From positions 1 to 42,889 of the IMG/VR virus record IMGVR_UViG_3300032308_000668: a stretch of DNA of 42,889 bases. One strand, 5' to 3'. A program made the position numbers and the translations under genes. Source of the DNA: a virus. Positions 1 through 42,889 of the stretch are shown in pieces. Every line of letters starts with the position of its first letter. Within the stretch, counting starts at the first letter, position 1. The notes below the pieces were generated by a model, which saw only the letters and a list, made by a program, of their open reading frames with translations, ran no database searches and was not told where the DNA came from.

Positions 1-6
1 CGAGAA

Positions 7-390
7 ATGGCTAAAATGCAAAATGAACAAGCTATGCTTATGGCTCAAAAAGGTTTTCAATCACAAGAAAAAATAGCAGCTATTGAATTGGAGGGAACTT
101 ATGCAGAAACATTCGCACAAGAAAGACAAGCACTTTATGAACATGATGCTAAATTGGTTCACGATGCAGCACCCTGGGTTAGAACTCTTAATGCAGCTGT
201 CCGCCCTATTGTTGCTTTCACTTTTGTAGGACTACTTATATTTGTAGATGTAGCTGGATTTATTTGGGCTGTAAACACTGTAGGATTTAGTCGTGAGTCT
301 ATGGATGTTATATTTTCATCTGATGAAATGGCTATTGTAGGTTCTATTATTGGTTTTTATTTTGGTGCTAGAACTTGGGAAAAGAAATAA
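7..390 (+). CDS. Holin-like membrane protein, possibly 5' truncated
   Basis: The protein has a charged, Gln/Ala-rich helical N-terminal part (about residues 1-55), then a hydrophobic segment at about 66-90 and a second weaker one at about 107-121, ending in the basic tail ARTWEKK. This layout fits the 3TM holin group of phages, whose members sit just before an endolysin, as here: the lysozyme starts directly after the stop. Its likely role is permeabilising the inner membrane to time lysis. The ATG at 7 has no visible ribosome site, and the frame stays open to base 1 (R-E before the M). The heptad-like N-terminus suggests the true start may lie outside the window. Holin is inferred from topology and position, not from a signature motif. 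Confidence 0.6.
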   Translation: MAKMQNEQAMLMAQKGFQSQEKIAAIELEGTYAETFAQERQALYEHDAKLVHDAAPWVRTLNAAVRPIVAFTFVGLLIFVDVAGFIWAVNTVGFSRESMDVIFSSDEMAIVGSIIGFYFGARTWEKK

Positions 391-840
391 GTGAATGTAT
401 CAAAAGCTGGCATCGCTCTTATCAAACATCACGAGGGTGTGCGTAGTCGGCCCTATCGTTGTGCTGCAAACCTGTATACTGTGGGTGTTGGTCACCTTAT
501 CGGCGATGGCAAACATTTGCCTGATTCTTGGAACAGAACTTTTTCGCAGGAAGAAATAGATGGACTTCTTAAATCCGACCTACGTCGCTTCGAGTTGGGA
601 GTACATAAGATGCTACCTAACGTGCCTCTTCGACAATGTGAATTTGATTGCCTTGTATCTTTTGCCTTTAACCTTGGCCTTGGTACATTTCAGCGATCAA
701 CACTCCGTCAAGCGCTTCTACGCGGCGATAAAAAGGCGGCTATGGAATCGTTAGTAAAATATTGTAGGGCTGGTGGTAAAATACTTAGAGGTCTACAAAT
801 TCGTAGATTAGATGAGAAAGCACTCTTTGAAGGTAAATAA
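391..840 (+). CDS. Endolysin, GH24 (T4/P22-type) lysozyme
   Basis: This is a muramidase that cuts the glycan strands of peptidoglycan at the end of infection. The catalytic pattern E-8aa-C-5aa-T is visible as E15, C24 and T30, followed by VGVGH; the Cys in place of Asp occurs in many phage GH24 enzymes. The conserved C-terminal block (FDCLVSFAFNLG, then a late RR) is present, and 149 aa is normal for the family. The start is GTG at 391, immediately after the stop of the holin-like gene, so the two are probably translationally coupled. There is no signal peptide or N-terminal anchor, so export would need the neighbouring holin. Confidence 0.93.
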   Translation: MNVSKAGIALIKHHEGVRSRPYRCAANLYTVGVGHLIGDGKHLPDSWNRTFSQEEIDGLLKSDLRRFELGVHKMLPNVPLRQCEFDCLVSFAFNLGLGTFQRSTLRQALLRGDKKAAMESLVKYCRAGGKILRGLQIRRLDEKALFEGK

Positions 841-2786
841 TGCCATTAAGTAAACTCATATTTAAACCAGGTGTCAACCGAGACCAAACTGATTATTCTT
901 CAGAGGGCGGTTGGTACTCTATGGATAAAGTTCGTTTCCGTTCAGGCTTTCCTGAAAAATATGGTGGCTGGACTGTTAAAACTTTCACACCTTACGTAGG
1001 ATCTGCGCGTAGTATATTCACTTGGACTACCACAGACTCAAGCCGTTTGGTAGCAGTAGGTACCAATGAAAAAATTTATGTGAATGGGGCTACATCTTTA
1101 TATGATATTACGCCTCTTCGTATTACTTATACTACTGCGTCAATACCAAGTTCAGATAATTGTTTTCAAACAACAAACGGTTCTAACTTAGTTGAGATTC
1201 TAAATATTACAACCGGTATTGAAGACGGTGAATGGGTAACTTTTAGCGGAGTGACTACTGCTGTAGGTGGCATCCCTGCGGCTGAATTTAATAACGAATT
1301 TCAAATCAATGTAATTAGTGGTACACCTTATATTACGCTTCCAACAACAGCAACGTCTACTGCAACATCGGCAGGTAATACAGCTATTACAGCAAAGTTC
1401 CAAATTAATATTGGAAATTCAATTACTACATTTGGTTATGGCTGGGGTGCAGGCGTATGGTCTCGCGGTTCATGGGGTTCAGGTTCTACTCTTCCTGTAG
1501 TTTTCTACCCTAGACTAGAGTTTTTTGATAACTTTAATAATGACTTAGCATTTAATATTTTTGGCGGTGATCTTTATTACTGGGCTTACGATGCTTCATT
1601 TACAACACGCGCTATTTTATTAAGTGCTGTATCAGGTGCTGTTGCAGTTCCTCAACAAGTGACTATCAGTTTATTTGCAGCGTCAGGACATTATGTAGCG
1701 CTTGGATGTACTAATTATGATCCTACTGCGGCGGGTCCTGATTATCTAGGTGCTTATGATCCACTACTTATTCGCTGGGCAAACGTTGATGCTGATATTG
1801 GTCCAGAACCTGAAGTATGGCAACCAACACTCACTAATACAGCGGGCTTTTTAAGATTACAAGCAGGTTCACGAATTGTAGCTGCAATTAACTCTCGCCA
1901 AGAAATGTTAATATGGACTGATACTGCGTTAACTTCTATGCAATTTTTAGGTACACAAGAAGTTTTTGGTCTACAACAATTATCAGCTAATATTTCAATC
2001 GTGGGTTCTAACGCGGTGGTCGGCATTAATAACGTCGTTTACTGGATGGGACGAGATAAGTTCTTCACATACTCAGGTCGTGTAGACGCACTACCATGCA
2101 CACTACGTCAATATGTTTTCGGCGACATTAACTATGAACAATCACAATTATTCTTTGCAGGTACTAATAATGAATATAACGAGATCATTTGGTTTTATTG
2201 TTCAGCTACTGCAAATGAAATTGATCGCTATGTTATCTACAACTACAATGAAAATATTTGGTACTACGGTAATCTAGAAAGAACTGCTTGGATGGATGCA
2301 GGGGATTTAACTAATCCTACGGCGTTTGATGGCGGTTGGGTTTATAATCATGAGACTGGTACAGACGATGGCCAACCTAATGGTTTACCTCCGCTTCCTA
2401 TGACCGCATTCATTCAATCTGCTGATGTTGACATTGATGATGGCGATAAATATATGCTCTTACGTCGTGTCATTCCAGACGTTAATTTTACTGGGTCTGA
2501 AACTACTAATCCTGTAACAGGTGCTACGATAGTTCCAGAAGCTACCATTACGATAGGCGCTAGAAACTTCCCAGGTGCAGCATCAACAACTACAAATGCA
2601 TCAGGTGTTACAATGGCTCGCGACATTATTACTTCAACAGCTACAATTAATCAATATACAAACCAAGTATTTATTCGTGCACGTGGTCGTCAAATGAATT
2701 TTAGAATCTCATCTGATACTGTAGGAACACAATGGCAACTAGGTATGCCTCGTATTGATGCTCGTCCTGACGGAAGAAGAAACTAA
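840..2786 (+). CDS. Virion structural protein, P22 gp10-like (packaged DNA stabilisation)
   Basis: This 648-aa protein opens with a motif (KPGVNRDQTDYSSEGGWY then DKVRFRSGFPEKYGGW) that I recognise from podovirus proteins annotated as structural or P22 gp10-like packaged-DNA stabilisation proteins. These form part of the hub that closes the portal and carries the tail needle. The middle is rich in Thr, Ala, aromatic and beta-forming residues, as expected of a beta-propeller-like virion protein. The start codon overlaps the lysozyme stop (TAATG), with GAAGG upstream. Having it after the lysis genes is unlike P22 but seen in other aquatic podovirus-like phages. The family call rests on motif memory and context. 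Confidence 0.6.
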   Translation: MPLSKLIFKPGVNRDQTDYSSEGGWYSMDKVRFRSGFPEKYGGWTVKTFTPYVGSARSIFTWTTTDSSRLVAVGTNEKIYVNGATSLYDITPLRITYTTASIPSSDNCFQTTNGSNLVEILNITTGIEDGEWVTFSGVTTAVGGIPAAEFNNEFQINVISGTPYITLPTTATSTATSAGNTAITAKFQINIGNSITTFGYGWGAGVWSRGSWGSGSTLPVVFYPRLEFFDNFNNDLAFNIFGGDLYYWAYDASFTTRAILLSAVSGAVAVPQQVTISLFAASGHYVALGCTNYDPTAAGPDYLGAYDPLLIRWANVDADIGPEPEVWQPTLTNTAGFLRLQAGSRIVAAINSRQEMLIWTDTALTSMQFLGTQEVFGLQQLSANISIVGSNAVVGINNVVYWMGRDKFFTYSGRVDALPCTLRQYVFGDINYEQSQLFFAGTNNEYNEIIWFYCSATANEIDRYVIYNYNENIWYYGNLERTAWMDAGDLTNPTAFDGGWVYNHETGTDDGQPNGLPPLPMTAFIQSADVDIDDGDKYMLLRRVIPDVNFTGSETTNPVTGATIVPEATITIGARNFPGAASTTTNASGVTMARDIITSTATINQYTNQVFIRARGRQMNFRISSDTVGTQWQLGMPRIDARPDGRRN

Positions 2787-2787
2787 T

Positions 2788-2973
2788 ATGGCAGACACTA
2801 TAGTAAAAACAAAAGCCCCAGCGTTAGCATTAAGTCCAATTACGTTTTCACAACAACATTTTGACTTATATAGCCAACAACTTCGTATATACTTTAATAC
2901 ACTAGACACCGCTAATGGTCAAACAATACAACAAGTTAATAGTCTTACTACTATGGTTTGGTTAGGAATATAA
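2788..2973 (+). CDS. Small conserved virion-block protein
   Basis: This is a 61-aa protein starting at the ATG at 2788, one base after the stop of the gp10-like gene. A longer reading from 2755 would overlap that gene and is less likely. The sequence is Gln/Thr rich (FSQQHFDLYSQQLRIYF, then a predicted helix TANGQTIQQVNSL) and ends in a short hydrophobic stretch. The next gene starts directly after its stop. No function can be assigned. Its place between structural genes suggests a minor virion or assembly protein. Confidence 0.7.
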   Translation: MADTIVKTKAPALALSPITFSQQHFDLYSQQLRIYFNTLDTANGQTIQQVNSLTTMVWLGI

Positions 2974-3309
2974 ATGGCATTTCAAAATGTAACCCCAATT
3001 CAACTAGGTCAAGCTGCAATTACAACAGGTGTTACCACTGTTTATACAGCTCCTGTTAACACAAGAACCTACGTAAAAGATATTAACATATGCAACACAA
3101 CCGGAATATCTCGTACTGTATCTGTTTTTTTAGTGCCTAGTGGAGGCTCAGCAGGAACAGGAAATGCATTAATATATAACTTGGTGCTTTTTGGTAGCGA
3201 TGTATATAGATGGCAAGGCGTTCAAGTTATAAATGCCGGGGATAGAATACAAGTTTCAGCTTCTGCAACCGGTGCTACTATTACAGTTTCTGGTGGTGAA
3301 GCCGTATAA
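2974..3309 (+). CDS. Small beta-rich virion protein (unknown family)
   Basis: This 111-aa protein has alternating hydrophobic and Thr/Ser/Gly residues throughout (TTVYTAPVNTRTYVKDINICN, then VSVFLVPSGG, then INAGDRIQVSASATG). That pattern fits a single jelly-roll or Ig-like beta sandwich, such as decoration or tail-associated domains. It has no transmembrane segment or signal peptide. It sits in the late operon directly after the 61-aa gene, with no spacer. I do not recognise a specific family; a head-decoration or fibre-associated role is inference from composition and context. Confidence 0.72.
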   Translation: MAFQNVTPIQLGQAAITTGVTTVYTAPVNTRTYVKDINICNTTGISRTVSVFLVPSGGSAGTGNALIYNLVLFGSDVYRWQGVQVINAGDRIQVSASATGATITVSGGEAV

Positions 3310-3348
3310 ATCATGGTATTATTAACACATATTTAAGGACTTTCAATT

Positions 3349-4794
3349 ATGACATCATCCCACACAGCACAAGGTTTAGCATCATTAGGTCGCAACGGCG
3401 ATACGATGCTTGTTCACATGAACCCACAAGAAGTTATGGGCCTTCAAGGTTTAGCTAAAACTCATGGTACCTCTCTTACAATAAACCCTGATACAGGTAT
3501 GCCAGAAGCTTTTAGTTTAGGAGGAGTACTTGGTGCAGTGGCTCCTATGGCAGCTGGCTTTATGTTTCCTGGGTTTGGTGCTTCATTAGGACTTGGTGCT
3601 GGTATTGGTGCGGGGGCTTTAACAGGGGCTTTAATTGCCGCAGCTTCTGGCGGAGACATTCTTTCAGGTGGACTTACTGGCGGATTTGGTGGCTATGGTG
3701 GCGCCGGTTTTGGTAAGTCTGCTATGAAATTAGGTACTCCTGCGTCTGGTGTAGATGCGGCTGCAGCTAATTCAGGTATTACTCAGAAATTTTTAGGTGA
3801 TGTTGCGTCTGGCAAAGCGATGGGCGGTGCTGGTGTTGATTTAGGTTCTTATTTATCTAACCCCAATCAATTCGTTTCCTCACAAGCGGGCATGGGAGCT
3901 AGTGCTGGAGCCCCAGGTATTAATTTAGCTAAAGCTACTATGCCTTCTAATTTAGCATCTAGTGCTTATAATACTGCACTACAACCTGATGTTCTAGGAA
4001 ACATAACAAACTTACCAACTTCTATTGGTTCTACTGCATTAAAAGGCGGTGATCCTGCATTTAATCTAGGCACTGCTACGGATGCTTTAAAATCTAACCC
4101 ATTAGGTGTAGCTAAAGATTATGGATATGGTAAAACAGCTTTAATGGGTGCGACTAGCTTGATGGCGGGACTAGAACCTTCTGACTTAATGCCTAACCAG
4201 CCCATATACAAAGATCCAGATGCAGGTAAATATAAAGGTCCTGAAGGTCAACTTAATTTAAGTGATCAATTTAGTTCAGGTTTAAATCTTTCAAGTCCAG
4301 GAATGAAGCTTGCTGCTCAAGGTGGATATATTAATGGCTATGCAGGAGGAGGCACAGTAACTACTGGTGGACTTCGTGATTTATATGCTACAACAGATTC
4401 ACTAAGCAATCCTCAATTAAGTCGTGATGGGTTTGGTGTCGGTAGACTTGATAATTTAGCTAGACAACAAGCAATGACACAAGCTCAAACTACAGGGTAC
4501 GCTATGGGCGGTTTAACTGCATTAAAAAGCGGGGGCCAACCTGGAGGCTACTTAGACGGACAAGGTGATGGTATGTCTGACTCAATCCCTGCTACAATAG
4601 AAGGCAAACAGCCAGCTCGTTTAGCCGATGGTGAATTTGTAGTCCCTGCAGATGTTGTATCTCATTTAGGTAATGGCTCTTCTAAAGCAGGATCAAAAAG
4701 ATTATATGCGATGTTAGATAAAGTAAGACATGCACGTACAGGAAACAAAAAACAAGGTAAACAAATTAAGGCGGACAAGTACCTCCCAGCATAA
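3349..4794 (+). CDS. Gly/Ala-rich internal virion (ejection) protein candidate
   Basis: This 481-aa protein has a long Gly/Ala-rich hydrophobic stretch (about residues 62-125) that could insert into a membrane. Its C-terminal half carries repeated glycine-rich blocks (GYINGYAGGG, GYAMGGLTALKSGG) followed by ATIEGKQPARLADGEFVVPADVV. That last block is familiar from phage proteins of aquatic viromes, usually annotated as internal or tail-associated. AAGGA precedes the ATG. It overlaps the next gene by one base. It is the first of four consecutive genes that probably form the internal core or DNA-ejection machinery; that function is inferred. Confidence 0.6.
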   Translation: MTSSHTAQGLASLGRNGDTMLVHMNPQEVMGLQGLAKTHGTSLTINPDTGMPEAFSLGGVLGAVAPMAAGFMFPGFGASLGLGAGIGAGALTGALIAAASGGDILSGGLTGGFGGYGGAGFGKSAMKLGTPASGVDAAAANSGITQKFLGDVASGKAMGGAGVDLGSYLSNPNQFVSSQAGMGASAGAPGINLAKATMPSNLASSAYNTALQPDVLGNITNLPTSIGSTALKGGDPAFNLGTATDALKSNPLGVAKDYGYGKTALMGATSLMAGLEPSDLMPNQPIYKDPDAGKYKGPEGQLNLSDQFSSGLNLSSPGMKLAAQGGYINGYAGGGTVTTGGLRDLYATTDSLSNPQLSRDGFGVGRLDNLARQQAMTQAQTTGYAMGGLTALKSGGQPGGYLDGQGDGMSDSIPATIEGKQPARLADGEFVVPADVVSHLGNGSSKAGSKRLYAMLDKVRHARTGNKKQGKQIKADKYLPA

Positions 4795-5207
4795 TGCAAG
4801 TTTCCGTTGTTTTACCTGAACATATAGAATTAGTTTGGCCTAATATAGAACAATATATGTCAGGTGCTGCGCAGTATACATATAATAGATTTAGCACAGA
4901 TGATATAAAAAAAGATTTAATAACTAAACCTCAACAATTATGGATTGCATATGATGAGGGAGAAGTTTATGGTGCAGTAGTTACAGAAATTATAGTCTAT
5001 CCTAGGATGACTACTTTAATGATGCACTTTACTGGTGGTAAAAAACTACCTCGTTGGAAACAACCAATGCTTACATTATTGCAAAGGTTTGCAAAAGATC
5101 AAGGCTGTAATGTTATTGAATCGTATGGTCGGCCTGGATGGGAAAAAGTATTTAAAAATGATGGGTATAAAGAAGTATTTAAATTTTATGAATTACCGGT
5201 GGAATAA
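4794..5207 (+). CDS. GNAT-fold protein, T7 gp13-like position
   Basis: This 137-aa protein has the size and pattern of a GNAT acyltransferase fold: a central strand block (LWIAYDEGEVYGAVVTEIIVYP) followed by a helix (MLTLLQRFAKDQGCNVIESYG) and the typical late segment WEKVFKNDGYKEVFKFYEL. T7 gp13, about the same length and located just before the ejection proteins, shows the same fold and acts in virion assembly. The location here, among probable ejection genes, suggests an analogous role. Whether it keeps acetyltransferase activity cannot be told, because no clear acetyl-CoA loop is visible. Confidence 0.6.
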   Translation: MQVSVVLPEHIELVWPNIEQYMSGAAQYTYNRFSTDDIKKDLITKPQQLWIAYDEGEVYGAVVTEIIVYPRMTTLMMHFTGGKKLPRWKQPMLTLLQRFAKDQGCNVIESYGRPGWEKVFKNDGYKEVFKFYELPVE

Positions 5208-5212
5208 AAATT

Positions 5213-6325
5213 ATGTTTAAACTATTTAATCTATTTAATTGGGTGCAAAACCTAGTAGACTCATTTACTTTTTATGGCGGGGGTAAAGGTGGCGGAGGTG
5301 GCGGTGGTCCAACTACTCAGACATCTTATTCTACAAACTTACCTGAGTATGCAAAGCCCTACTACGAAGAGCTATTAAAACAAACAGGTAGACAAGTTTA
5401 TCAAACAGATTCAGCAGGTAATGTTACTGGTGTTAAACCTTATACTCAGTACGGCGGTGAACAAATTGCAGGGTTTACTCCTCAACAACTTGCAGTTCAA
5501 CAACAAGTAGGGGGACTGCAGACTCCTACGGGCTTTAATCAAGCCCTGGGTGGTTTAAATGTAGGTCAATATACAGGTTATGGCGCAGCGGGACAGGGTT
5601 TAGGTCAAGCTTTTGGGTATACACCTCAAGCTATTAATGCTCAAATGTTTAGTCCGTTAGCAGCACAATATTATCAATCTCCATACCAGCAAAATGTGAC
5701 TGATATTGCTTTACGTGAAGCTCGTCGTCAAGGGGATATAGCAAAACAACAAGGCGCATTGGGTGCTATTGGGCGTGGTACATTTGGCGGCGGACGTCAA
5801 GCTTTACTGCAAGCAGAAGCAGAACGTAATGTACAACAAAACTTAGGCGATATTCAAGCTCGTGGTTCTCAAGCCGCTTATGAAAATGCTCAAAAACAAT
5901 TTTTAGCTGATCAAGCTAACAGGATGCAAGCACAACAATTAACACAACAAGGCCAACAATATGCTGCGGGTTTAGGTAAAGACATTGGATTAGCTGGCTT
6001 ACAAGCGGGTATTGATACTTCTAAAGGTTTAGCTGCTACAGCAGCATCACAACAAATTGCGGATCTTGAAAGACTTAAAGCGCAAGCAGCAAGTGCTGGT
6101 GAACAACAAGCCATGCAACAAAAAATTAATGATCTTAAATATCAAGTATTCCAGGAAGAAAAAAATTATCAAAAGAATCAACTTGAATATCTCAGTGCTA
6201 TATTAAGAGGTAATGCAGGTGCTTTGGGTTCAACTCAAGTACAATATTCACCTGCTCCAAGCATTGCGTCTCAAATTGGTGGTTTAGGTTTAGCTGGACT
6301 TGGTCTATATCAAGCTTTAAAATAA
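5213..6325 (+). CDS. Gln/Ala-rich internal virion (ejection) protein candidate
   Basis: This 370-aa protein starts with a short aromatic/hydrophobic N-terminus and a glycine run (GGGKGGGGGGG). A segment rich in Gln, Gly and Tyr follows, then a long helical, Gln/Ala-rich region (about residues 170-330) with coiled-coil character (ALREARRQGDIAKQQGALGAIG; ADLERLKAQAASAGEQQ). It ends in a hydrophobic Gly/Leu tail. Such composition is typical of pilot or ejection proteins that leave the capsid with the DNA. GGTGG lies upstream of the ATG. The functional call is inferred from composition and neighbours. Confidence 0.6.
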   Translation: MFKLFNLFNWVQNLVDSFTFYGGGKGGGGGGGPTTQTSYSTNLPEYAKPYYEELLKQTGRQVYQTDSAGNVTGVKPYTQYGGEQIAGFTPQQLAVQQQVGGLQTPTGFNQALGGLNVGQYTGYGAAGQGLGQAFGYTPQAINAQMFSPLAAQYYQSPYQQNVTDIALREARRQGDIAKQQGALGAIGRGTFGGGRQALLQAEAERNVQQNLGDIQARGSQAAYENAQKQFLADQANRMQAQQLTQQGQQYAAGLGKDIGLAGLQAGIDTSKGLAATAASQQIADLERLKAQAASAGEQQAMQQKINDLKYQVFQEEKNYQKNQLEYLSAILRGNAGALGSTQVQYSPAPSIASQIGGLGLAGLGLYQALK

Positions 6326-6334
6326 GGATAACAC

Positions 6335-8161
6335 ATGAACATTATTAAAATACAAGATCAATTAAAAGGCGTTCCTGATGATGCTTTAATAGGTTATGTT
6401 CAAAATCCTACGGGTCAAGTGCCTACATATTTAGCACTAAGCGAATTGCAACGTCGTAAGACGATGAGAGATACATACCAACAAGCTCAACCTGCTCAAA
6501 CAACAGTCGCAGAAGATTTAGCTGCACCTCCTGCACCACAAGCTATGCCAGAACCCCAAGCTCAAGGTGTTGCTGCGTTACCTGTAGGCGATATGTTTCA
6601 AGAACAAAACTTCGCGGGTGGTGGTATTGTAGCGTTTGAAGATGGAGGTCGTGTTAGTCCACGTGCTGCACTGAATCCCTATGCAGACGAAGAAGGGCAA
6701 ATAAGAGCGGCCCAGTATCTTGCGGGTGCTAATGTAGGATCTGATAGATTTAATGTAGGTGCTGATATGGCAGGCATGGTAGATAAACGTGGTTTTACTG
6801 ACCCTAGATTACAAGCTATGTATGCAAATTATATAACAGACGAAGGCAATCGATATGGCGCTAGATATAATCCTGATGCACGACAAGCGTCTTTAGAACG
6901 TGAAAGTTCAAAAGGTAATATTTTTGGGATAGATGTTGCTCCTAATTATTACGGTGTTAGAGGAGAATATAGATTTGCTAAAGGTGGCGATGTAAAGCAT
7001 TATGCTAAAGGTGATTATGTTTTATCTAGTGACTATGATCCTGAGGCTTATGGTGCGTCTTATAGAGAGGGTCTTGCGGGATTAGAATCTAAGTATCCAG
7101 TTTACTCAGCAACTGACCCATATGGTAACGTGCGTAAAAAAGCAATGAGAGAATACCAATCATCTGTTAAAACACCGTATGACGACGCTATTAGATATTA
7201 CGAAGAACAAGGCCTAGGATACAAAGGTAAATTAGGTGCAGTTCCAGGTACTACACCTGTACGTAAATTAGAAGCTGCAAGGGATGAATGGTTAGCTAGT
7301 CAAGGAACTATGCCCGCAGCACCTGCTGCTAAACCATCAAATGAACCTGATGTAAGACTTACAGGAGATCCAACTCAAAACGCGGCTAAACAACCGTATC
7401 AAGGTGTAGGTTTTGATGGAAGTTTCTATGACAAGATGTTAACTAAAGAACGCCCATTAAAAGATGCGATGCAAGAATATAAAGATGCACTTGGCGCCGA
7501 TCCTACGTTAGCTGGGCGTCAAGAAAAACTAGCTAAGATGGAAGCTCGTGCGGCTAAAATGGAAAACCAAGCGCCATGGATGGCATTAGCTCAAGCAGGT
7601 TTTGGCATGGCTGCTGGTAAATCTCCATTTGCGTTACAAAATATTGCTGAAGGTGCAATTTCGGGAGTCAAGTCCTATACAGCGGCTCAAGATAAATTAG
7701 CGGATTTAGAAGAGAAACGCTTCACATTAGATAATGAACTATCTAAACAACAACGTGCTGAACAAGTGGCAGCTGTAACTTACGGTGTGAACAGTAGACA
7801 ACATACAGAAGAGATTAACAAAACTATTATGCTTGCTAAAGCTAAAGATAAACTTACTCGTGATGTTGCTAACCTAGAAGCTGGTGTTGCTCTTAATAAA
7901 GCAGGCGCAACTAACGCACCTAAAATAAAAGAAGTTGCTGAAGCACGTGCGGCTTATCAAGGTAGTAAAGCACAAAATGAAGCTAAAAAAGCGCTGTTAA
8001 AAAGATTAGGTGACAATGCAGATAAAGACACAAGCGATAGAAATACTGAATATTTAGATGGATTAAAACTTGCTGAAGAACAATATTTGGCTAATTACTT
8101 TGCGCCTATAGGATCTAATATACCTACGTTATCTACTGACGGTTTTAAAATTAAAAAATAA
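6335..8161 (+). CDS. Internal virion (ejection) protein candidate with FAxGG blocks
   Basis: This 608-aa protein has two copies of a glycine block near lysines or acidic residues (NFAGGGIVAFEDGG at about 88-101 and RFAKGGDVKHYAKGDYV at about 213-229). A Pro/Ala-rich linker and a long amphipathic helical C-terminal half follow (AKMEARAAKMENQAPWMALAQ; LADLEEKRFTLDNELSKQQRAEQV). AAGGA precedes the ATG. A stretch at about 425-450 (MALAQAGFGMAAGKSPFALQNIAEGAISG) resembles blocks found in other phage internal proteins. The gene ends TAATG with the start of the 1618-aa gene, implying coupled translation. The role in DNA ejection is inference. Confidence 0.6.
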   Translation: MNIIKIQDQLKGVPDDALIGYVQNPTGQVPTYLALSELQRRKTMRDTYQQAQPAQTTVAEDLAAPPAPQAMPEPQAQGVAALPVGDMFQEQNFAGGGIVAFEDGGRVSPRAALNPYADEEGQIRAAQYLAGANVGSDRFNVGADMAGMVDKRGFTDPRLQAMYANYITDEGNRYGARYNPDARQASLERESSKGNIFGIDVAPNYYGVRGEYRFAKGGDVKHYAKGDYVLSSDYDPEAYGASYREGLAGLESKYPVYSATDPYGNVRKKAMREYQSSVKTPYDDAIRYYEEQGLGYKGKLGAVPGTTPVRKLEAARDEWLASQGTMPAAPAAKPSNEPDVRLTGDPTQNAAKQPYQGVGFDGSFYDKMLTKERPLKDAMQEYKDALGADPTLAGRQEKLAKMEARAAKMENQAPWMALAQAGFGMAAGKSPFALQNIAEGAISGVKSYTAAQDKLADLEEKRFTLDNELSKQQRAEQVAAVTYGVNSRQHTEEINKTIMLAKAKDKLTRDVANLEAGVALNKAGATNAPKIKEVAEARAAYQGSKAQNEAKKALLKRLGDNADKDTSDRNTEYLDGLKLAEEQYLANYFAPIGSNIPTLSTDGFKIKK

Positions 8162-11100
8162 TGCCTATCTTTACCGTACAAGCTCCGGATGGCAACGAGT
8201 ATAAAATCGAGGCGCCTGAAGGCACTTCACAAGATCGTATTCTACAAGCTGCGGCCGAACATCATTCTGCGGTTCTATCATCTCAAAAACGTCCTGACTA
8301 CAGTCTTACAGGGGCACTTAAAGCAGGTTTAGGCAGCGGTGCTAAACGACTTGCATCCGAGTTTGGTGATGTTCTTCCTGCTATAGGAGCTAGTGCTTTA
8401 GGCTTCGAAGATTATGCTAAACGTCAAATGGAAGAGGCTACACAATCTCAAAGAGAAATAGCTGCTGAATATCCTGAAGCATTTAAATCCTATAAAGATG
8501 TACAAGGACTCGGTGACTTTGCTACGTTTGCTGCGATGGAGACAGGTAAACAAATACCTAACATTGCAACGATGATAGGACCTGGAGCTGCAGGTAGAGT
8601 TATAGGTGGCCGCATGGCAGCCAAAGCTGCTGCAGAAAAAATAGCGGGACGAGAAGCAGAAGAAGCAGTTGCTAAAGGGGCTGCGGAAAGATACGCTGCA
8701 CAACGTATTGGTGCTGGAAAAGAATTTGGTCAAAACTTAGGCGTGTATTTAGGTGCTTATTCATTAAATGCTCCTGAAGTATTTGGTAGTATCTACAATG
8801 AAACAGGCAAACTAGAACCAGGCGCTTCATTAATTGCAAGTTCTATATCATCCGTATTAGATTCATACTTACCTTCTAAATTACTTAATACTATTACAGG
8901 TCCTATGAAGGTAGGTGTAGTAGAAAATATTCTTAAACAGTCTGGTATGAAGCCTGGTATTGCTCGTAAAGCTGTATCAGGTCTAACAGAAGCTGCTACT
9001 ATGGAAGGCTTGACTGAAGGCGCACAAGAAGCAATTAATATTGCCGCAGAAAAGTTTGTTCAAAACAATCCTCAAATATTTAGCTCTAAAGACTGGGAAC
9101 GTGTTACAGAATCCGCCGTTCGAGGCGCTGTTACAGGTGGTGTATTTGGTGGCGTAGGTTCGGTACCTGCAAGACTTCGTGAACGTGGTGAAGAAAAGCG
9201 TATATCAGAGGGTGCAAGTTTAGAATTACAAAGACAACAACAAGAACATCAAAGTGCTCTTGATCAACTCAATTCAAATTTTAATTCTCAACTAGGTATT
9301 ATTAATCAGTCTAGTATGACTGAAGACGAGAAACAACAACGTGCTAAAGAGTTAGGCGATGTATTTAATACTCAGACTTTAGACCTACTAGAGAACCAAC
9401 AAAAAGAACGTGAAGGTTTGAAACGTAGAGGAGAGGTTAATGATTTATTAACTACAAGAGAAGGCACTCAAACAGTTCTTGACAATCTTGCAAATTATTT
9501 TTCAGGCTACAATCAAACAGAACAAAATAAAATTCGTATAGACCTCCAAAGACATCAAGCTACATTTGATATTAAAGATGAAGACGCTCGTGCTCAAAAA
9601 CAAAAAGAGTTTGAAGCTGTATTTGCTAATGTGCCTCCTACACCGTTGACGGAGCTTACAAGTCAACGACTCAAAGAAGTTGGTATTAAATCTGGTAAAT
9701 TATTTGAAATGCTAAAAGGCAAGAGTCTTGCAAACCAAGAGGTATATAATATGGTTGCGGACATCGCGGGCAATGAAAAAAATAAATTTTACAATGATCA
9801 TGGCACTAAGGCCCTTACTTTACTAGAGTCTATTGGCAAAGAAGGCGACATAAAAAGACAAGGGGAATTATTTGATGAAGGAACTGTCGAGACAGGAGAT
9901 AGAGAAGGCGTTGAGGTATCTGGACAACCCGTTCGAGGAGGAGTTCCCGGAGGAATTGAAGGAGGCGTCGGAGCTGGAGATATTGGGGTTGCAGCTGATG
10001 TTGCAGCAATTGAAGGACGAACAGAGGGACAGCCCGATACACTAGGTCTACCTCAACAACTAGATATGTTTGGTCAACCTGTAGAAGATACAGGACAACG
10101 TATACTACAACAACCACTTCCTACTGCACAAGAAAAAGCAGCAAAGGCCGCTAAGCAAGCTACAACTAGTGCAGCCGCATCTATTACTCCGCCAGCGCAA
10201 GCTACAATACCTACTACATTAGGTGCTACTACAACTACACCAAAACAACCTGCAGGCACACCTGTTGCCGCAACGACAGAAACTACTGAGGCAGATGAAA
10301 CTACACCGTCAGAAGTAGAGTACGTACCTCAAGCAGACATGGTTCAAACACCTAATGATCCTGCACAAACAGAAGAACAAGCTGAAACATTGCCATTAAC
10401 TATGGTAAGTAGTAACGCATCTGTGTCTTTAGCTAATAGTGTAGGCAAAGTTATTTCTTCGCTCCCTGGCTACAATACAGAGATAGGTCAAGCAGCGTCA
10501 GGTATTTTATTTAATGCACCTCGTTGGTTAAGAAAAACTTATCTAGCATTTACATCATTACCTAATAAGATCGAACTATATGGTCAACAACTTCCTGCGT
10601 TGCAATCCTTATTAGATGCATTAGAAAGACGTGCAAACGTTGCTGATAGTTTCAGACGTGAAGTTGAAGCACTTGTCATAGGCGGCAAAAAGATTATTGA
10701 TAAATTCCCAGAGCAAATGATTAAGAAGTTTAATAAGATTACATTTGATCTCTCTGTACAAAATATAGATCCTAGAAAAGATGTGAACTCTACTAATCAA
10801 CTAGTCATCAACTTTAGGACATTACCCCCTGAGCTACAAAAATTAGCAATTGATTATACAGAGCAGTACGAAAAATATAGTAAGCAAATGATTGACATGA
10901 TTGCTAAAGCGTCACCTGGTACAGCTAAAGCATTACGTGCGCAGTTTGAGAAAAACAAATTGCCGTTCTATCATCCGTTAAGACGTCGTGGAGATTACTG
11001 GTTAACTTATAAAGACAAAGATGGTGAACGAGTTGTTATAGCTAGCATCGATCCGAAGATTCGTGAAGACATGATTAAAGAAGCTAAGGCTAAGGGCGGT

Positions 11101-13017
11101 ACTGACTTTGAACGCTACGCTAAACTAGAATTTATTAATTACAAAAACGCACCTCCTACAGGATTCATGGGTCAGATTGTAGACCTTATGAGAAAGGGCG
11201 GTGTAGAAGATTCTATTATTGATCAAGCATATCAAGTTTATTTAGACCTTATGCCTTCTGAATCATTACGTCAATTACAAAGAGAACGTGAAGGTGTGCC
11301 AGGTTATATTGAAGATGTTGTAGCAGGTTTTGCTGACGTAGGTTCTAAGATGGCACATCAACTTGCTAACCTAGAATACCGACCGATGATTGATAAGTCT
11401 ATCGCTGATCTTGTTGCACAAGGTAAGAACCAAGAAGAACCTATTGTTGACGTTGTAAACGATGTATTAAAACAAAGAGCATTTTTAGAGAACCCTGTTG
11501 CAGATACATGGTCATCACGCGCTAGCTATGTAAGTTACACTTGGAATATTGCAGGTAATGTATCATCTGCTCTAGTTAACATCACTCAGCTACCTATGAT
11601 GGTCTATCCTATGCTTGGTGGTGAGTATGGTTATCTTCGTGCTGCTGAAGCTATGAACCGAGCACGTGCTATTTACATGAAGGGCGGGATTGATAAGAAC
11701 CGTGAATTCCTACCTGACTATACATTCGGCGTAAGTAAAGATTTATCTAAAGGCCACAAATTATTATACGAAGAAGCGCTTAAACATTCTATTATCAAAC
11801 GCGGTGTAGGTTATGAACTAACTGATATGCGTAAGAATGACACTGCTGACTTTTCAGGCATCAAAGGCAAAGTAGATACAGCATTAGGTTGGGTATTCCA
11901 AAACTCAGAACGTATGAATAGAGAAATAACTTTATTAGCTGCGTATGACTTAGCGATTGAAAAAGGTGATAGTCATGATGCTGCAGTTAAAAAGGCTATG
12001 GACTTAACAAGCAAAGTTCACTCTCATGCATTATCCGAAGTTGGACCACGTCTCTTCCAAACAGGTTGGGGCAAAGTTGCATTTACCTTTAAACGTTTTG
12101 CTCAAGCTCAAATTTATAACATAGCTCGTCTATTCTACCAATCTACAAAAGGTATGACTAAAGATGAAAGAGATACTGCACGTAAACAATTATTAGGTAT
12201 TTATGGTATGACATTTGCTGTAGCAGGCTTACAAGGACTACCTCTTTACGGCGCAATTAATATGCTAGCCTCTGCAATTGCAGCAATGGGCGATGATGAG
12301 CCTTATGACTTTGATGAAGAAGTTCGCACAGCGGTTGGTGACCTTGGTTATAAAGGCGCGCTAAATAAATTACTTGCTATAGACATTGCATCAAGAACTG
12401 GTTTCAACGGCATGATCTGGCGTAGCGATGAACGTCGTTTATCTGAAGTTGGCATGGGTCCATACATAGCTGAACATTTCTTTGGTCCTGCGTATCAAGC
12501 GGTCTTTATTAATCCAACACGTGCGGCTGATCTATTTAGTCAAGGACAATCTTATAAAGCGGTAGAGACTATGTTACCTTCCTTTGTGAAGAACCCACTT
12601 AAAGGATTCCGATTTGCAACTGAGGGTGCATTAACTACTAATGGTGTGCCACTTAAAGAAGACTTTAATGCTTATGAATCATTCTCGCAAATACTTGGAT
12701 TTACCAATGCAGAACTTGCCGAAACATATGCCCGTGCAAACTCAATGAAGAAAGCAGAACAAAAGCTTACATCTAAAAAGACTTCGCTTCTTGACTTGTT
12801 ATACTTAGCTAGAATGAGTAATGACGTTGAGGGTATGGCTGAAGTCAATGAAAAGATTAATAAGTTTAATGAAGTAGTACCTGGCGCATTTAGAATCACC
12901 GAAGATACTAAAGCTAGATCTTATAGACAACATGTACAACGAGGCAGAGATTCAATCAATGGTGTCTACATTAATAAAAACGTAAGAGATTACATCGAAG
13001 AAAACTACGGCGACTAA
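8161..13017 (+). CDS. Large polyvalent internal virion protein (ejection/transglycosylase-type gene position)
   Basis: This 1618-aa protein is the largest in the window and the last of the late operon. It opens with a compact block (MPIFTVQAPDGNEYKIEAPEGT) that I know from the N-termini of large multi-domain phage proteins. A Gly/Ala membrane-active region follows (about 45-250), then long coiled coils (about 350-520), a Thr/Pro/Glu-rich linker (about 590-750) and a large helical C-terminal region. That region includes a hydrophobic segment (LLGIYGMTFAVAGLQGLPLYGAINMLASAIAAMG, about 1345-1378). The size and position match T7 gp16-like ejection proteins. I do not see a clear lytic transglycosylase motif. 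Its stop overlaps the stop of the convergent small gene. Confidence 0.65.
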   Translation: MPIFTVQAPDGNEYKIEAPEGTSQDRILQAAAEHHSAVLSSQKRPDYSLTGALKAGLGSGAKRLASEFGDVLPAIGASALGFEDYAKRQMEEATQSQREIAAEYPEAFKSYKDVQGLGDFATFAAMETGKQIPNIATMIGPGAAGRVIGGRMAAKAAAEKIAGREAEEAVAKGAAERYAAQRIGAGKEFGQNLGVYLGAYSLNAPEVFGSIYNETGKLEPGASLIASSISSVLDSYLPSKLLNTITGPMKVGVVENILKQSGMKPGIARKAVSGLTEAATMEGLTEGAQEAINIAAEKFVQNNPQIFSSKDWERVTESAVRGAVTGGVFGGVGSVPARLRERGEEKRISEGASLELQRQQQEHQSALDQLNSNFNSQLGIINQSSMTEDEKQQRAKELGDVFNTQTLDLLENQQKEREGLKRRGEVNDLLTTREGTQTVLDNLANYFSGYNQTEQNKIRIDLQRHQATFDIKDEDARAQKQKEFEAVFANVPPTPLTELTSQRLKEVGIKSGKLFEMLKGKSLANQEVYNMVADIAGNEKNKFYNDHGTKALTLLESIGKEGDIKRQGELFDEGTVETGDREGVEVSGQPVRGGVPGGIEGGVGAGDIGVAADVAAIEGRTEGQPDTLGLPQQLDMFGQPVEDTGQRILQQPLPTAQEKAAKAAKQATTSAAASITPPAQATIPTTLGATTTTPKQPAGTPVAATTETTEADETTPSEVEYVPQADMVQTPNDPAQTEEQAETLPLTMVSSNASVSLANSVGKVISSLPGYNTEIGQAASGILFNAPRWLRKTYLAFTSLPNKIELYGQQLPALQSLLDALERRANVADSFRREVEALVIGGKKIIDKFPEQMIKKFNKITFDLSVQNIDPRKDVNSTNQLVINFRTLPPELQKLAIDYTEQYEKYSKQMIDMIAKASPGTAKALRAQFEKNKLPFYHPLRRRGDYWLTYKDKDGERVVIASIDPKIREDMIKEAKAKGGTDFERYAKLEFINYKNAPPTGFMGQIVDLMRKGGVEDSIIDQAYQVYLDLMPSESLRQLQREREGVPGYIEDVVAGFADVGSKMAHQLANLEYRPMIDKSIADLVAQGKNQEEPIVDVVNDVLKQRAFLENPVADTWSSRASYVSYTWNIAGNVSSALVNITQLPMMVYPMLGGEYGYLRAAEAMNRARAIYMKGGIDKNREFLPDYTFGVSKDLSKGHKLLYEEALKHSIIKRGVGYELTDMRKNDTADFSGIKGKVDTALGWVFQNSERMNREITLLAAYDLAIEKGDSHDAAVKKAMDLTSKVHSHALSEVGPRLFQTGWGKVAFTFKRFAQAQIYNIARLFYQSTKGMTKDERDTARKQLLGIYGMTFAVAGLQGLPLYGAINMLASAIAAMGDDEPYDFDEEVRTAVGDLGYKGALNKLLAIDIASRTGFNGMIWRSDERRLSEVGMGPYIAEHFFGPAYQAVFINPTRAADLFSQGQSYKAVETMLPSFVKNPLKGFRFATEGALTTNGVPLKEDFNAYESFSQILGFTNAELAETYARANSMKKAEQKLTSKKTSLLDLLYLARMSNDVEGMAEVNEKINKFNEVVPGAFRITEDTKARSYRQHVQRGRDSINGVYINKNVRDYIEENYGD

Positions 13018-13169
13018 TTAATACGCCAAGCTCTTACCCCTAGACATCCGTCTTTCATTGTTACAAACGCTCTCATTTTAACGCCTGCTCGTTTACCACC
13101 TGACTCAATTGCATAAAGCATAGGCGAAGGCTTGAGGGTAGGAACAAAGAAACTCTGCCCTACCTCCAT
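13014..13169 (-). CDS. Small conserved-looking protein at the end of the early operon
   Basis: From the ATG at 13169 this encodes 51 aa (MEVGQSFFVP... ending GVRAWRIN). It resembles a small phage protein family with a 'VGDSFFVP ... GVRVWRV' pattern that occurs near replication genes. The reading frame continues upstream in a protein-like way (DEPEWIFPFEA) to overlap the end of the primase gene, but contains no ATG, GTG or TTG there; a CTG at 13208 is the only near-cognate start I noticed. Its TAG stop overlaps the TAA of the convergent 1618-aa gene. Coding is well supported by composition; the start is uncertain. Confidence 0.65.
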   Translation of the reverse strand: MEVGQSFFVPTLKPSPMLYAIESGGKRAGVKMRAFVTMKDGCLGVRAWRIN

Positions 13170-13200
13170 AGCTTCAAATGGAAAAATCCATTCTGGTTCA

Positions 13201-16155
13201 TCATGCAGCTTCAGCTTGAATCTCCTCGTCTGTTTTTACATGCTTAACAATATCATCAGATAAAGATGCCATATTAACTGCATATACACTTGTTGGACTC
13301 TTACCTAAATCTTTCCAACCTGCGTTCATACGTTTCTTAATATTGCTTCCTACTTTAATATCCAAGCCTGCTTGTTTAGTTTCATAGATAAACTGTTTAC
13401 GACTTACGCCAATTTCTAATAAATACTTATCAAACTCAGCTTTAGAAATCCACATCATCTGTGCATCATTTTCTACGCGAATTACAAACGCAGAGAACCT
13501 AGGTTCCATAATAATCTTATTATCTTTAAATGCTAAGATACCACCTTGGTTCTTGTTGATGTAATCACTAAGCACTGACTCGTAATCAATCTTATTAATT
13601 CTAACTACGTTGTCACGGATCGCAATCATTTCACCAACGATGCGTCTATAGACTCGATCAATATCATACTTCACGATACCGGCTTCTACTGCTATCTCAC
13701 CTGCAGTCATTGTTGCTGCAATTAAGTTTTCATAGAATCGATACGCTGTATCTTCGCCAAAGTCTGATTTAAATTTTAGGCACCATTTGTCGACCATGCC
13801 TTGTATGATTGAGTTATCTTTTTTATACAAAGCAAATATAAATTCTTGCCCTGCCCAACCATAATTAAATCTAAACTTATCAAATATCTCGCGTCCTAAG
13901 TTAGCGTCTGCTGCAAAAGCTTCAGGTTTATGTACTGAAAACTCAATCAACCTAGCTACTTCCCCGTTAGGATCTTTCTTCAACGTAGTTAGTTTGTCGT
14001 ATAAAGAATGATTAGATGTAAACACAGCAATCATAGATGCGGACATTTCGTGTTCACGTTCTGCGTTTACTGATGCTTGCATTCTAATCTTTGATTTACC
14101 TTGTGAAATCTTGTGGATCAGTTGTGACAATGTTTTAGGTAAGATGTTACCTACCTCGTCTAGACCGAAAGTAATATTGTGTAGACCAAGATATCGACCT
14201 GTCATACCATTCTCTGTTGCGTCTAAGACTGATAGATCTTTAGGATTACCCCATACGCTTAAGTTAGCATATAGAGCACCTGTCTTAGCTGCACCTGATT
14301 CACCTGTCAAACAGATAGTTACACCTGATGTCGATGTATAGTCCATAAGTACTGAACCAAATCCAGTCAACAAAGTAAAAGCATGAAGCTCTAAACTTGG
14401 TTTGTTTAATTTATTAGCAGCTTCTTTCCATGTTTCATAGCTACCCACTTGTGTTAGATGTTTAGCAATCCCTTGACATAGTGGCGATGTAGGTGACGAT
14501 ATTGTATCGTTTGACCTAGTTAGTTCTCTATTGCCTACTACAAAGGATTCTCTGCCGGGCGTCCAGCCCATTTGCATGCGCATAATTTCTGCGGATTGTT
14601 TGTTCATAAGATATTGTCCCCATTTAATAAAATATACCATAAATAAAAGTACTCCATTCGGATCAAATAATACGCGTTTGCTAGACATAATTTCTTTAAA
14701 CTTATCTTGTGCGTACGCATATTTTATTGGAAATAAAAATTCATTTGGTGGGTCATGCGGTGTTATAACGCGTATTAATAGGCATTCCCCATCAGCCGTA
14801 CTATCAATACGTTTTAAAGGATAAACTTCATAGGGAGTAAGTAACTTAGGTCTCTCAGGTTTATCGCCTTCTTTCAAAGGTTTAGTTGAGTGAACATAAA
14901 GTCCTCCCGTACGGCCATATTCATATGGAAACAACTCAGGTGGTAACTGTATAACTTTACTTGTACTTGTATTAACTAATTGATTGTTATTATCTACCTG
15001 TACTATAGGCTTGAAAGGATCTGCCAAAGGTATATTAATATTTACTTGTGGAACTTCTTTTACTGTTTGTTCTACTACTTGTTCTACTACTTGTTCTACT
15101 GGTTGACTACGTGATGACTTAAACTCTTTTGTAATTTCAATTGGTTTTCTAACCTTGTTAAAGTTAGGGCATCCTGCACAAATATTAGAATTAACTTCGT
15201 CAAACTTTTTGCATGTATATGAACTATCTTTTAACGGTATAACTTTTCTTTCTGTGGCTTCCCTAGTGTAACCAGGATGACCTTCTGACATTTTATGTAT
15301 AGCTGTAGCGCCATCTGAACAATTGTGTGCCACACTTAGTCCTGCCCTCCATATAGGTTCAGTTAAGGTAGTAGCATTCATAAGAATGTATTTAATCTGA
15401 TCGCATCCTGCGCCTTCTAAACTTAATTTAGCTAGCTCTTCAAAGCTCGCTTCAAAATTATAATGCCCACTTGCTAGCTTCTGATCTTCAGATAATCCAC
15501 CTTTTGGTAAAGCCCTAATGAGTTCTTCTAGAGAATTATCTTCATAAGTTGCAACACCTAGAAACTCTTTGAATACCTCAAACGAATAGACTATGATCTC
15601 TTTATCTATAAGACCTGTAGGCATAGGAGGGTTAGACTTTTGGTTAAATGTATCAGGGCATCGTAGAATACGAGCAGGATCTGCTGTAACTACAGGATCA
15701 ATCTTCAATCCTTTGCTAATACAATATTGTTTGAATGCATCGGCATAATGTTTCCATTCATCTACAAGAACGTCTACATCTAATGGCCAGTAAGCATGAA
15801 CACCACCACCTGAATCTACACGAATAGGAGGAGGCAAATCATTATCTACTACAAACTTAGTAAGGGCTTCGAGTGCTTCTTCTTTAGATTTATATTCTTT
15901 TGTTTCACCTACATCAAGATCCACAAAGAATGATCTGAGAGATACTGCGCTATCTACTTTACGGCTATATCCTTTAAATGCAGCCAATGCAACAAATATA
16001 TTTGTATTTTTAGATATGAGTTTCTTGACGATGGGTTCTATTTCATCAACGGATTCTACAAACTTATGGGTTGTTTTCCCAGTCGTTGGATTGATGTCCG
16101 CTACGCAATAAATGCCTGTGCTTGGTAATATCTTTTTATAAAATTCTGTAATCAT
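13201..16155 (-). CDS. Primase-helicase: AEP primase domain fused to DUF927-type ATPase
   Basis: This 984-aa replication protein has an N-terminal archaeo-eukaryotic primase-like domain: FFVDLD (D79, D81), SGGGVHAYW (S115-H120) and TADPARILRCP (D159, R162). A cysteine cluster (C315, C326, C329) could bind zinc. After a Val/Glu/Gln repeat at about 353-365 comes a C-terminal ATPase with Walker A GESGAAKTG (K624, T625) and Walker B-like ITFGLDEV (D666, E667), matching DUF927-type phage helicases. It would prime and unwind DNA for the phage polymerase. It lies downstream of the HTH gene, separated by a 96-base spacer with overlapping inverted repeats. No strong ribosome site precedes the ATG. Confidence 0.85.
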   Translation of the reverse strand: MITEFYKKILPSTGIYCVADINPTTGKTTHKFVESVDEIEPIVKKLISKNTNIFVALAAFKGYSRKVDSAVSLRSFFVDLDVGETKEYKSKEEALEALTKFVVDNDLPPPIRVDSGGGVHAYWPLDVDVLVDEWKHYADAFKQYCISKGLKIDPVVTADPARILRCPDTFNQKSNPPMPTGLIDKEIIVYSFEVFKEFLGVATYEDNSLEELIRALPKGGLSEDQKLASGHYNFEASFEELAKLSLEGAGCDQIKYILMNATTLTEPIWRAGLSVAHNCSDGATAIHKMSEGHPGYTREATERKVIPLKDSSYTCKKFDEVNSNICAGCPNFNKVRKPIEITKEFKSSRSQPVEQVVEQVVEQTVKEVPQVNINIPLADPFKPIVQVDNNNQLVNTSTSKVIQLPPELFPYEYGRTGGLYVHSTKPLKEGDKPERPKLLTPYEVYPLKRIDSTADGECLLIRVITPHDPPNEFLFPIKYAYAQDKFKEIMSSKRVLFDPNGVLLFMVYFIKWGQYLMNKQSAEIMRMQMGWTPGRESFVVGNRELTRSNDTISSPTSPLCQGIAKHLTQVGSYETWKEAANKLNKPSLELHAFTLLTGFGSVLMDYTSTSGVTICLTGESGAAKTGALYANLSVWGNPKDLSVLDATENGMTGRYLGLHNITFGLDEVGNILPKTLSQLIHKISQGKSKIRMQASVNAEREHEMSASMIAVFTSNHSLYDKLTTLKKDPNGEVARLIEFSVHKPEAFAADANLGREIFDKFRFNYGWAGQEFIFALYKKDNSIIQGMVDKWCLKFKSDFGEDTAYRFYENLIAATMTAGEIAVEAGIVKYDIDRVYRRIVGEMIAIRDNVVRINKIDYESVLSDYINKNQGGILAFKDNKIIMEPRFSAFVIRVENDAQMMWISKAEFDKYLLEIGVSRKQFIYETKQAGLDIKVGSNIKKRMNAGWKDLGKSPTSVYAVNMASLSDDIVKHVKTDEEIQAEAA

Positions 16156-16190
16156 TTGCAGTGACTTTCTATTTTTTTAGTCAACAGTTC

Positions 16191-16231
16191 TCCTCCGCAA
16201 TAAATTGCGTTTTTTCAAATACCGCGGAGGA
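16191..16231 (-). promoter_or_regulatory. Two competing hairpins before the primase gene
   Basis: TCCTCCGC at 16191-16198 is exactly complementary to GCGGAGGA at 16224-16231. The inner CGCAAT/ATTGCG (16196-16209) forms a second, overlapping hairpin followed on the plus strand by six T. Only one of the two structures can form at a time. The arms contain Shine-Dalgarno-like GGAGG, but the primase ATG at 16155 is about 35 bases away. This may be an mRNA control or processing element between the HTH gene and the primase, or an operator; function is inferred. Confidence 0.4.
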
Positions 16232-16251
16232 ATCTCTATTTTACTACTTTT

Positions 16252-16563
16252 TTATATCTTGTCGATAATCTTTGTATCAATAAATTTTTTAGCTTCCTCT
16301 AAGCTAGGCGCAGGCAGTGAGCCTTTATCTAATTCTGTCTGCACTATTTTTAAGAAGTTATCAATCTTAAAATAATTTTTTTCTCTTATGTATTGACCTC
16401 TGAACCAACTATGTATAGACATTCTTGATACATTAAAAGCTTTGGCAATATATGTTATAGGCAGATTAGCCTGCACACAAAGTTTACCTAGCTGAACGCC
16501 TGCCCTAGTTGGATCTAACTTGTCAATACTTAATAAGTATTTTTCGCTGTAAGGTCTAGCCAT
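16252..16563 (-). CDS. HTH DNA-binding protein
   Basis: This 103-aa protein has a central helix-turn-helix (LPITYIAKAFNVSRMSIHSW, about residues 38-57) followed by a basic patch FRGQYIREKN. I chose the ATG at 16563 because GAAGAG stands 7-8 bases upstream and the start lies two bases after the stop of the preceding gene; an upstream ATG at 16584 would overlap that gene. It sits between the ssDNA-binding candidate and the primase, so it may be a replication-region regulator or a replication accessory protein. I cannot assign a named family. Confidence 0.75.
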   Translation of the reverse strand: MARPYSEKYLLSIDKLDPTRAGVQLGKLCVQANLPITYIAKAFNVSRMSIHSWFRGQYIREKNYFKIDNFLKIVQTELDKGSLPAPSLEEAKKFIDTKIIDKI

Positions 16564-16565
16564 GA

Positions 16566-17519
16566 TTAACTCTTCGCTCCCCATTTACTTAAAATACTAC
16601 TTACATCTTTTACTTGTGGTTGTGCAGGAGTGTCAGAAGGTCTTAGTACTGGCTCTTCTACAATGACATCGCCTTGTACAACAGGTTGTGCTACTGGCGC
16701 AGGTTGCGGTGCAGCTTGAACAGGAGGCGCTGTAGTCGTACTAGCTACCACTGTCGGTGCAATCGCAGGTGCTGATGGAGCCCCGTCATCTAATAAATTC
16801 TCAGGGGCTTGATATACAGTTAACTTAACTGCTTGCTCAGCCGCAGGAGATTGTGATTGTCTTACAATAGTTTCTCTTAATTCAGGCGGTACTGCAGCTT
16901 GCATAGAGAATAGTAATCGTGGTGCTTCTGATCGAGTATCAAACGACATCTTAGTCACAAGAACGTCTTTGCTGATATTCAAATCTTTTAAGTTTCTAAT
17001 GTATGGTTGGAACGGACGTCTTTTCTCATCGCCTTCACCCCAACATGATTTGCCTGGAATAACTAATTGAAGAACATCACCGCCAGGATCACTCGGTAAT
17101 ACAACTGCAGTTCTCCAAGAAATACGACATGCTGTACCTGTACCATTAGGACCTGAACCTTTTACACTATGTTTACATGAATCACATGTAGGTGCTTGAG
17201 GAGTTTTAACATCTTTATCAGGCGTCCTAGAATTACTAGACCAACAGACAGGACTCACCTTTTCACCTTCTTTATAACCTGACGAGTAAAACATTCTTTG
17301 TGGATCGTGCGCCATCTTAACAAAGATAACATCCATATGTCTGTCTTCGATGAGTGCTACTTCTTTTCCGCCTACAATCTTACGGAATACACCACCTTTG
17401 ATAGAAATTCTTTTTGATTGATTACCACTACCACCTGCAACGGCAAGGGTATCTTCGTCAACACCTGTTTGAACAAGTGCTGTGTTCTGTTGCAATATAC
17501 TAATTAAATCGGTACTCAT
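16566..17519 (-). CDS. Putative single-stranded DNA-binding protein with zinc ligands
   Basis: This 317-aa protein has an N-terminal conserved half with the blocks MAHDPQRMFYSSGYKEG and Cys residues C92, C112, C115 and C131 (TCDSCKHSV, then GTACRISWR) that could bind zinc. A Pro/Ala/Val-rich linker follows (about 245-300), ending in SSILSKWGAKS. In related phages a protein of this pattern sits beside helicase and primase and is often annotated as an SSB-like or hypothetical replication protein. The start is ATG at 17519, nine bases after the stop of the upstream gene. The SSB role is inferred from location and architecture. Confidence 0.55.
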   Translation of the reverse strand: MSTDLISILQQNTALVQTGVDEDTLAVAGGSGNQSKRISIKGGVFRKIVGGKEVALIEDRHMDVIFVKMAHDPQRMFYSSGYKEGEKVSPVCWSSNSRTPDKDVKTPQAPTCDSCKHSVKGSGPNGTGTACRISWRTAVVLPSDPGGDVLQLVIPGKSCWGEGDEKRRPFQPYIRNLKDLNISKDVLVTKMSFDTRSEAPRLLFSMQAAVPPELRETIVRQSQSPAAEQAVKLTVYQAPENLLDDGAPSAPAIAPTVVASTTTAPPVQAAPQPAPVAQPVVQGDVIVEEPVLRPSDTPAQPQVKDVSSILSKWGAKS

Positions 17520-17527
17520 ATGTGCTC

Positions 17528-17953
17528 CTATTGTTTACTTGGTTTTCTAACTACTACACTTAACTCACGCAACGCACTGATACCCGGAGGTAATCCTTCT
17601 TCAGTTTTGTTTGCAATGAACTCTTTAAAATTAGCTTGATGTATCCGTTGTTGTAATAACTCTAAGGCATCGTGTTGCTTGATGTAATCTTTAAAATTAT
17701 CCCAATCATTACATACAAAGTTTTCCCTAGTAGTTTTAATAATAGTTCCATTCCCTGTACGTATACTGTCAGCATTAATATCATTGCAGGCGACTAGCAT
17801 TACTTGTTCTAATTGAGCCATTTCCGCTTTTAATTCGGCATCCTTTAGTTCAAATTGCCTAGCTAGATTATCACGTGCTAAACGTATTGTCAAATATGCT
17901 TTGACTAATTCATCAAGTTTCGGGTCTTCCTTTGCTTCTACTATGTCACTCAT
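17528..17953 (-). CDS. Conserved coiled-coil protein of the replication operon
   Basis: This 141-aa protein has an N-terminal coiled coil (LVKAYLTIRLARDNLARQFE, LKAEMAQLEQVM). A compact block follows (INADSIRTGNGTIIKTTRENF, then DWDNFKDYIKQHDALELLQQRIHQANFKEF) and the end is LPPGISALRELSVVVRKPSKQ. I recognise the pattern from hypothetical proteins that sit next to the helicase and SSB-like gene in podovirus-like and siphovirus genomes, but know no proven function. Its start overlaps the helicase stop by four bases (ATGA), suggesting coupled translation. Confidence 0.7.
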   Translation of the reverse strand: MSDIVEAKEDPKLDELVKAYLTIRLARDNLARQFELKDAELKAEMAQLEQVMLVACNDINADSIRTGNGTIIKTTRENFVCNDWDNFKDYIKQHDALELLQQRIHQANFKEFIANKTEEGLPPGISALRELSVVVRKPSKQ

Positions 17954-19515
17954 TCTTCTAACTCCTCCTTATATAAATCAACTAGTTTACTGTGTAAATC
18001 AACTTTTCCTTGCAACATCCTGTACATCCTTTTCTCTACTTCAGATCCCTGTAAATGAACTACAGTCATCTTATTCTGTTGTCCTACACGATCCATACGG
18101 GCAATACACTGTAGGTAAGTTTCAACACTTAATACTGGAGACCAAAACACAACCGTATTTGCTGCAGTTAGCGTCACTCCGTGAGAAGCGGCTTGTGGTT
18201 GTATGATTAAAACTCTTGGGTCTTCAACTGTTTGAAACCTATTAATAATATTAGCTCGTTGGGTTGCGGTTACAGCTCCATTAATAACTTCAGCCATAAT
18301 GCCCTTATCATGCATGAACCTAGCTAACACTTCAATCGTATGTCTATAAGGCACAAACACAATTATTTTATGTTCTGTCTCATCAATTACTTCCATCAAC
18401 GCAGATAGACGCGGTGATATATCAAACTCAACAACTTCTTTTTTATCTGTGTAGACTGCGCCTCCTGATATTTGTAATAGCTTGTTAAGGTTGGCCGCAG
18501 CATTGACCGTGCTGATCTGTTCTCCTGCAGCTTGAATAAGCATCTCGTCTTTAAGTAACTTATAATATTTTTGTACCTGTGCTGTTAAAGGTATGTCTCG
18601 TGTTTGATACATGACGTCAGGTAAATCTAAGCAATCATTCTTAGCAAATCGTATCGCAGGTTTCAATGCTTTAAATACTTCATCTTTAGCGTTAGCTTTT
18701 GGTAACCATTTAAACCTTGACTTCTGATACATAACCTTGTCGCGCCATGCTGCTGAAAATTTAGGCACACGTTGTGGACATACTAATCTAGCTAGACCGA
18801 ATGCATCGACTGGAGACTGAGATGCTGGTGTACCTGTTAACATCCATAGTCTTGTTTCAGGTTTTAATATTTTAGCTAGCGTCTTCCAGCGAGTTGTAGA
18901 AGGACTCTTATATGCGTTAGCTTCATCAATCACGATCAGATCGAATCCACCTTTTTCTATATCTTCTCTGACAACGCCTACACCATCGTAATTAATAATA
19001 ATAAATTCATACGCGCTGTTAATAATCTTTTTACGTTTCTCGGCAGTACCATGTGCAACACTAACCGAACGATGCATGCACGTGTTGTATACGTCGCCTT
19101 GCCACGCAGAATACATAATAGATAAAGGGCATATAATAAGAACCCGTTTGACTTTACCTAGCGACATTAGATAATCAGCTGCCCAAAGTACTGACGATGT
19201 TTTTCCTGTACCGGCTTCGTTGAAACAAAATGCTCTGTGATTGATACTTAAAAATTCTGCAGTAACTTTTTGGTGGTCGAACGGCGTATATAATCCTGAC
19301 CATTTATAATCACGGGACATAGGTGAAGGTAAATTATTTCTAAACGAAACAATCTGGTTTAACCGAGTCATCTCATCGACGCCCCAATACACCATCATCT
19401 CAGTAAGATTACCTGAATGATTGACAACTTCTGATTTTTCTATATTGCTTGTGATATGTGGAACGATGTGTTCCGGCACGGTAATTTGCAGTGCAGTGTT
19501 TTCTATAATTTGCAT
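17950..19515 (-). CDS. SNF2-type superfamily 2 helicase
   Basis: This 521-aa protein carries the full set of SF2/SNF2 motifs: Walker A NEAGTGKT (101-106), motif II VIDEANAYK (D197, E198), motif III LTGTP (226-230), and a C-terminal motif VI QCIARMDRVGQ with the Arg finger pattern. Motif II reads DEAN instead of DEAH. It would translocate on or remodel DNA during phage replication or recombination. It is the first gene after a strong promoter at 19553-19581, with AAGGA just before the ATG, and heads the cluster helicase, coiled-coil protein, SSB candidate, HTH protein, primase. Confidence 0.92.
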   Translation of the reverse strand: MQIIENTALQITVPEHIVPHITSNIEKSEVVNHSGNLTEMMVYWGVDEMTRLNQIVSFRNNLPSPMSRDYKWSGLYTPFDHQKVTAEFLSINHRAFCFNEAGTGKTSSVLWAADYLMSLGKVKRVLIICPLSIMYSAWQGDVYNTCMHRSVSVAHGTAEKRKKIINSAYEFIIINYDGVGVVREDIEKGGFDLIVIDEANAYKSPSTTRWKTLAKILKPETRLWMLTGTPASQSPVDAFGLARLVCPQRVPKFSAAWRDKVMYQKSRFKWLPKANAKDEVFKALKPAIRFAKNDCLDLPDVMYQTRDIPLTAQVQKYYKLLKDEMLIQAAGEQISTVNAAANLNKLLQISGGAVYTDKKEVVEFDISPRLSALMEVIDETEHKIIVFVPYRHTIEVLARFMHDKGIMAEVINGAVTATQRANIINRFQTVEDPRVLIIQPQAASHGVTLTAANTVVFWSPVLSVETYLQCIARMDRVGQQNKMTVVHLQGSEVEKRMYRMLQGKVDLHSKLVDLYKEELEE

Positions 19516-19529
19516 ACTATCCTTAGACT

Positions 19530-19546
19530 AAGTCTCACCGAGACTT
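19530..19546 (-). promoter_or_regulatory. Leader hairpin of helicase transcript
   Basis: AAGTCTC and GAGACTT (7 bp) flank a three-base loop between the promoter at 19553-19581 and the helicase start. No T-run follows, so it is not a terminator. It could stabilise the mRNA 5' end or be an operator. Confidence 0.45.
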
Positions 19547-19552
19547 TTCATA

Positions 19553-19581
19553 ACTATAAACTAGGTCTTGACTGATGTCAA
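19553..19581 (-). promoter_or_regulatory. Sigma-70-type promoter of the helicase-primase operon
   Basis: On the minus strand TTGACA (19581-19576), a 17-base spacer and TATAGT (19558-19553) match the -35 and -10 consensus at 11 of 12 positions. The site lies about 40 bases upstream of the helicase start and downstream of the basic-protein gene. The host RNA polymerase should read it early in infection. Confidence 0.8.
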
Positions 19582-19592
19582 GTAAAACTTAA

Positions 19593-19907
19593 CTATCTTT
19601 TCTTACGTTCTTTCTTACTTACTTCTGAAACTAAATTACCTTTTGAATCCCGTTTGAATGAACGGTTTTTTGAAGCAGACTGAATACGGACGCCGTCCTT
19701 ATTAGATCCACCTTTGTCAAGAGCTTTGACATGAGCTACATCTTTACCTTCTCTAGCATCGGCTTTACCGTTGCCATTAGTGTCCTTACCTTTTTTATCT
19801 AGCGTACGACGAGCACGTTGTCTTTCCATGCGACGATCGTGTTCACCACGTTTCTTCTCCATGTCGTATTCGTGTTTGTAGGGTCTAGGTTTTGTAGTAT
19901 AAGGCAT
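19593..19907 (-). CDS. Small highly basic protein, HNH-remnant-like
   Basis: This 104-aa protein is very rich in Lys and Arg. It begins MPYTTKPRPYKHEYDMEKKRG, has an Arg-rich stretch (RRMERQRARRTLDKKGK) and an HNH-like tail pattern (DVAHVKALDKGGSN, then SASKNRSFKRDSKGN). I recall similar small basic proteins in phage replication regions, some annotated as HNH endonucleases. Here the second catalytic His is not evident, so activity is uncertain; a nucleic-acid-binding structural role is possible. It lies 12 bases downstream of the Cas4-like gene and just upstream of the helicase promoter. Confidence 0.65.
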   Translation of the reverse strand: MPYTTKPRPYKHEYDMEKKRGEHDRRMERQRARRTLDKKGKDTNGNGKADAREGKDVAHVKALDKGGSNKDGVRIQSASKNRSFKRDSKGNLVSEVSKKERKKR

Positions 19908-19919
19908 AGGTGTATTATA

Positions 19920-20576
19920 TCATCCTCTATTGAAGTCACAACTCTTTACTGGACAATATTTACAAAGAGGTGTAGGGTTTGGTGGCCATACATTATTGTC
20001 ATATGAGTTATCTAATCTACCAAGTGGGCCATCAAACTTAGCCCAAGATTTATCTAGTTCTTCCCTTGTGTATTCTTCTGTGACAAAAGAACCGTGCATT
20101 ACAAATAATAACCCTGCTTTAATCTTGTTGACATTTGGAAAATGTGCGAATGTCATAAGTGACATCAGTCTTAATTGTTTAGGATCGGGATACTTACTAC
20201 TGCCTGTTTTATAATCAACAATAAAAGCATAGTCGCCATCTACAATAAGCAAGTCAACGATACCTCGCACCCAACGGTTTGAATCTGCAAAATCACACGG
20301 AGTTTTATCTCTGAATAAAGCCATCTCATACTCTGGATATTTTTCACCAGGGATATCTATAAGTGCATCTGCTGCGGGTTTGAATCTAAGATAATTAACT
20401 GCAAGTTCTTTACCATCTTTAACATAGTCTTCTAAAGCTTTATGAACTTCTGTTCCATAGATCATTTGTTCTGAAGGAATGACCGTATAGTTCTGTGCAA
20501 CTCTTATTTCATAATACTTCTTAGGGCAATTCTCATATTCTTTTAACGCCGAGTAAGACCATGTGTATTGAGCCAT
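19920..20576 (-). CDS. Cas4/RecB-like PD-(D/E)XK exonuclease with Fe-S cysteines
   Basis: This 218-aa nuclease has all family landmarks: SYSALKEYENCPKKYY with C17, GTEVHKALE with H45, GIVDLL with D108, FIVDYKTGS with D121 and K123, QLRL, and a C-terminal cysteine triad C205, C208, C213. The four cysteines would hold a 4Fe-4S cluster as in Cas4 and AddB. It is expected to resect DNA ends for recombination-linked replication, working with the SNF2 helicase. The ATG overlaps the stop of the 73-aa gene (TAATG). No cas1 or CRISPR is nearby, so it is a stand-alone phage nuclease. Confidence 0.9.
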   Translation of the reverse strand: MAQYTWSYSALKEYENCPKKYYEIRVAQNYTVIPSEQMIYGTEVHKALEDYVKDGKELAVNYLRFKPAADALIDIPGEKYPEYEMALFRDKTPCDFADSNRWVRGIVDLLIVDGDYAFIVDYKTGSSKYPDPKQLRLMSLMTFAHFPNVNKIKAGLLFVMHGSFVTEEYTREELDKSWAKFDGPLGRLDNSYDNNVWPPNPTPLCKYCPVKSCDFNRG

Positions 20577-20797
20577 TATTTTTTATCTACTTTCTGAACG
20601 TTCCCCGTCGATTTATTAAGTTCGTACTCAGGTAATACTTCTTTTCCTACGGGTTTCATTTGATCCCATTCTTTATCTACAGGTAATTCTTCTTTTTTCT
20701 TCCTAAAGATTAAGTCAAAATTCTTTTCAAACATTTCATTGTTAGGTTTGGACTGCATCCAATCTCCTGTGACATCATTTCTTGCTGTCTTTTTCAT
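20576..20797 (-). CDS. Small conserved phage protein (KKTARNDVTGD family)
   Basis: This is a 73-aa hydrophilic protein. The start MKKTARNDVTGDWMQSKPNN followed by FEKNFDLIFRKKK resembles a short protein I have seen in many podovirus-like phages, always next to replication genes and without known function. It is followed by the Cas4-like nuclease with a one-base overlap. There is no membrane segment and no Cys. The ATG has GGAG 12-15 bases upstream within the preceding short ORF. Confidence 0.75.
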   Translation of the reverse strand: MKKTARNDVTGDWMQSKPNNEMFEKNFDLIFRKKKEELPVDKEWDQMKPVGKEVLPEYELNKSTGNVQKVDKK

Positions 20798-20891
20798 TCC
20801 ATTTCTCCGCTAATATAATTATATAAAGGGCCCACCAAATCCAATGAGCCTCGAATCTATATAAACTAAATGCTACTAATAATTCTAACAT
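20775..20891 (-). CDS. Probable 38-aa membrane peptide
   Basis: This short ORF starts at ATG 20891, one base after the stop of the oxygenase gene, and overlaps the next gene by 23 bases. It encodes a hydrophobic, Trp-rich helix (MLELLVAFSLYRFEAHWIWW then ALYIIILAEKW) with a basic tail, as in small single-span phage proteins. It fills the otherwise empty gap 20798-20892. No good ribosome site is visible before the ATG, so expression would depend on re-initiation after the oxygenase stop. Supported by composition and fit only. Confidence 0.45.
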   Translation of the reverse strand: MLELLVAFSLYRFEAHWIWWALYIIILAEKWNEKDSKK

Positions 20892-20892
20892 G

Positions 20893-22032
20893 TTATTTAA
20901 AGTATGGGCCAACCATCCAAGTTACAATAGAGTATCTCACGCCTTTAGTTATAGGCTCAACACCATGCGGCATAAACGATGGGAATATTATCACAGTGCC
21001 TTTCTTTTGTTCAGGATATATTCTTTCGTGACCATTAGCTATGTAAAACTTACCACCTTCAAAGTCATCATTTAAAAATACTAATATAGTTAATTTTCTT
21101 GTTTCGTTTGAATGTTGGTGAAATGTATCTACATGAGTCTCATACTTACCTTTAACATCATACATTAAAAACTCAGATTGATTAGAGTGAGTTATATCAT
21201 ATTTCCATATATCATGATTTACATTTAATCCTATTGCTGTAAGTGTTGCTCCAATACCTGCATATAAAGGCAACTGTAATCGTTGAACGTTTCTAATATC
21301 TAAATTAATTGTGCCTTCGCCACCGCCAATAGAAGGAGGTAGTTTATCTACTTCAGGTTTAGAATATTCTTGAATAAGTTTGTCACAAAAGGCTTCAGAT
21401 ACTGCATCACGAACAGCGTAGCAATCTTCAATAGTTTGATTTGTTTGTCCGCCTTCTGTTTTACTTAAACCCAATGACTCACGCTTATCATATTTCCATT
21501 CAGCATGAGGACCATCCTGATCTACATAATGTAAGAATACTTGAGCCTGCCATTTGCCTTCTTTATAAGCTTCTCTCCAATGATATATGTCACATCCTCT
21601 ATACATGACGGCATCGCCAATCTCCATCTTAACTTCTGTCGCATTAGACTTATCTTCGTTAGCGCCCATATAGATAGGCCATACATCACCTTCAAAATCT
21701 AGTGTAAGAGTGGCTGATATTTCACAAGCTGGCCTATCTCTGTGAAGCTTTAATTCTTCATCTTGGGCGTTATAAAGTCGCGCATATGAATAAGTAGGAA
21801 ATAGTTTTAATCCACTTGCATTTTCAAAATGTGGTAATAATTGTTCTAATAAACTATCAAAAGTTACTGTGCCGTGTATGGCTTCAGACTTAGGACATTG
21901 TTCATCTTTAACTGTTTTCTTTTGGTCGACTAACCTTTTAAGTTCTCTTGTTAATTCTTTGCATGAGTCTTTGTGTAAGAAGTCTTTTAAATGTACATAG
22001 CCTTTTTCTTTAAATTCTTGAACTGTGCTCAT
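20893..22032 (-). CDS. Protein with two tandem 2OG-Fe(II) oxygenase domains
   Basis: In this 379-aa protein the C-terminal half is a classical prolyl-4-hydroxylase-like dioxygenase: H300-x-D302 (YETHVDTFH), LTILVFLNDDFEGGKF, H356 (MPHGVEP) and R366, ten residues after the second His, for 2-oxoglutarate. The N-terminal half has the same order: H97-x-D99 (LHRDRP), a strand block (ISATLTLDFEG), GDAVMYRG and H151, with K160 in the place of the Arg. It therefore appears to be a double oxygenase, possibly with one divergent domain. Such enzymes hydroxylate proteins or modified bases; the target is unknown. It overlaps the nuclease gene upstream by 23 bases. Confidence 0.85.
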   Translation of the reverse strand: MSTVQEFKEKGYVHLKDFLHKDSCKELTRELKRLVDQKKTVKDEQCPKSEAIHGTVTFDSLLEQLLPHFENASGLKLFPTYSYARLYNAQDEELKLHRDRPACEISATLTLDFEGDVWPIYMGANEDKSNATEVKMEIGDAVMYRGCDIYHWREAYKEGKWQAQVFLHYVDQDGPHAEWKYDKRESLGLSKTEGGQTNQTIEDCYAVRDAVSEAFCDKLIQEYSKPEVDKLPPSIGGGEGTINLDIRNVQRLQLPLYAGIGATLTAIGLNVNHDIWKYDITHSNQSEFLMYDVKGKYETHVDTFHQHSNETRKLTILVFLNDDFEGGKFYIANGHERIYPEQKKGTVIIFPSFMPHGVEPITKGVRYSIVTWMVGPYFK

Positions 22033-22633
22033 GCTTCTTCCTTCTATATATTCTTAATGGTGTACGAGTTTTTTTAGATCCAGTTGTAGTGACTATGTTA
22101 ACACGATTCGGGTTAAATCCCTCTTCTGCCCAGAACATACTACCTCTTAAGGCAAAGAATGCGTTGTGCAATGCTATTTCTTTTCCATACCTATAACTAA
22201 ATCCCATAATGCCTACGTTAAATCTGCCCCCAAATATATTGGCTGCCGATATTCCTGATAAGCGAGATCCGCCTACATATAATTCAGAGCGATTAAAATT
22301 ATCTACGAGTGGCCCTATAAATACTGGCGCTTGAAGTTCTCTTGCGTATGCACCTGCCTGTTCTACATAGCCTGCTAATTCAGTGGCTTTTGTGTTATAA
22401 CTTAATTGTTTTTTGCATTCGATACCAAAGAAAATATAGCCATCTTCATATGGCGCTTTAACATAGAAGTCAATGTATTTTCCTATACTTTTTATCTCAT
22501 ACTCTTGTATAAAATCCCAACCAACTTCAGACAAAAAATGTAATATAACTTTTGTAGCGTCAACTTCTGTCTCGGTTATTTGTTCCGCCCAACGTTTACA
22601 CTGCTGAAAATAATATTCTCTAGCACTCGCCAT
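22010..22633 (-). CDS. PD-(D/E)XK nuclease-like protein
   Basis: This is a 207-aa protein from the ATG at 22633, chosen as the start closest to the polymerase stop; ATGs at 22645 and 22657 in the same frame are alternatives. The core reads YIDFYVKAPYEDGYIFFGIECKKQL, giving the D-(10-20)-E-x-K pattern of restriction-like nucleases, preceded by a helix with the expected Glu. The C-terminus is basic (KKTRTPLRIYRRKKHEHSS). It overlaps both the DNA polymerase and the oxygenase genes. A Holliday-junction or recombination nuclease, or degradation of host DNA, are all possible. Confidence 0.65.
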   Translation of the reverse strand: MASAREYYFQQCKRWAEQITETEVDATKVILHFLSEVGWDFIQEYEIKSIGKYIDFYVKAPYEDGYIFFGIECKKQLSYNTKATELAGYVEQAGAYARELQAPVFIGPLVDNFNRSELYVGGSRLSGISAANIFGGRFNVGIMGFSYRYGKEIALHNAFFALRGSMFWAEEGFNPNRVNIVTTTGSKKTRTPLRIYRRKKHEHSSRI

Positions 22634-24479
22634 AACTTGCCCCATGATGTGCTTCACACGCTACAGGTAGCCCGGTTGCCCACAAAGGAGGAGAAGACAT
22701 AGTGGACATTATGAAGGAGAGAGCTTCATCCACTTCTGTCTCAAGGACAACGCAGACTACCGCATCGTGAACAGTAAGCACGGGTCTGTATTTTTTATTA
22801 ATTTCTAGCATCTGTTCGCCGACAATGATGCGAGCCAAAGCTTGAATCACGTTCTCAACAACTGATCCACCCCAAATAGAAATCATACCGCGTCTAGACT
22901 TATAAATATATTTAGATTTAGATTCTGAAATATCCCATGTGAGACCTGGATAGTAGATATAAAGTCCGTTCGGTAATCGTATGCCTTTCGGTGTGACAAG
23001 TAAAGCGTTGCGGGCGTCTAGATAATAGGGTTCTTTACCACTAGGCCATGCGGACATATCTCGTAATGCCTCATCGCATGTCTTCCATAATTGAATCACC
23101 TTGTCATTAACTTCTCTATAAACTTTAACAAGCCGTTGGCATTCACTTTCATCAAGGTTTAATCCTGTTGCAATCTTTAGTGTTTGTTGTAGCTTACTCC
23201 ACCCTGTGCCATATCCTAAACCTAGAATACAAGTCTTACCCACTGCGCGTTCTGTCGTATCTTTCTTAGTGATAGGTCTACCATAAACTTTGGATGCAAA
23301 CTCTGAATAAACATCACGGCCTTCTCTATACCACTCGACGACATCGTCCTGTCCTGCAAGCCATACTAAAACTCTAGCCTCAATTTGTGATGAGTCAGAA
23401 TTAATAACAACGTGATCTTCCGGTGCGATGACTGCGTTCTTTAGTGCTTTCTTTTTCTTGTCCCTAGCGGGTAAGTTTTGGAAGTTAACCTTGTCTGATC
23501 CTGCCCATCGTCCTGTGTGTGCGCCATAGTATTTAAGTGGGATAGGTAGTTTGCCTTTATTCCTAGCACCAATACCAATGAATCTTTCAATACGGGATTC
23601 TTCTATCGTTGACTTAGTACCCAGCCGAACGCGACAAAGTTCTTGAATGAATGGGTCTTCGTGTTCAGTTAATTCTAAAAACCCTGTGTCACCTTTTGCT
23701 AATGCATACGTTTCTTTATCGGTCGTTGGACTAATCTTTGTAGGCGGTGTAATACCAAGCTCTATCAATAGCTCAGCAAATTGTTTATTAGATGCTAACT
23801 TAGCGCGGACACACTCTTCGGTATCACACTCTAATCTTTTCATGAGACCTTGTAATAGCTGAGACTTCTCTGCTTGAATGTCATCTAGTCTATCTTGTAG
23901 TAACGCATCGTCGACTTCCAAGACAGGCTCGGTATACATGCGTAATGTTAAGTCGATGAGTTTAACTTCGTTCTCTGGGAAATCAGGTGCTAGTATCTGG
24001 AATAATTTGTGGGTAAGTTCTGTATCGTTCTTACAATACTCACCATATTGAGCGAGGTCTTGCGATGTAAAGTCTTCTAAACGTTTACCTTTTGCGTCAA
24101 TAACTTCTGTGCCTTTACGACCTAGATTGTATTTCTCCACAAGAAAAGCGAGGCTTCCGCCCACGTCCACACCATGTATAGCGCGTGCCATACAAAGCGT
24201 ATCCAAGTAGAGACCAGGAATGATATTATAACGGAATGAAAGAATAGCCCCATCGAACTGCGTGTTGTGGCAAAGAAGGGCAGAGTTTTTCCAATCAATG
24301 TTATCAAGTGCTTCTTTAACTTGATCCCCTGTATACCACTTGGCTTCACTCTGATCAATCTTAATACTGACGCCGATGACTTGGAATCTCTCATCCTTTA
24401 TGTATTCCTCTGTAGTTAACCCTGAAAGAGAAAAACCTACGTCGTAGTAGGTCTCGAAGTCTAGTGTGACTAGTTGCAT
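22620..24479 (-). CDS. Family A DNA polymerase with 3'-5' exonuclease
   Basis: This is the 619-aa replicative polymerase. Exonuclease motifs: LDFET (D7, E9), HNTQFD (D75), and YCKND (Y147, D151). Polymerase motifs: A, NSDSSQIEARV (D361); B (O-helix), R410, K414, L418, Y422-G423; C, TVHDAVV (H570, D571). The residue equivalent to E. coli Phe762 is leucine. No 5'-3' exonuclease domain is present, as in T7-like polymerases. It overlaps the nuclease gene downstream by 14 bases. The ATG is preceded by AAAAGG. It should copy the phage genome with the primase-helicase. Confidence 0.95.
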   Translation of the reverse strand: MQLVTLDFETYYDVGFSLSGLTTEEYIKDERFQVIGVSIKIDQSEAKWYTGDQVKEALDNIDWKNSALLCHNTQFDGAILSFRYNIIPGLYLDTLCMARAIHGVDVGGSLAFLVEKYNLGRKGTEVIDAKGKRLEDFTSQDLAQYGEYCKNDTELTHKLFQILAPDFPENEVKLIDLTLRMYTEPVLEVDDALLQDRLDDIQAEKSQLLQGLMKRLECDTEECVRAKLASNKQFAELLIELGITPPTKISPTTDKETYALAKGDTGFLELTEHEDPFIQELCRVRLGTKSTIEESRIERFIGIGARNKGKLPIPLKYYGAHTGRWAGSDKVNFQNLPARDKKKKALKNAVIAPEDHVVINSDSSQIEARVLVWLAGQDDVVEWYREGRDVYSEFASKVYGRPITKKDTTERAVGKTCILGLGYGTGWSKLQQTLKIATGLNLDESECQRLVKVYREVNDKVIQLWKTCDEALRDMSAWPSGKEPYYLDARNALLVTPKGIRLPNGLYIYYPGLTWDISESKSKYIYKSRRGMISIWGGSVVENVIQALARIIVGEQMLEINKKYRPVLTVHDAVVCVVLETEVDEALSFIMSTMSSPPLWATGLPVACEAHHGASYGEC

Positions 24480-24576
24480 GTATGCCTTTTAAAAATGGTG
24501 GGCTACTCGCGGTTATATAATAGCAAAAATACCATCACGAATTTTCATATAAATAAAGTGCTTTCGCCCATTGACT

Positions 24577-24852
24577 TTATAGTATCGACAATACTACCAC
24601 AAACGCTAAGAATAATCCAAGCATAATTCTATTAGTTAGCTTCTCATCTTTTTCTATTCTATCTTCGCTTTCATACGGTGCGCCCCATGCCTCTTTAGCC
24701 GAACGAGGTGTAGGTTTATCAACAGTATCAGGTTGAAAGAATCGCCATCCTTTTTTTGCGTTCTTCGCAAATACTCTACGTTGCCAATCTTCAAATTCTA
24801 AGATTGCTTGTCTTGCACTTGGACTAAAGTTATTTAATTTTGCGTCTGCCAC
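24577..24852 (-). CDS. Small C-terminally anchored membrane protein
   Basis: The start is GTG at 24852, with an AGGAG ribosome site six to ten bases upstream. The frame is open further upstream, but that part overlaps the zinc-finger gene. The 91-aa product has a soluble Trp/Arg-rich part (LEFEDWQRRVFAKNAKKGWRFF), an acidic-basic hinge, and one C-terminal membrane helix (IMLGLFLAFVVVLSIL). Function unknown. A tail-anchored protein between the zinc-finger and polymerase genes could tether replication to the membrane, but that is speculation. Confidence 0.7.
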   Translation of the reverse strand: MADAKLNNFSPSARQAILEFEDWQRRVFAKNAKKGWRFFQPDTVDKPTPRSAKEAWGAPYESEDRIEKDEKLTNRIMLGLFLAFVVVLSIL

Positions 24853-24865
24853 AATTTTTCTCCTC

Positions 24866-25060
24866 TTATTTTGTGTATTTTTCAAACTCGTTACGACATT
24901 CAATTGAACACCAACGTCTGTCATCTTTGACCGGCTCTTCACACCATATACAGTTCCCTGTTTGATTAGAAGGTTTTTTGATTTTACCGTGCGCATTTTT
25001 TACTCCTACATCTATCATGTGTTGCATGAAATCATTGGCGTTATCTACATCATCATTCAT
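24866..25060 (-). CDS. Small zinc-finger protein
   Basis: This 64-aa protein has a four-cysteine zinc ribbon: C37-x2-C40 (NCIWCEEPV) and C51-x3-C55 (RWCSIECRNEF). This matches the DksA/TraR-like or FCS-type treble-clef pattern common in small phage proteins. Its ATG overlaps the preceding stop (ATGA). A role in transcription modulation is possible but not shown. Confidence 0.75.
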   Translation of the reverse strand: MNDDVDNANDFMQHMIDVGVKNAHGKIKKPSNQTGNCIWCEEPVKDDRRWCSIECRNEFEKYTK

Positions 25061-25311
25061 ACCGAATACTTCATGCCTTTCCTTGATGAATTTGTTTCTG
25101 AGGTCTTACTAAAATACCCATTCCAATTTGTATTTGCTCCTTTGGGTAATGCTTTAGGTAATTTAATTAAACCTTGTTTGGCTAGTTCTCTCACTCTTGC
25201 AGCGCTTCCTGTTGCATGTAATATAATATGATTACGAGATGCGTTTGGATACTTTTCCATGTATTGATTTACTGCTTCGATCAGTTGCTCATCTGTTTTT
25301 TTGTTAATCAT
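25057..25311 (-). CDS. Small winged-helix-like protein
   Basis: This is an 84-aa protein from ATG 25311, which overlaps the stop of the 58-aa gene (TAATG) and has AGGGGAG upstream. A GTG at 25323 lies too close to that site. The sequence ASRNHIILHATGSAARVRELAKQGLI looks like the recognition part of a winged helix (ARVRELAKQGLIK). It may bind DNA; no family name can be given. Confidence 0.65.
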   Translation of the reverse strand: MINKKTDEQLIEAVNQYMEKYPNASRNHIILHATGSAARVRELAKQGLIKLPKALPKGANTNWNGYFSKTSETNSSRKGMKYSV

Positions 25312-25487
25312 TAAAACAAACACTCCCCTACTAATTTAAATAAATCTTCCTTGACTTCAATTGGTTTATCTAGTTTGACTACGTTCTTGCCTTGATCTTT
25401 GTGCCACTTAGCTTCTTTGGCTGACCATCTGTATTGACGTATAACCTCACCATCACTATCTACTACTGCGTAACTAAACGGAATCAT
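25311..25487 (-). CDS. Small protein of unknown function (58 aa)
   Basis: The product begins MIPFSYAVVDSDGEVIRQYR and ends LFKLVGECLF. It looks like a single alpha/beta unit with Lys-rich loops. Both ends overlap neighbours (ATGA at its start, TAATG at its stop), the pattern of real genes in this operon. No family recognised. Confidence 0.75.
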   Translation of the reverse strand: MIPFSYAVVDSDGEVIRQYRWSAKEAKWHKDQGKNVVKLDKPIEVKEDLFKLVGECLF

Positions 25488-25666
25488 TTAACTTCTCGTC
25501 TCGCAATCTCTTTAGCAATCTTGGCGCGCTTCTTTCCAACCTCTGTCACCTTGTCAAGCATTTCATATAACACTTTTAATGTTAGTGCCTTTAATCTATC
25601 TTTACCCGTCTTTGTTTTAAGAGGGTTTGCATGTCGTTTACTTTTGTGTATTTGTTGTGTTGCCAT
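25484..25666 (-). CDS. Small basic protein of unknown function (60 aa)
   Basis: Lys/Arg make up about a third of the residues (HKSKRHANPLKTKTGKDRLK, then KKRAKIAKEIARREVK) with a central amphipathic helix. It could bind nucleic acid. It overlaps both neighbours (TAATG upstream, ATGA downstream), and AAGGAG precedes the ATG. Confidence 0.7.
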   Translation of the reverse strand: MATQQIHKSKRHANPLKTKTGKDRLKALTLKVLYEMLDKVTEVGKKRAKIAKEIARREVK

Positions 25667-25878
25667 TAAAAACTCCTTTGTTCAAAACATTCTAGGTGCG
25701 ACTTAACATAAAAGTTAGGTCTAATCTCTTCATAGAGTTCACCTTGTATACATTTAAGATTCATCTTATATTTAGTCTGTGTATTATTATACTTCATAAT
25801 GCCCCAAGTGATACAACATCCTACAATAAGTCCTACTAATATAAATCCCGTGCCATCATATTTTTTAGAGTCCACCAT
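25666..25878 (-). CDS. Small membrane protein (70 aa)
   Basis: One transmembrane helix near the N-terminus (GFILVGLIVGCCITWGIM, about residues 11-28) is followed by a 40-residue tail with two cysteines (LKCIQGELYEEI, HLECFEQ). The topology suggests the tail is periplasmic, possibly with a disulfide. It lies just downstream of a SleB-like hydrolase and another small gene, so a spanin-like or lysis-accessory role is conceivable, without direct support. Confidence 0.65.
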   Translation of the reverse strand: MVDSKKYDGTGFILVGLIVGCCITWGIMKYNNTQTKYKMNLKCIQGELYEEIRPNFYVKSHLECFEQRSF

Positions 25879-26131
25879 ATGCCTCCATTAATCTTTTTGT
25901 TGATTCTCTATAGCTTTTAACACCCGTAATCTTTTCAGCGCTTTCTTTTTTTCTGTGCAATTCTGTGATGACAAGATAATGTTTCTTATTAGGAAGGTCT
26001 CTTATCCACGATATCTCTGTCGGCCTAAATTTTAATAGGATTTCCCATACAAGTTCTCCATGTATATTAAATTCTTCTACTAGCCACGCACTAGGTTGCT
26101 CAGGTAATTTGTCTTTAAGGGTTTCTTGCAT
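25865..26131 (-). CDS. Small protein of unknown function (88 aa)
   Basis: The start is ATG 26131, with GGTGGAAG upstream; it overlaps the SleB-like gene by 17 bases. An in-frame upstream GTG at 26143 is less likely. The product is an alpha/beta soluble protein (SAWLVEEFNIHGELVWEILL, then KKHYLVITELHRKKE). No membrane span or Cys. No family recognised. Confidence 0.7.
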   Translation of the reverse strand: MQETLKDKLPEQPSAWLVEEFNIHGELVWEILLKFRPTEISWIRDLPNKKHYLVITELHRKKESAEKITGVKSYRESTKRLMEAYGGL

Positions 26132-26501
26132 ATTTACTTCCACCTTGTTTATAAAATATTAGGTTCGACCATTTTACTACAGGTTGCAATCCTGTCCATG
26201 ATTTAGGTTTCTTTATTGTTGTGTCATGAAAGTGGGTTGCGCCATAACTATAATCTACTTCTAATCTATGTAATACTTTGTATGCTATGTCTTTATATTG
26301 TTGTTGGATTACCGATGGCGGTTTAACTAGTCCATACCAACTAAACTGCGCCGGCCGTTTCATTTCACTACATACATTTTTATGATTAAATTCAGCCCTT
26401 CGCATCAATACATATCCCACTGCGATTTGCGCTTGTTTCGGTTCTTGCGCCGACTCCATGTAAATGGTCGTGGCGAGGCACATCAATGCTTGATCTAACA
26501 T
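26115..26501 (-). CDS. SleB-like cell wall hydrolase
   Basis: This 128-aa protein matches the Hydrolase_2/SleB family of peptidoglycan hydrolases. It has ATTIYMESAQEP (catalytic Glu E16), QIAVGYVLMRR, PAQFSWY and YGATHFHD. It lacks a signal peptide. Together with the GH24 lysozyme in the late operon it is a second muralytic enzyme, but in the early transcription unit. A strong AAGGAGA site precedes the ATG. The leader just upstream holds one copy of the 27-base repeat. Confidence 0.85.
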   Translation of the reverse strand: MLDQALMCLATTIYMESAQEPKQAQIAVGYVLMRRAEFNHKNVCSEMKRPAQFSWYGLVKPPSVIQQQYKDIAYKVLHRLEVDYSYGATHFHDTTIKKPKSWTGLQPVVKWSNLIFYKQGGSKYARNP

Positions 26502-26520
26502 AGCAGTCTCCTTATAACAT

Positions 26521-26547
26521 CAGCACTTAGCTTTGAAGCCAGTTCCT
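26521..26547 (-). repeat. 27-base intergenic repeat, copy C (diverged)
   Basis: This element shares ACTGGnnTCAAAGCTAA with copies at 34360-34386 and 35275-35301. It occupies most of the 48-base gap between the DUF3310-like and SleB-like genes. It differs from the other two at several outer positions. Confidence 0.6.
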
Positions 26548-26549
26548 TG

Positions 26550-26831
26550 TTATTTTTTATTATTCCGAACTTCTTGTTTTAATCTTTCTAGATACCATGA
26601 GGCCTTGTCTAAATCCTCTAGTCCGTTTTTGAATTTCCATCGCCAAACATATTTGATAATGTTAGCAGTGCATACTGCCTCGATTCCAAATAGTCCTTTG
26701 GTGGCTTCCTTGATAGCGTCAATACATTCGATTGCGCCTTGTGTGTAATGTGATGGGTGATTCACATTATCTTTGATTACTTTTTTTATTTTACTTCTAT
26801 AACTTTTTAATATTTCTGTTAACCTAGTCAT
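26550..26831 (-). CDS. DUF3310-like protein
   Basis: This 93-aa protein contains the DUF3310 signature: VNHPSHYTQGAIECIDAI, then FKNGLEDLDKASWYLERL after YVWRWK. The family is widespread in phages and has been loosely labelled nucleotide kinase-like, but the biochemical role is not established. Its start overlaps the VRR-NUC stop (ATGA). The last gene of the tiny-gene belt. Confidence 0.85.
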   Translation of the reverse strand: MTRLTEILKSYRSKIKKVIKDNVNHPSHYTQGAIECIDAIKEATKGLFGIEAVCTANIIKYVWRWKFKNGLEDLDKASWYLERLKQEVRNNKK

Positions 26832-27115
26832 TCGATCTCCTTTACTAGAGTCAATAGTGTCTCTATATTACCTTCATTTATAACGATTGCCAAGCCTTGA
26901 TTTCGTTTTATCTGCTCGATGTTGTATTCTTGCAACGCAGTAAGTTTACCTTTACCGGCTTTACACTCGATGCCAATAAACTTTCCCTTGTAGCAAACAA
27001 TGATGTCAGGCACACCACTCCGACCATATCCCGCAGTCAATGGTGAGAAATGATATGCCCCTAAATCATCTAATACTTTCTTAACTTGTTTCTTTACCTT
27101 TGCTTCAGGTGTCAT
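26828..27115 (-). CDS. VRR-NUC domain nuclease
   Basis: This 95-aa protein from ATG 27115 consists of one VRR-NUC domain: a helix at MTPEAKVKKQVKKVLDDLG, SGVPDIIVCYKGKFIGIECKAG (D and E-x-K catalytic residues) and TALQEYNIEQI. Stand-alone phage VRR-NUC proteins cut branched DNA or Holliday junctions. The start forms an ATGA overlap with the upstream stop; an ATG at 27157 would overlap that gene by 46 bases. Confidence 0.88.
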   Translation of the reverse strand: MTPEAKVKKQVKKVLDDLGAYHFSPLTAGYGRSGVPDIIVCYKGKFIGIECKAGKGKLTALQEYNIEQIKRNQGLAIVINEGNIETLLTLVKEIE

Positions 27116-27384
27116 ATGGTGGGTATTACATTTAGTTTTGATTGGCTCGATGTCCACAACGCACCCGCATCGTTGCCCTCATCATCACGCATAGCAAGAA
27201 TCCAATGGCCATCATCAAACTCAATCACGAGTCCCGATTTATCCCATGCAATATCTTCGCGTTCACGATCATCTAAATATCTCACACGGCGAATCGTTTT
27301 ACCTACCAAGAAATTACTGGCTAGGTTTCCCCAATGTTCTCTTAACTCTGCGTTGTTCGTATCAAATAATTCCATCTGTTCCAT
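27112..27384 (-). CDS. Conserved phage protein of unknown function (90 aa)
   Basis: The core VGKTIRRVRYLDDRE followed by GLVIEFDDGHWILAMRDDEGNDAGALW is a pattern I recognise from small hypothetical proteins in many phages. It is soluble and probably a compact beta-barrel. It overlaps the upstream 56-aa gene (TAATG) and the VRR-NUC gene (ATGA). Confidence 0.8.
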   Translation of the reverse strand: MEQMELFDTNNAELREHWGNLASNFLVGKTIRRVRYLDDREREDIAWDKSGLVIEFDDGHWILAMRDDEGNDAGALWTSSQSKLNVIPTI

Positions 27385-27554
27385 TATTTTTCTCCTTTGT
27401 TTTTAAATCGATCTACACTTTTATGTATCATACGAGCATAAGCACTCGCGTCTTGTAATGCACTATCTTCAAACATTGCTTGTAGCTTAATTGTTTCCTC
27501 CCACTCAATGCTTGATACTTCTTCATCAACGTAATCTTCGTAGTCTCTCTCCAC
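27384..27554 (-). CDS. Small acidic protein (56 aa, GTG start)
   Basis: GTG at 27554 follows the stop of the 26-aa peptide and has GGGAG upstream. The product (ERDYEDYVDEEVSSIEWEET..., ending RFKNKGEK) is helical and acidic with a basic tail. It overlaps the next gene (TAATG). No family recognised. Confidence 0.7.
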   Translation of the reverse strand: MERDYEDYVDEEVSSIEWEETIKLQAMFEDSALQDASAYARMIHKSVDRFKNKGEK

Positions 27555-27635
27555 TTAATCTCCCTTTCTTGTCCATGTTTTGAATAAAATATAAATAAAC
27601 CATACTACACATATAAACCTTATCGTATCAATCAT
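27555..27635 (-). CDS. 26-aa single-span membrane peptide
   Basis: ATG 27635 overlaps the upstream stop (TGATG), and the TAA directly precedes the GTG of the next gene. The peptide is mostly one hydrophobic helix (IRFICVVWFIYILF) followed by KTWTRKGD, a positive-inside tail. Its exact fit between two genes argues that it is real. Confidence 0.55.
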   Translation of the reverse strand: MIDTIRFICVVWFIYILFKTWTRKGD

Positions 27636-27916
27636 CAGTCCTCACACACTCCGCCAATACATGAACGACTAATAATTTCTTCTTCTAAATCGTTGTATGC
27701 GTCTGCTTGTAAGAGGTGATCTTGATGTTTCTTTTGTCGATCATATAAACTATGATCCGTCTCGACTGCGTATGCTTTGACAACCATGCCTTTCTCTCGT
27801 AATGGTTCTGTTAACAATGTAGTGACATGGTCACTCGGTTCTACTTCCCATGTCTTTACCTCTTCATACTTACTTTCTTCCATACTTACCTCGACTACCA
27901 CGCTAAACTTTTTCAT
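27635..27916 (-). CDS. Small soluble protein (93 aa)
   Basis: It begins MKKFSVVVEVSMEESKYEEV, recalling the start of the MKKF proteins at 32252-32688, but the rest differs. The C-terminus has CIGGVCED. TAGGAG precedes the ATG. Function unknown; possibly a distant member of the same expanded family. Confidence 0.7.
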   Translation of the reverse strand: MKKFSVVVEVSMEESKYEEVKTWEVEPSDHVTTLLTEPLREKGMVVKAYAVETDHSLYDRQKKHQDHLLQADAYNDLEEEIISRSCIGGVCED

Positions 27917-27924
27917 ATATTCTC

Positions 27925-28149
27925 CTAATGTATTTTCTCTTTGTTCATATGCTTATCTAAAATCTGATCTAACTCTTTTTTCTTTTCGATAATTCTAATT
28001 GCTATTTGCTGACATTCTTGCACCTCGCCTATCGACATATTCCTTGATATCTCTAGTGCTAACTCTGTCGCTTGGTCTGACTCGGTATCACTTGGTGCTA
28101 CAACTGCTCTTACCATTGCCTCTACTAATGCATCTTCTTTAGTCATCAT
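27925..28149 (-). CDS. Small helical protein (74 aa)
   Basis: Helix-rich (LVEAMVRAVVAPSDTESDQA, then IAIRIIEKKKELDQILDKHM). ATGATG start overlapping the upstream stop. No family recognised. Confidence 0.7.
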   Translation of the reverse strand: MMTKEDALVEAMVRAVVAPSDTESDQATELALEISRNMSIGEVQECQQIAIRIIEKKKELDQILDKHMNKEKIH

Positions 28150-28325
28150 CTCATCACCATTACAAGTAAAAGAAACACATTAATCCCTACCGATACCACT
28201 GCACAAAATCTTAATCGTCTGTAGTGTTCTTTGTTGATCGGTGTGTATTCGCTTAAATAGACTTCTCTGTCATAGCCTTTATAACTTGGCGATGATGGTG
28301 TTTTAAATATCGGATTTGTTTTCAT
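28146..28325 (-). CDS. Small tail-anchored membrane protein (59 aa)
   Basis: ATG 28325 has a GGAGGG site upstream; an earlier in-frame ATG at 28340 does not. A 35-residue polar part is followed by a C-terminal membrane helix (FCAVVSVGINVFLLLVMVM). It overlaps both neighbours. Function unknown. Confidence 0.65.
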   Translation of the reverse strand: MKTNPIFKTPSSPSYKGYDREVYLSEYTPINKEHYRRLRFCAVVSVGINVFLLLVMVMR

Positions 28326-28551
28326 GCTTACCCTCCTCAAAATTTTTTATTGATTGCATATACTGATTTGTTGCATAGTTAATACCTCTTACAATACCTA
28401 ATCGCATGGCATCATAGAACATCTTTGCATCTTTCTCTGACCTTGTTCTTTTATGCACATCGACATACTCGTAATACTCTGCTACTGCTACTTCTATAAT
28501 GTCTTCTTCAAACTTGCGTTTCTTTTCTTCGTTCTTCTGATGTTGTGTCAC
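28303..28551 (-). CDS. Small helical protein (82 aa, GTG start)
   Basis: The GTG at 28551 forms a GTGA overlap with the upstream stop. The product has charged N- and C-termini and a middle helix (VAVAEYYEYVDVHKRTRS, then MRLGIVRGINYATNQY). No family recognised. Confidence 0.7.
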   Translation of the reverse strand: MTQHQKNEEKKRKFEEDIIEVAVAEYYEYVDVHKRTRSEKDAKMFYDAMRLGIVRGINYATNQYMQSIKNFEEGKHENKSDI

Positions 28552-28712
28552 TTGTATATCCTCCCTAGTCCCGAAAAAATACTTTCCAAATCTTTAGGTT
28601 CAAACGCTTTCTTATCAAATTCAAACTTTGTTTTCCTACCATTACCATGTTTGACATAGCCTGTCACCATAATCTGTTCTACGATTATTTGTTTTTGTTT
28701 CTTATCTACCAT
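28548..28712 (-). CDS. Small basic protein (54 aa)
   Basis: The product starts MVDKKQKQIIVEQIMVTGYV and continues GNGRKTKFEFDKKAF, ending RIYK. Basic, probably beta-rich. AAGGAAA precedes the ATG and the stop overlaps the next GTG. No family recognised. Confidence 0.75.
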   Translation of the reverse strand: MVDKKQKQIIVEQIMVTGYVKHGNGRKTKFEFDKKAFEPKDLESIFSGLGRIYK

Positions 28713-28723
28713 TTCATTTTCCT

Positions 28724-28960
28724 TTAATAGTCACCATCGGGATCACCATACTTCTGTGCTTGGTCTTCTAGTATATCACGATTGTATTCATACTCAATCT
28801 CATCTAGATATTGTTCCATCTCACTAATCATGCTATCTGTTGGTGGGTCTATCTCTTCTGTTCTGCCATCTTCCCACTGGATTGTGATCCACCACTTTTT
28901 AATCTTAATAGGTTCTTGTGGTTCAGGTGGGTCTAGGTCTCTTTCTAGTTCTTCGTTCAT
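28724..28960 (-). CDS. Small very acidic protein (78 aa)
   Basis: About a third of the residues are Asp or Glu (EELERDLDPPEPQEP, then MEQYLDEIEYEYNRDILED). A short strand pair WWITIQWEDGRTEEI lies between. AAGGAGA precedes the ATG. Acidity of this degree is seen in DNA-mimic inhibitors, but nothing more specific supports that here. Confidence 0.75.
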   Translation of the reverse strand: MNEELERDLDPPEPQEPIKIKKWWITIQWEDGRTEEIDPPTDSMISEMEQYLDEIEYEYNRDILEDQAQKYGDPDGDY

Positions 28961-28969
28961 ACTTTCTCC

Positions 28970-29143
28970 TTAATCTTCAAATGTTGTTTTGTAATCGCGT
29001 TCAATTTCTTCATCGGTATAGTTATTAAAACCTTTAAAGCCATGCCTCCACACAAATTCAAACTCTTGCTCGGTCATGTTCTCTACTGCCCATTCTGTTT
29101 CATACTTAATAAGGGCTTCTCGTTTTTCTTCAATCGTAATCAT
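28970..29143 (-). CDS. Small acidic protein (57 aa)
   Basis: The product reads MITIEEKREALIKYETEWAV and then EFEFVWRHGFKGFNNY, ending YKTTFED. ATGA overlap at the start. Helical; no family recognised. Confidence 0.75.
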   Translation of the reverse strand: MITIEEKREALIKYETEWAVENMTEQEFEFVWRHGFKGFNNYTDEEIERDYKTTFED

Positions 29144-29364
29144 GTTGTTTCCCTTTCAAAGTAGTTCATACATTGTTCATAGATACCATTAAATAAGTCT
29201 TGTCCTAACTCTGTGTTGTATGAGTTCCCATCTTCGTCTTCTGTAATGCATTTGCTTTCTAGGTCTAACAAAAATACTACATCGTCAAAGATTGCCTCTG
29301 CCAACTCCCCCGCTTTTTCGTTAGGTGAATTGTCTATCATGTCTGTGCCTGTAATTAGCTTCAT
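29140..29364 (-). CDS. Small acidic protein (74 aa)
   Basis: The start at 29364 has AAGGAAA upstream and overlaps the previous gene by 44 bases. The sequence is acidic (AEAIFDDVVFLLDLESKCITEDEDG). No family recognised. Confidence 0.7.
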   Translation of the reverse strand: MKLITGTDMIDNSPNEKAGELAEAIFDDVVFLLDLESKCITEDEDGNSYNTELGQDLFNGIYEQCMNYFERETT

Positions 29365-29542
29365 ATCGTTTTCCTTTTCCTATGTGTTTATCTCGTTCTT
29401 CTTCAGACTTATACCATGCCACATCGGTGGCGAAGTCTTCCCCTGTATCGTATCGATAGATGCCATATACAAACCCTTGATTATCATGTCCGTAGTATTC
29501 ATCTAATCTTTCGTCATACCAATTTACTGCCACGAGTCTCAT
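29321..29542 (-). CDS. Small Tyr/Asp-rich protein (73 aa)
   Basis: It begins MRLVAVNWYDERLDEYYGHD with a strand-turn pattern, then a basic end (YEANYRHRHDRQFT). ATGA overlap with the upstream gene. No family recognised. Confidence 0.72.
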   Translation of the reverse strand: MRLVAVNWYDERLDEYYGHDNQGFVYGIYRYDTGEDFATDVAWYKSEEERDKHIGKGKRYEANYRHRHDRQFT

Positions 29543-29844
29543 CTTGATGCACCTATCATTCGTCTATCAATCTCATCTAGTTCTGCTTGTCGTTCTGCCT
29601 CTAGCTTGTTTGCCTCCTTTATTTTGTTAACTCGTGCCTTATGTTCTTCCCATGCTTTGTTGTCAGCTTCCCACTCGTCTGGGTATTTATCTTGAAACCA
29701 GTTTTCGAAGTATGTTCCGTCTTCCATGTAGTGAAGTAAGACATCGTTGTTATTGATCGGGTAATGATCATATAGATGTGCCATAAACTCTTCTTCAAAA
29801 AATATCTGTGGGTCATCTATTCCTGCTCTAAATTTTGGTTTCAT
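29539..29844 (-). CDS. Small acidic coiled-coil protein (101 aa)
   Basis: The N-terminal half is aromatic and acidic (DPQIFFEEEFMAHLYDHY). The C-terminal half is a charged helix (AWEEHKARVNKIKEANKLEA, RQAELDEIDRRM) that could self-associate. It overlaps both neighbours. No family recognised. Confidence 0.75.
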   Translation of the reverse strand: MKPKFRAGIDDPQIFFEEEFMAHLYDHYPINNNDVLLHYMEDGTYFENWFQDKYPDEWEADNKAWEEHKARVNKIKEANKLEAERQAELDEIDRRMIGASR

Positions 29845-30037
29845 ATGTTGCCTCCTGTTCTGTTATCCAACCACTCTCAATTAACTCTGCCCTTGACATT
29901 GATAAATAATAATCCCTCATGCCTTTCAATGCCCACTTGGTGAGTTCCCCTTTACCCATGTCATACACTTCTTGCTCAATACCAAAAAGCAATTCATCTA
30001 GTTCATATTGGTTTAGTTCGTTGGCTTTGTTATTCAT
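29828..30037 (-). CDS. Small soluble protein (69 aa)
   Basis: The start is ATG 30037, chosen because GAGGAGG lies just upstream and it forms an ATGA overlap. An ATG at 30058 would lie inside the upstream gene. Helical and acidic (ELDELLFGIEQEVYDMGKGE, MRDYYLSMSRAELIESGW). No family recognised. Confidence 0.72.
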   Translation of the reverse strand: MNNKANELNQYELDELLFGIEQEVYDMGKGELTKWALKGMRDYYLSMSRAELIESGWITEQEATYETKI

Positions 30038-30435
30038 GCTACCTCCTCTACTACCCATCTTTCTTCTGTATCATAATTACAATACCTACAATCAGACGCA
30101 TCAATTACTTCTAGCCAATCCTCATCGTCATATGCTTCTTTGCACTTTTTATATTTTTTATAGTCGTAGTAATATCCCATTTTGTCTTCATCGTATTCAT
30201 CACAAATCTCTTCAGCGTCTTCGTGAAAACAATTACCCCCACAATACTCACACTTCTCATGTTCCCCTAATTCTGTGTAGTCATCTTCTACACTTTCCAT
30301 GCACCAATCAGCAACACCTTTTGCCGTATCCCAAAAGTTTAAATCATCATCGGCATCGTCCCATACATGAACCCATGTCTCTTGATAAACCTTAATCTTT
30401 TTTCCTGTCGCCTCGTTTATATAGATGTCACTCAT
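30034..30435 (-). CDS. Acidic cysteine-rich protein (133 aa)
   Basis: It contains CEYCGGNCFH (C62, C65, C69), C78, C98 and a late pair C116, C119 (CRYC). Together these could form one or two zinc sites. Acidic runs (WDDADDDLNFWD, DEYDEDKMGYYYDY) dominate the rest. The start has AAGGGG upstream. It is the second largest protein of the belt. No family recognised; a zinc-binding, protein- or DNA-mimicking role is possible. Confidence 0.75.
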   Translation of the reverse strand: MSDIYINEATGKKIKVYQETWVHVWDDADDDLNFWDTAKGVADWCMESVEDDYTELGEHEKCEYCGGNCFHEDAEEICDEYDEDKMGYYYDYKKYKKCKEAYDDEDWLEVIDASDCRYCNYDTEERWVVEEVA

Positions 30436-30592
30436 CTTCTTTCCCCTTAAAGAATGCCTCTTTCAATCCTTGTCCATATGGGTCTTTCTTTGCTTTGTTT
30501 GTTATCCTTACCCATATCCCATGCCTAGCAAATAGTTCTAGTGCGTCTTCTAAATTATCTATTGATGTTGTATCGCCTTTGTATTTAATCAT
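30428..30592 (-). CDS. Small protein (54 aa)
   Basis: The product reads MIKYKGDTTSIDNLEDALEL then FARHGIWVRITNKAKKD and ends FFKGKEDE. It looks like one alpha/beta unit. ATGA overlap at its start; its TGA lies inside the next gene's first codons. No family recognised. Confidence 0.75.
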   Translation of the reverse strand: MIKYKGDTTSIDNLEDALELFARHGIWVRITNKAKKDPYGQGLKEAFFKGKEDE

Positions 30593-30759
30593 TTTAAACT
30601 CTCCCATTCCTGTTCTAGTTCTTTTATATTCATATTCTCTAATCCTTTAAACCCATACATGAGCAAATCAAATATCATTCCGTCATTCACCTCTGTATTG
30701 TTTTGGCAAAGGGTTAAATTCTCGTTTACAATCTTTTTAATTAGTTCATCTCTACTCAT
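30589..30759 (-). CDS. Small helical protein (56 aa)
   Basis: The product reads MSRDELIKKIVNENLTLCQN, then MIFDLLMYGFKGLENMNIKE, ending EWESLK. ATGA overlaps on both sides. GAGGAGG precedes the ATG. No family recognised. Confidence 0.75.
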   Translation of the reverse strand: MSRDELIKKIVNENLTLCQNNTEVNDGMIFDLLMYGFKGLENMNIKELEQEWESLK

Positions 30760-30917
30760 ATACTAACCTCCTCAAATGTAAGCCCAAATCTATATGGAAA
30801 ATTATGTTGGTCATTCAGAAACAAACACAAATACTTCAACACTTCCTCATAATCTTTACCTACAATCCTAAAATCATCATCGCCCTCTGTGTAGCTAACG
30901 AATACTTCTTTCATCAT
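30756..30917 (-). CDS. Duplicated small protein, copy 1 (53 aa)
   Basis: The product (MMKEVFVSYTEGDDDFRIVG ... LCLFLNDQHNFPYRFGLTFE) is about 90% identical (47 of 52 aligned positions by my reading) to the product of 31676-31846. ATGA overlaps on both sides. Probably a small alpha/beta fold; function unknown. The pair is a recent local duplication separated by four unrelated genes. Confidence 0.8.
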   Translation of the reverse strand: MMKEVFVSYTEGDDDFRIVGKDYEEVLKYLCLFLNDQHNFPYRFGLTFEEVSI

Positions 30918-31114
30918 ACTTCCTCCTTTGCGGGTTCAAATCTTTCTGCCGTCCATGCTATGTGGTCAGCACAATTGTTGTATCTCTTGACTGCCTCGTA
31001 TCGTATTGCCTCCATGAGATTTAAATATTCTTGTGGGTCTTCCACTCCCTCGATCTCATCAGCCTCTTGCATTGCCTCTATTACATTCTTATATATCTGA
31101 TTGGCTTTACTCAT
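30914..31114 (-). CDS. Small helical protein (66 aa)
   Basis: The start is ATG 31114, placed seven bases after a perfect GGAGGAA; the longer frame from 31162 would cover half of the upstream gene. The helix-rich sequence reads QIYKNVIEAMQEADEIEGVE, then YLNLMEAIRYEAVKRYNN. No family recognised. Confidence 0.75.
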   Translation of the reverse strand: MSKANQIYKNVIEAMQEADEIEGVEDPQEYLNLMEAIRYEAVKRYNNCADHIAWTAERFEPAKEEV

Positions 31115-31307
31115 CTCGTTCCTCCGTAGTATTAAGTTTAAATTTGTATGCAAAGTCATCACTTGCAGAGTAGTTATTAGTCATGCCATGACCCAAATCA
31201 TCGATAATACTTTGTAGTGCATTTCCAAGTGAATCGCCATCATCACAAGTAATAACGATTTCACACTTCCAACCATCACCCTTTACTAAATCTATATCTT
31301 TACTCAT
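31107..31307 (-). CDS. Small acidic protein (66 aa)
   Basis: It reads MSKDIDLVKGDGWKCEIVIT then ALQSIIDDLGHGMTNNY. One alpha/beta unit by pattern. It overlaps both neighbours by about eight bases. No family recognised. Confidence 0.72.
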   Translation of the reverse strand: MSKDIDLVKGDGWKCEIVITCDDGDSLGNALQSIIDDLGHGMTNNYSASDDFAYKFKLNTTEERDE

Positions 31308-31533
31308 CTTCGTCCTCCTTATTTAAAAAGCCCATGTCATCTTCAGTTAAAACTTCTGCCTCGTCCCAATACTCATCTTCAATAGTTCTATCGTATGTAT
31401 CCCAATTCACTTCCTCGCCATTGCCTGTCTTGGCTTTTTCTATTGCCCATTCCTCGTTATCTGCCTCGACTGCTATGGTGACTTCTTCTTGCTCTGTGAC
31501 ATACCTTGTATACCTTACATAAAATGTTTTCAT
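31300..31533 (-). CDS. Small acidic MKxF-family protein (77 aa)
   Basis: It shares the layout MK-F-V, a Val-rich strand, then VEADNEEWAIEKA with the genes at 32252 and 32470 (SAESEEALLEN, DAESEEQVKEL). About a third of residues are Asp or Glu, and the tail is LNKEDEDE. The three appear to be paralogs of a strand-helix unit. Function unknown; a DNA-mimic or protein-inhibitor role is conceivable. Confidence 0.75.
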   Translation of the reverse strand: MKTFYVRYTRYVTEQEEVTIAVEADNEEWAIEKAKTGNGEEVNWDTYDRTIEDEYWDEAEVLTEDDMGFLNKEDEDE

Positions 31534-31679
31534 GCACCCTCCTCATCTTCTTTTTTATATACATATGCTTGAATGCCTCTGTCATTTAATGCCTCTGTAA
31601 TGTCGTCTATCCAATCACCACTACTTTCGAAGACACCACTTACTTCTATTACATAATCTTCTGTTTTTCTCTTACTCAT
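31530..31679 (-). CDS. Small acidic protein (49 aa)
   Basis: The product reads MSKRKTEDYVIEVSGVFESS, then WIDDITEALNDRGIQAYVYK, ending KEDEEGA. A ferredoxin-like strand-helix-strand pattern. ATGA overlaps on both sides. No family recognised. Confidence 0.75.
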   Translation of the reverse strand: MSKRKTEDYVIEVSGVFESSGDWIDDITEALNDRGIQAYVYKKEDEEGA

Positions 31680-31846
31680 ATCTTTACCTCCCCAAATGTA
31701 AGTCCAAATCTATATGGGAAGTTATCTTGGTCGTTTAGGAATAGGCATAGATACTTCAACACTTCCTCATAGTCTTTACCTACAATTCTAAAATCATCAT
31801 CGCCCTCTGTATAACTAATAAATACTTGCTTCATTTCCTCACTCAT
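31676..31846 (-). CDS. Duplicated small protein, copy 2 (56 aa)
   Basis: It is near-identical to the product of 30756-30917 (differences E/Q, V/I, H/D, E/G and S/K by my alignment) with three extra N-terminal residues if ATG 31846 is used. An ATG at 31834 would match copy 1 exactly. ATGA overlaps on both sides support the longer start. Function unknown. Confidence 0.8.
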   Translation of the reverse strand: MSEEMKQVFISYTEGDDDFRIVGKDYEEVLKYLCLFLNDQDNFPYRFGLTFGEVKI

Positions 31847-32064
31847 TTTGTATCCTCCTCGTAAGTATCAATCTCAACATCGTCATATCCGTCTTCTAGG
31901 TATTCGTTCTTGATAGCGACTGCGTGTTGATAGGTTAAGTGTGTATGTTCCTCGCAACCCCCGACCCATACCGAGTAATTACCTAGTGGCAATACTTTAT
32001 GATCGTCTTTGTGTTCGGTGTATATCTCTCGTGTGACTCGGTCTATCTCGTTAAACAAGTTCAT
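31843..32064 (-). CDS. Small acidic protein (73 aa)
   Basis: It reads MNLFNEIDRVTREIYTEHKD, then SVWVGGCEEHTHLTYQHAVA and ends VEIDTYEEDTK. Cys and two His in GGCEEHTH could bind a metal. It has ATGA overlaps on both sides. No family recognised. Confidence 0.75.
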   Translation of the reverse strand: MNLFNEIDRVTREIYTEHKDDHKVLPLGNYSVWVGGCEEHTHLTYQHAVAIKNEYLEDGYDDVEIDTYEEDTK

Positions 32065-32255
32065 GCTATTGCCTCCTCGTTATATGTTAGTTCTCGTTCT
32101 TTAAGTTCGTTGAGTAGTTCATCGTCTGACCATTCTTTATATGGTGACCTATTCTTTAATACCTCGCTGAAATACCAAAAGTCCCCATTCTCTGCGTCTT
32201 TAATCATAGTATCTATGTCGTCCCACACTAACTGCTCTATAACTTTGGTTCTCAT
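32061..32255 (-). CDS. Small acidic protein (64 aa)
   Basis: Helical and Trp/Asp-rich (IEQLVWDDIDTMIKDAENGD, then SDDELLNELKERELTYN). ATGA overlaps on both sides. No family recognised. Confidence 0.72.
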   Translation of the reverse strand: MRTKVIEQLVWDDIDTMIKDAENGDFWYFSEVLKNRSPYKEWSDDELLNELKERELTYNEEAIA

Positions 32256-32473
32256 ACAACCTCCTTGATTTCTTCTACCTCATCTAACTCAACAAACCCT
32301 GTGGTCTCATCGTTATAATCTCTATCTAATGTATCCACATAGGTCGCATTCTCCCAAAAGTTTTGGGTATCAAAGTTTTCTAGTAGAGCCTCTTCTGACT
32401 CTGCACTAATGTGATACTCTTTTAATACCCAATCTTTAACTTCTTCCCTTACTAATACTTTAAACTTTTTCAT
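32252..32473 (-). CDS. Small acidic MKxF-family protein (73 aa)
   Basis: It begins MKKFKVLVREEVKDWVLKEY with HISAESEEALLENF and ends VELDEVEEIKEVV. Closely similar in layout to the next gene upstream (32470-32688) and to 31300-31533. The ATGA overlap with 32470 suggests tandem duplication followed by divergence. Function unknown. Confidence 0.78.
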   Translation of the reverse strand: MKKFKVLVREEVKDWVLKEYHISAESEEALLENFDTQNFWENATYVDTLDRDYNDETTGFVELDEVEEIKEVV

Positions 32474-32688
32474 TCTTTTACCTCCCTTATCTCTGCCTCA
32501 TCATAGTAAACATCATCTACATCAAAACCCCATTGGCTTTCTTTTGTGTCCCAATATTCTGCCTTATCCATAAACTCATAGTCGTTCATCAATTCTTTTA
32601 CTTGTTCCTCTGACTCTGCGTCAATGTAGTATGTCACTCTCACTACTTCTATTCTTTTTTCGGGTATTACTACCTCAAACTTTTTCAT
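32470..32688 (-). CDS. Small acidic MKxF-family protein (72 aa)
   Basis: It begins MKKFEVVIPEKRIEVVRVTY with YIDAESEEQVKELMN and ends YYDEAEIREVKE. Paralog-like to 32252-32473 by start, strand pattern, the AESEE core and an acidic tail. Function unknown. Confidence 0.78.
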   Translation of the reverse strand: MKKFEVVIPEKRIEVVRVTYYIDAESEEQVKELMNDYEFMDKAEYWDTKESQWGFDVDDVYYDEAEIREVKE

Positions 32689-32689
32689 G

Positions 32690-33133
32690 TTATTCCCCTA
32701 ATTTGCGTTGATAAAATTTAACGATGTGATACCCATCAACTTGTTCATAACCTAATTGATTTAGTATTGTGTATTCGGGTTCGAAGTCTTTGCCCTCTAT
32801 AAACGCTTTGTATTCTTCTTCTAACTTCGGGTCACCTCTAAACTCTACATTGTTATACACATCGTTTGCATCTGAAGTGCAACTTTCCCCATCAATTACA
32901 AAGACTAGGTCTGTATCATCTTCTTTACCTAGCATAAAATCTTTAGGATTACACCAACCTAGTTCACTATGGAATTGGATTGGTGTTAGGACATACTCGC
33001 CTTCAATGTCAATATCTGCCCACTTCTGTTCACCAAATATGTATGCCTTTTCATTGTCACCACGAGTCCATACCTCGCAGTCCCATGATGACCATTTATA
33101 AGGTCTGATCGTTGTTGTTGTTTGGTTTTCCAT
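32690..33133 (-). CDS. Acidic protein of unknown function (147 aa)
   Basis: This is the largest protein of the tiny-gene belt. Trp-rich, beta-leaning N-terminus (IRPYKWSSWDCEVWTRGDNE, then YIFGEQKWADIDIEGEYVLT), acidic middle, and an end reading LNQLGYEQVDGYHIVKFYQR. No membrane span. It starts two bases after the stop of the 66-aa gene. No family recognised. Confidence 0.75.
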   Translation of the reverse strand: MENQTTTTIRPYKWSSWDCEVWTRGDNEKAYIFGEQKWADIDIEGEYVLTPIQFHSELGWCNPKDFMLGKEDDTDLVFVIDGESCTSDANDVYNNVEFRGDPKLEEEYKAFIEGKDFEPEYTILNQLGYEQVDGYHIVKFYQRKLGE

Positions 33134-33135
33134 GA

Positions 33136-33336
33136 TTACTTTGCCTCCGTGTCTTGATATGGGTTTTTAAAGTAATTGCCTAGCACTTCTTGATTGTCTA
33201 GGATATCTTGTTTTAATTGGTCGGCTTTGTAGTCGCCGTTAGCTATGTCTACTAAAATATCAATGCACTGATCGATATGAAAATTGCCTCGACCACCTAG
33301 CCATAACCTTATATCTAAATCATTTAGCTTTTGCAT
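33136..33336 (-). CDS. Small protein (66 aa)
   Basis: It reads MQKLNDLDIRLWLGGRGNFH, then DILVDIANGDYKADQLKQDI. The blend of helices and the short polar loops suggest a small soluble fold. GGGG stands a short distance before the ATG. No family recognised. Confidence 0.72.
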   Translation of the reverse strand: MQKLNDLDIRLWLGGRGNFHIDQCIDILVDIANGDYKADQLKQDILDNQEVLGNYFKNPYQDTEAK

Positions 33337-33347
33337 ATGTTTCCCCT

Positions 33348-33479
33348 TTATTCTTCTAAAAATGCTCGGTCTAATAGGCTCTCACCTTGCATAGCAAGTT
33401 TTAAAGCCTCGTCATAAGTAAGGTTTGACCCTACTATCCTGTTAATTCTGTAATCCACCACAAAATAAGTCTTTTCCAT
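33348..33479 (-). CDS. Small protein (43 aa)
   Basis: It reads MEKTYFVVDYRINRIVGSNL then TYDEALKLAMQGESLLDRA. A strand-strand-helix unit like those of phage 'modulator' peptides. GGAGG lies upstream of the ATG. No family recognised. Confidence 0.7.
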   Translation of the reverse strand: MEKTYFVVDYRINRIVGSNLTYDEALKLAMQGESLLDRAFLEE

Positions 33480-33488
33480 ACTGCCTCC

Positions 33489-33695
33489 CTAGTAGTTAAT
33501 TAAAAGTTTGTTAGCCAACTCTGCAATACCTAGTTTGTCGAAGTGATCGTTTAATACTGCCAAGATTTTGTCTTGGTCTTCTTGGCTTAACTCGTCCACT
33601 TCAAAACTAACCATACTTTCGTTGTTATTAATATTTACTACTGCGTCTAACTTTGTTGATCCGTTTAAAAGTCCTACTAGTTTTGCTTTAATCAT
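33489..33695 (-). CDS. Small acidic protein (68 aa)
   Basis: It reads MIKAKLVGLLNGSTKLDAVV then SFEVDELSQEDQDKILAVLN. Strand-helix pattern. GAGGAG precedes the ATG. First strongly supported gene of the belt. No family recognised. Confidence 0.78.
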   Translation of the reverse strand: MIKAKLVGLLNGSTKLDAVVNINNNESMVSFEVDELSQEDQDKILAVLNDHFDKLGIAELANKLLINY

Positions 33696-33719
33696 TTTGT
33701 TTCTCCTCGTTAATGTTGA

Positions 33720-33896
33720 CTAATTTAGTATGGCTTTCGGTATTGCTTTGTTCGTTGCCATGTAGAAAACGATACTCGCCTTTTTTATGTTTGTAAAGTA
33801 TTTGTTTACTATTTCTTCATATTTATTTTTGTCTGTTTTTGTATTTTTTTGTCTTACTTTACTAACTTGGCATGGTTCTTGCTTTACTAATTTCAT
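33720..33896 (-). CDS. Possible small Lys-rich protein (58 aa)
   Basis: ATG 33896 to TAG 33720 encodes MKLVKQEPCQVSKVRQKNTK and then YEEIVNKYFTNIKKASIVFY. It reads like a short basic helical protein, but no ribosome site is visible and the A-rich strand makes chance ORFs likely. If real it would be the first gene of the belt, 24 bases before the next. Confidence 0.4.
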   Translation of the reverse strand: MKLVKQEPCQVSKVRQKNTKTDKNKYEEIVNKYFTNIKKASIVFYMATNKAIPKAILN

Positions 33897-34145
33897 TCTA
33901 GTTCGTATCGCTTGGCTATTAAGTTTGGATTTTGTTTGCGATTCCGCCTACTTTTTTGTGCGTTGTTTACCTTGTTATTTGCCAAGTTTGACCTCGTTTT
34001 AAATGTTCCTAGTTCCGTTTTGGGTTAAGTTTACTAATAGAACAAGAACGAGGGTTTTTGAAGGGAGAAAAAGTGTTGTAAGTCTTTGATTATATTATAT
34101 ATTATATTATTATTATTACTTAACAAGTGGTTATTTTTTAAGCAA

Positions 34146-34281
34146 TGTTCCATGTTCCTGCCCTAAAAAAACGATGATTGGCAAGGTCAACGATGTTGCT
34201 CACTGCATTACATGGTCTCTTGATTCCTAACTTCGTAGACTTCGGACACCCCCCTATTTGCACAAGGTGGAACATGGAACA
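34146..34281. repeat. Inverted repeat with GGAACA units
   Basis: TGTTCCATGTTCC at 34146-34158 is the exact reverse complement of GGAACATGGAACA at 34269-34281. Each arm holds two GGAACA units. Further GGAACA units are at 34318, 34330 and 34341, and one in reverse at 34004. Confidence 0.7.
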
Positions 34282-34359
34282 AACGAATAAAATCAAGCAC
34301 TTACGAGATATAAAACAGGAACAATTTTGGGAACATTGTCGGAACAGGGTCGACCGAGT

Positions 34360-34386
34360 GAGCGATTAGCTTTGAAACCAGTTCTC
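34360..34386 (-). repeat. 27-base intergenic repeat, copy A
   Basis: It differs from copy B (35275-35301) at one position in 27. Minus-strand core: ACTGGTTTCAAAGCTAATC. It lies downstream of the Gp88-like gene's terminator. Confidence 0.8.
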
Positions 34387-34450
34387 CCTCCTTGTCAGGA
34401 CATAGTCCCTACAATGTAAAATACTTGAGTAAAATAGTCAGGCATAGAAA

Positions 34451-34475
34451 ATAAAAAAGCCCTCATACGAGGGCT
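34451..34475 (-). terminator. Rho-independent terminator after the Gp88-like gene
   Basis: On the minus strand AGCCCTC, loop GTAT and GAGGGCT form a perfect 7-bp stem followed by TTTTTAT. It lies 23 bases past the stop of the Gp88-like gene, so it ends that transcript. Confidence 0.88.
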
Positions 34476-34497
34476 AGGTTGTATCAGGTTTAAAAAC

Positions 34498-35160
34498 TTA
34501 ATGAACATGGTAGCTTACATTGTCAACTTTATTATCCCAGCATGAACGGCATGAACCACATTTACCATCTTGACTAGGTGCTACACATTTAAACCCAGTG
34601 AGTTCTTGTTTACTATGCACGGTTGAGGTCAGGATGTTTGCGAACCCTTGTAATGATTTAGGCAACTTGGCGGGTTGGTCGATCATCATCGTTGACATTC
34701 TTATGACTAGGTTACTAGGCACTTCATTATTTTTAACAAAATTCTTTACAATGTCATATTCGCGGGTTGGTAGCCAGTGTAAAGTTTTAGGGGATTGTCT
34801 AGCAACCTGTGCTATTTTGTAAAGATGATCAACTGATTGAAGGTCACCTGAATCATGCCATCGAAAATAGGGTTTGTTACCTATTAATTTAACCATAGCT
34901 TTTACCCAGTCAGGTTTTGTTATTGATTCAAGCCTTTTATATTGAGCGGGTTCTATGTTGCTTTTGAACCTGTGATAATTACCTTTCAACGCGTAACATC
35001 CTTCGCATACTGAACCCTTGACATTCACAAGTTTTGACCCTGTAATGCATTCCTTAGCGGGTAGTGAATAAGATAGGCTAGGCATTTTCTTAGTTCGTGT
35101 GCATGATCCCGCGATGTTGATCGCGTCTTTTATATAAAACTTAATTGGCATGGTTTGCAT
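34498..35160 (-). CDS. Gp88-like cysteine-rich protein
   Basis: This 220-aa protein has the Gp88 pattern known from mycobacteriophages: SYSLPAKECITG, VCEGCYALKGNY (C52, C55), FRWHDSGDLQ (100-108), WLPTREYDIV and a final cluster CVAPSQDGKC-x2-C-x2-C (C192, C201, C204, C207). C20 and C38 complete two possible metal or Fe-S sites. The biochemical function of the family is not known; a radical-SAM relation has been suggested to me by the cysteine layout but no CxxxCxxC triad is present. It has its own promoter and terminator, so it is a monocistronic transcript. Confidence 0.8.
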   Translation of the reverse strand: MQTMPIKFYIKDAINIAGSCTRTKKMPSLSYSLPAKECITGSKLVNVKGSVCEGCYALKGNYHRFKSNIEPAQYKRLESITKPDWVKAMVKLIGNKPYFRWHDSGDLQSVDHLYKIAQVARQSPKTLHWLPTREYDIVKNFVKNNEVPSNLVIRMSTMMIDQPAKLPKSLQGFANILTSTVHSKQELTGFKCVAPSQDGKCGSCRSCWDNKVDNVSYHVH

Positions 35161-35191
35161 AATATCCTCTCATTAGTAAAGTTACTTAGTT

Positions 35192-35220
35192 AAAATACAC
35201 TGTTTAATTTTATTTGTCAA
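35192..35220 (-). promoter_or_regulatory. Sigma-70-type promoter of the Gp88-like gene
   Basis: TTGACA (35220-35215), 17-base spacer, TATTTT (35197-35192), about 30 bases upstream of the start codon; GAGAGGA supplies the ribosome site. Confidence 0.78.
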
Positions 35221-35274
35221 GTTATAAATAAAGTCATGACCACGCGGGAAAGCCACGCATAATAAAATTGGACT

Positions 35275-35301
35275 GAGCGATTAGCTTTGAGACCAGTTCT
35301 C
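35275..35301 (-). repeat. 27-base intergenic repeat, copy B
   Basis: Nearly identical to copy A. It starts eight bases beyond the T-run of the terminator at 35310-35331 and lies before the Gp88-like promoter. Confidence 0.8.
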
Positions 35302-35309
35302 TACCCCAT

Positions 35310-35331
35310 AAAAAAGGGAGCCTAAGCTCCC
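35310..35331 (-). terminator. Rho-independent terminator overlapping a stop codon
   Basis: On the minus strand GGGAGC, loop TTAG, GCTCCC is followed by six T. The loop TTAG contains the TAG stop of the 64-aa gene, so the hairpin includes its last two codons. Confidence 0.85.
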
Positions 35332-35516
35332 TCTGCTTCTAACCTTTTTAAACCCGATCGAACGATCTCTTTTAGGCCGGCTCGATTGACTATGAGATAA
35401 CCGTCTCTAGCTTGGTGGATATTGAACTGATTGATAGCATAATGTTCTGCATTACCTGGTGATAACTGAGTACCTAAGTCCCATACCTGATTGCTAGCGA
35501 TTGCATAGTAATTCAT
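35322..35516 (-). CDS. Small protein (64 aa)
   Basis: It reads MNYYAIASNQVWDLGTQLSP, then HQARDGYLIVNRAGLKEIVR and ends LEAEGA. It is followed at once by a terminator that contains its stop codon. It overlaps the upstream gene (ATGA). This is the last gene of the ArdC transcript. No family recognised. Confidence 0.75.
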   Translation of the reverse strand: MNYYAIASNQVWDLGTQLSPGNAEHYAINQFNIHQARDGYLIVNRAGLKEIVRSGLKRLEAEGA

Positions 35517-35746
35517 ATACCCTCCCGGTTAAATTGATCCGCTAAGTCCGAGCCGGATATATTCTTGATCCAGCCCCAGCCATGCCAGGTGTTAACTCCA
35601 GCTCTACCCTTCTCAAGTGTGACCATGTTTTCTCCCCAGGCTATCTCAAACTGAGAGAAGCCCTTTGACAGGCCTCTCTTGATAGCGTTGATAACTTGAT
35701 TCTCACTTGGTTTTCTACCGTCAAAATATTGTTCATAGATACTCAT
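35513..35746 (-). CDS. Small protein (77 aa)
   Basis: The start is ATG 35746, overlapping the upstream stop (ATGA) and with GGGAGG six bases before it. It reads MSIYEQYFDGRKPSENQVIN, then WHGWGWIKNISGSDLADQF. Trp/Gly-rich, soluble. No family recognised. Confidence 0.75.
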   Translation of the reverse strand: MSIYEQYFDGRKPSENQVINAIKRGLSKGFSQFEIAWGENMVTLEKGRAGVNTWHGWGWIKNISGSDLADQFNREGI

Positions 35747-35955
35747 AATACCTCCCAATCAATGTCACAATTAAAATACTCGGATATTACTCTGCTAAGA
35801 TTATCAATAGTCGCACCGTAAATCTTAATACCTTTCTCATCGTTGACACTTTCTGAAATTGCCAAATCACGCTGCGCTTTTTCTAAGTCCTCAATCATGT
35901 TATTAAGTATTTGCTTAGCTTGTCCAGTAACTGGAAATAGTTGTGTTATCTTCAT
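35743..35955 (-). CDS. Small protein (70 aa)
   Basis: It reads MKITQLFPVTGQAKQILNNM then IEDLEKAQRDLAISESVND, a long helix, ending FNCDIDWEVL. CTGGAG precedes the ATG; that site lies just after a hairpin in the ArdC stop region. No family recognised. Confidence 0.75.
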   Translation of the reverse strand: MKITQLFPVTGQAKQILNNMIEDLEKAQRDLAISESVNDEKGIKIYGATIDNLSRVISEYFNCDIDWEVL

Positions 35956-35967
35956 GGTAAACTCCAG

Positions 35968-35983
35968 GGAGGCTTACGCCTCC
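35968..35983 (-). promoter_or_regulatory. Hairpin enclosing the ArdC stop codon
   Basis: GGAGGC, loop GTAA, GCCTCC on the minus strand. The loop holds the TAA of the ArdC-like gene. No T-run follows, and the ribosome site of the next gene begins two bases beyond, so the structure may tune coupling between the two genes. Confidence 0.5.
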
Positions 35984-36816
35984 TCTGCCTCCTCGTTAGT
36001 TGATTTAGTTGTATAGTCCAGGATCTTTTGTGCTAGTGCTGAAGCCTTGAGTATATTCTTAGGATCATCGTTAAGCACCTTGAGCCAGCTAGCTATATAT
36101 GATGCATGCTGTAATTGGCCATCGATCTTATTGTGAGCGCATAACATTGCTGATCCGAGCTCTGCGACTAGCTCCTCGAAGGCATAAGCCTCGTTACCAA
36201 AACGGCCTGAGAAATCTCGATTCAATCGTGACTCGTGTCCAGTCCAGTGTGATAACTCATGCAATGAAGTCGCATAATAATCCGCGCTTGATTTAAATTG
36301 ATCGAGCTCCGGTAACTGAATATAGTCAGCTGAAGGTACATAAAATGCGCGGTTGCCTCCATGCTTGATGATAGCTCTCTGAGCTTTAATGAATGCCTCG
36401 CACGATGCAATTGATTCATTCATGGTGCGCTCAGCCGGTGCAGGTAACTCAAGGCCGTCGACTTGATCCGCATTAAATACAGTGTAAGTCTTAAGCATCG
36501 GGATCTTTTTTACTTCATTGGTAACTCGATCCTGCACTTCAAGCGGGCTGAAGTAGATCACTGGCACTCCCTTGGAGCCCTTGCGCACTTGAGCGCCAAC
36601 GCTCTGAGCTTGCTTATATGTTACCCAGTTGTGAGTAGATCCTGGCATCATTGATAGCTGAATGAAGTTGATGCCGTTGTAATATCTTTTAGATATTGGA
36701 TTGAATGGTGCATCGATGCCGTTACTATTCCAGGGCTTTACCCATGGTGCTGTGCCTGCTTCGAGTGCCTTGATAACGTTATCGGTTATCGATTGTGCTA
36801 TTGAATGATTATTCAT
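35974..36816 (-). CDS. ardC: ArdC-like antirestriction protein
   Basis: This 280-aa protein combines an N-terminal ArdC ssDNA-binding domain (ITDNVIKALEAGTAPWVKPW, then YNGINFIQLSM, WVTYKQAQSVGAQVRKGSKG) with a zinc metallopeptidase-like C-terminal domain. The latter has LHELSHWTGH (H186, E187, H190) and a third ligand region AFEELVAELGSAMLCA. ArdC proteins from plasmids and phages shield incoming DNA from restriction. It is the first gene behind a strong promoter, so it is likely expressed immediately on entry. Function is by family. Confidence 0.9.
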   Translation of the reverse strand: MNNHSIAQSITDNVIKALEAGTAPWVKPWNSNGIDAPFNPISKRYYNGINFIQLSMMPGSTHNWVTYKQAQSVGAQVRKGSKGVPVIYFSPLEVQDRVTNEVKKIPMLKTYTVFNADQVDGLELPAPAERTMNESIASCEAFIKAQRAIIKHGGNRAFYVPSADYIQLPELDQFKSSADYYATSLHELSHWTGHESRLNRDFSGRFGNEAYAFEELVAELGSAMLCAHNKIDGQLQHASYIASWLKVLNDDPKNILKASALAQKILDYTTKSTNEEAEEA

Positions 36817-36861
36817 ATTGATACCCCTTTTTAGAATTGATTAATTAAATACTGCAAAATC

Positions 36862-36890
36862 AGGATACCTAATTAAATTTAATATGTCAA
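36862..36890 (-). promoter_or_regulatory. Sigma-70-type promoter of the ArdC transcript
   Basis: TTGACA (36890-36885), 17-base spacer, TATCCT (36867-36862), about 45 bases upstream of the ArdC-like start. AAAGGGG supplies the ribosome site. Confidence 0.75.
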
Positions 36891-36924
36891 GTATTATTTT
36901 ACTATTTATCTAGTTTATTTTATC

Positions 36925-36987
36925 GGGCCTCGATCCAGTAACCTGGTAAACCCAATCCGGCCTGACCGTACCCAGCCCCGACCCCCC
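36925..36987 (-). other. G-run tract, possible G-quadruplex
   Basis: The minus strand reads GGGGG, GGGG, GGG, GG, GG, GG and GGG at short intervals. It is a GC-rich island in an AT-rich genome. Confidence 0.4.
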
Positions 36988-37070
36988 AAAAACTAGGTAA
37001 TAATTCTTTTTTCTTTCTTATACTTAAACTTGCACGAACGATCCTACAAAAAGTCAAATATGGGAACCTA

Positions 37071-37092
37071 CCCCCTATCAAATAAACGGGGG
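37071..37092. other. CCCCC/GGGGG hairpin
   Basis: CCCCC at 37071-37075 and GGGGG at 37088-37092 flank a 12-base AT-rich loop, followed by an A-tract. It lies downstream of the SprT-like gene but lacks the T-run of a terminator in that direction. Confidence 0.4.
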
Positions 37093-37140
37093 CATCAAAA
37101 AAAATTTCTACAAAAAAATCTTAAAAATCAGGGGGTTAGG

Positions 37141-37485
37141 CTAAATAGCCTTGGGATCGAAGTTGTAAAGCTCGGAGTAGACGTCTTTAATACGCATGAA
37201 TTTAGCCCCATGTTGATCGAAGTCATCATCGCCTCGAACGTAGAGAGCTAGGTGCACCATTTCATGAAGGAGAGTTTGGAAGATAGTAATGAAGTGACCA
37301 CAAGAACCAGAACTTATTTCAATTGCCATGTCTACTTCGTCAAAACAGCCATATATACCAGGGTTTTTGATGACACGGAACTTAACTTTGTCTGACTTAG
37401 GCATAGGAAGTCTATTAAAAGGCGGCATTTTACACGCCATGTTGTACAAAATTTCTAAATTCTTCTTAGTTAACGTGGTTTTCAT
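37141..37485 (-). CDS. SprT-like zinc metalloprotein
   Basis: This 114-aa protein carries LLHEMVHLAL (H74, E75, H78) and the third ligand region DQHGAKF (H92), the SprT/Spartan-type zincin pattern, in a minimal domain. GCFDEVDMAIEI precedes it. SprT-type proteases act on DNA-protein crosslinks in cells; in phages the role is unknown. It starts at the divergence point with the packaging operon and is the most upstream minus-strand gene. Confidence 0.8.
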   Translation of the reverse strand: MKTTLTKKNLEILYNMACKMPPFNRLPMPKSDKVKFRVIKNPGIYGCFDEVDMAIEISSGSCGHFITIFQTLLHEMVHLALYVRGDDDFDQHGAKFMRIKDVYSELYNFDPKAI

Positions 37486-37582
37486 ATAGTTATTCTACCA
37501 AAAGACTATGCAAATAAGATGAAACTAGGTTAAAATAAAAAAATTAGCTGCAAATAATTACCAAAAGGTGTAACAGCGACAC
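37486..37582. promoter_or_regulatory. Divergent control region between early and packaging genes
   Basis: This 97-base AT-rich gap separates the minus-strand SprT-like gene from the plus-strand small terminase candidate. It must hold start signals for at least one direction. I see TTAAAAT near 37530 as a -10-like hexamer for the plus strand, but no convincing -35, so late promoters may be non-consensus. Confidence 0.4.
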
Positions 37583-38245
37583 ATGGAAGTACCAAAAACT
37601 GATAAAAATCAACAAGATAACGGTAGCTCCCACGTTATTATTGTACCCCACATCGAAGACGATGTCCCCTTGCCCAAAGATTCTAAAGATGCTATGCCTG
37701 ATATGAGTGTAGCGGATGAATTAAACATGCGGGCTAAGACAATCAAGGAAATTGCAGACATTAAGGATGAAAATATTGAACCAAGTTATAGCGATGTAGA
37801 AGACGCAGAAGAACTTGCGAAAGAAATGATGCAGAACCCCGACTTAAAACCTGAATTTGATATATATCCGAATGCGATGATGGCATACCTAGCCGGCATG
37901 GTGGCACAAACAAACTGCATGCTCACAAAACAACTCGCTGACTACAAATTATACGTCTTAAATAACTTAGTCCAGATCGTCCATGACACAGAAAGTAACC
38001 AAAAAGAAAAGATTGCTGCATTACGTAGTATAGGCGAGATAGACGGCGTTGATGCATTCAAGAAGAAGACAGAAATTACACACAAACACGAGACGATGGA
38101 AGAAGTTGAGACCGAGCTTCTAGCCATGTTAAGCGAACTAAAACAAAAAGCACTAGTAAAAGGTAAATCTCAAACGGTAGATGCTGAGTTTACGATGAGT
38201 AAAAAGGAAACCACGAGTGGCAGAGAAGAAACCAAAGATAACTAA
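37583..38245 (+). CDS. Probable terminase small subunit
   Basis: This 220-aa protein lies directly before the large terminase and overlaps it by 29 bases. It has an acidic N-terminus, a helical middle with YPNAMMAYLAGMVAQTNCM and DYKLYVLNNLVQIVHD, and a charged C-terminus with MEEVETELLAMLSELKQKAL, which could mediate oligomerisation. Small terminases are poorly conserved; the call rests on position, size and helix-rich character. AAAAGGTG precedes the ATG by about 12 bases. Confidence 0.6.
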   Translation: MEVPKTDKNQQDNGSSHVIIVPHIEDDVPLPKDSKDAMPDMSVADELNMRAKTIKEIADIKDENIEPSYSDVEDAEELAKEMMQNPDLKPEFDIYPNAMMAYLAGMVAQTNCMLTKQLADYKLYVLNNLVQIVHDTESNQKEKIAALRSIGEIDGVDAFKKKTEITHKHETMEEVETELLAMLSELKQKALVKGKSQTVDAEFTMSKKETTSGREETKDN

Positions 38246-39758
38246 GAAAGAACTCGACGAACTTCAAGCCCTAGTAGCAATTGCTGAGGACGAGGACAAA
38301 GTTAAACTTCAAAAACTTCTTCAAGTCTATAAGGGCAAGGTTGTTGAGAAGTCGGGTAAAGAAACATTTTTAGATTTTATACAACATGTGTACCCAGGGT
38401 ACATGATAGGAGCGCATCATCAGAAACTTGCTAACATATTTGAAGCAATCGCTAAAGGCGAGAAGAAACGAGTTATTGTTAATATTGCTCCTCGGCACGG
38501 TAAATCGGAGCTTATTTCATATCTTGCGCCGGCATGGTTTCTTGGTAAATTCCCACATAAAAAAATCATTATGGCGTCTCATACAGCTGATCTTGCGGTT
38601 AATTTCGGGCGTCGTGTGCGTAATCTCGTGGGTAGTGACGCTTATAAAGACGTATTTCCACAGGTAGAACTACAAGCTGACAGTAAGTCGGCGTCACGAT
38701 GGGGGACAAATTTTAATGGAGAGTATTTCGCAATTGGTGTTGGTGGTGCCCTCGCTGGTCGCGGGGCTGATTTGTTTATCATTGATGATCCACACTCCGA
38801 GCAAGACGCCAAGTTGGGTAGATCGGATGTTTTTCTGCCTGCTTGGGAGTGGTTTCAGTCTGGTCCATTACAACGTCTTATGCCGGGTGGTGCGATTATT
38901 GTAGTGATGACTCGGTGGTCTAAGCTTGACTTGACGGGCCAGATAGTGAACCAGATGGTTAAGCAAGAAGGAGTAGATGAGTGGGAAGTGGTTGAATTTC
39001 CTGCTATTATAGAGAATAAACAAGGTGAAGAAGAGTCATTATGGCCTGAGTTCTGGCCGTTAAAAGAGTTATTAGCTAAGAAAGCTGCGTTAGATGTAAG
39101 GTATTGGAACTCACAGTATTTACAGAATCCAGTATCAGAAGAAGGCGCTTTAATTAAAAGAGAGTGGTGGAAAATATGGGAAGAAGAAAATCCTCCTCAA
39201 TGTGAATTCACTATTATGAGTTTAGATGCGGCCCAGGAGGCGAATAATAGAGCGGACTATAATGCGCTCACCACTTGGGGCGTCTTTTTTAACGAAGAAA
39301 CCAATAACTATAATATAATACTATTAAATTCAATTAAAGAACGTCTAGAGTTTCCAGAACTTAAAGAGATGGTACTTCGTGAGTACAAAGACTGGGAGCC
39401 AGATGCATTCATGGTCGAAAAGAAATCTAACGGTGCCGCACTTTATCAAGAAATGCGTAGGATGGGTTTGCCTATTGGTGAATTCACACCTGGTAAAGGA
39501 CAAGATAAGATTAGTCGAGTCAACGCAATTTCAGATTTGTTTAGAAGTGGTATAGTATGGGCGCCTGATAGACGCTGGGCTAAAGAAGTTATTGAAGAGT
39601 GTAATGATTTTCCTAGTGGTGCAAATGATGACTTGGTAGATAGCACAACACTAGCATTGATGCGGTTTAGACAAGGTGGATTTATTAGATTACCTAGTGA
39701 CGAGCCTGAAGATATACCAGGGTTTAGAAGTTCTCGAAACAGATTATACGCAATATAA
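38217..39758 (+). CDS. terL: Terminase large subunit
   Basis: This is the 513-aa packaging motor and nuclease. The ATPase has NIAPRHGKSE (Walker A, K96) and LFIIDDPHS (Walker B, D190, D191) with MTRWSKLD as motif III-type. The RNase H-like nuclease has SLDAAQ (D337) and GANDDLVDSTTLAL (D471-D475). GTG start at 38217 inside the small-subunit gene, with AAGGAAA upstream. It packages concatemeric DNA into the prohead through the portal. Confidence 0.95.
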   Translation: MAEKKPKITKKELDELQALVAIAEDEDKVKLQKLLQVYKGKVVEKSGKETFLDFIQHVYPGYMIGAHHQKLANIFEAIAKGEKKRVIVNIAPRHGKSELISYLAPAWFLGKFPHKKIIMASHTADLAVNFGRRVRNLVGSDAYKDVFPQVELQADSKSASRWGTNFNGEYFAIGVGGALAGRGADLFIIDDPHSEQDAKLGRSDVFLPAWEWFQSGPLQRLMPGGAIIVVMTRWSKLDLTGQIVNQMVKQEGVDEWEVVEFPAIIENKQGEEESLWPEFWPLKELLAKKAALDVRYWNSQYLQNPVSEEGALIKREWWKIWEEENPPQCEFTIMSLDAAQEANNRADYNALTTWGVFFNEETNNYNIILLNSIKERLEFPELKEMVLREYKDWEPDAFMVEKKSNGAALYQEMRRMGLPIGEFTPGKGQDKISRVNAISDLFRSGIVWAPDRRWAKEVIEECNDFPSGANDDLVDSTTLALMRFRQGGFIRLPSDEPEDIPGFRSSRNRLYAI

Positions 39759-39767
39759 GGAAATAAT

Positions 39768-42275
39768 ATGGCAGACAATATAGATAAAAGTTTAGTACAA
39801 GCTCCTCAAGGCCTAGAAGAATTAGCGATGGGTCAACCCGATTTAAGTATTGAAATTGAAAACCCAGAGAGTGTAACGCTTGATGATGGTAGTATGGAAA
39901 TTACAATCGTTCCAGGTAAAGATGTTGCTGGCGATGAATTCAATGCTAACTTAGCAGACGATATGGATGAAGGTCAGTTGACTCAGTTGTCAGGCGATCT
40001 TATTGGTGAATACGATGCCGATATTAATTCAAGAAAAGATTGGTTAACTACTTATGTAGATGGACTAGAATTATTAGGTCTTAAAGTAGAAGACAGAACA
40101 GAACCGTGGCCTGGCGCGTGTAATGTATATCATCCCTTAATGACGGAAGCGCTGGTTAAGTTCCAAGCTGAAACTATGATGGAAACATTCCCCGCCGCAG
40201 GCCCAGTTAAAACAGTAATCATTGGTAAGCAAACAAAAGAAAAAGAAGATGCTGCAGAGCGTGTAAAAGATGATATGAATTATCAACTCACGGACATGAT
40301 GCCTGAGTACAGGCCTGAGCATGAACGCATGTTATGGGGACTAGGTTTATCTGGTAACGCTTTTAAAAAAGTTTATTACGATCCTAACATTGAACGCCAA
40401 GTATCGATGTATGTTCCTGCAGAAGATATTGTTGTTCCATACGGCGCGTCTAATTTAGAAACAGCAGAGCGTGTAACTCACGTCATGCGTAAAACAAAAA
40501 ATGAATTACATAAATTACAAGTTGCAGGATTTTATCGCGATGTAGATTTAGGTGAACCGTTCTTAGATGTAGATGAAGCAGAGAAAAAGATTGCAGAGAA
40601 ATTAGGATTTAATCCTACAGAGGACGATAGATATAAGATCCTTGAAATGCATGTGAATTTAGATTTAGAAAATGGTGATAGTGAAAATGGAATTGCGTTA
40701 CCTTATGTAATAACAATTGAAAAAGGCACAGGCACAATCTTAGCTATTCGTCGTAATTGGAATCCAGATGATGACTTGAAATTAAAACGCCAACACTTCG
40801 TTCACTACGGATATATTCCAGGATTTGGTTTTTACTGTTTTGGTTTAATTCATTTAATTGGTGCGTTTGCGAAGTCAGGCACAATGATACTTCGTCAGTT
40901 AGTTGATGCGGGTACACTAGCAAATTTACCAGGCGGTCTCAAGTCTCGTGGTCTACGAATCAAAGGTGACGACACTCCGATTGCACCAGGTGAATGGCGT
41001 GACGTAGATGTACCAAGTGGTGCAGTGCGTGACAACATCTTACCGCTTCCATATAAAGAGCCAAGCCAAGTTCTTAACCAATTGATGAATCAAATCATTG
41101 AAGAAGGACGACGTTTTGCTTCAGCTGCGGATATGAAAGTATCAGATATGTCGGCTAACAGCCCAGTGGGTACTACATTAGCTATCTTAGAAAGAACTCT
41201 CAAAGTAATGAGTGCAGTACAAGCGCGTATTTACTATGCAATGAAACAAGAATTTAAATTGCTTAAAGGTATTATTCGTGACTACACACCAACAGAGTAT
41301 TCATATGATCCTGAAGTAGGTGATAGACGTGCTAAACAATCTGACTATGATAATTGTGATGTTATTCCTGTAAGTGACCCTAACGCAGCTACAATGTCTC
41401 AAAAGGTTGTTCAGTATCAAGCTGTTATGCAAATGGCTCAAGCTAATCCACAGATCTACGATTTACCAGAACTTAATAAACAAATGTTAGAAGTATTAGG
41501 TGTTAAAAATATTGGTAAGCTTATTCCATCAGTTGATACACAGAAGCCAAAAGATCCTGTATCTGAAAATATGGATATTATTACAAGCAAACCTGTTAAA
41601 GCGTTTATTTATCAAGATCATGAAGCCCATATTCAAGTGCATCTGGCGTTTAAAGATAATCCTAAACTAGCACAATTAGTAGGCCAAAGCCCTAACGCTC
41701 AAGCTTTAATGGCCACAATGGAGTCACATATTGCAGAACATATTGCGTTTGCATACAGAAGACAAATTGAAGAACAACTTGGTGCACCTCTCCCAGCACC
41801 AAATGAAACACTTCCAGAAGATATTGAATTAGAAATATCACGTCTAGTTGCGCAAGCTGCACAAAAACTTAATGCTAAAGATTCAGCAGAAATGCAACAG
41901 CAACAAATTCAACAACAGCAACAAGATCCGTTGATTCAAATGCAACAACAAGAATTAGCTATTAAACAACAAGAATCACAAGCTAAAGCTCAAAAAATGT
42001 TGGCTGATCATAACATCGAACAACAAAGAGTTGATATAGAAAAAGCTAAACTTGAATTAGAGAAAGCAAAAATTGAATCGAATGAAAGAGTTGTCGGTGC
42101 TCAATTAGGCGCTAAAGCAGTACTAGATAATAAAAAAATGGACATAGAAATACAACGTGCTGAAACAGATAATACGTTTAAAGGCATGGAATTTGGTGCA
42201 GATCAAGTACAACAACATTTAGAACGTCAGAATCAAAAAGAACAACAAAGGAATAAACAAAAACCTAAGGAGTAA
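39768..42275 (+). CDS. Portal protein, P22-like long form
   Basis: This 835-aa protein follows the large terminase. Its core (WPGACNVYHPLMTEALVKFQA, then PEYRPEHERMLWGLGLSGNAF, VPAEDIVVPYGASNLETAERV, and later HYGYIPGFGFYCFGLIHLIG) is the conserved portal pattern of podovirus-like environmental phages. The C-terminal region from about residue 690 is a Gln-rich coiled coil (QQQQIQQQQQDPLIQMQQQE) like the barrel of P22 portal. AAGGAAAT precedes the ATG. It forms the DNA entry and exit channel. Confidence 0.9.
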   Translation: MADNIDKSLVQAPQGLEELAMGQPDLSIEIENPESVTLDDGSMEITIVPGKDVAGDEFNANLADDMDEGQLTQLSGDLIGEYDADINSRKDWLTTYVDGLELLGLKVEDRTEPWPGACNVYHPLMTEALVKFQAETMMETFPAAGPVKTVIIGKQTKEKEDAAERVKDDMNYQLTDMMPEYRPEHERMLWGLGLSGNAFKKVYYDPNIERQVSMYVPAEDIVVPYGASNLETAERVTHVMRKTKNELHKLQVAGFYRDVDLGEPFLDVDEAEKKIAEKLGFNPTEDDRYKILEMHVNLDLENGDSENGIALPYVITIEKGTGTILAIRRNWNPDDDLKLKRQHFVHYGYIPGFGFYCFGLIHLIGAFAKSGTMILRQLVDAGTLANLPGGLKSRGLRIKGDDTPIAPGEWRDVDVPSGAVRDNILPLPYKEPSQVLNQLMNQIIEEGRRFASAADMKVSDMSANSPVGTTLAILERTLKVMSAVQARIYYAMKQEFKLLKGIIRDYTPTEYSYDPEVGDRRAKQSDYDNCDVIPVSDPNAATMSQKVVQYQAVMQMAQANPQIYDLPELNKQMLEVLGVKNIGKLIPSVDTQKPKDPVSENMDIITSKPVKAFIYQDHEAHIQVHLAFKDNPKLAQLVGQSPNAQALMATMESHIAEHIAFAYRRQIEEQLGAPLPAPNETLPEDIELEISRLVAQAAQKLNAKDSAEMQQQQIQQQQQDPLIQMQQQELAIKQQESQAKAQKMLADHNIEQQRVDIEKAKLELEKAKIESNERVVGAQLGAKAVLDNKKMDIEIQRAETDNTFKGMEFGADQVQQHLERQNQKEQQRNKQKPKE

Positions 42276-42278
42276 CAC

Positions 42279-42473
42279 ATGGATCAAACGCTAGAGCTAT
42301 TATTGTCTCGAATAGAGGATCAGCGCAAACAAGTATTAATAAATTTAGGAGACGGAGCAGCAAAAGATTTTGCTTCGTACACTAATATGACTGGATATAT
42401 ACGAGGTCTATCCGTCGCAGAAAGTATGATTAAAGACCTTGCACAAAGAATGGAGACATTTGAAGATGAGTGA
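42279..42473 (+). CDS. Small conserved protein after the portal (64 aa)
   Basis: It reads MDQTLELLLSRIEDQRKQVL, then FASYTNMTGYIRGLSVAESM. A helical protein found after the portal gene in related aquatic phages. AAGGAG precedes the ATG, and it overlaps the co-chaperonin start. Function unknown. Confidence 0.75.
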   Translation: MDQTLELLLSRIEDQRKQVLINLGDGAAKDFASYTNMTGYIRGLSVAESMIKDLAQRMETFEDE

Positions 42474-42889
42474 TCAAATACTCACGATGAATAAAAATTT
42501 GGTAGATGCAACTGGTCGACCAATTGTTATTCCAACGTTAGATGCAGTAGATGCAGAAGATATACCGATTGAAGAACGTGGTTTACAGTTACCTGAACCT
42601 AAAGGATACAAAATACTTTGTGCAATTCCGGATGCTTCAGAAACATATAAAGGTGGTATTGTAAAAGCAGATTCAACTAGAACTATAGAAGAACATTCAA
42701 CTGTAGTTTTATTTGTAGTAAAAGTAGGTGACCTAGCTTATAAAGATGAGACTAGATTTCCTACAGGTCCATGGTGTAAAGAGGGCGATTTTGTTTTGAC
42801 ACGTGCATACGCAGGTACAAGATTTAAAATCCACGGAAGAGAATTCCGCATTATTAACGACGATACAGTTGAGGGGGTTGTTCAAGATC
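42466..42889 (+). CDS. GroES-type co-chaperonin (runs off the right edge)
   Basis: At least 141 aa, starting at ATG 42466. It matches phage co-chaperonins of the GroES/Cpn10 fold: PEPKGYKILCAIPDASETYKGG (strand plus mobile loop region), STVVLFVVKVGDLAYKDETR, and GPWCKEGDFVLTRAYAGTRF then REFRIINDDTVEGVV. Such proteins can replace host GroES so that host GroEL folds the phage capsid protein. It lies between the portal and, presumably, the capsid genes. If the two ends of the window are adjacent, it ends PRNG, four residues past the edge. Confidence 0.85.
   Translation, partial: MSDQILTMNKNLVDATGRPIVIPTLDAVDAEDIPIEERGLQLPEPKGYKILCAIPDASETYKGGIVKADSTRTIEEHSTVVLFVVKVGDLAYKDETRFPTGPWCKEGDFVLTRAYAGTRFKIHGREFRIINDDTVEGVVQD

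Follow-up and report, generated by a model that had tools for sequence, protein, structure and literature searches.

Integron arrays are reordered single-gene cassettes, with an integrase and attC sites. In the lytic, aquatic cyanophage S-PM2, a contiguous run of 33 ORFans forms an ORFanage that is dispensable in culture and whose synteny is rarely conserved in metagenomes; its authors proposed that genes are lost by mispackaging and gained by illegitimate recombination (PMC4503421). Mosaicism is the standard view for mycobacteriophages, in which most mosaic junctions have no shared boundary sequences, and exchange at gene borders with recurring short sequences has been described for lambdoid phages and one mycobacteriophage (PMC3029335). 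Phage DSL-LC04 (OR003939), from a lake metagenome, has a run of about 19 small genes, most of them overlapping, immediately upstream of DNA polymerase I. Variable regions of tiny uncharacterised genes occur widely among phages, for the most part without an explanation.

We analysed a 42,889-nt stretch (the window) of an uncultured phage, IMG/VR record IMGVR_UViG_3300032308_000668, whose terminase is 52% identical to that of DSL-LC04. Positions 26550-33695 of the minus strand hold 33 ORFs (g01-g33, here called the belt) with a coding fraction of 99.3%, 4.62 genes/kb and a mean product of 72 aa (Table 1). A previous sequence-only reading had proposed 33 genes in about 7.1 kb of one strand, about a third of them under 60 codons. 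All 33 were found with the same coordinates on the minus strand, 11 of the 33 products are shorter than 60 aa, and an independent tiling script returned the identical 33 stops and two different start codons. Overlaps, which that reading had taken to be nearly universal, proved common and less uniform: genes abut or overlap at 25 of the 32 joints, the overlap being exactly 4 nt (ATGA or GTGA) at 16, 1 nt at two and 0 or 8-23 nt at the remainder, while seven joints are gaps of 1-11 nt. Only two families had been recognised, DUF3310 and VRR-NUC, and searches of the other 31 genes yielded no Pfam match at cut-off and no convincing PHROG match. The DUF3310 assignment of g33 is firm (PF11753, E 1.2e-18, 67.3 bits against a gathering cut-off of 24). 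For g32 the VRR-NUC match falls below the Pfam cut-off (PF08774, 18.8 against 23.8 bits), whereas the stretch holding g32 matches the PHROG 93 endonuclease (E 7.9e-19), so that g32 looks like a small nuclease of the VRR-NUC kind. Megablast of positions 20000-42889 against isolated phages gave no match, and neither tRNA genes nor Rfam matches were found.

Table 1. Features of the belt and its leader (positions in the window; omega, dN/dS)
Feature	Position	Strand	Evidence or remarks
Intrinsic terminator separating GP88 gene from belt leader	34458..34475	-	conserved in relatives
Conserved block after terminator, candidate belt promoter CTGACT-17-TACATT	34408..34441	-	consensus match only
25-nt conserved element, head of belt leader	34360..34384	-	other copies end at 35299 and 26545
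Variable cassette-exchanging part, g01-g22	28970..33695	-	gene-order map, breakpoints, gene exchange
g01, 68 aa, first belt gene, cassette pool	33489..33695	-	SD; family in 5 belts; omega 0.22, 1 pair
g02, 43 aa, no relative found	33348..33479	-	strong SD only
g03, 66 aa	33136..33336	-	one relative, L087
g04, 147 aa, predicted beta-rich fold	32690..33133	-	family in 10 loci; omega 0.27
g05, 72 aa, MK(K/T)F family	32470..32688	-	omega 0.19
g06, 73 aa, MK(K/T)F family	32252..32473	-	omega 0.42
g07, 64 aa	32061..32255	-	omega 0.09
g08, 73 aa	31843..32064	-	10 loci; five different right neighbours; omega 0.08
g09, 56 aa, g14 paralogue	31676..31846	-	g09/g14 dN 0.05, dS 1.30
g10, 49 aa	31530..31679	-	omega 0.19
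g11, 77 aa, MK(K/T)F family, net -19	31300..31533	-	omega 0.22
g12, 66 aa	31107..31307	-	omega 0.13, 1 pair
g13, 66 aa	30914..31114	-	11 loci; six right neighbours; omega 0.11
g14, 53 aa, g09 paralogue	30756..30917	-	85% nt copy of 31673-31834; omega 0.10
g15, 56 aa, G(F/W)KG family with g22	30589..30759	-	omega 0.15
g16, 54 aa	30428..30592	-	omega 0.26
g17, 133 aa, CxxC pairs, net -28	30034..30435	-	9 loci; omega 0.15
g18, 69 aa	29828..30037	-	omega 0.19
g19, 101 aa	29539..29844	-	omega 0.18
g20, 73 aa	29321..29542	-	one relative, 99% aa identity
g21, 74 aa	29140..29364	-	18 loci; homology favours start 29364; omega 0.13
g22, 57 aa, G(F/W)KG family	28970..29143	-	omega 0.28
Conserved distal block, g23-g33	26550..28960	-	relatives, gene-order map
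g23, 78 aa, net -18, block start	28724..28960	-	24 loci; omega 0.23
g24, 54 aa, basic	28548..28712	-	23 loci; omega 0.16
g25, 82 aa, GTG start	28303..28551	-	20 loci; omega 0.18
g26, 59 aa, hydrophobic C-terminal segment	28146..28325	-	23 loci; omega 0.18
g27, 74 aa	27925..28149	-	18 loci; omega 0.26
g28, 93 aa	27635..27916	-	24 loci; omega 0.13
g29, 26 aa, hydrophobic segment	27555..27635	-	3 loci; omega 0.15
g30, 56 aa, GTG start	27384..27554	-	24 loci; omega 0.16
g31, 90 aa, best conserved belt gene	27112..27384	-	57 IMG/VR loci; omega 0.08
g32, 95 aa, VRR-NUC/Hjc-like nuclease	26828..27115	-	omega 0.14
g33, 93 aa, DUF3310	26550..26831	-	omega 0.15

The belt ORFs are not chance frames, and nearly all are demonstrably real genes. 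A strong ribosome-binding site lies ahead of 24 of the 33 belt starts compared to 1 of 34 internal ATGs. The real strand holds 24 ORFs that are 43 aa or longer and have a strong Shine-Dalgarno sequence (SD), the opposite strand none, and 200 dinucleotide shuffles a mean of 0.86 and a maximum of 4. The sequence-only reading had held that frames not conserved in related genomes could be chance ORFs; homologues were present in relatives for 32 of the 33, the exception being g02, with g03, g12 and g20 each having a homologue in one relative. By dN/dS, which it had also named as a check, purifying selection was seen in all 30 testable genes (median dN/dS 0.05-0.42), a set that leaves g02, g03 and g20 outside. 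Omega was 0.14 in frame; of the five wrong frames, four gave 1.19-2.27 and one gave 0.28, yet the latter has 265 stops inside. The coding strand is rich in A and G, which makes stops rarer in some frames, but the idea that purine-rich DNA yielded the majority of the ORFs by chance is rejected by the dN/dS values, wrong-frame controls, SD counts and shuffles; it is refuted for the 30 genes and extremely improbable overall. A possible extra gene, g00 (33720-33896), was left out, having no SD and 1.5 synonymous versus 5.5 non-synonymous changes.

What the sequence-only reading missed is that the belt has two parts, a conserved distal block and proximal cassettes exchanged at start codons. In IMG/VR relatives, g23-g33 keep a fixed order that leads into the replication genes, while the order of g01-g22 changes and the members are drawn from a pool of ~62 families (233 genes in 19 belts; 27 families are confined to one belt). 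We consider it quite probable that the belt is a single polycistron of real genes made up of this distal block and, proximally, an array of cassettes of one ORF each. Having small genes without known relatives, it is best classed as a variant form of phage ORFanage, or hypervariable accessory region, in that content and order vary between close relatives with conserved flanks for g01-g22, although not for g23-g33. It resembles the S-PM2 ORFanage in its contiguous run of 33 small genes, and differs in having orthologues, purifying selection, a single-ORF exchange unit and a joint placed at the start codon. DSL-LC04 has no detectable homologues of these cassettes. The g31 product is 41.5% identical to gp17 of Methylophilales phage Venkman; bacterial genomes yielded no g31 homologue, and one terminase relative, in an uncultured bin.

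To define the unit of exchange, we compared the ends of homology blocks with gene borders. Left block ends fall at a start in 68 of 113 cases (shifted null mean 11.0, maximum 29 in 1000) and right block ends at a stop in 63 of 101 (null 8.7, maximum 19), and the median block is 215 nt, about one ORF. Judged from these alignments, the exchange unit in g01-g22 is a single ORF, with the homology break at the start codon. Identity exceeds 90% in thirty-four shared cassette pairs and surpasses by more than 8 points that of the core in the two phages concerned, whose conserved genes are 76-90% identical; g07, for example, is 98.5% identical in nucleotides to its counterpart in L035, with a core of 82%. 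In relatives, tail segments of g19 are recombined with other families (fused variants occur in L024, L035 and L084), and the central Cys segment of g17 is missing in L084. At the level of genome comparison, these data demonstrate that cassettes moved between phages, duplicated and diverged, and that segments recombined between ORFs. Adjacency of neighbours was kept in 109 of 292 testable cases, indicating that some neighbours travel together. The MK(K/T)F family (g05, g06 and g11) has 21 members in 15 loci. The families of g05, g09 and g15 each have two or three copies within this window, which could be a matter of dosage instead of an arms race.

Joints commonly follow the pattern GAGGAGG-spacer-ATGA, in which the SD of the next gene belongs to the 3'-terminal codons of the ORF before it and travels with that ORF. 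Each cassette begins at the start codon of its ORF and ends at the stop, and the final codons (GAG GAG ...) hold the SD of the following gene. Where the upstream neighbour is different, identity upstream of the ATG drops to 0.29-0.51 (random joints, 0.29-0.39); where the downstream neighbour is different, the ORF's own SD-bearing tail is still 0.82-0.93 identical. GAG makes up 27-47% of codons -3 to -5 from the stop, and GAG:GAA is 223:135 in the last 8 codons versus 527:836 elsewhere (p 1.5e-15). A cluster of block ends at -16 to -9, which might be read as breaks at the SD, was largely an alignment effect of the shared GGAGG; the break is at the ATG. With the break placed at the start codon, the upstream ORF keeps the ribosome-binding site, so that any ORF can be exchanged while the translation of its neighbours is undisturbed. 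Likewise, any ORF can follow any other, since the SD of the next gene is encoded in the preceding one, and one-gene swaps can fall exactly at start codons because each tail already holds the following gene's ribosome-binding site.

Whether this joint takes part in exchange is a separate matter. Under ordinary phage mosaicism, illegitimate recombination would occur anywhere and selection would keep the joints at gene ends, with SD-ATGA reflecting dense packing and having no part in exchange. We regard this as about evenly balanced, neither favoured nor disfavoured: a break at the start codon without residual upstream homology needs no homologous joint, random recombination plus selection can give sharp ORF-wise breakpoints without guidance, and such mosaicism is the accepted view for mycobacteriophages. 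It does not predict the stronger SDs of the variable part (at least 5 matched bases in 67%, vs 14% in other genes of the window), although high expression would yield the same. Mosaicism is compatible with most of the two-part cassette explanation, the sole difference being whether the joint drives exchange. It is rather doubtful that the SD-spacer-ATGA joint is a true exchange adaptor, that is, a recurrent short sequence at most array joints that is used by phage or host recombination. The belt shares with lambdoid and mycobacteriophage boundary sequences the exchange at gene borders bearing recurring short sequences; unlike these, the repeated sequence is an SD/start overlap, lies inside the upstream ORF and occurs at most array joints, not at one junction. 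By analogy with integrons, single-gene cassettes are reordered in an array, but the belt showed neither an integrase nor an attC-like site, and its joint is translational.

On position, the belt fits an early polycistron: a conserved leader follows a terminator, no terminator-like site was found on the coding strand within the belt, and the belt continues into SleB-like and replication genes. Host RNA polymerase would read this operon early from the leader. The products may be accessory host-takeover or anti-defence proteins whose useful combination varies with the host, so that content would turn over while each gene stays under purifying selection. The accessory genes probably act against the host. 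An anti-defence role is suggested by an ArdC antirestriction gene just upstream of the belt (35974-36816) and by a C5 DNA methyltransferase in a cassette slot of one relative, L049, with 4-nt overlaps on both sides; ArdC adjoins the belt head in L049 as well. A single methyltransferase from one relative nevertheless says little about what the other products do. A further antirestriction gene of the window encodes a 1618-aa protein (8161-13017) with a DarB-like C-terminal region. Searches of Pfam and PHROGs gave no match between belt proteins and known DNA-mimic or anti-defence families. Alternatively, the targets of the products might lie in host physiology, namely RNA polymerase, the ribosome or metabolism, and the products would then have little part in countering defence directly. 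Transcription is a frequent target of the small early proteins made by lytic phages, and the weak best match of the MK(K/T)F profile is RNA polymerase subunit epsilon (E 0.0035). However, Protein G domains score nearly equally (E 0.0075), and the match could reflect a similar fold or chance; the g05 model is poor (pLDDT 70) with no PDB match. We consider this alternative improbable, and the epsilon match was too weak to be used as an identity for the family.

The sequence-only reading had also called many products strongly acidic, as in DNA-mimic inhibitors. Acidity itself was borne out, with 25 of 33 products having a net charge below -0.05 per residue and 4 being basic. Base composition is not its source: the pooled products carry -0.099 charge per residue, and shuffling the bases gives +0.100. 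Nor are the SD-coded C-termini, which raise the Glu content of the final 8 residues from 13.7% to 23.4%, more than a small part of it, as the charge is still -0.127 per residue without the tail. Since the small-gene belt of DSL-LC04, otherwise comparable, is non-acidic overall, acidity is not general to such belts. It may reflect selection on the proteins for binding basic surfaces of host enzymes, possibly including DNA mimicry in some. That the small acidic proteins are mainly DNA mimics blocking restriction, BREX or CRISPR enzymes is unlikely. Acidity by itself is no test of mimicry. Beyond the general acidity, the net charge per residue of g11, g17 and g23 is about -0.21 to -0.25, similar to that of Ocr, which is described as having 34 acidic and 6 basic among 116 residues (PMC4872106); such mimic-level density is limited to some products, these among them. 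The likeness to T7 Ocr and other antirestriction mimics lies in small size and strong acidity, with no sequence or structural match: Pfam, PHROGs and, for five families, PDB profile searches returned no known mimic, and a confident AF2 model of g04 (pLDDT 85.6, pTM 0.80) found no counterpart in a fold search of the PDB. Moreover, a common charge sign across more than 60 families is hard to fit to a single mechanism.

The belt sequence reveals an exchange unit, a joint and a rule that spares the neighbours, all of which are testable, and together these look like a simple plug-in scheme for accessory genes. The ~60 families of small proteins, which mostly lack relatives in reference databases, provide a screening list for anti-defence or host-takeover activity, and GAG-rich ORF tails followed by ATGA are a practical cue for such arrays and for genes of fewer than 60 codons that pipelines may miss. 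If the joint were indeed an exchange adaptor, lytic phages would draw on a common pool and exchange accessory genes one at a time, each ready for translation, in an integrase-free cassette system.

The viral record (42,889 bases) is that of a tailed phage encoding a terminase, portal, DNA polymerase A, helicase and primase/helicase; its terminase is 52% identical to that of phage DSL-LC04 and 47-51% identical to those of Pelagibacter phages HTVC023P and HTVC027P. The belt runs leftwards: it sets out from a leader that lies behind the GP88 gene and the terminator of that gene, and its 33 ORFs (g01-g33) lead on to a SleB-like hydrolase, then to small genes and to the genes for replication.

The sequence-only reading had taken the belt frames for genuine genes rather than chance ORFs, and we conclude that this holds for at least 30 of the 33, excepting g02, for which no relative was found in IMG/VR, g03, which has a single relative, and g20, whose single relative is near-identical. 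Together the ORFs cover 99.3% of the 7,146 nt, a density of 4.62 genes/kb. A strong Shine-Dalgarno sequence (SD) precedes 24 of the 33 starts, compared with 1 of 34 ATGs that lie in frame inside the genes. ORFs of at least 43 aa with a strong SD are absent from the opposite strand and average 0.86 in the dinucleotide-shuffled belt. The proposed check of conservation and dN/dS (omega) in relatives, drawn from IMG/VR, gave median omega values of 0.05-0.42 in all 30 testable genes. When 102 pairs were pooled, substitutions at codon positions 1, 2 and 3 numbered 731, 390 and 1780, and omega in frame was 0.14. Four of the wrong frames gave 1.19, 1.96, 1.26 and 2.27; the remaining one, antisense, gave 0.28 but contains 265 stops. 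Between g09 and g14, which are duplicates within the window, dN is 0.05 and dS 1.30.

A gene map built by clustering the relatives' ORFs shows two parts. The distal genes, g23-g33, keep one order across 18-24 loci (just three for g29); insertions occur now and then, for instance of a GIY-YIG protein separating g31 from g32. Upstream of this block, the families of g01-g22 differ in set and order between relatives. The 19 belts hold 233 genes in ~62 families, 27 seen once; these counts are approximate, since the tiling also called a small number of spurious ORFs at leader ends. Pairs of belts have a median Jaccard index of 0.21, and their sharing tracks the relatedness of conserved genes only loosely (rho 0.37). 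Right-hand neighbours are many per family: the MK(K/T)F family, for instance, has 12 and the g15/g22 family 9. HNH-like (family F30) and GIY-YIG-like (F54) genes, possible homing endonucleases, occupy one same point between the g31 and g32 homologues (loci L057, L032 and L070, L039).

Blocks that are at least 88% identical from one variable part to another are 215 nt long at the median. Their left ends coincide with a start codon or the SD before it in 60% of cases, and their right ends at a stop in 62%, versus 10% and 9% with shifted boundaries. Joints were then aligned at the ATG to see which ORF carries the ribosome-binding site. Where the upstream neighbour differs, identity upstream of the ATG is 0.29-0.51, near random (0.29-0.39 at random joints); where the downstream neighbour differs, the gene's own SD-bearing tail is kept (0.82-0.93). 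Because the tail with its SD is kept and the sequence upstream of the ATG is not, the cassette, a single exchangeable ORF, begins at ATG, ends at ATGA and includes in its 3' end the SD of the gene that follows. GAG accounts for 27% of codons at position -3 from the stop, 47% at -4 and 32% at -5, and for 2-15% at other tail positions, indicating that these codons reflect an SD held inside the ORF. Genes g05, g08, g13 and g17 each stand behind several unrelated ORFs, every one ending in its own SD and spacer, and SDs with five or more bases make up 67% here versus 14% elsewhere in the window. With the ribosome-binding site of the following gene contained in each tail, an exchange at the start codon does not disturb translation; the joint may drive recombination, or may only make it harmless.

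Cassettes have moved between phages: 34 shared cassettes are more than 90% identical in nucleotide sequence and also lie >8 points above the core identity (that of conserved genes) of the same phage pair, as with g07 (98.5% to L035, core 82%) and g05 (97.7% to L084, core 81%). Some are found in more distant contigs too (L106, L107, L110). Segments have been exchanged between ORFs as well. In L060 a g09-like front is joined to a Cys-rich module, which forms an ORF of its own in L072 and L076, and proteins from two families terminate in KELDEIDRQMVR...HKSYDY; such fused or split ORFs with a common module and tail imply recombination below the whole-ORF level.

Coordinates of belt-associated and other features (window unless a locus is named)
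Feature	Position	Strand	Remark
Belt	26550-33695	-	
25-nt element GAACTGGTTTCAAAGCTAATCGCTC	35275-35299	-	before GP88 gene
25-nt element	34360-34384	-	head of belt leader
25-nt element	26521-26545	-	directly before SleB-like gene
Hexamer cluster	34009-34350		belt leader
GP88-family gene	34498-35160	-	Pfam PF17338
ArdC gene	35974-36816		precedes belt
SprT-like metalloprotease gene	37141-37485	-	
379-aa protein	20893-22032	-	
1618-aa protein	8161-13017	+	
Fused/split belt ORFs	L060 6869-7231; L072 8018-8242; L076 7962-8183; L024 11880-12239		common CxxC...CCGENHF module and DEIDRQM tail

The nearest described system is the ORFanage of cyanophage S-PM2, likewise of 33 ORFans, which disappear on passage and seldom show conserved synteny in metagenomes (PMC4503421). 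Mosaic junctions located at gene ends have been described before, as have short boundary sequences (PMC3029335). In the open-licence literature we found no description of a rule by which the ribosome-binding site of each gene lies in the tail of the preceding ORF, so that exchange at the start codon is translation-neutral; because only open-licence papers were covered, an earlier description may exist.

Several other elements were observed. The GP88-family protein contains Cys motifs, and its gene adjoins the leader on the upstream side; a second family, F75, GP88-like by eye, heads the belt in both L049 and L076. The GAACTGGTTTCAAAGCTAATCGCTC copies at the GP88 gene and leader head are kept in relatives and preceded by a terminator or T-run; the element may serve as a site of antitermination, as a promoter or as a target of a regulator. 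Eight of the window's 23 TGTTCC/GGAACA hexamers cluster in the leader, flanking an AT-rich stretch in opposite orientation on its two sides, a candidate replication origin or operator array. The SprT-like gene lies at the early region's far side in several relatives, and Methylophilales phage Venkman likewise carries a gene annotated as SprT-like. Two parts of the 379-aa protein match PHROGs labelled 'ferrochelatase' and 2OG-Fe(II) oxygenase. The C-terminal 690 residues of the 1618-aa protein match a PHROG of DarB-like antirestriction proteins (E 7.5e-82), and this match and ArdC occur in one phage.

As the sequence-only reading had held, families are recognisable only at the downstream end: g01-g31 gave no convincing match in Pfam or PHROGs. 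Five families, searched as profiles against the sequences in PDB, returned weak matches only. A confident, beta-rich model was predicted for g04; a fold search found no PDB counterpart and three matches, all from uncultured phages. The strong acidity noted earlier was also borne out, with a median charge of -0.141 per residue in variable belts and 87% of products below pI 5, opposite to the base-composition expectation. The comparable belt of DSL-LC04 is not acidic, so acidity is a trait of the present lineage rather than of such belts generally. DNA mimicry is one putative activity that a few products may have. Indirect evidence for a counter-defence role comes from the ArdC gene, which lies upstream of the belt and in L049 adjoins the head of the belt directly, and from a 399-aa C5 methyltransferase that fills a cassette slot in L049 with a 4-nt overlap on each side. 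We infer that the likeliest function class of the belt products is anti-defence or host takeover.
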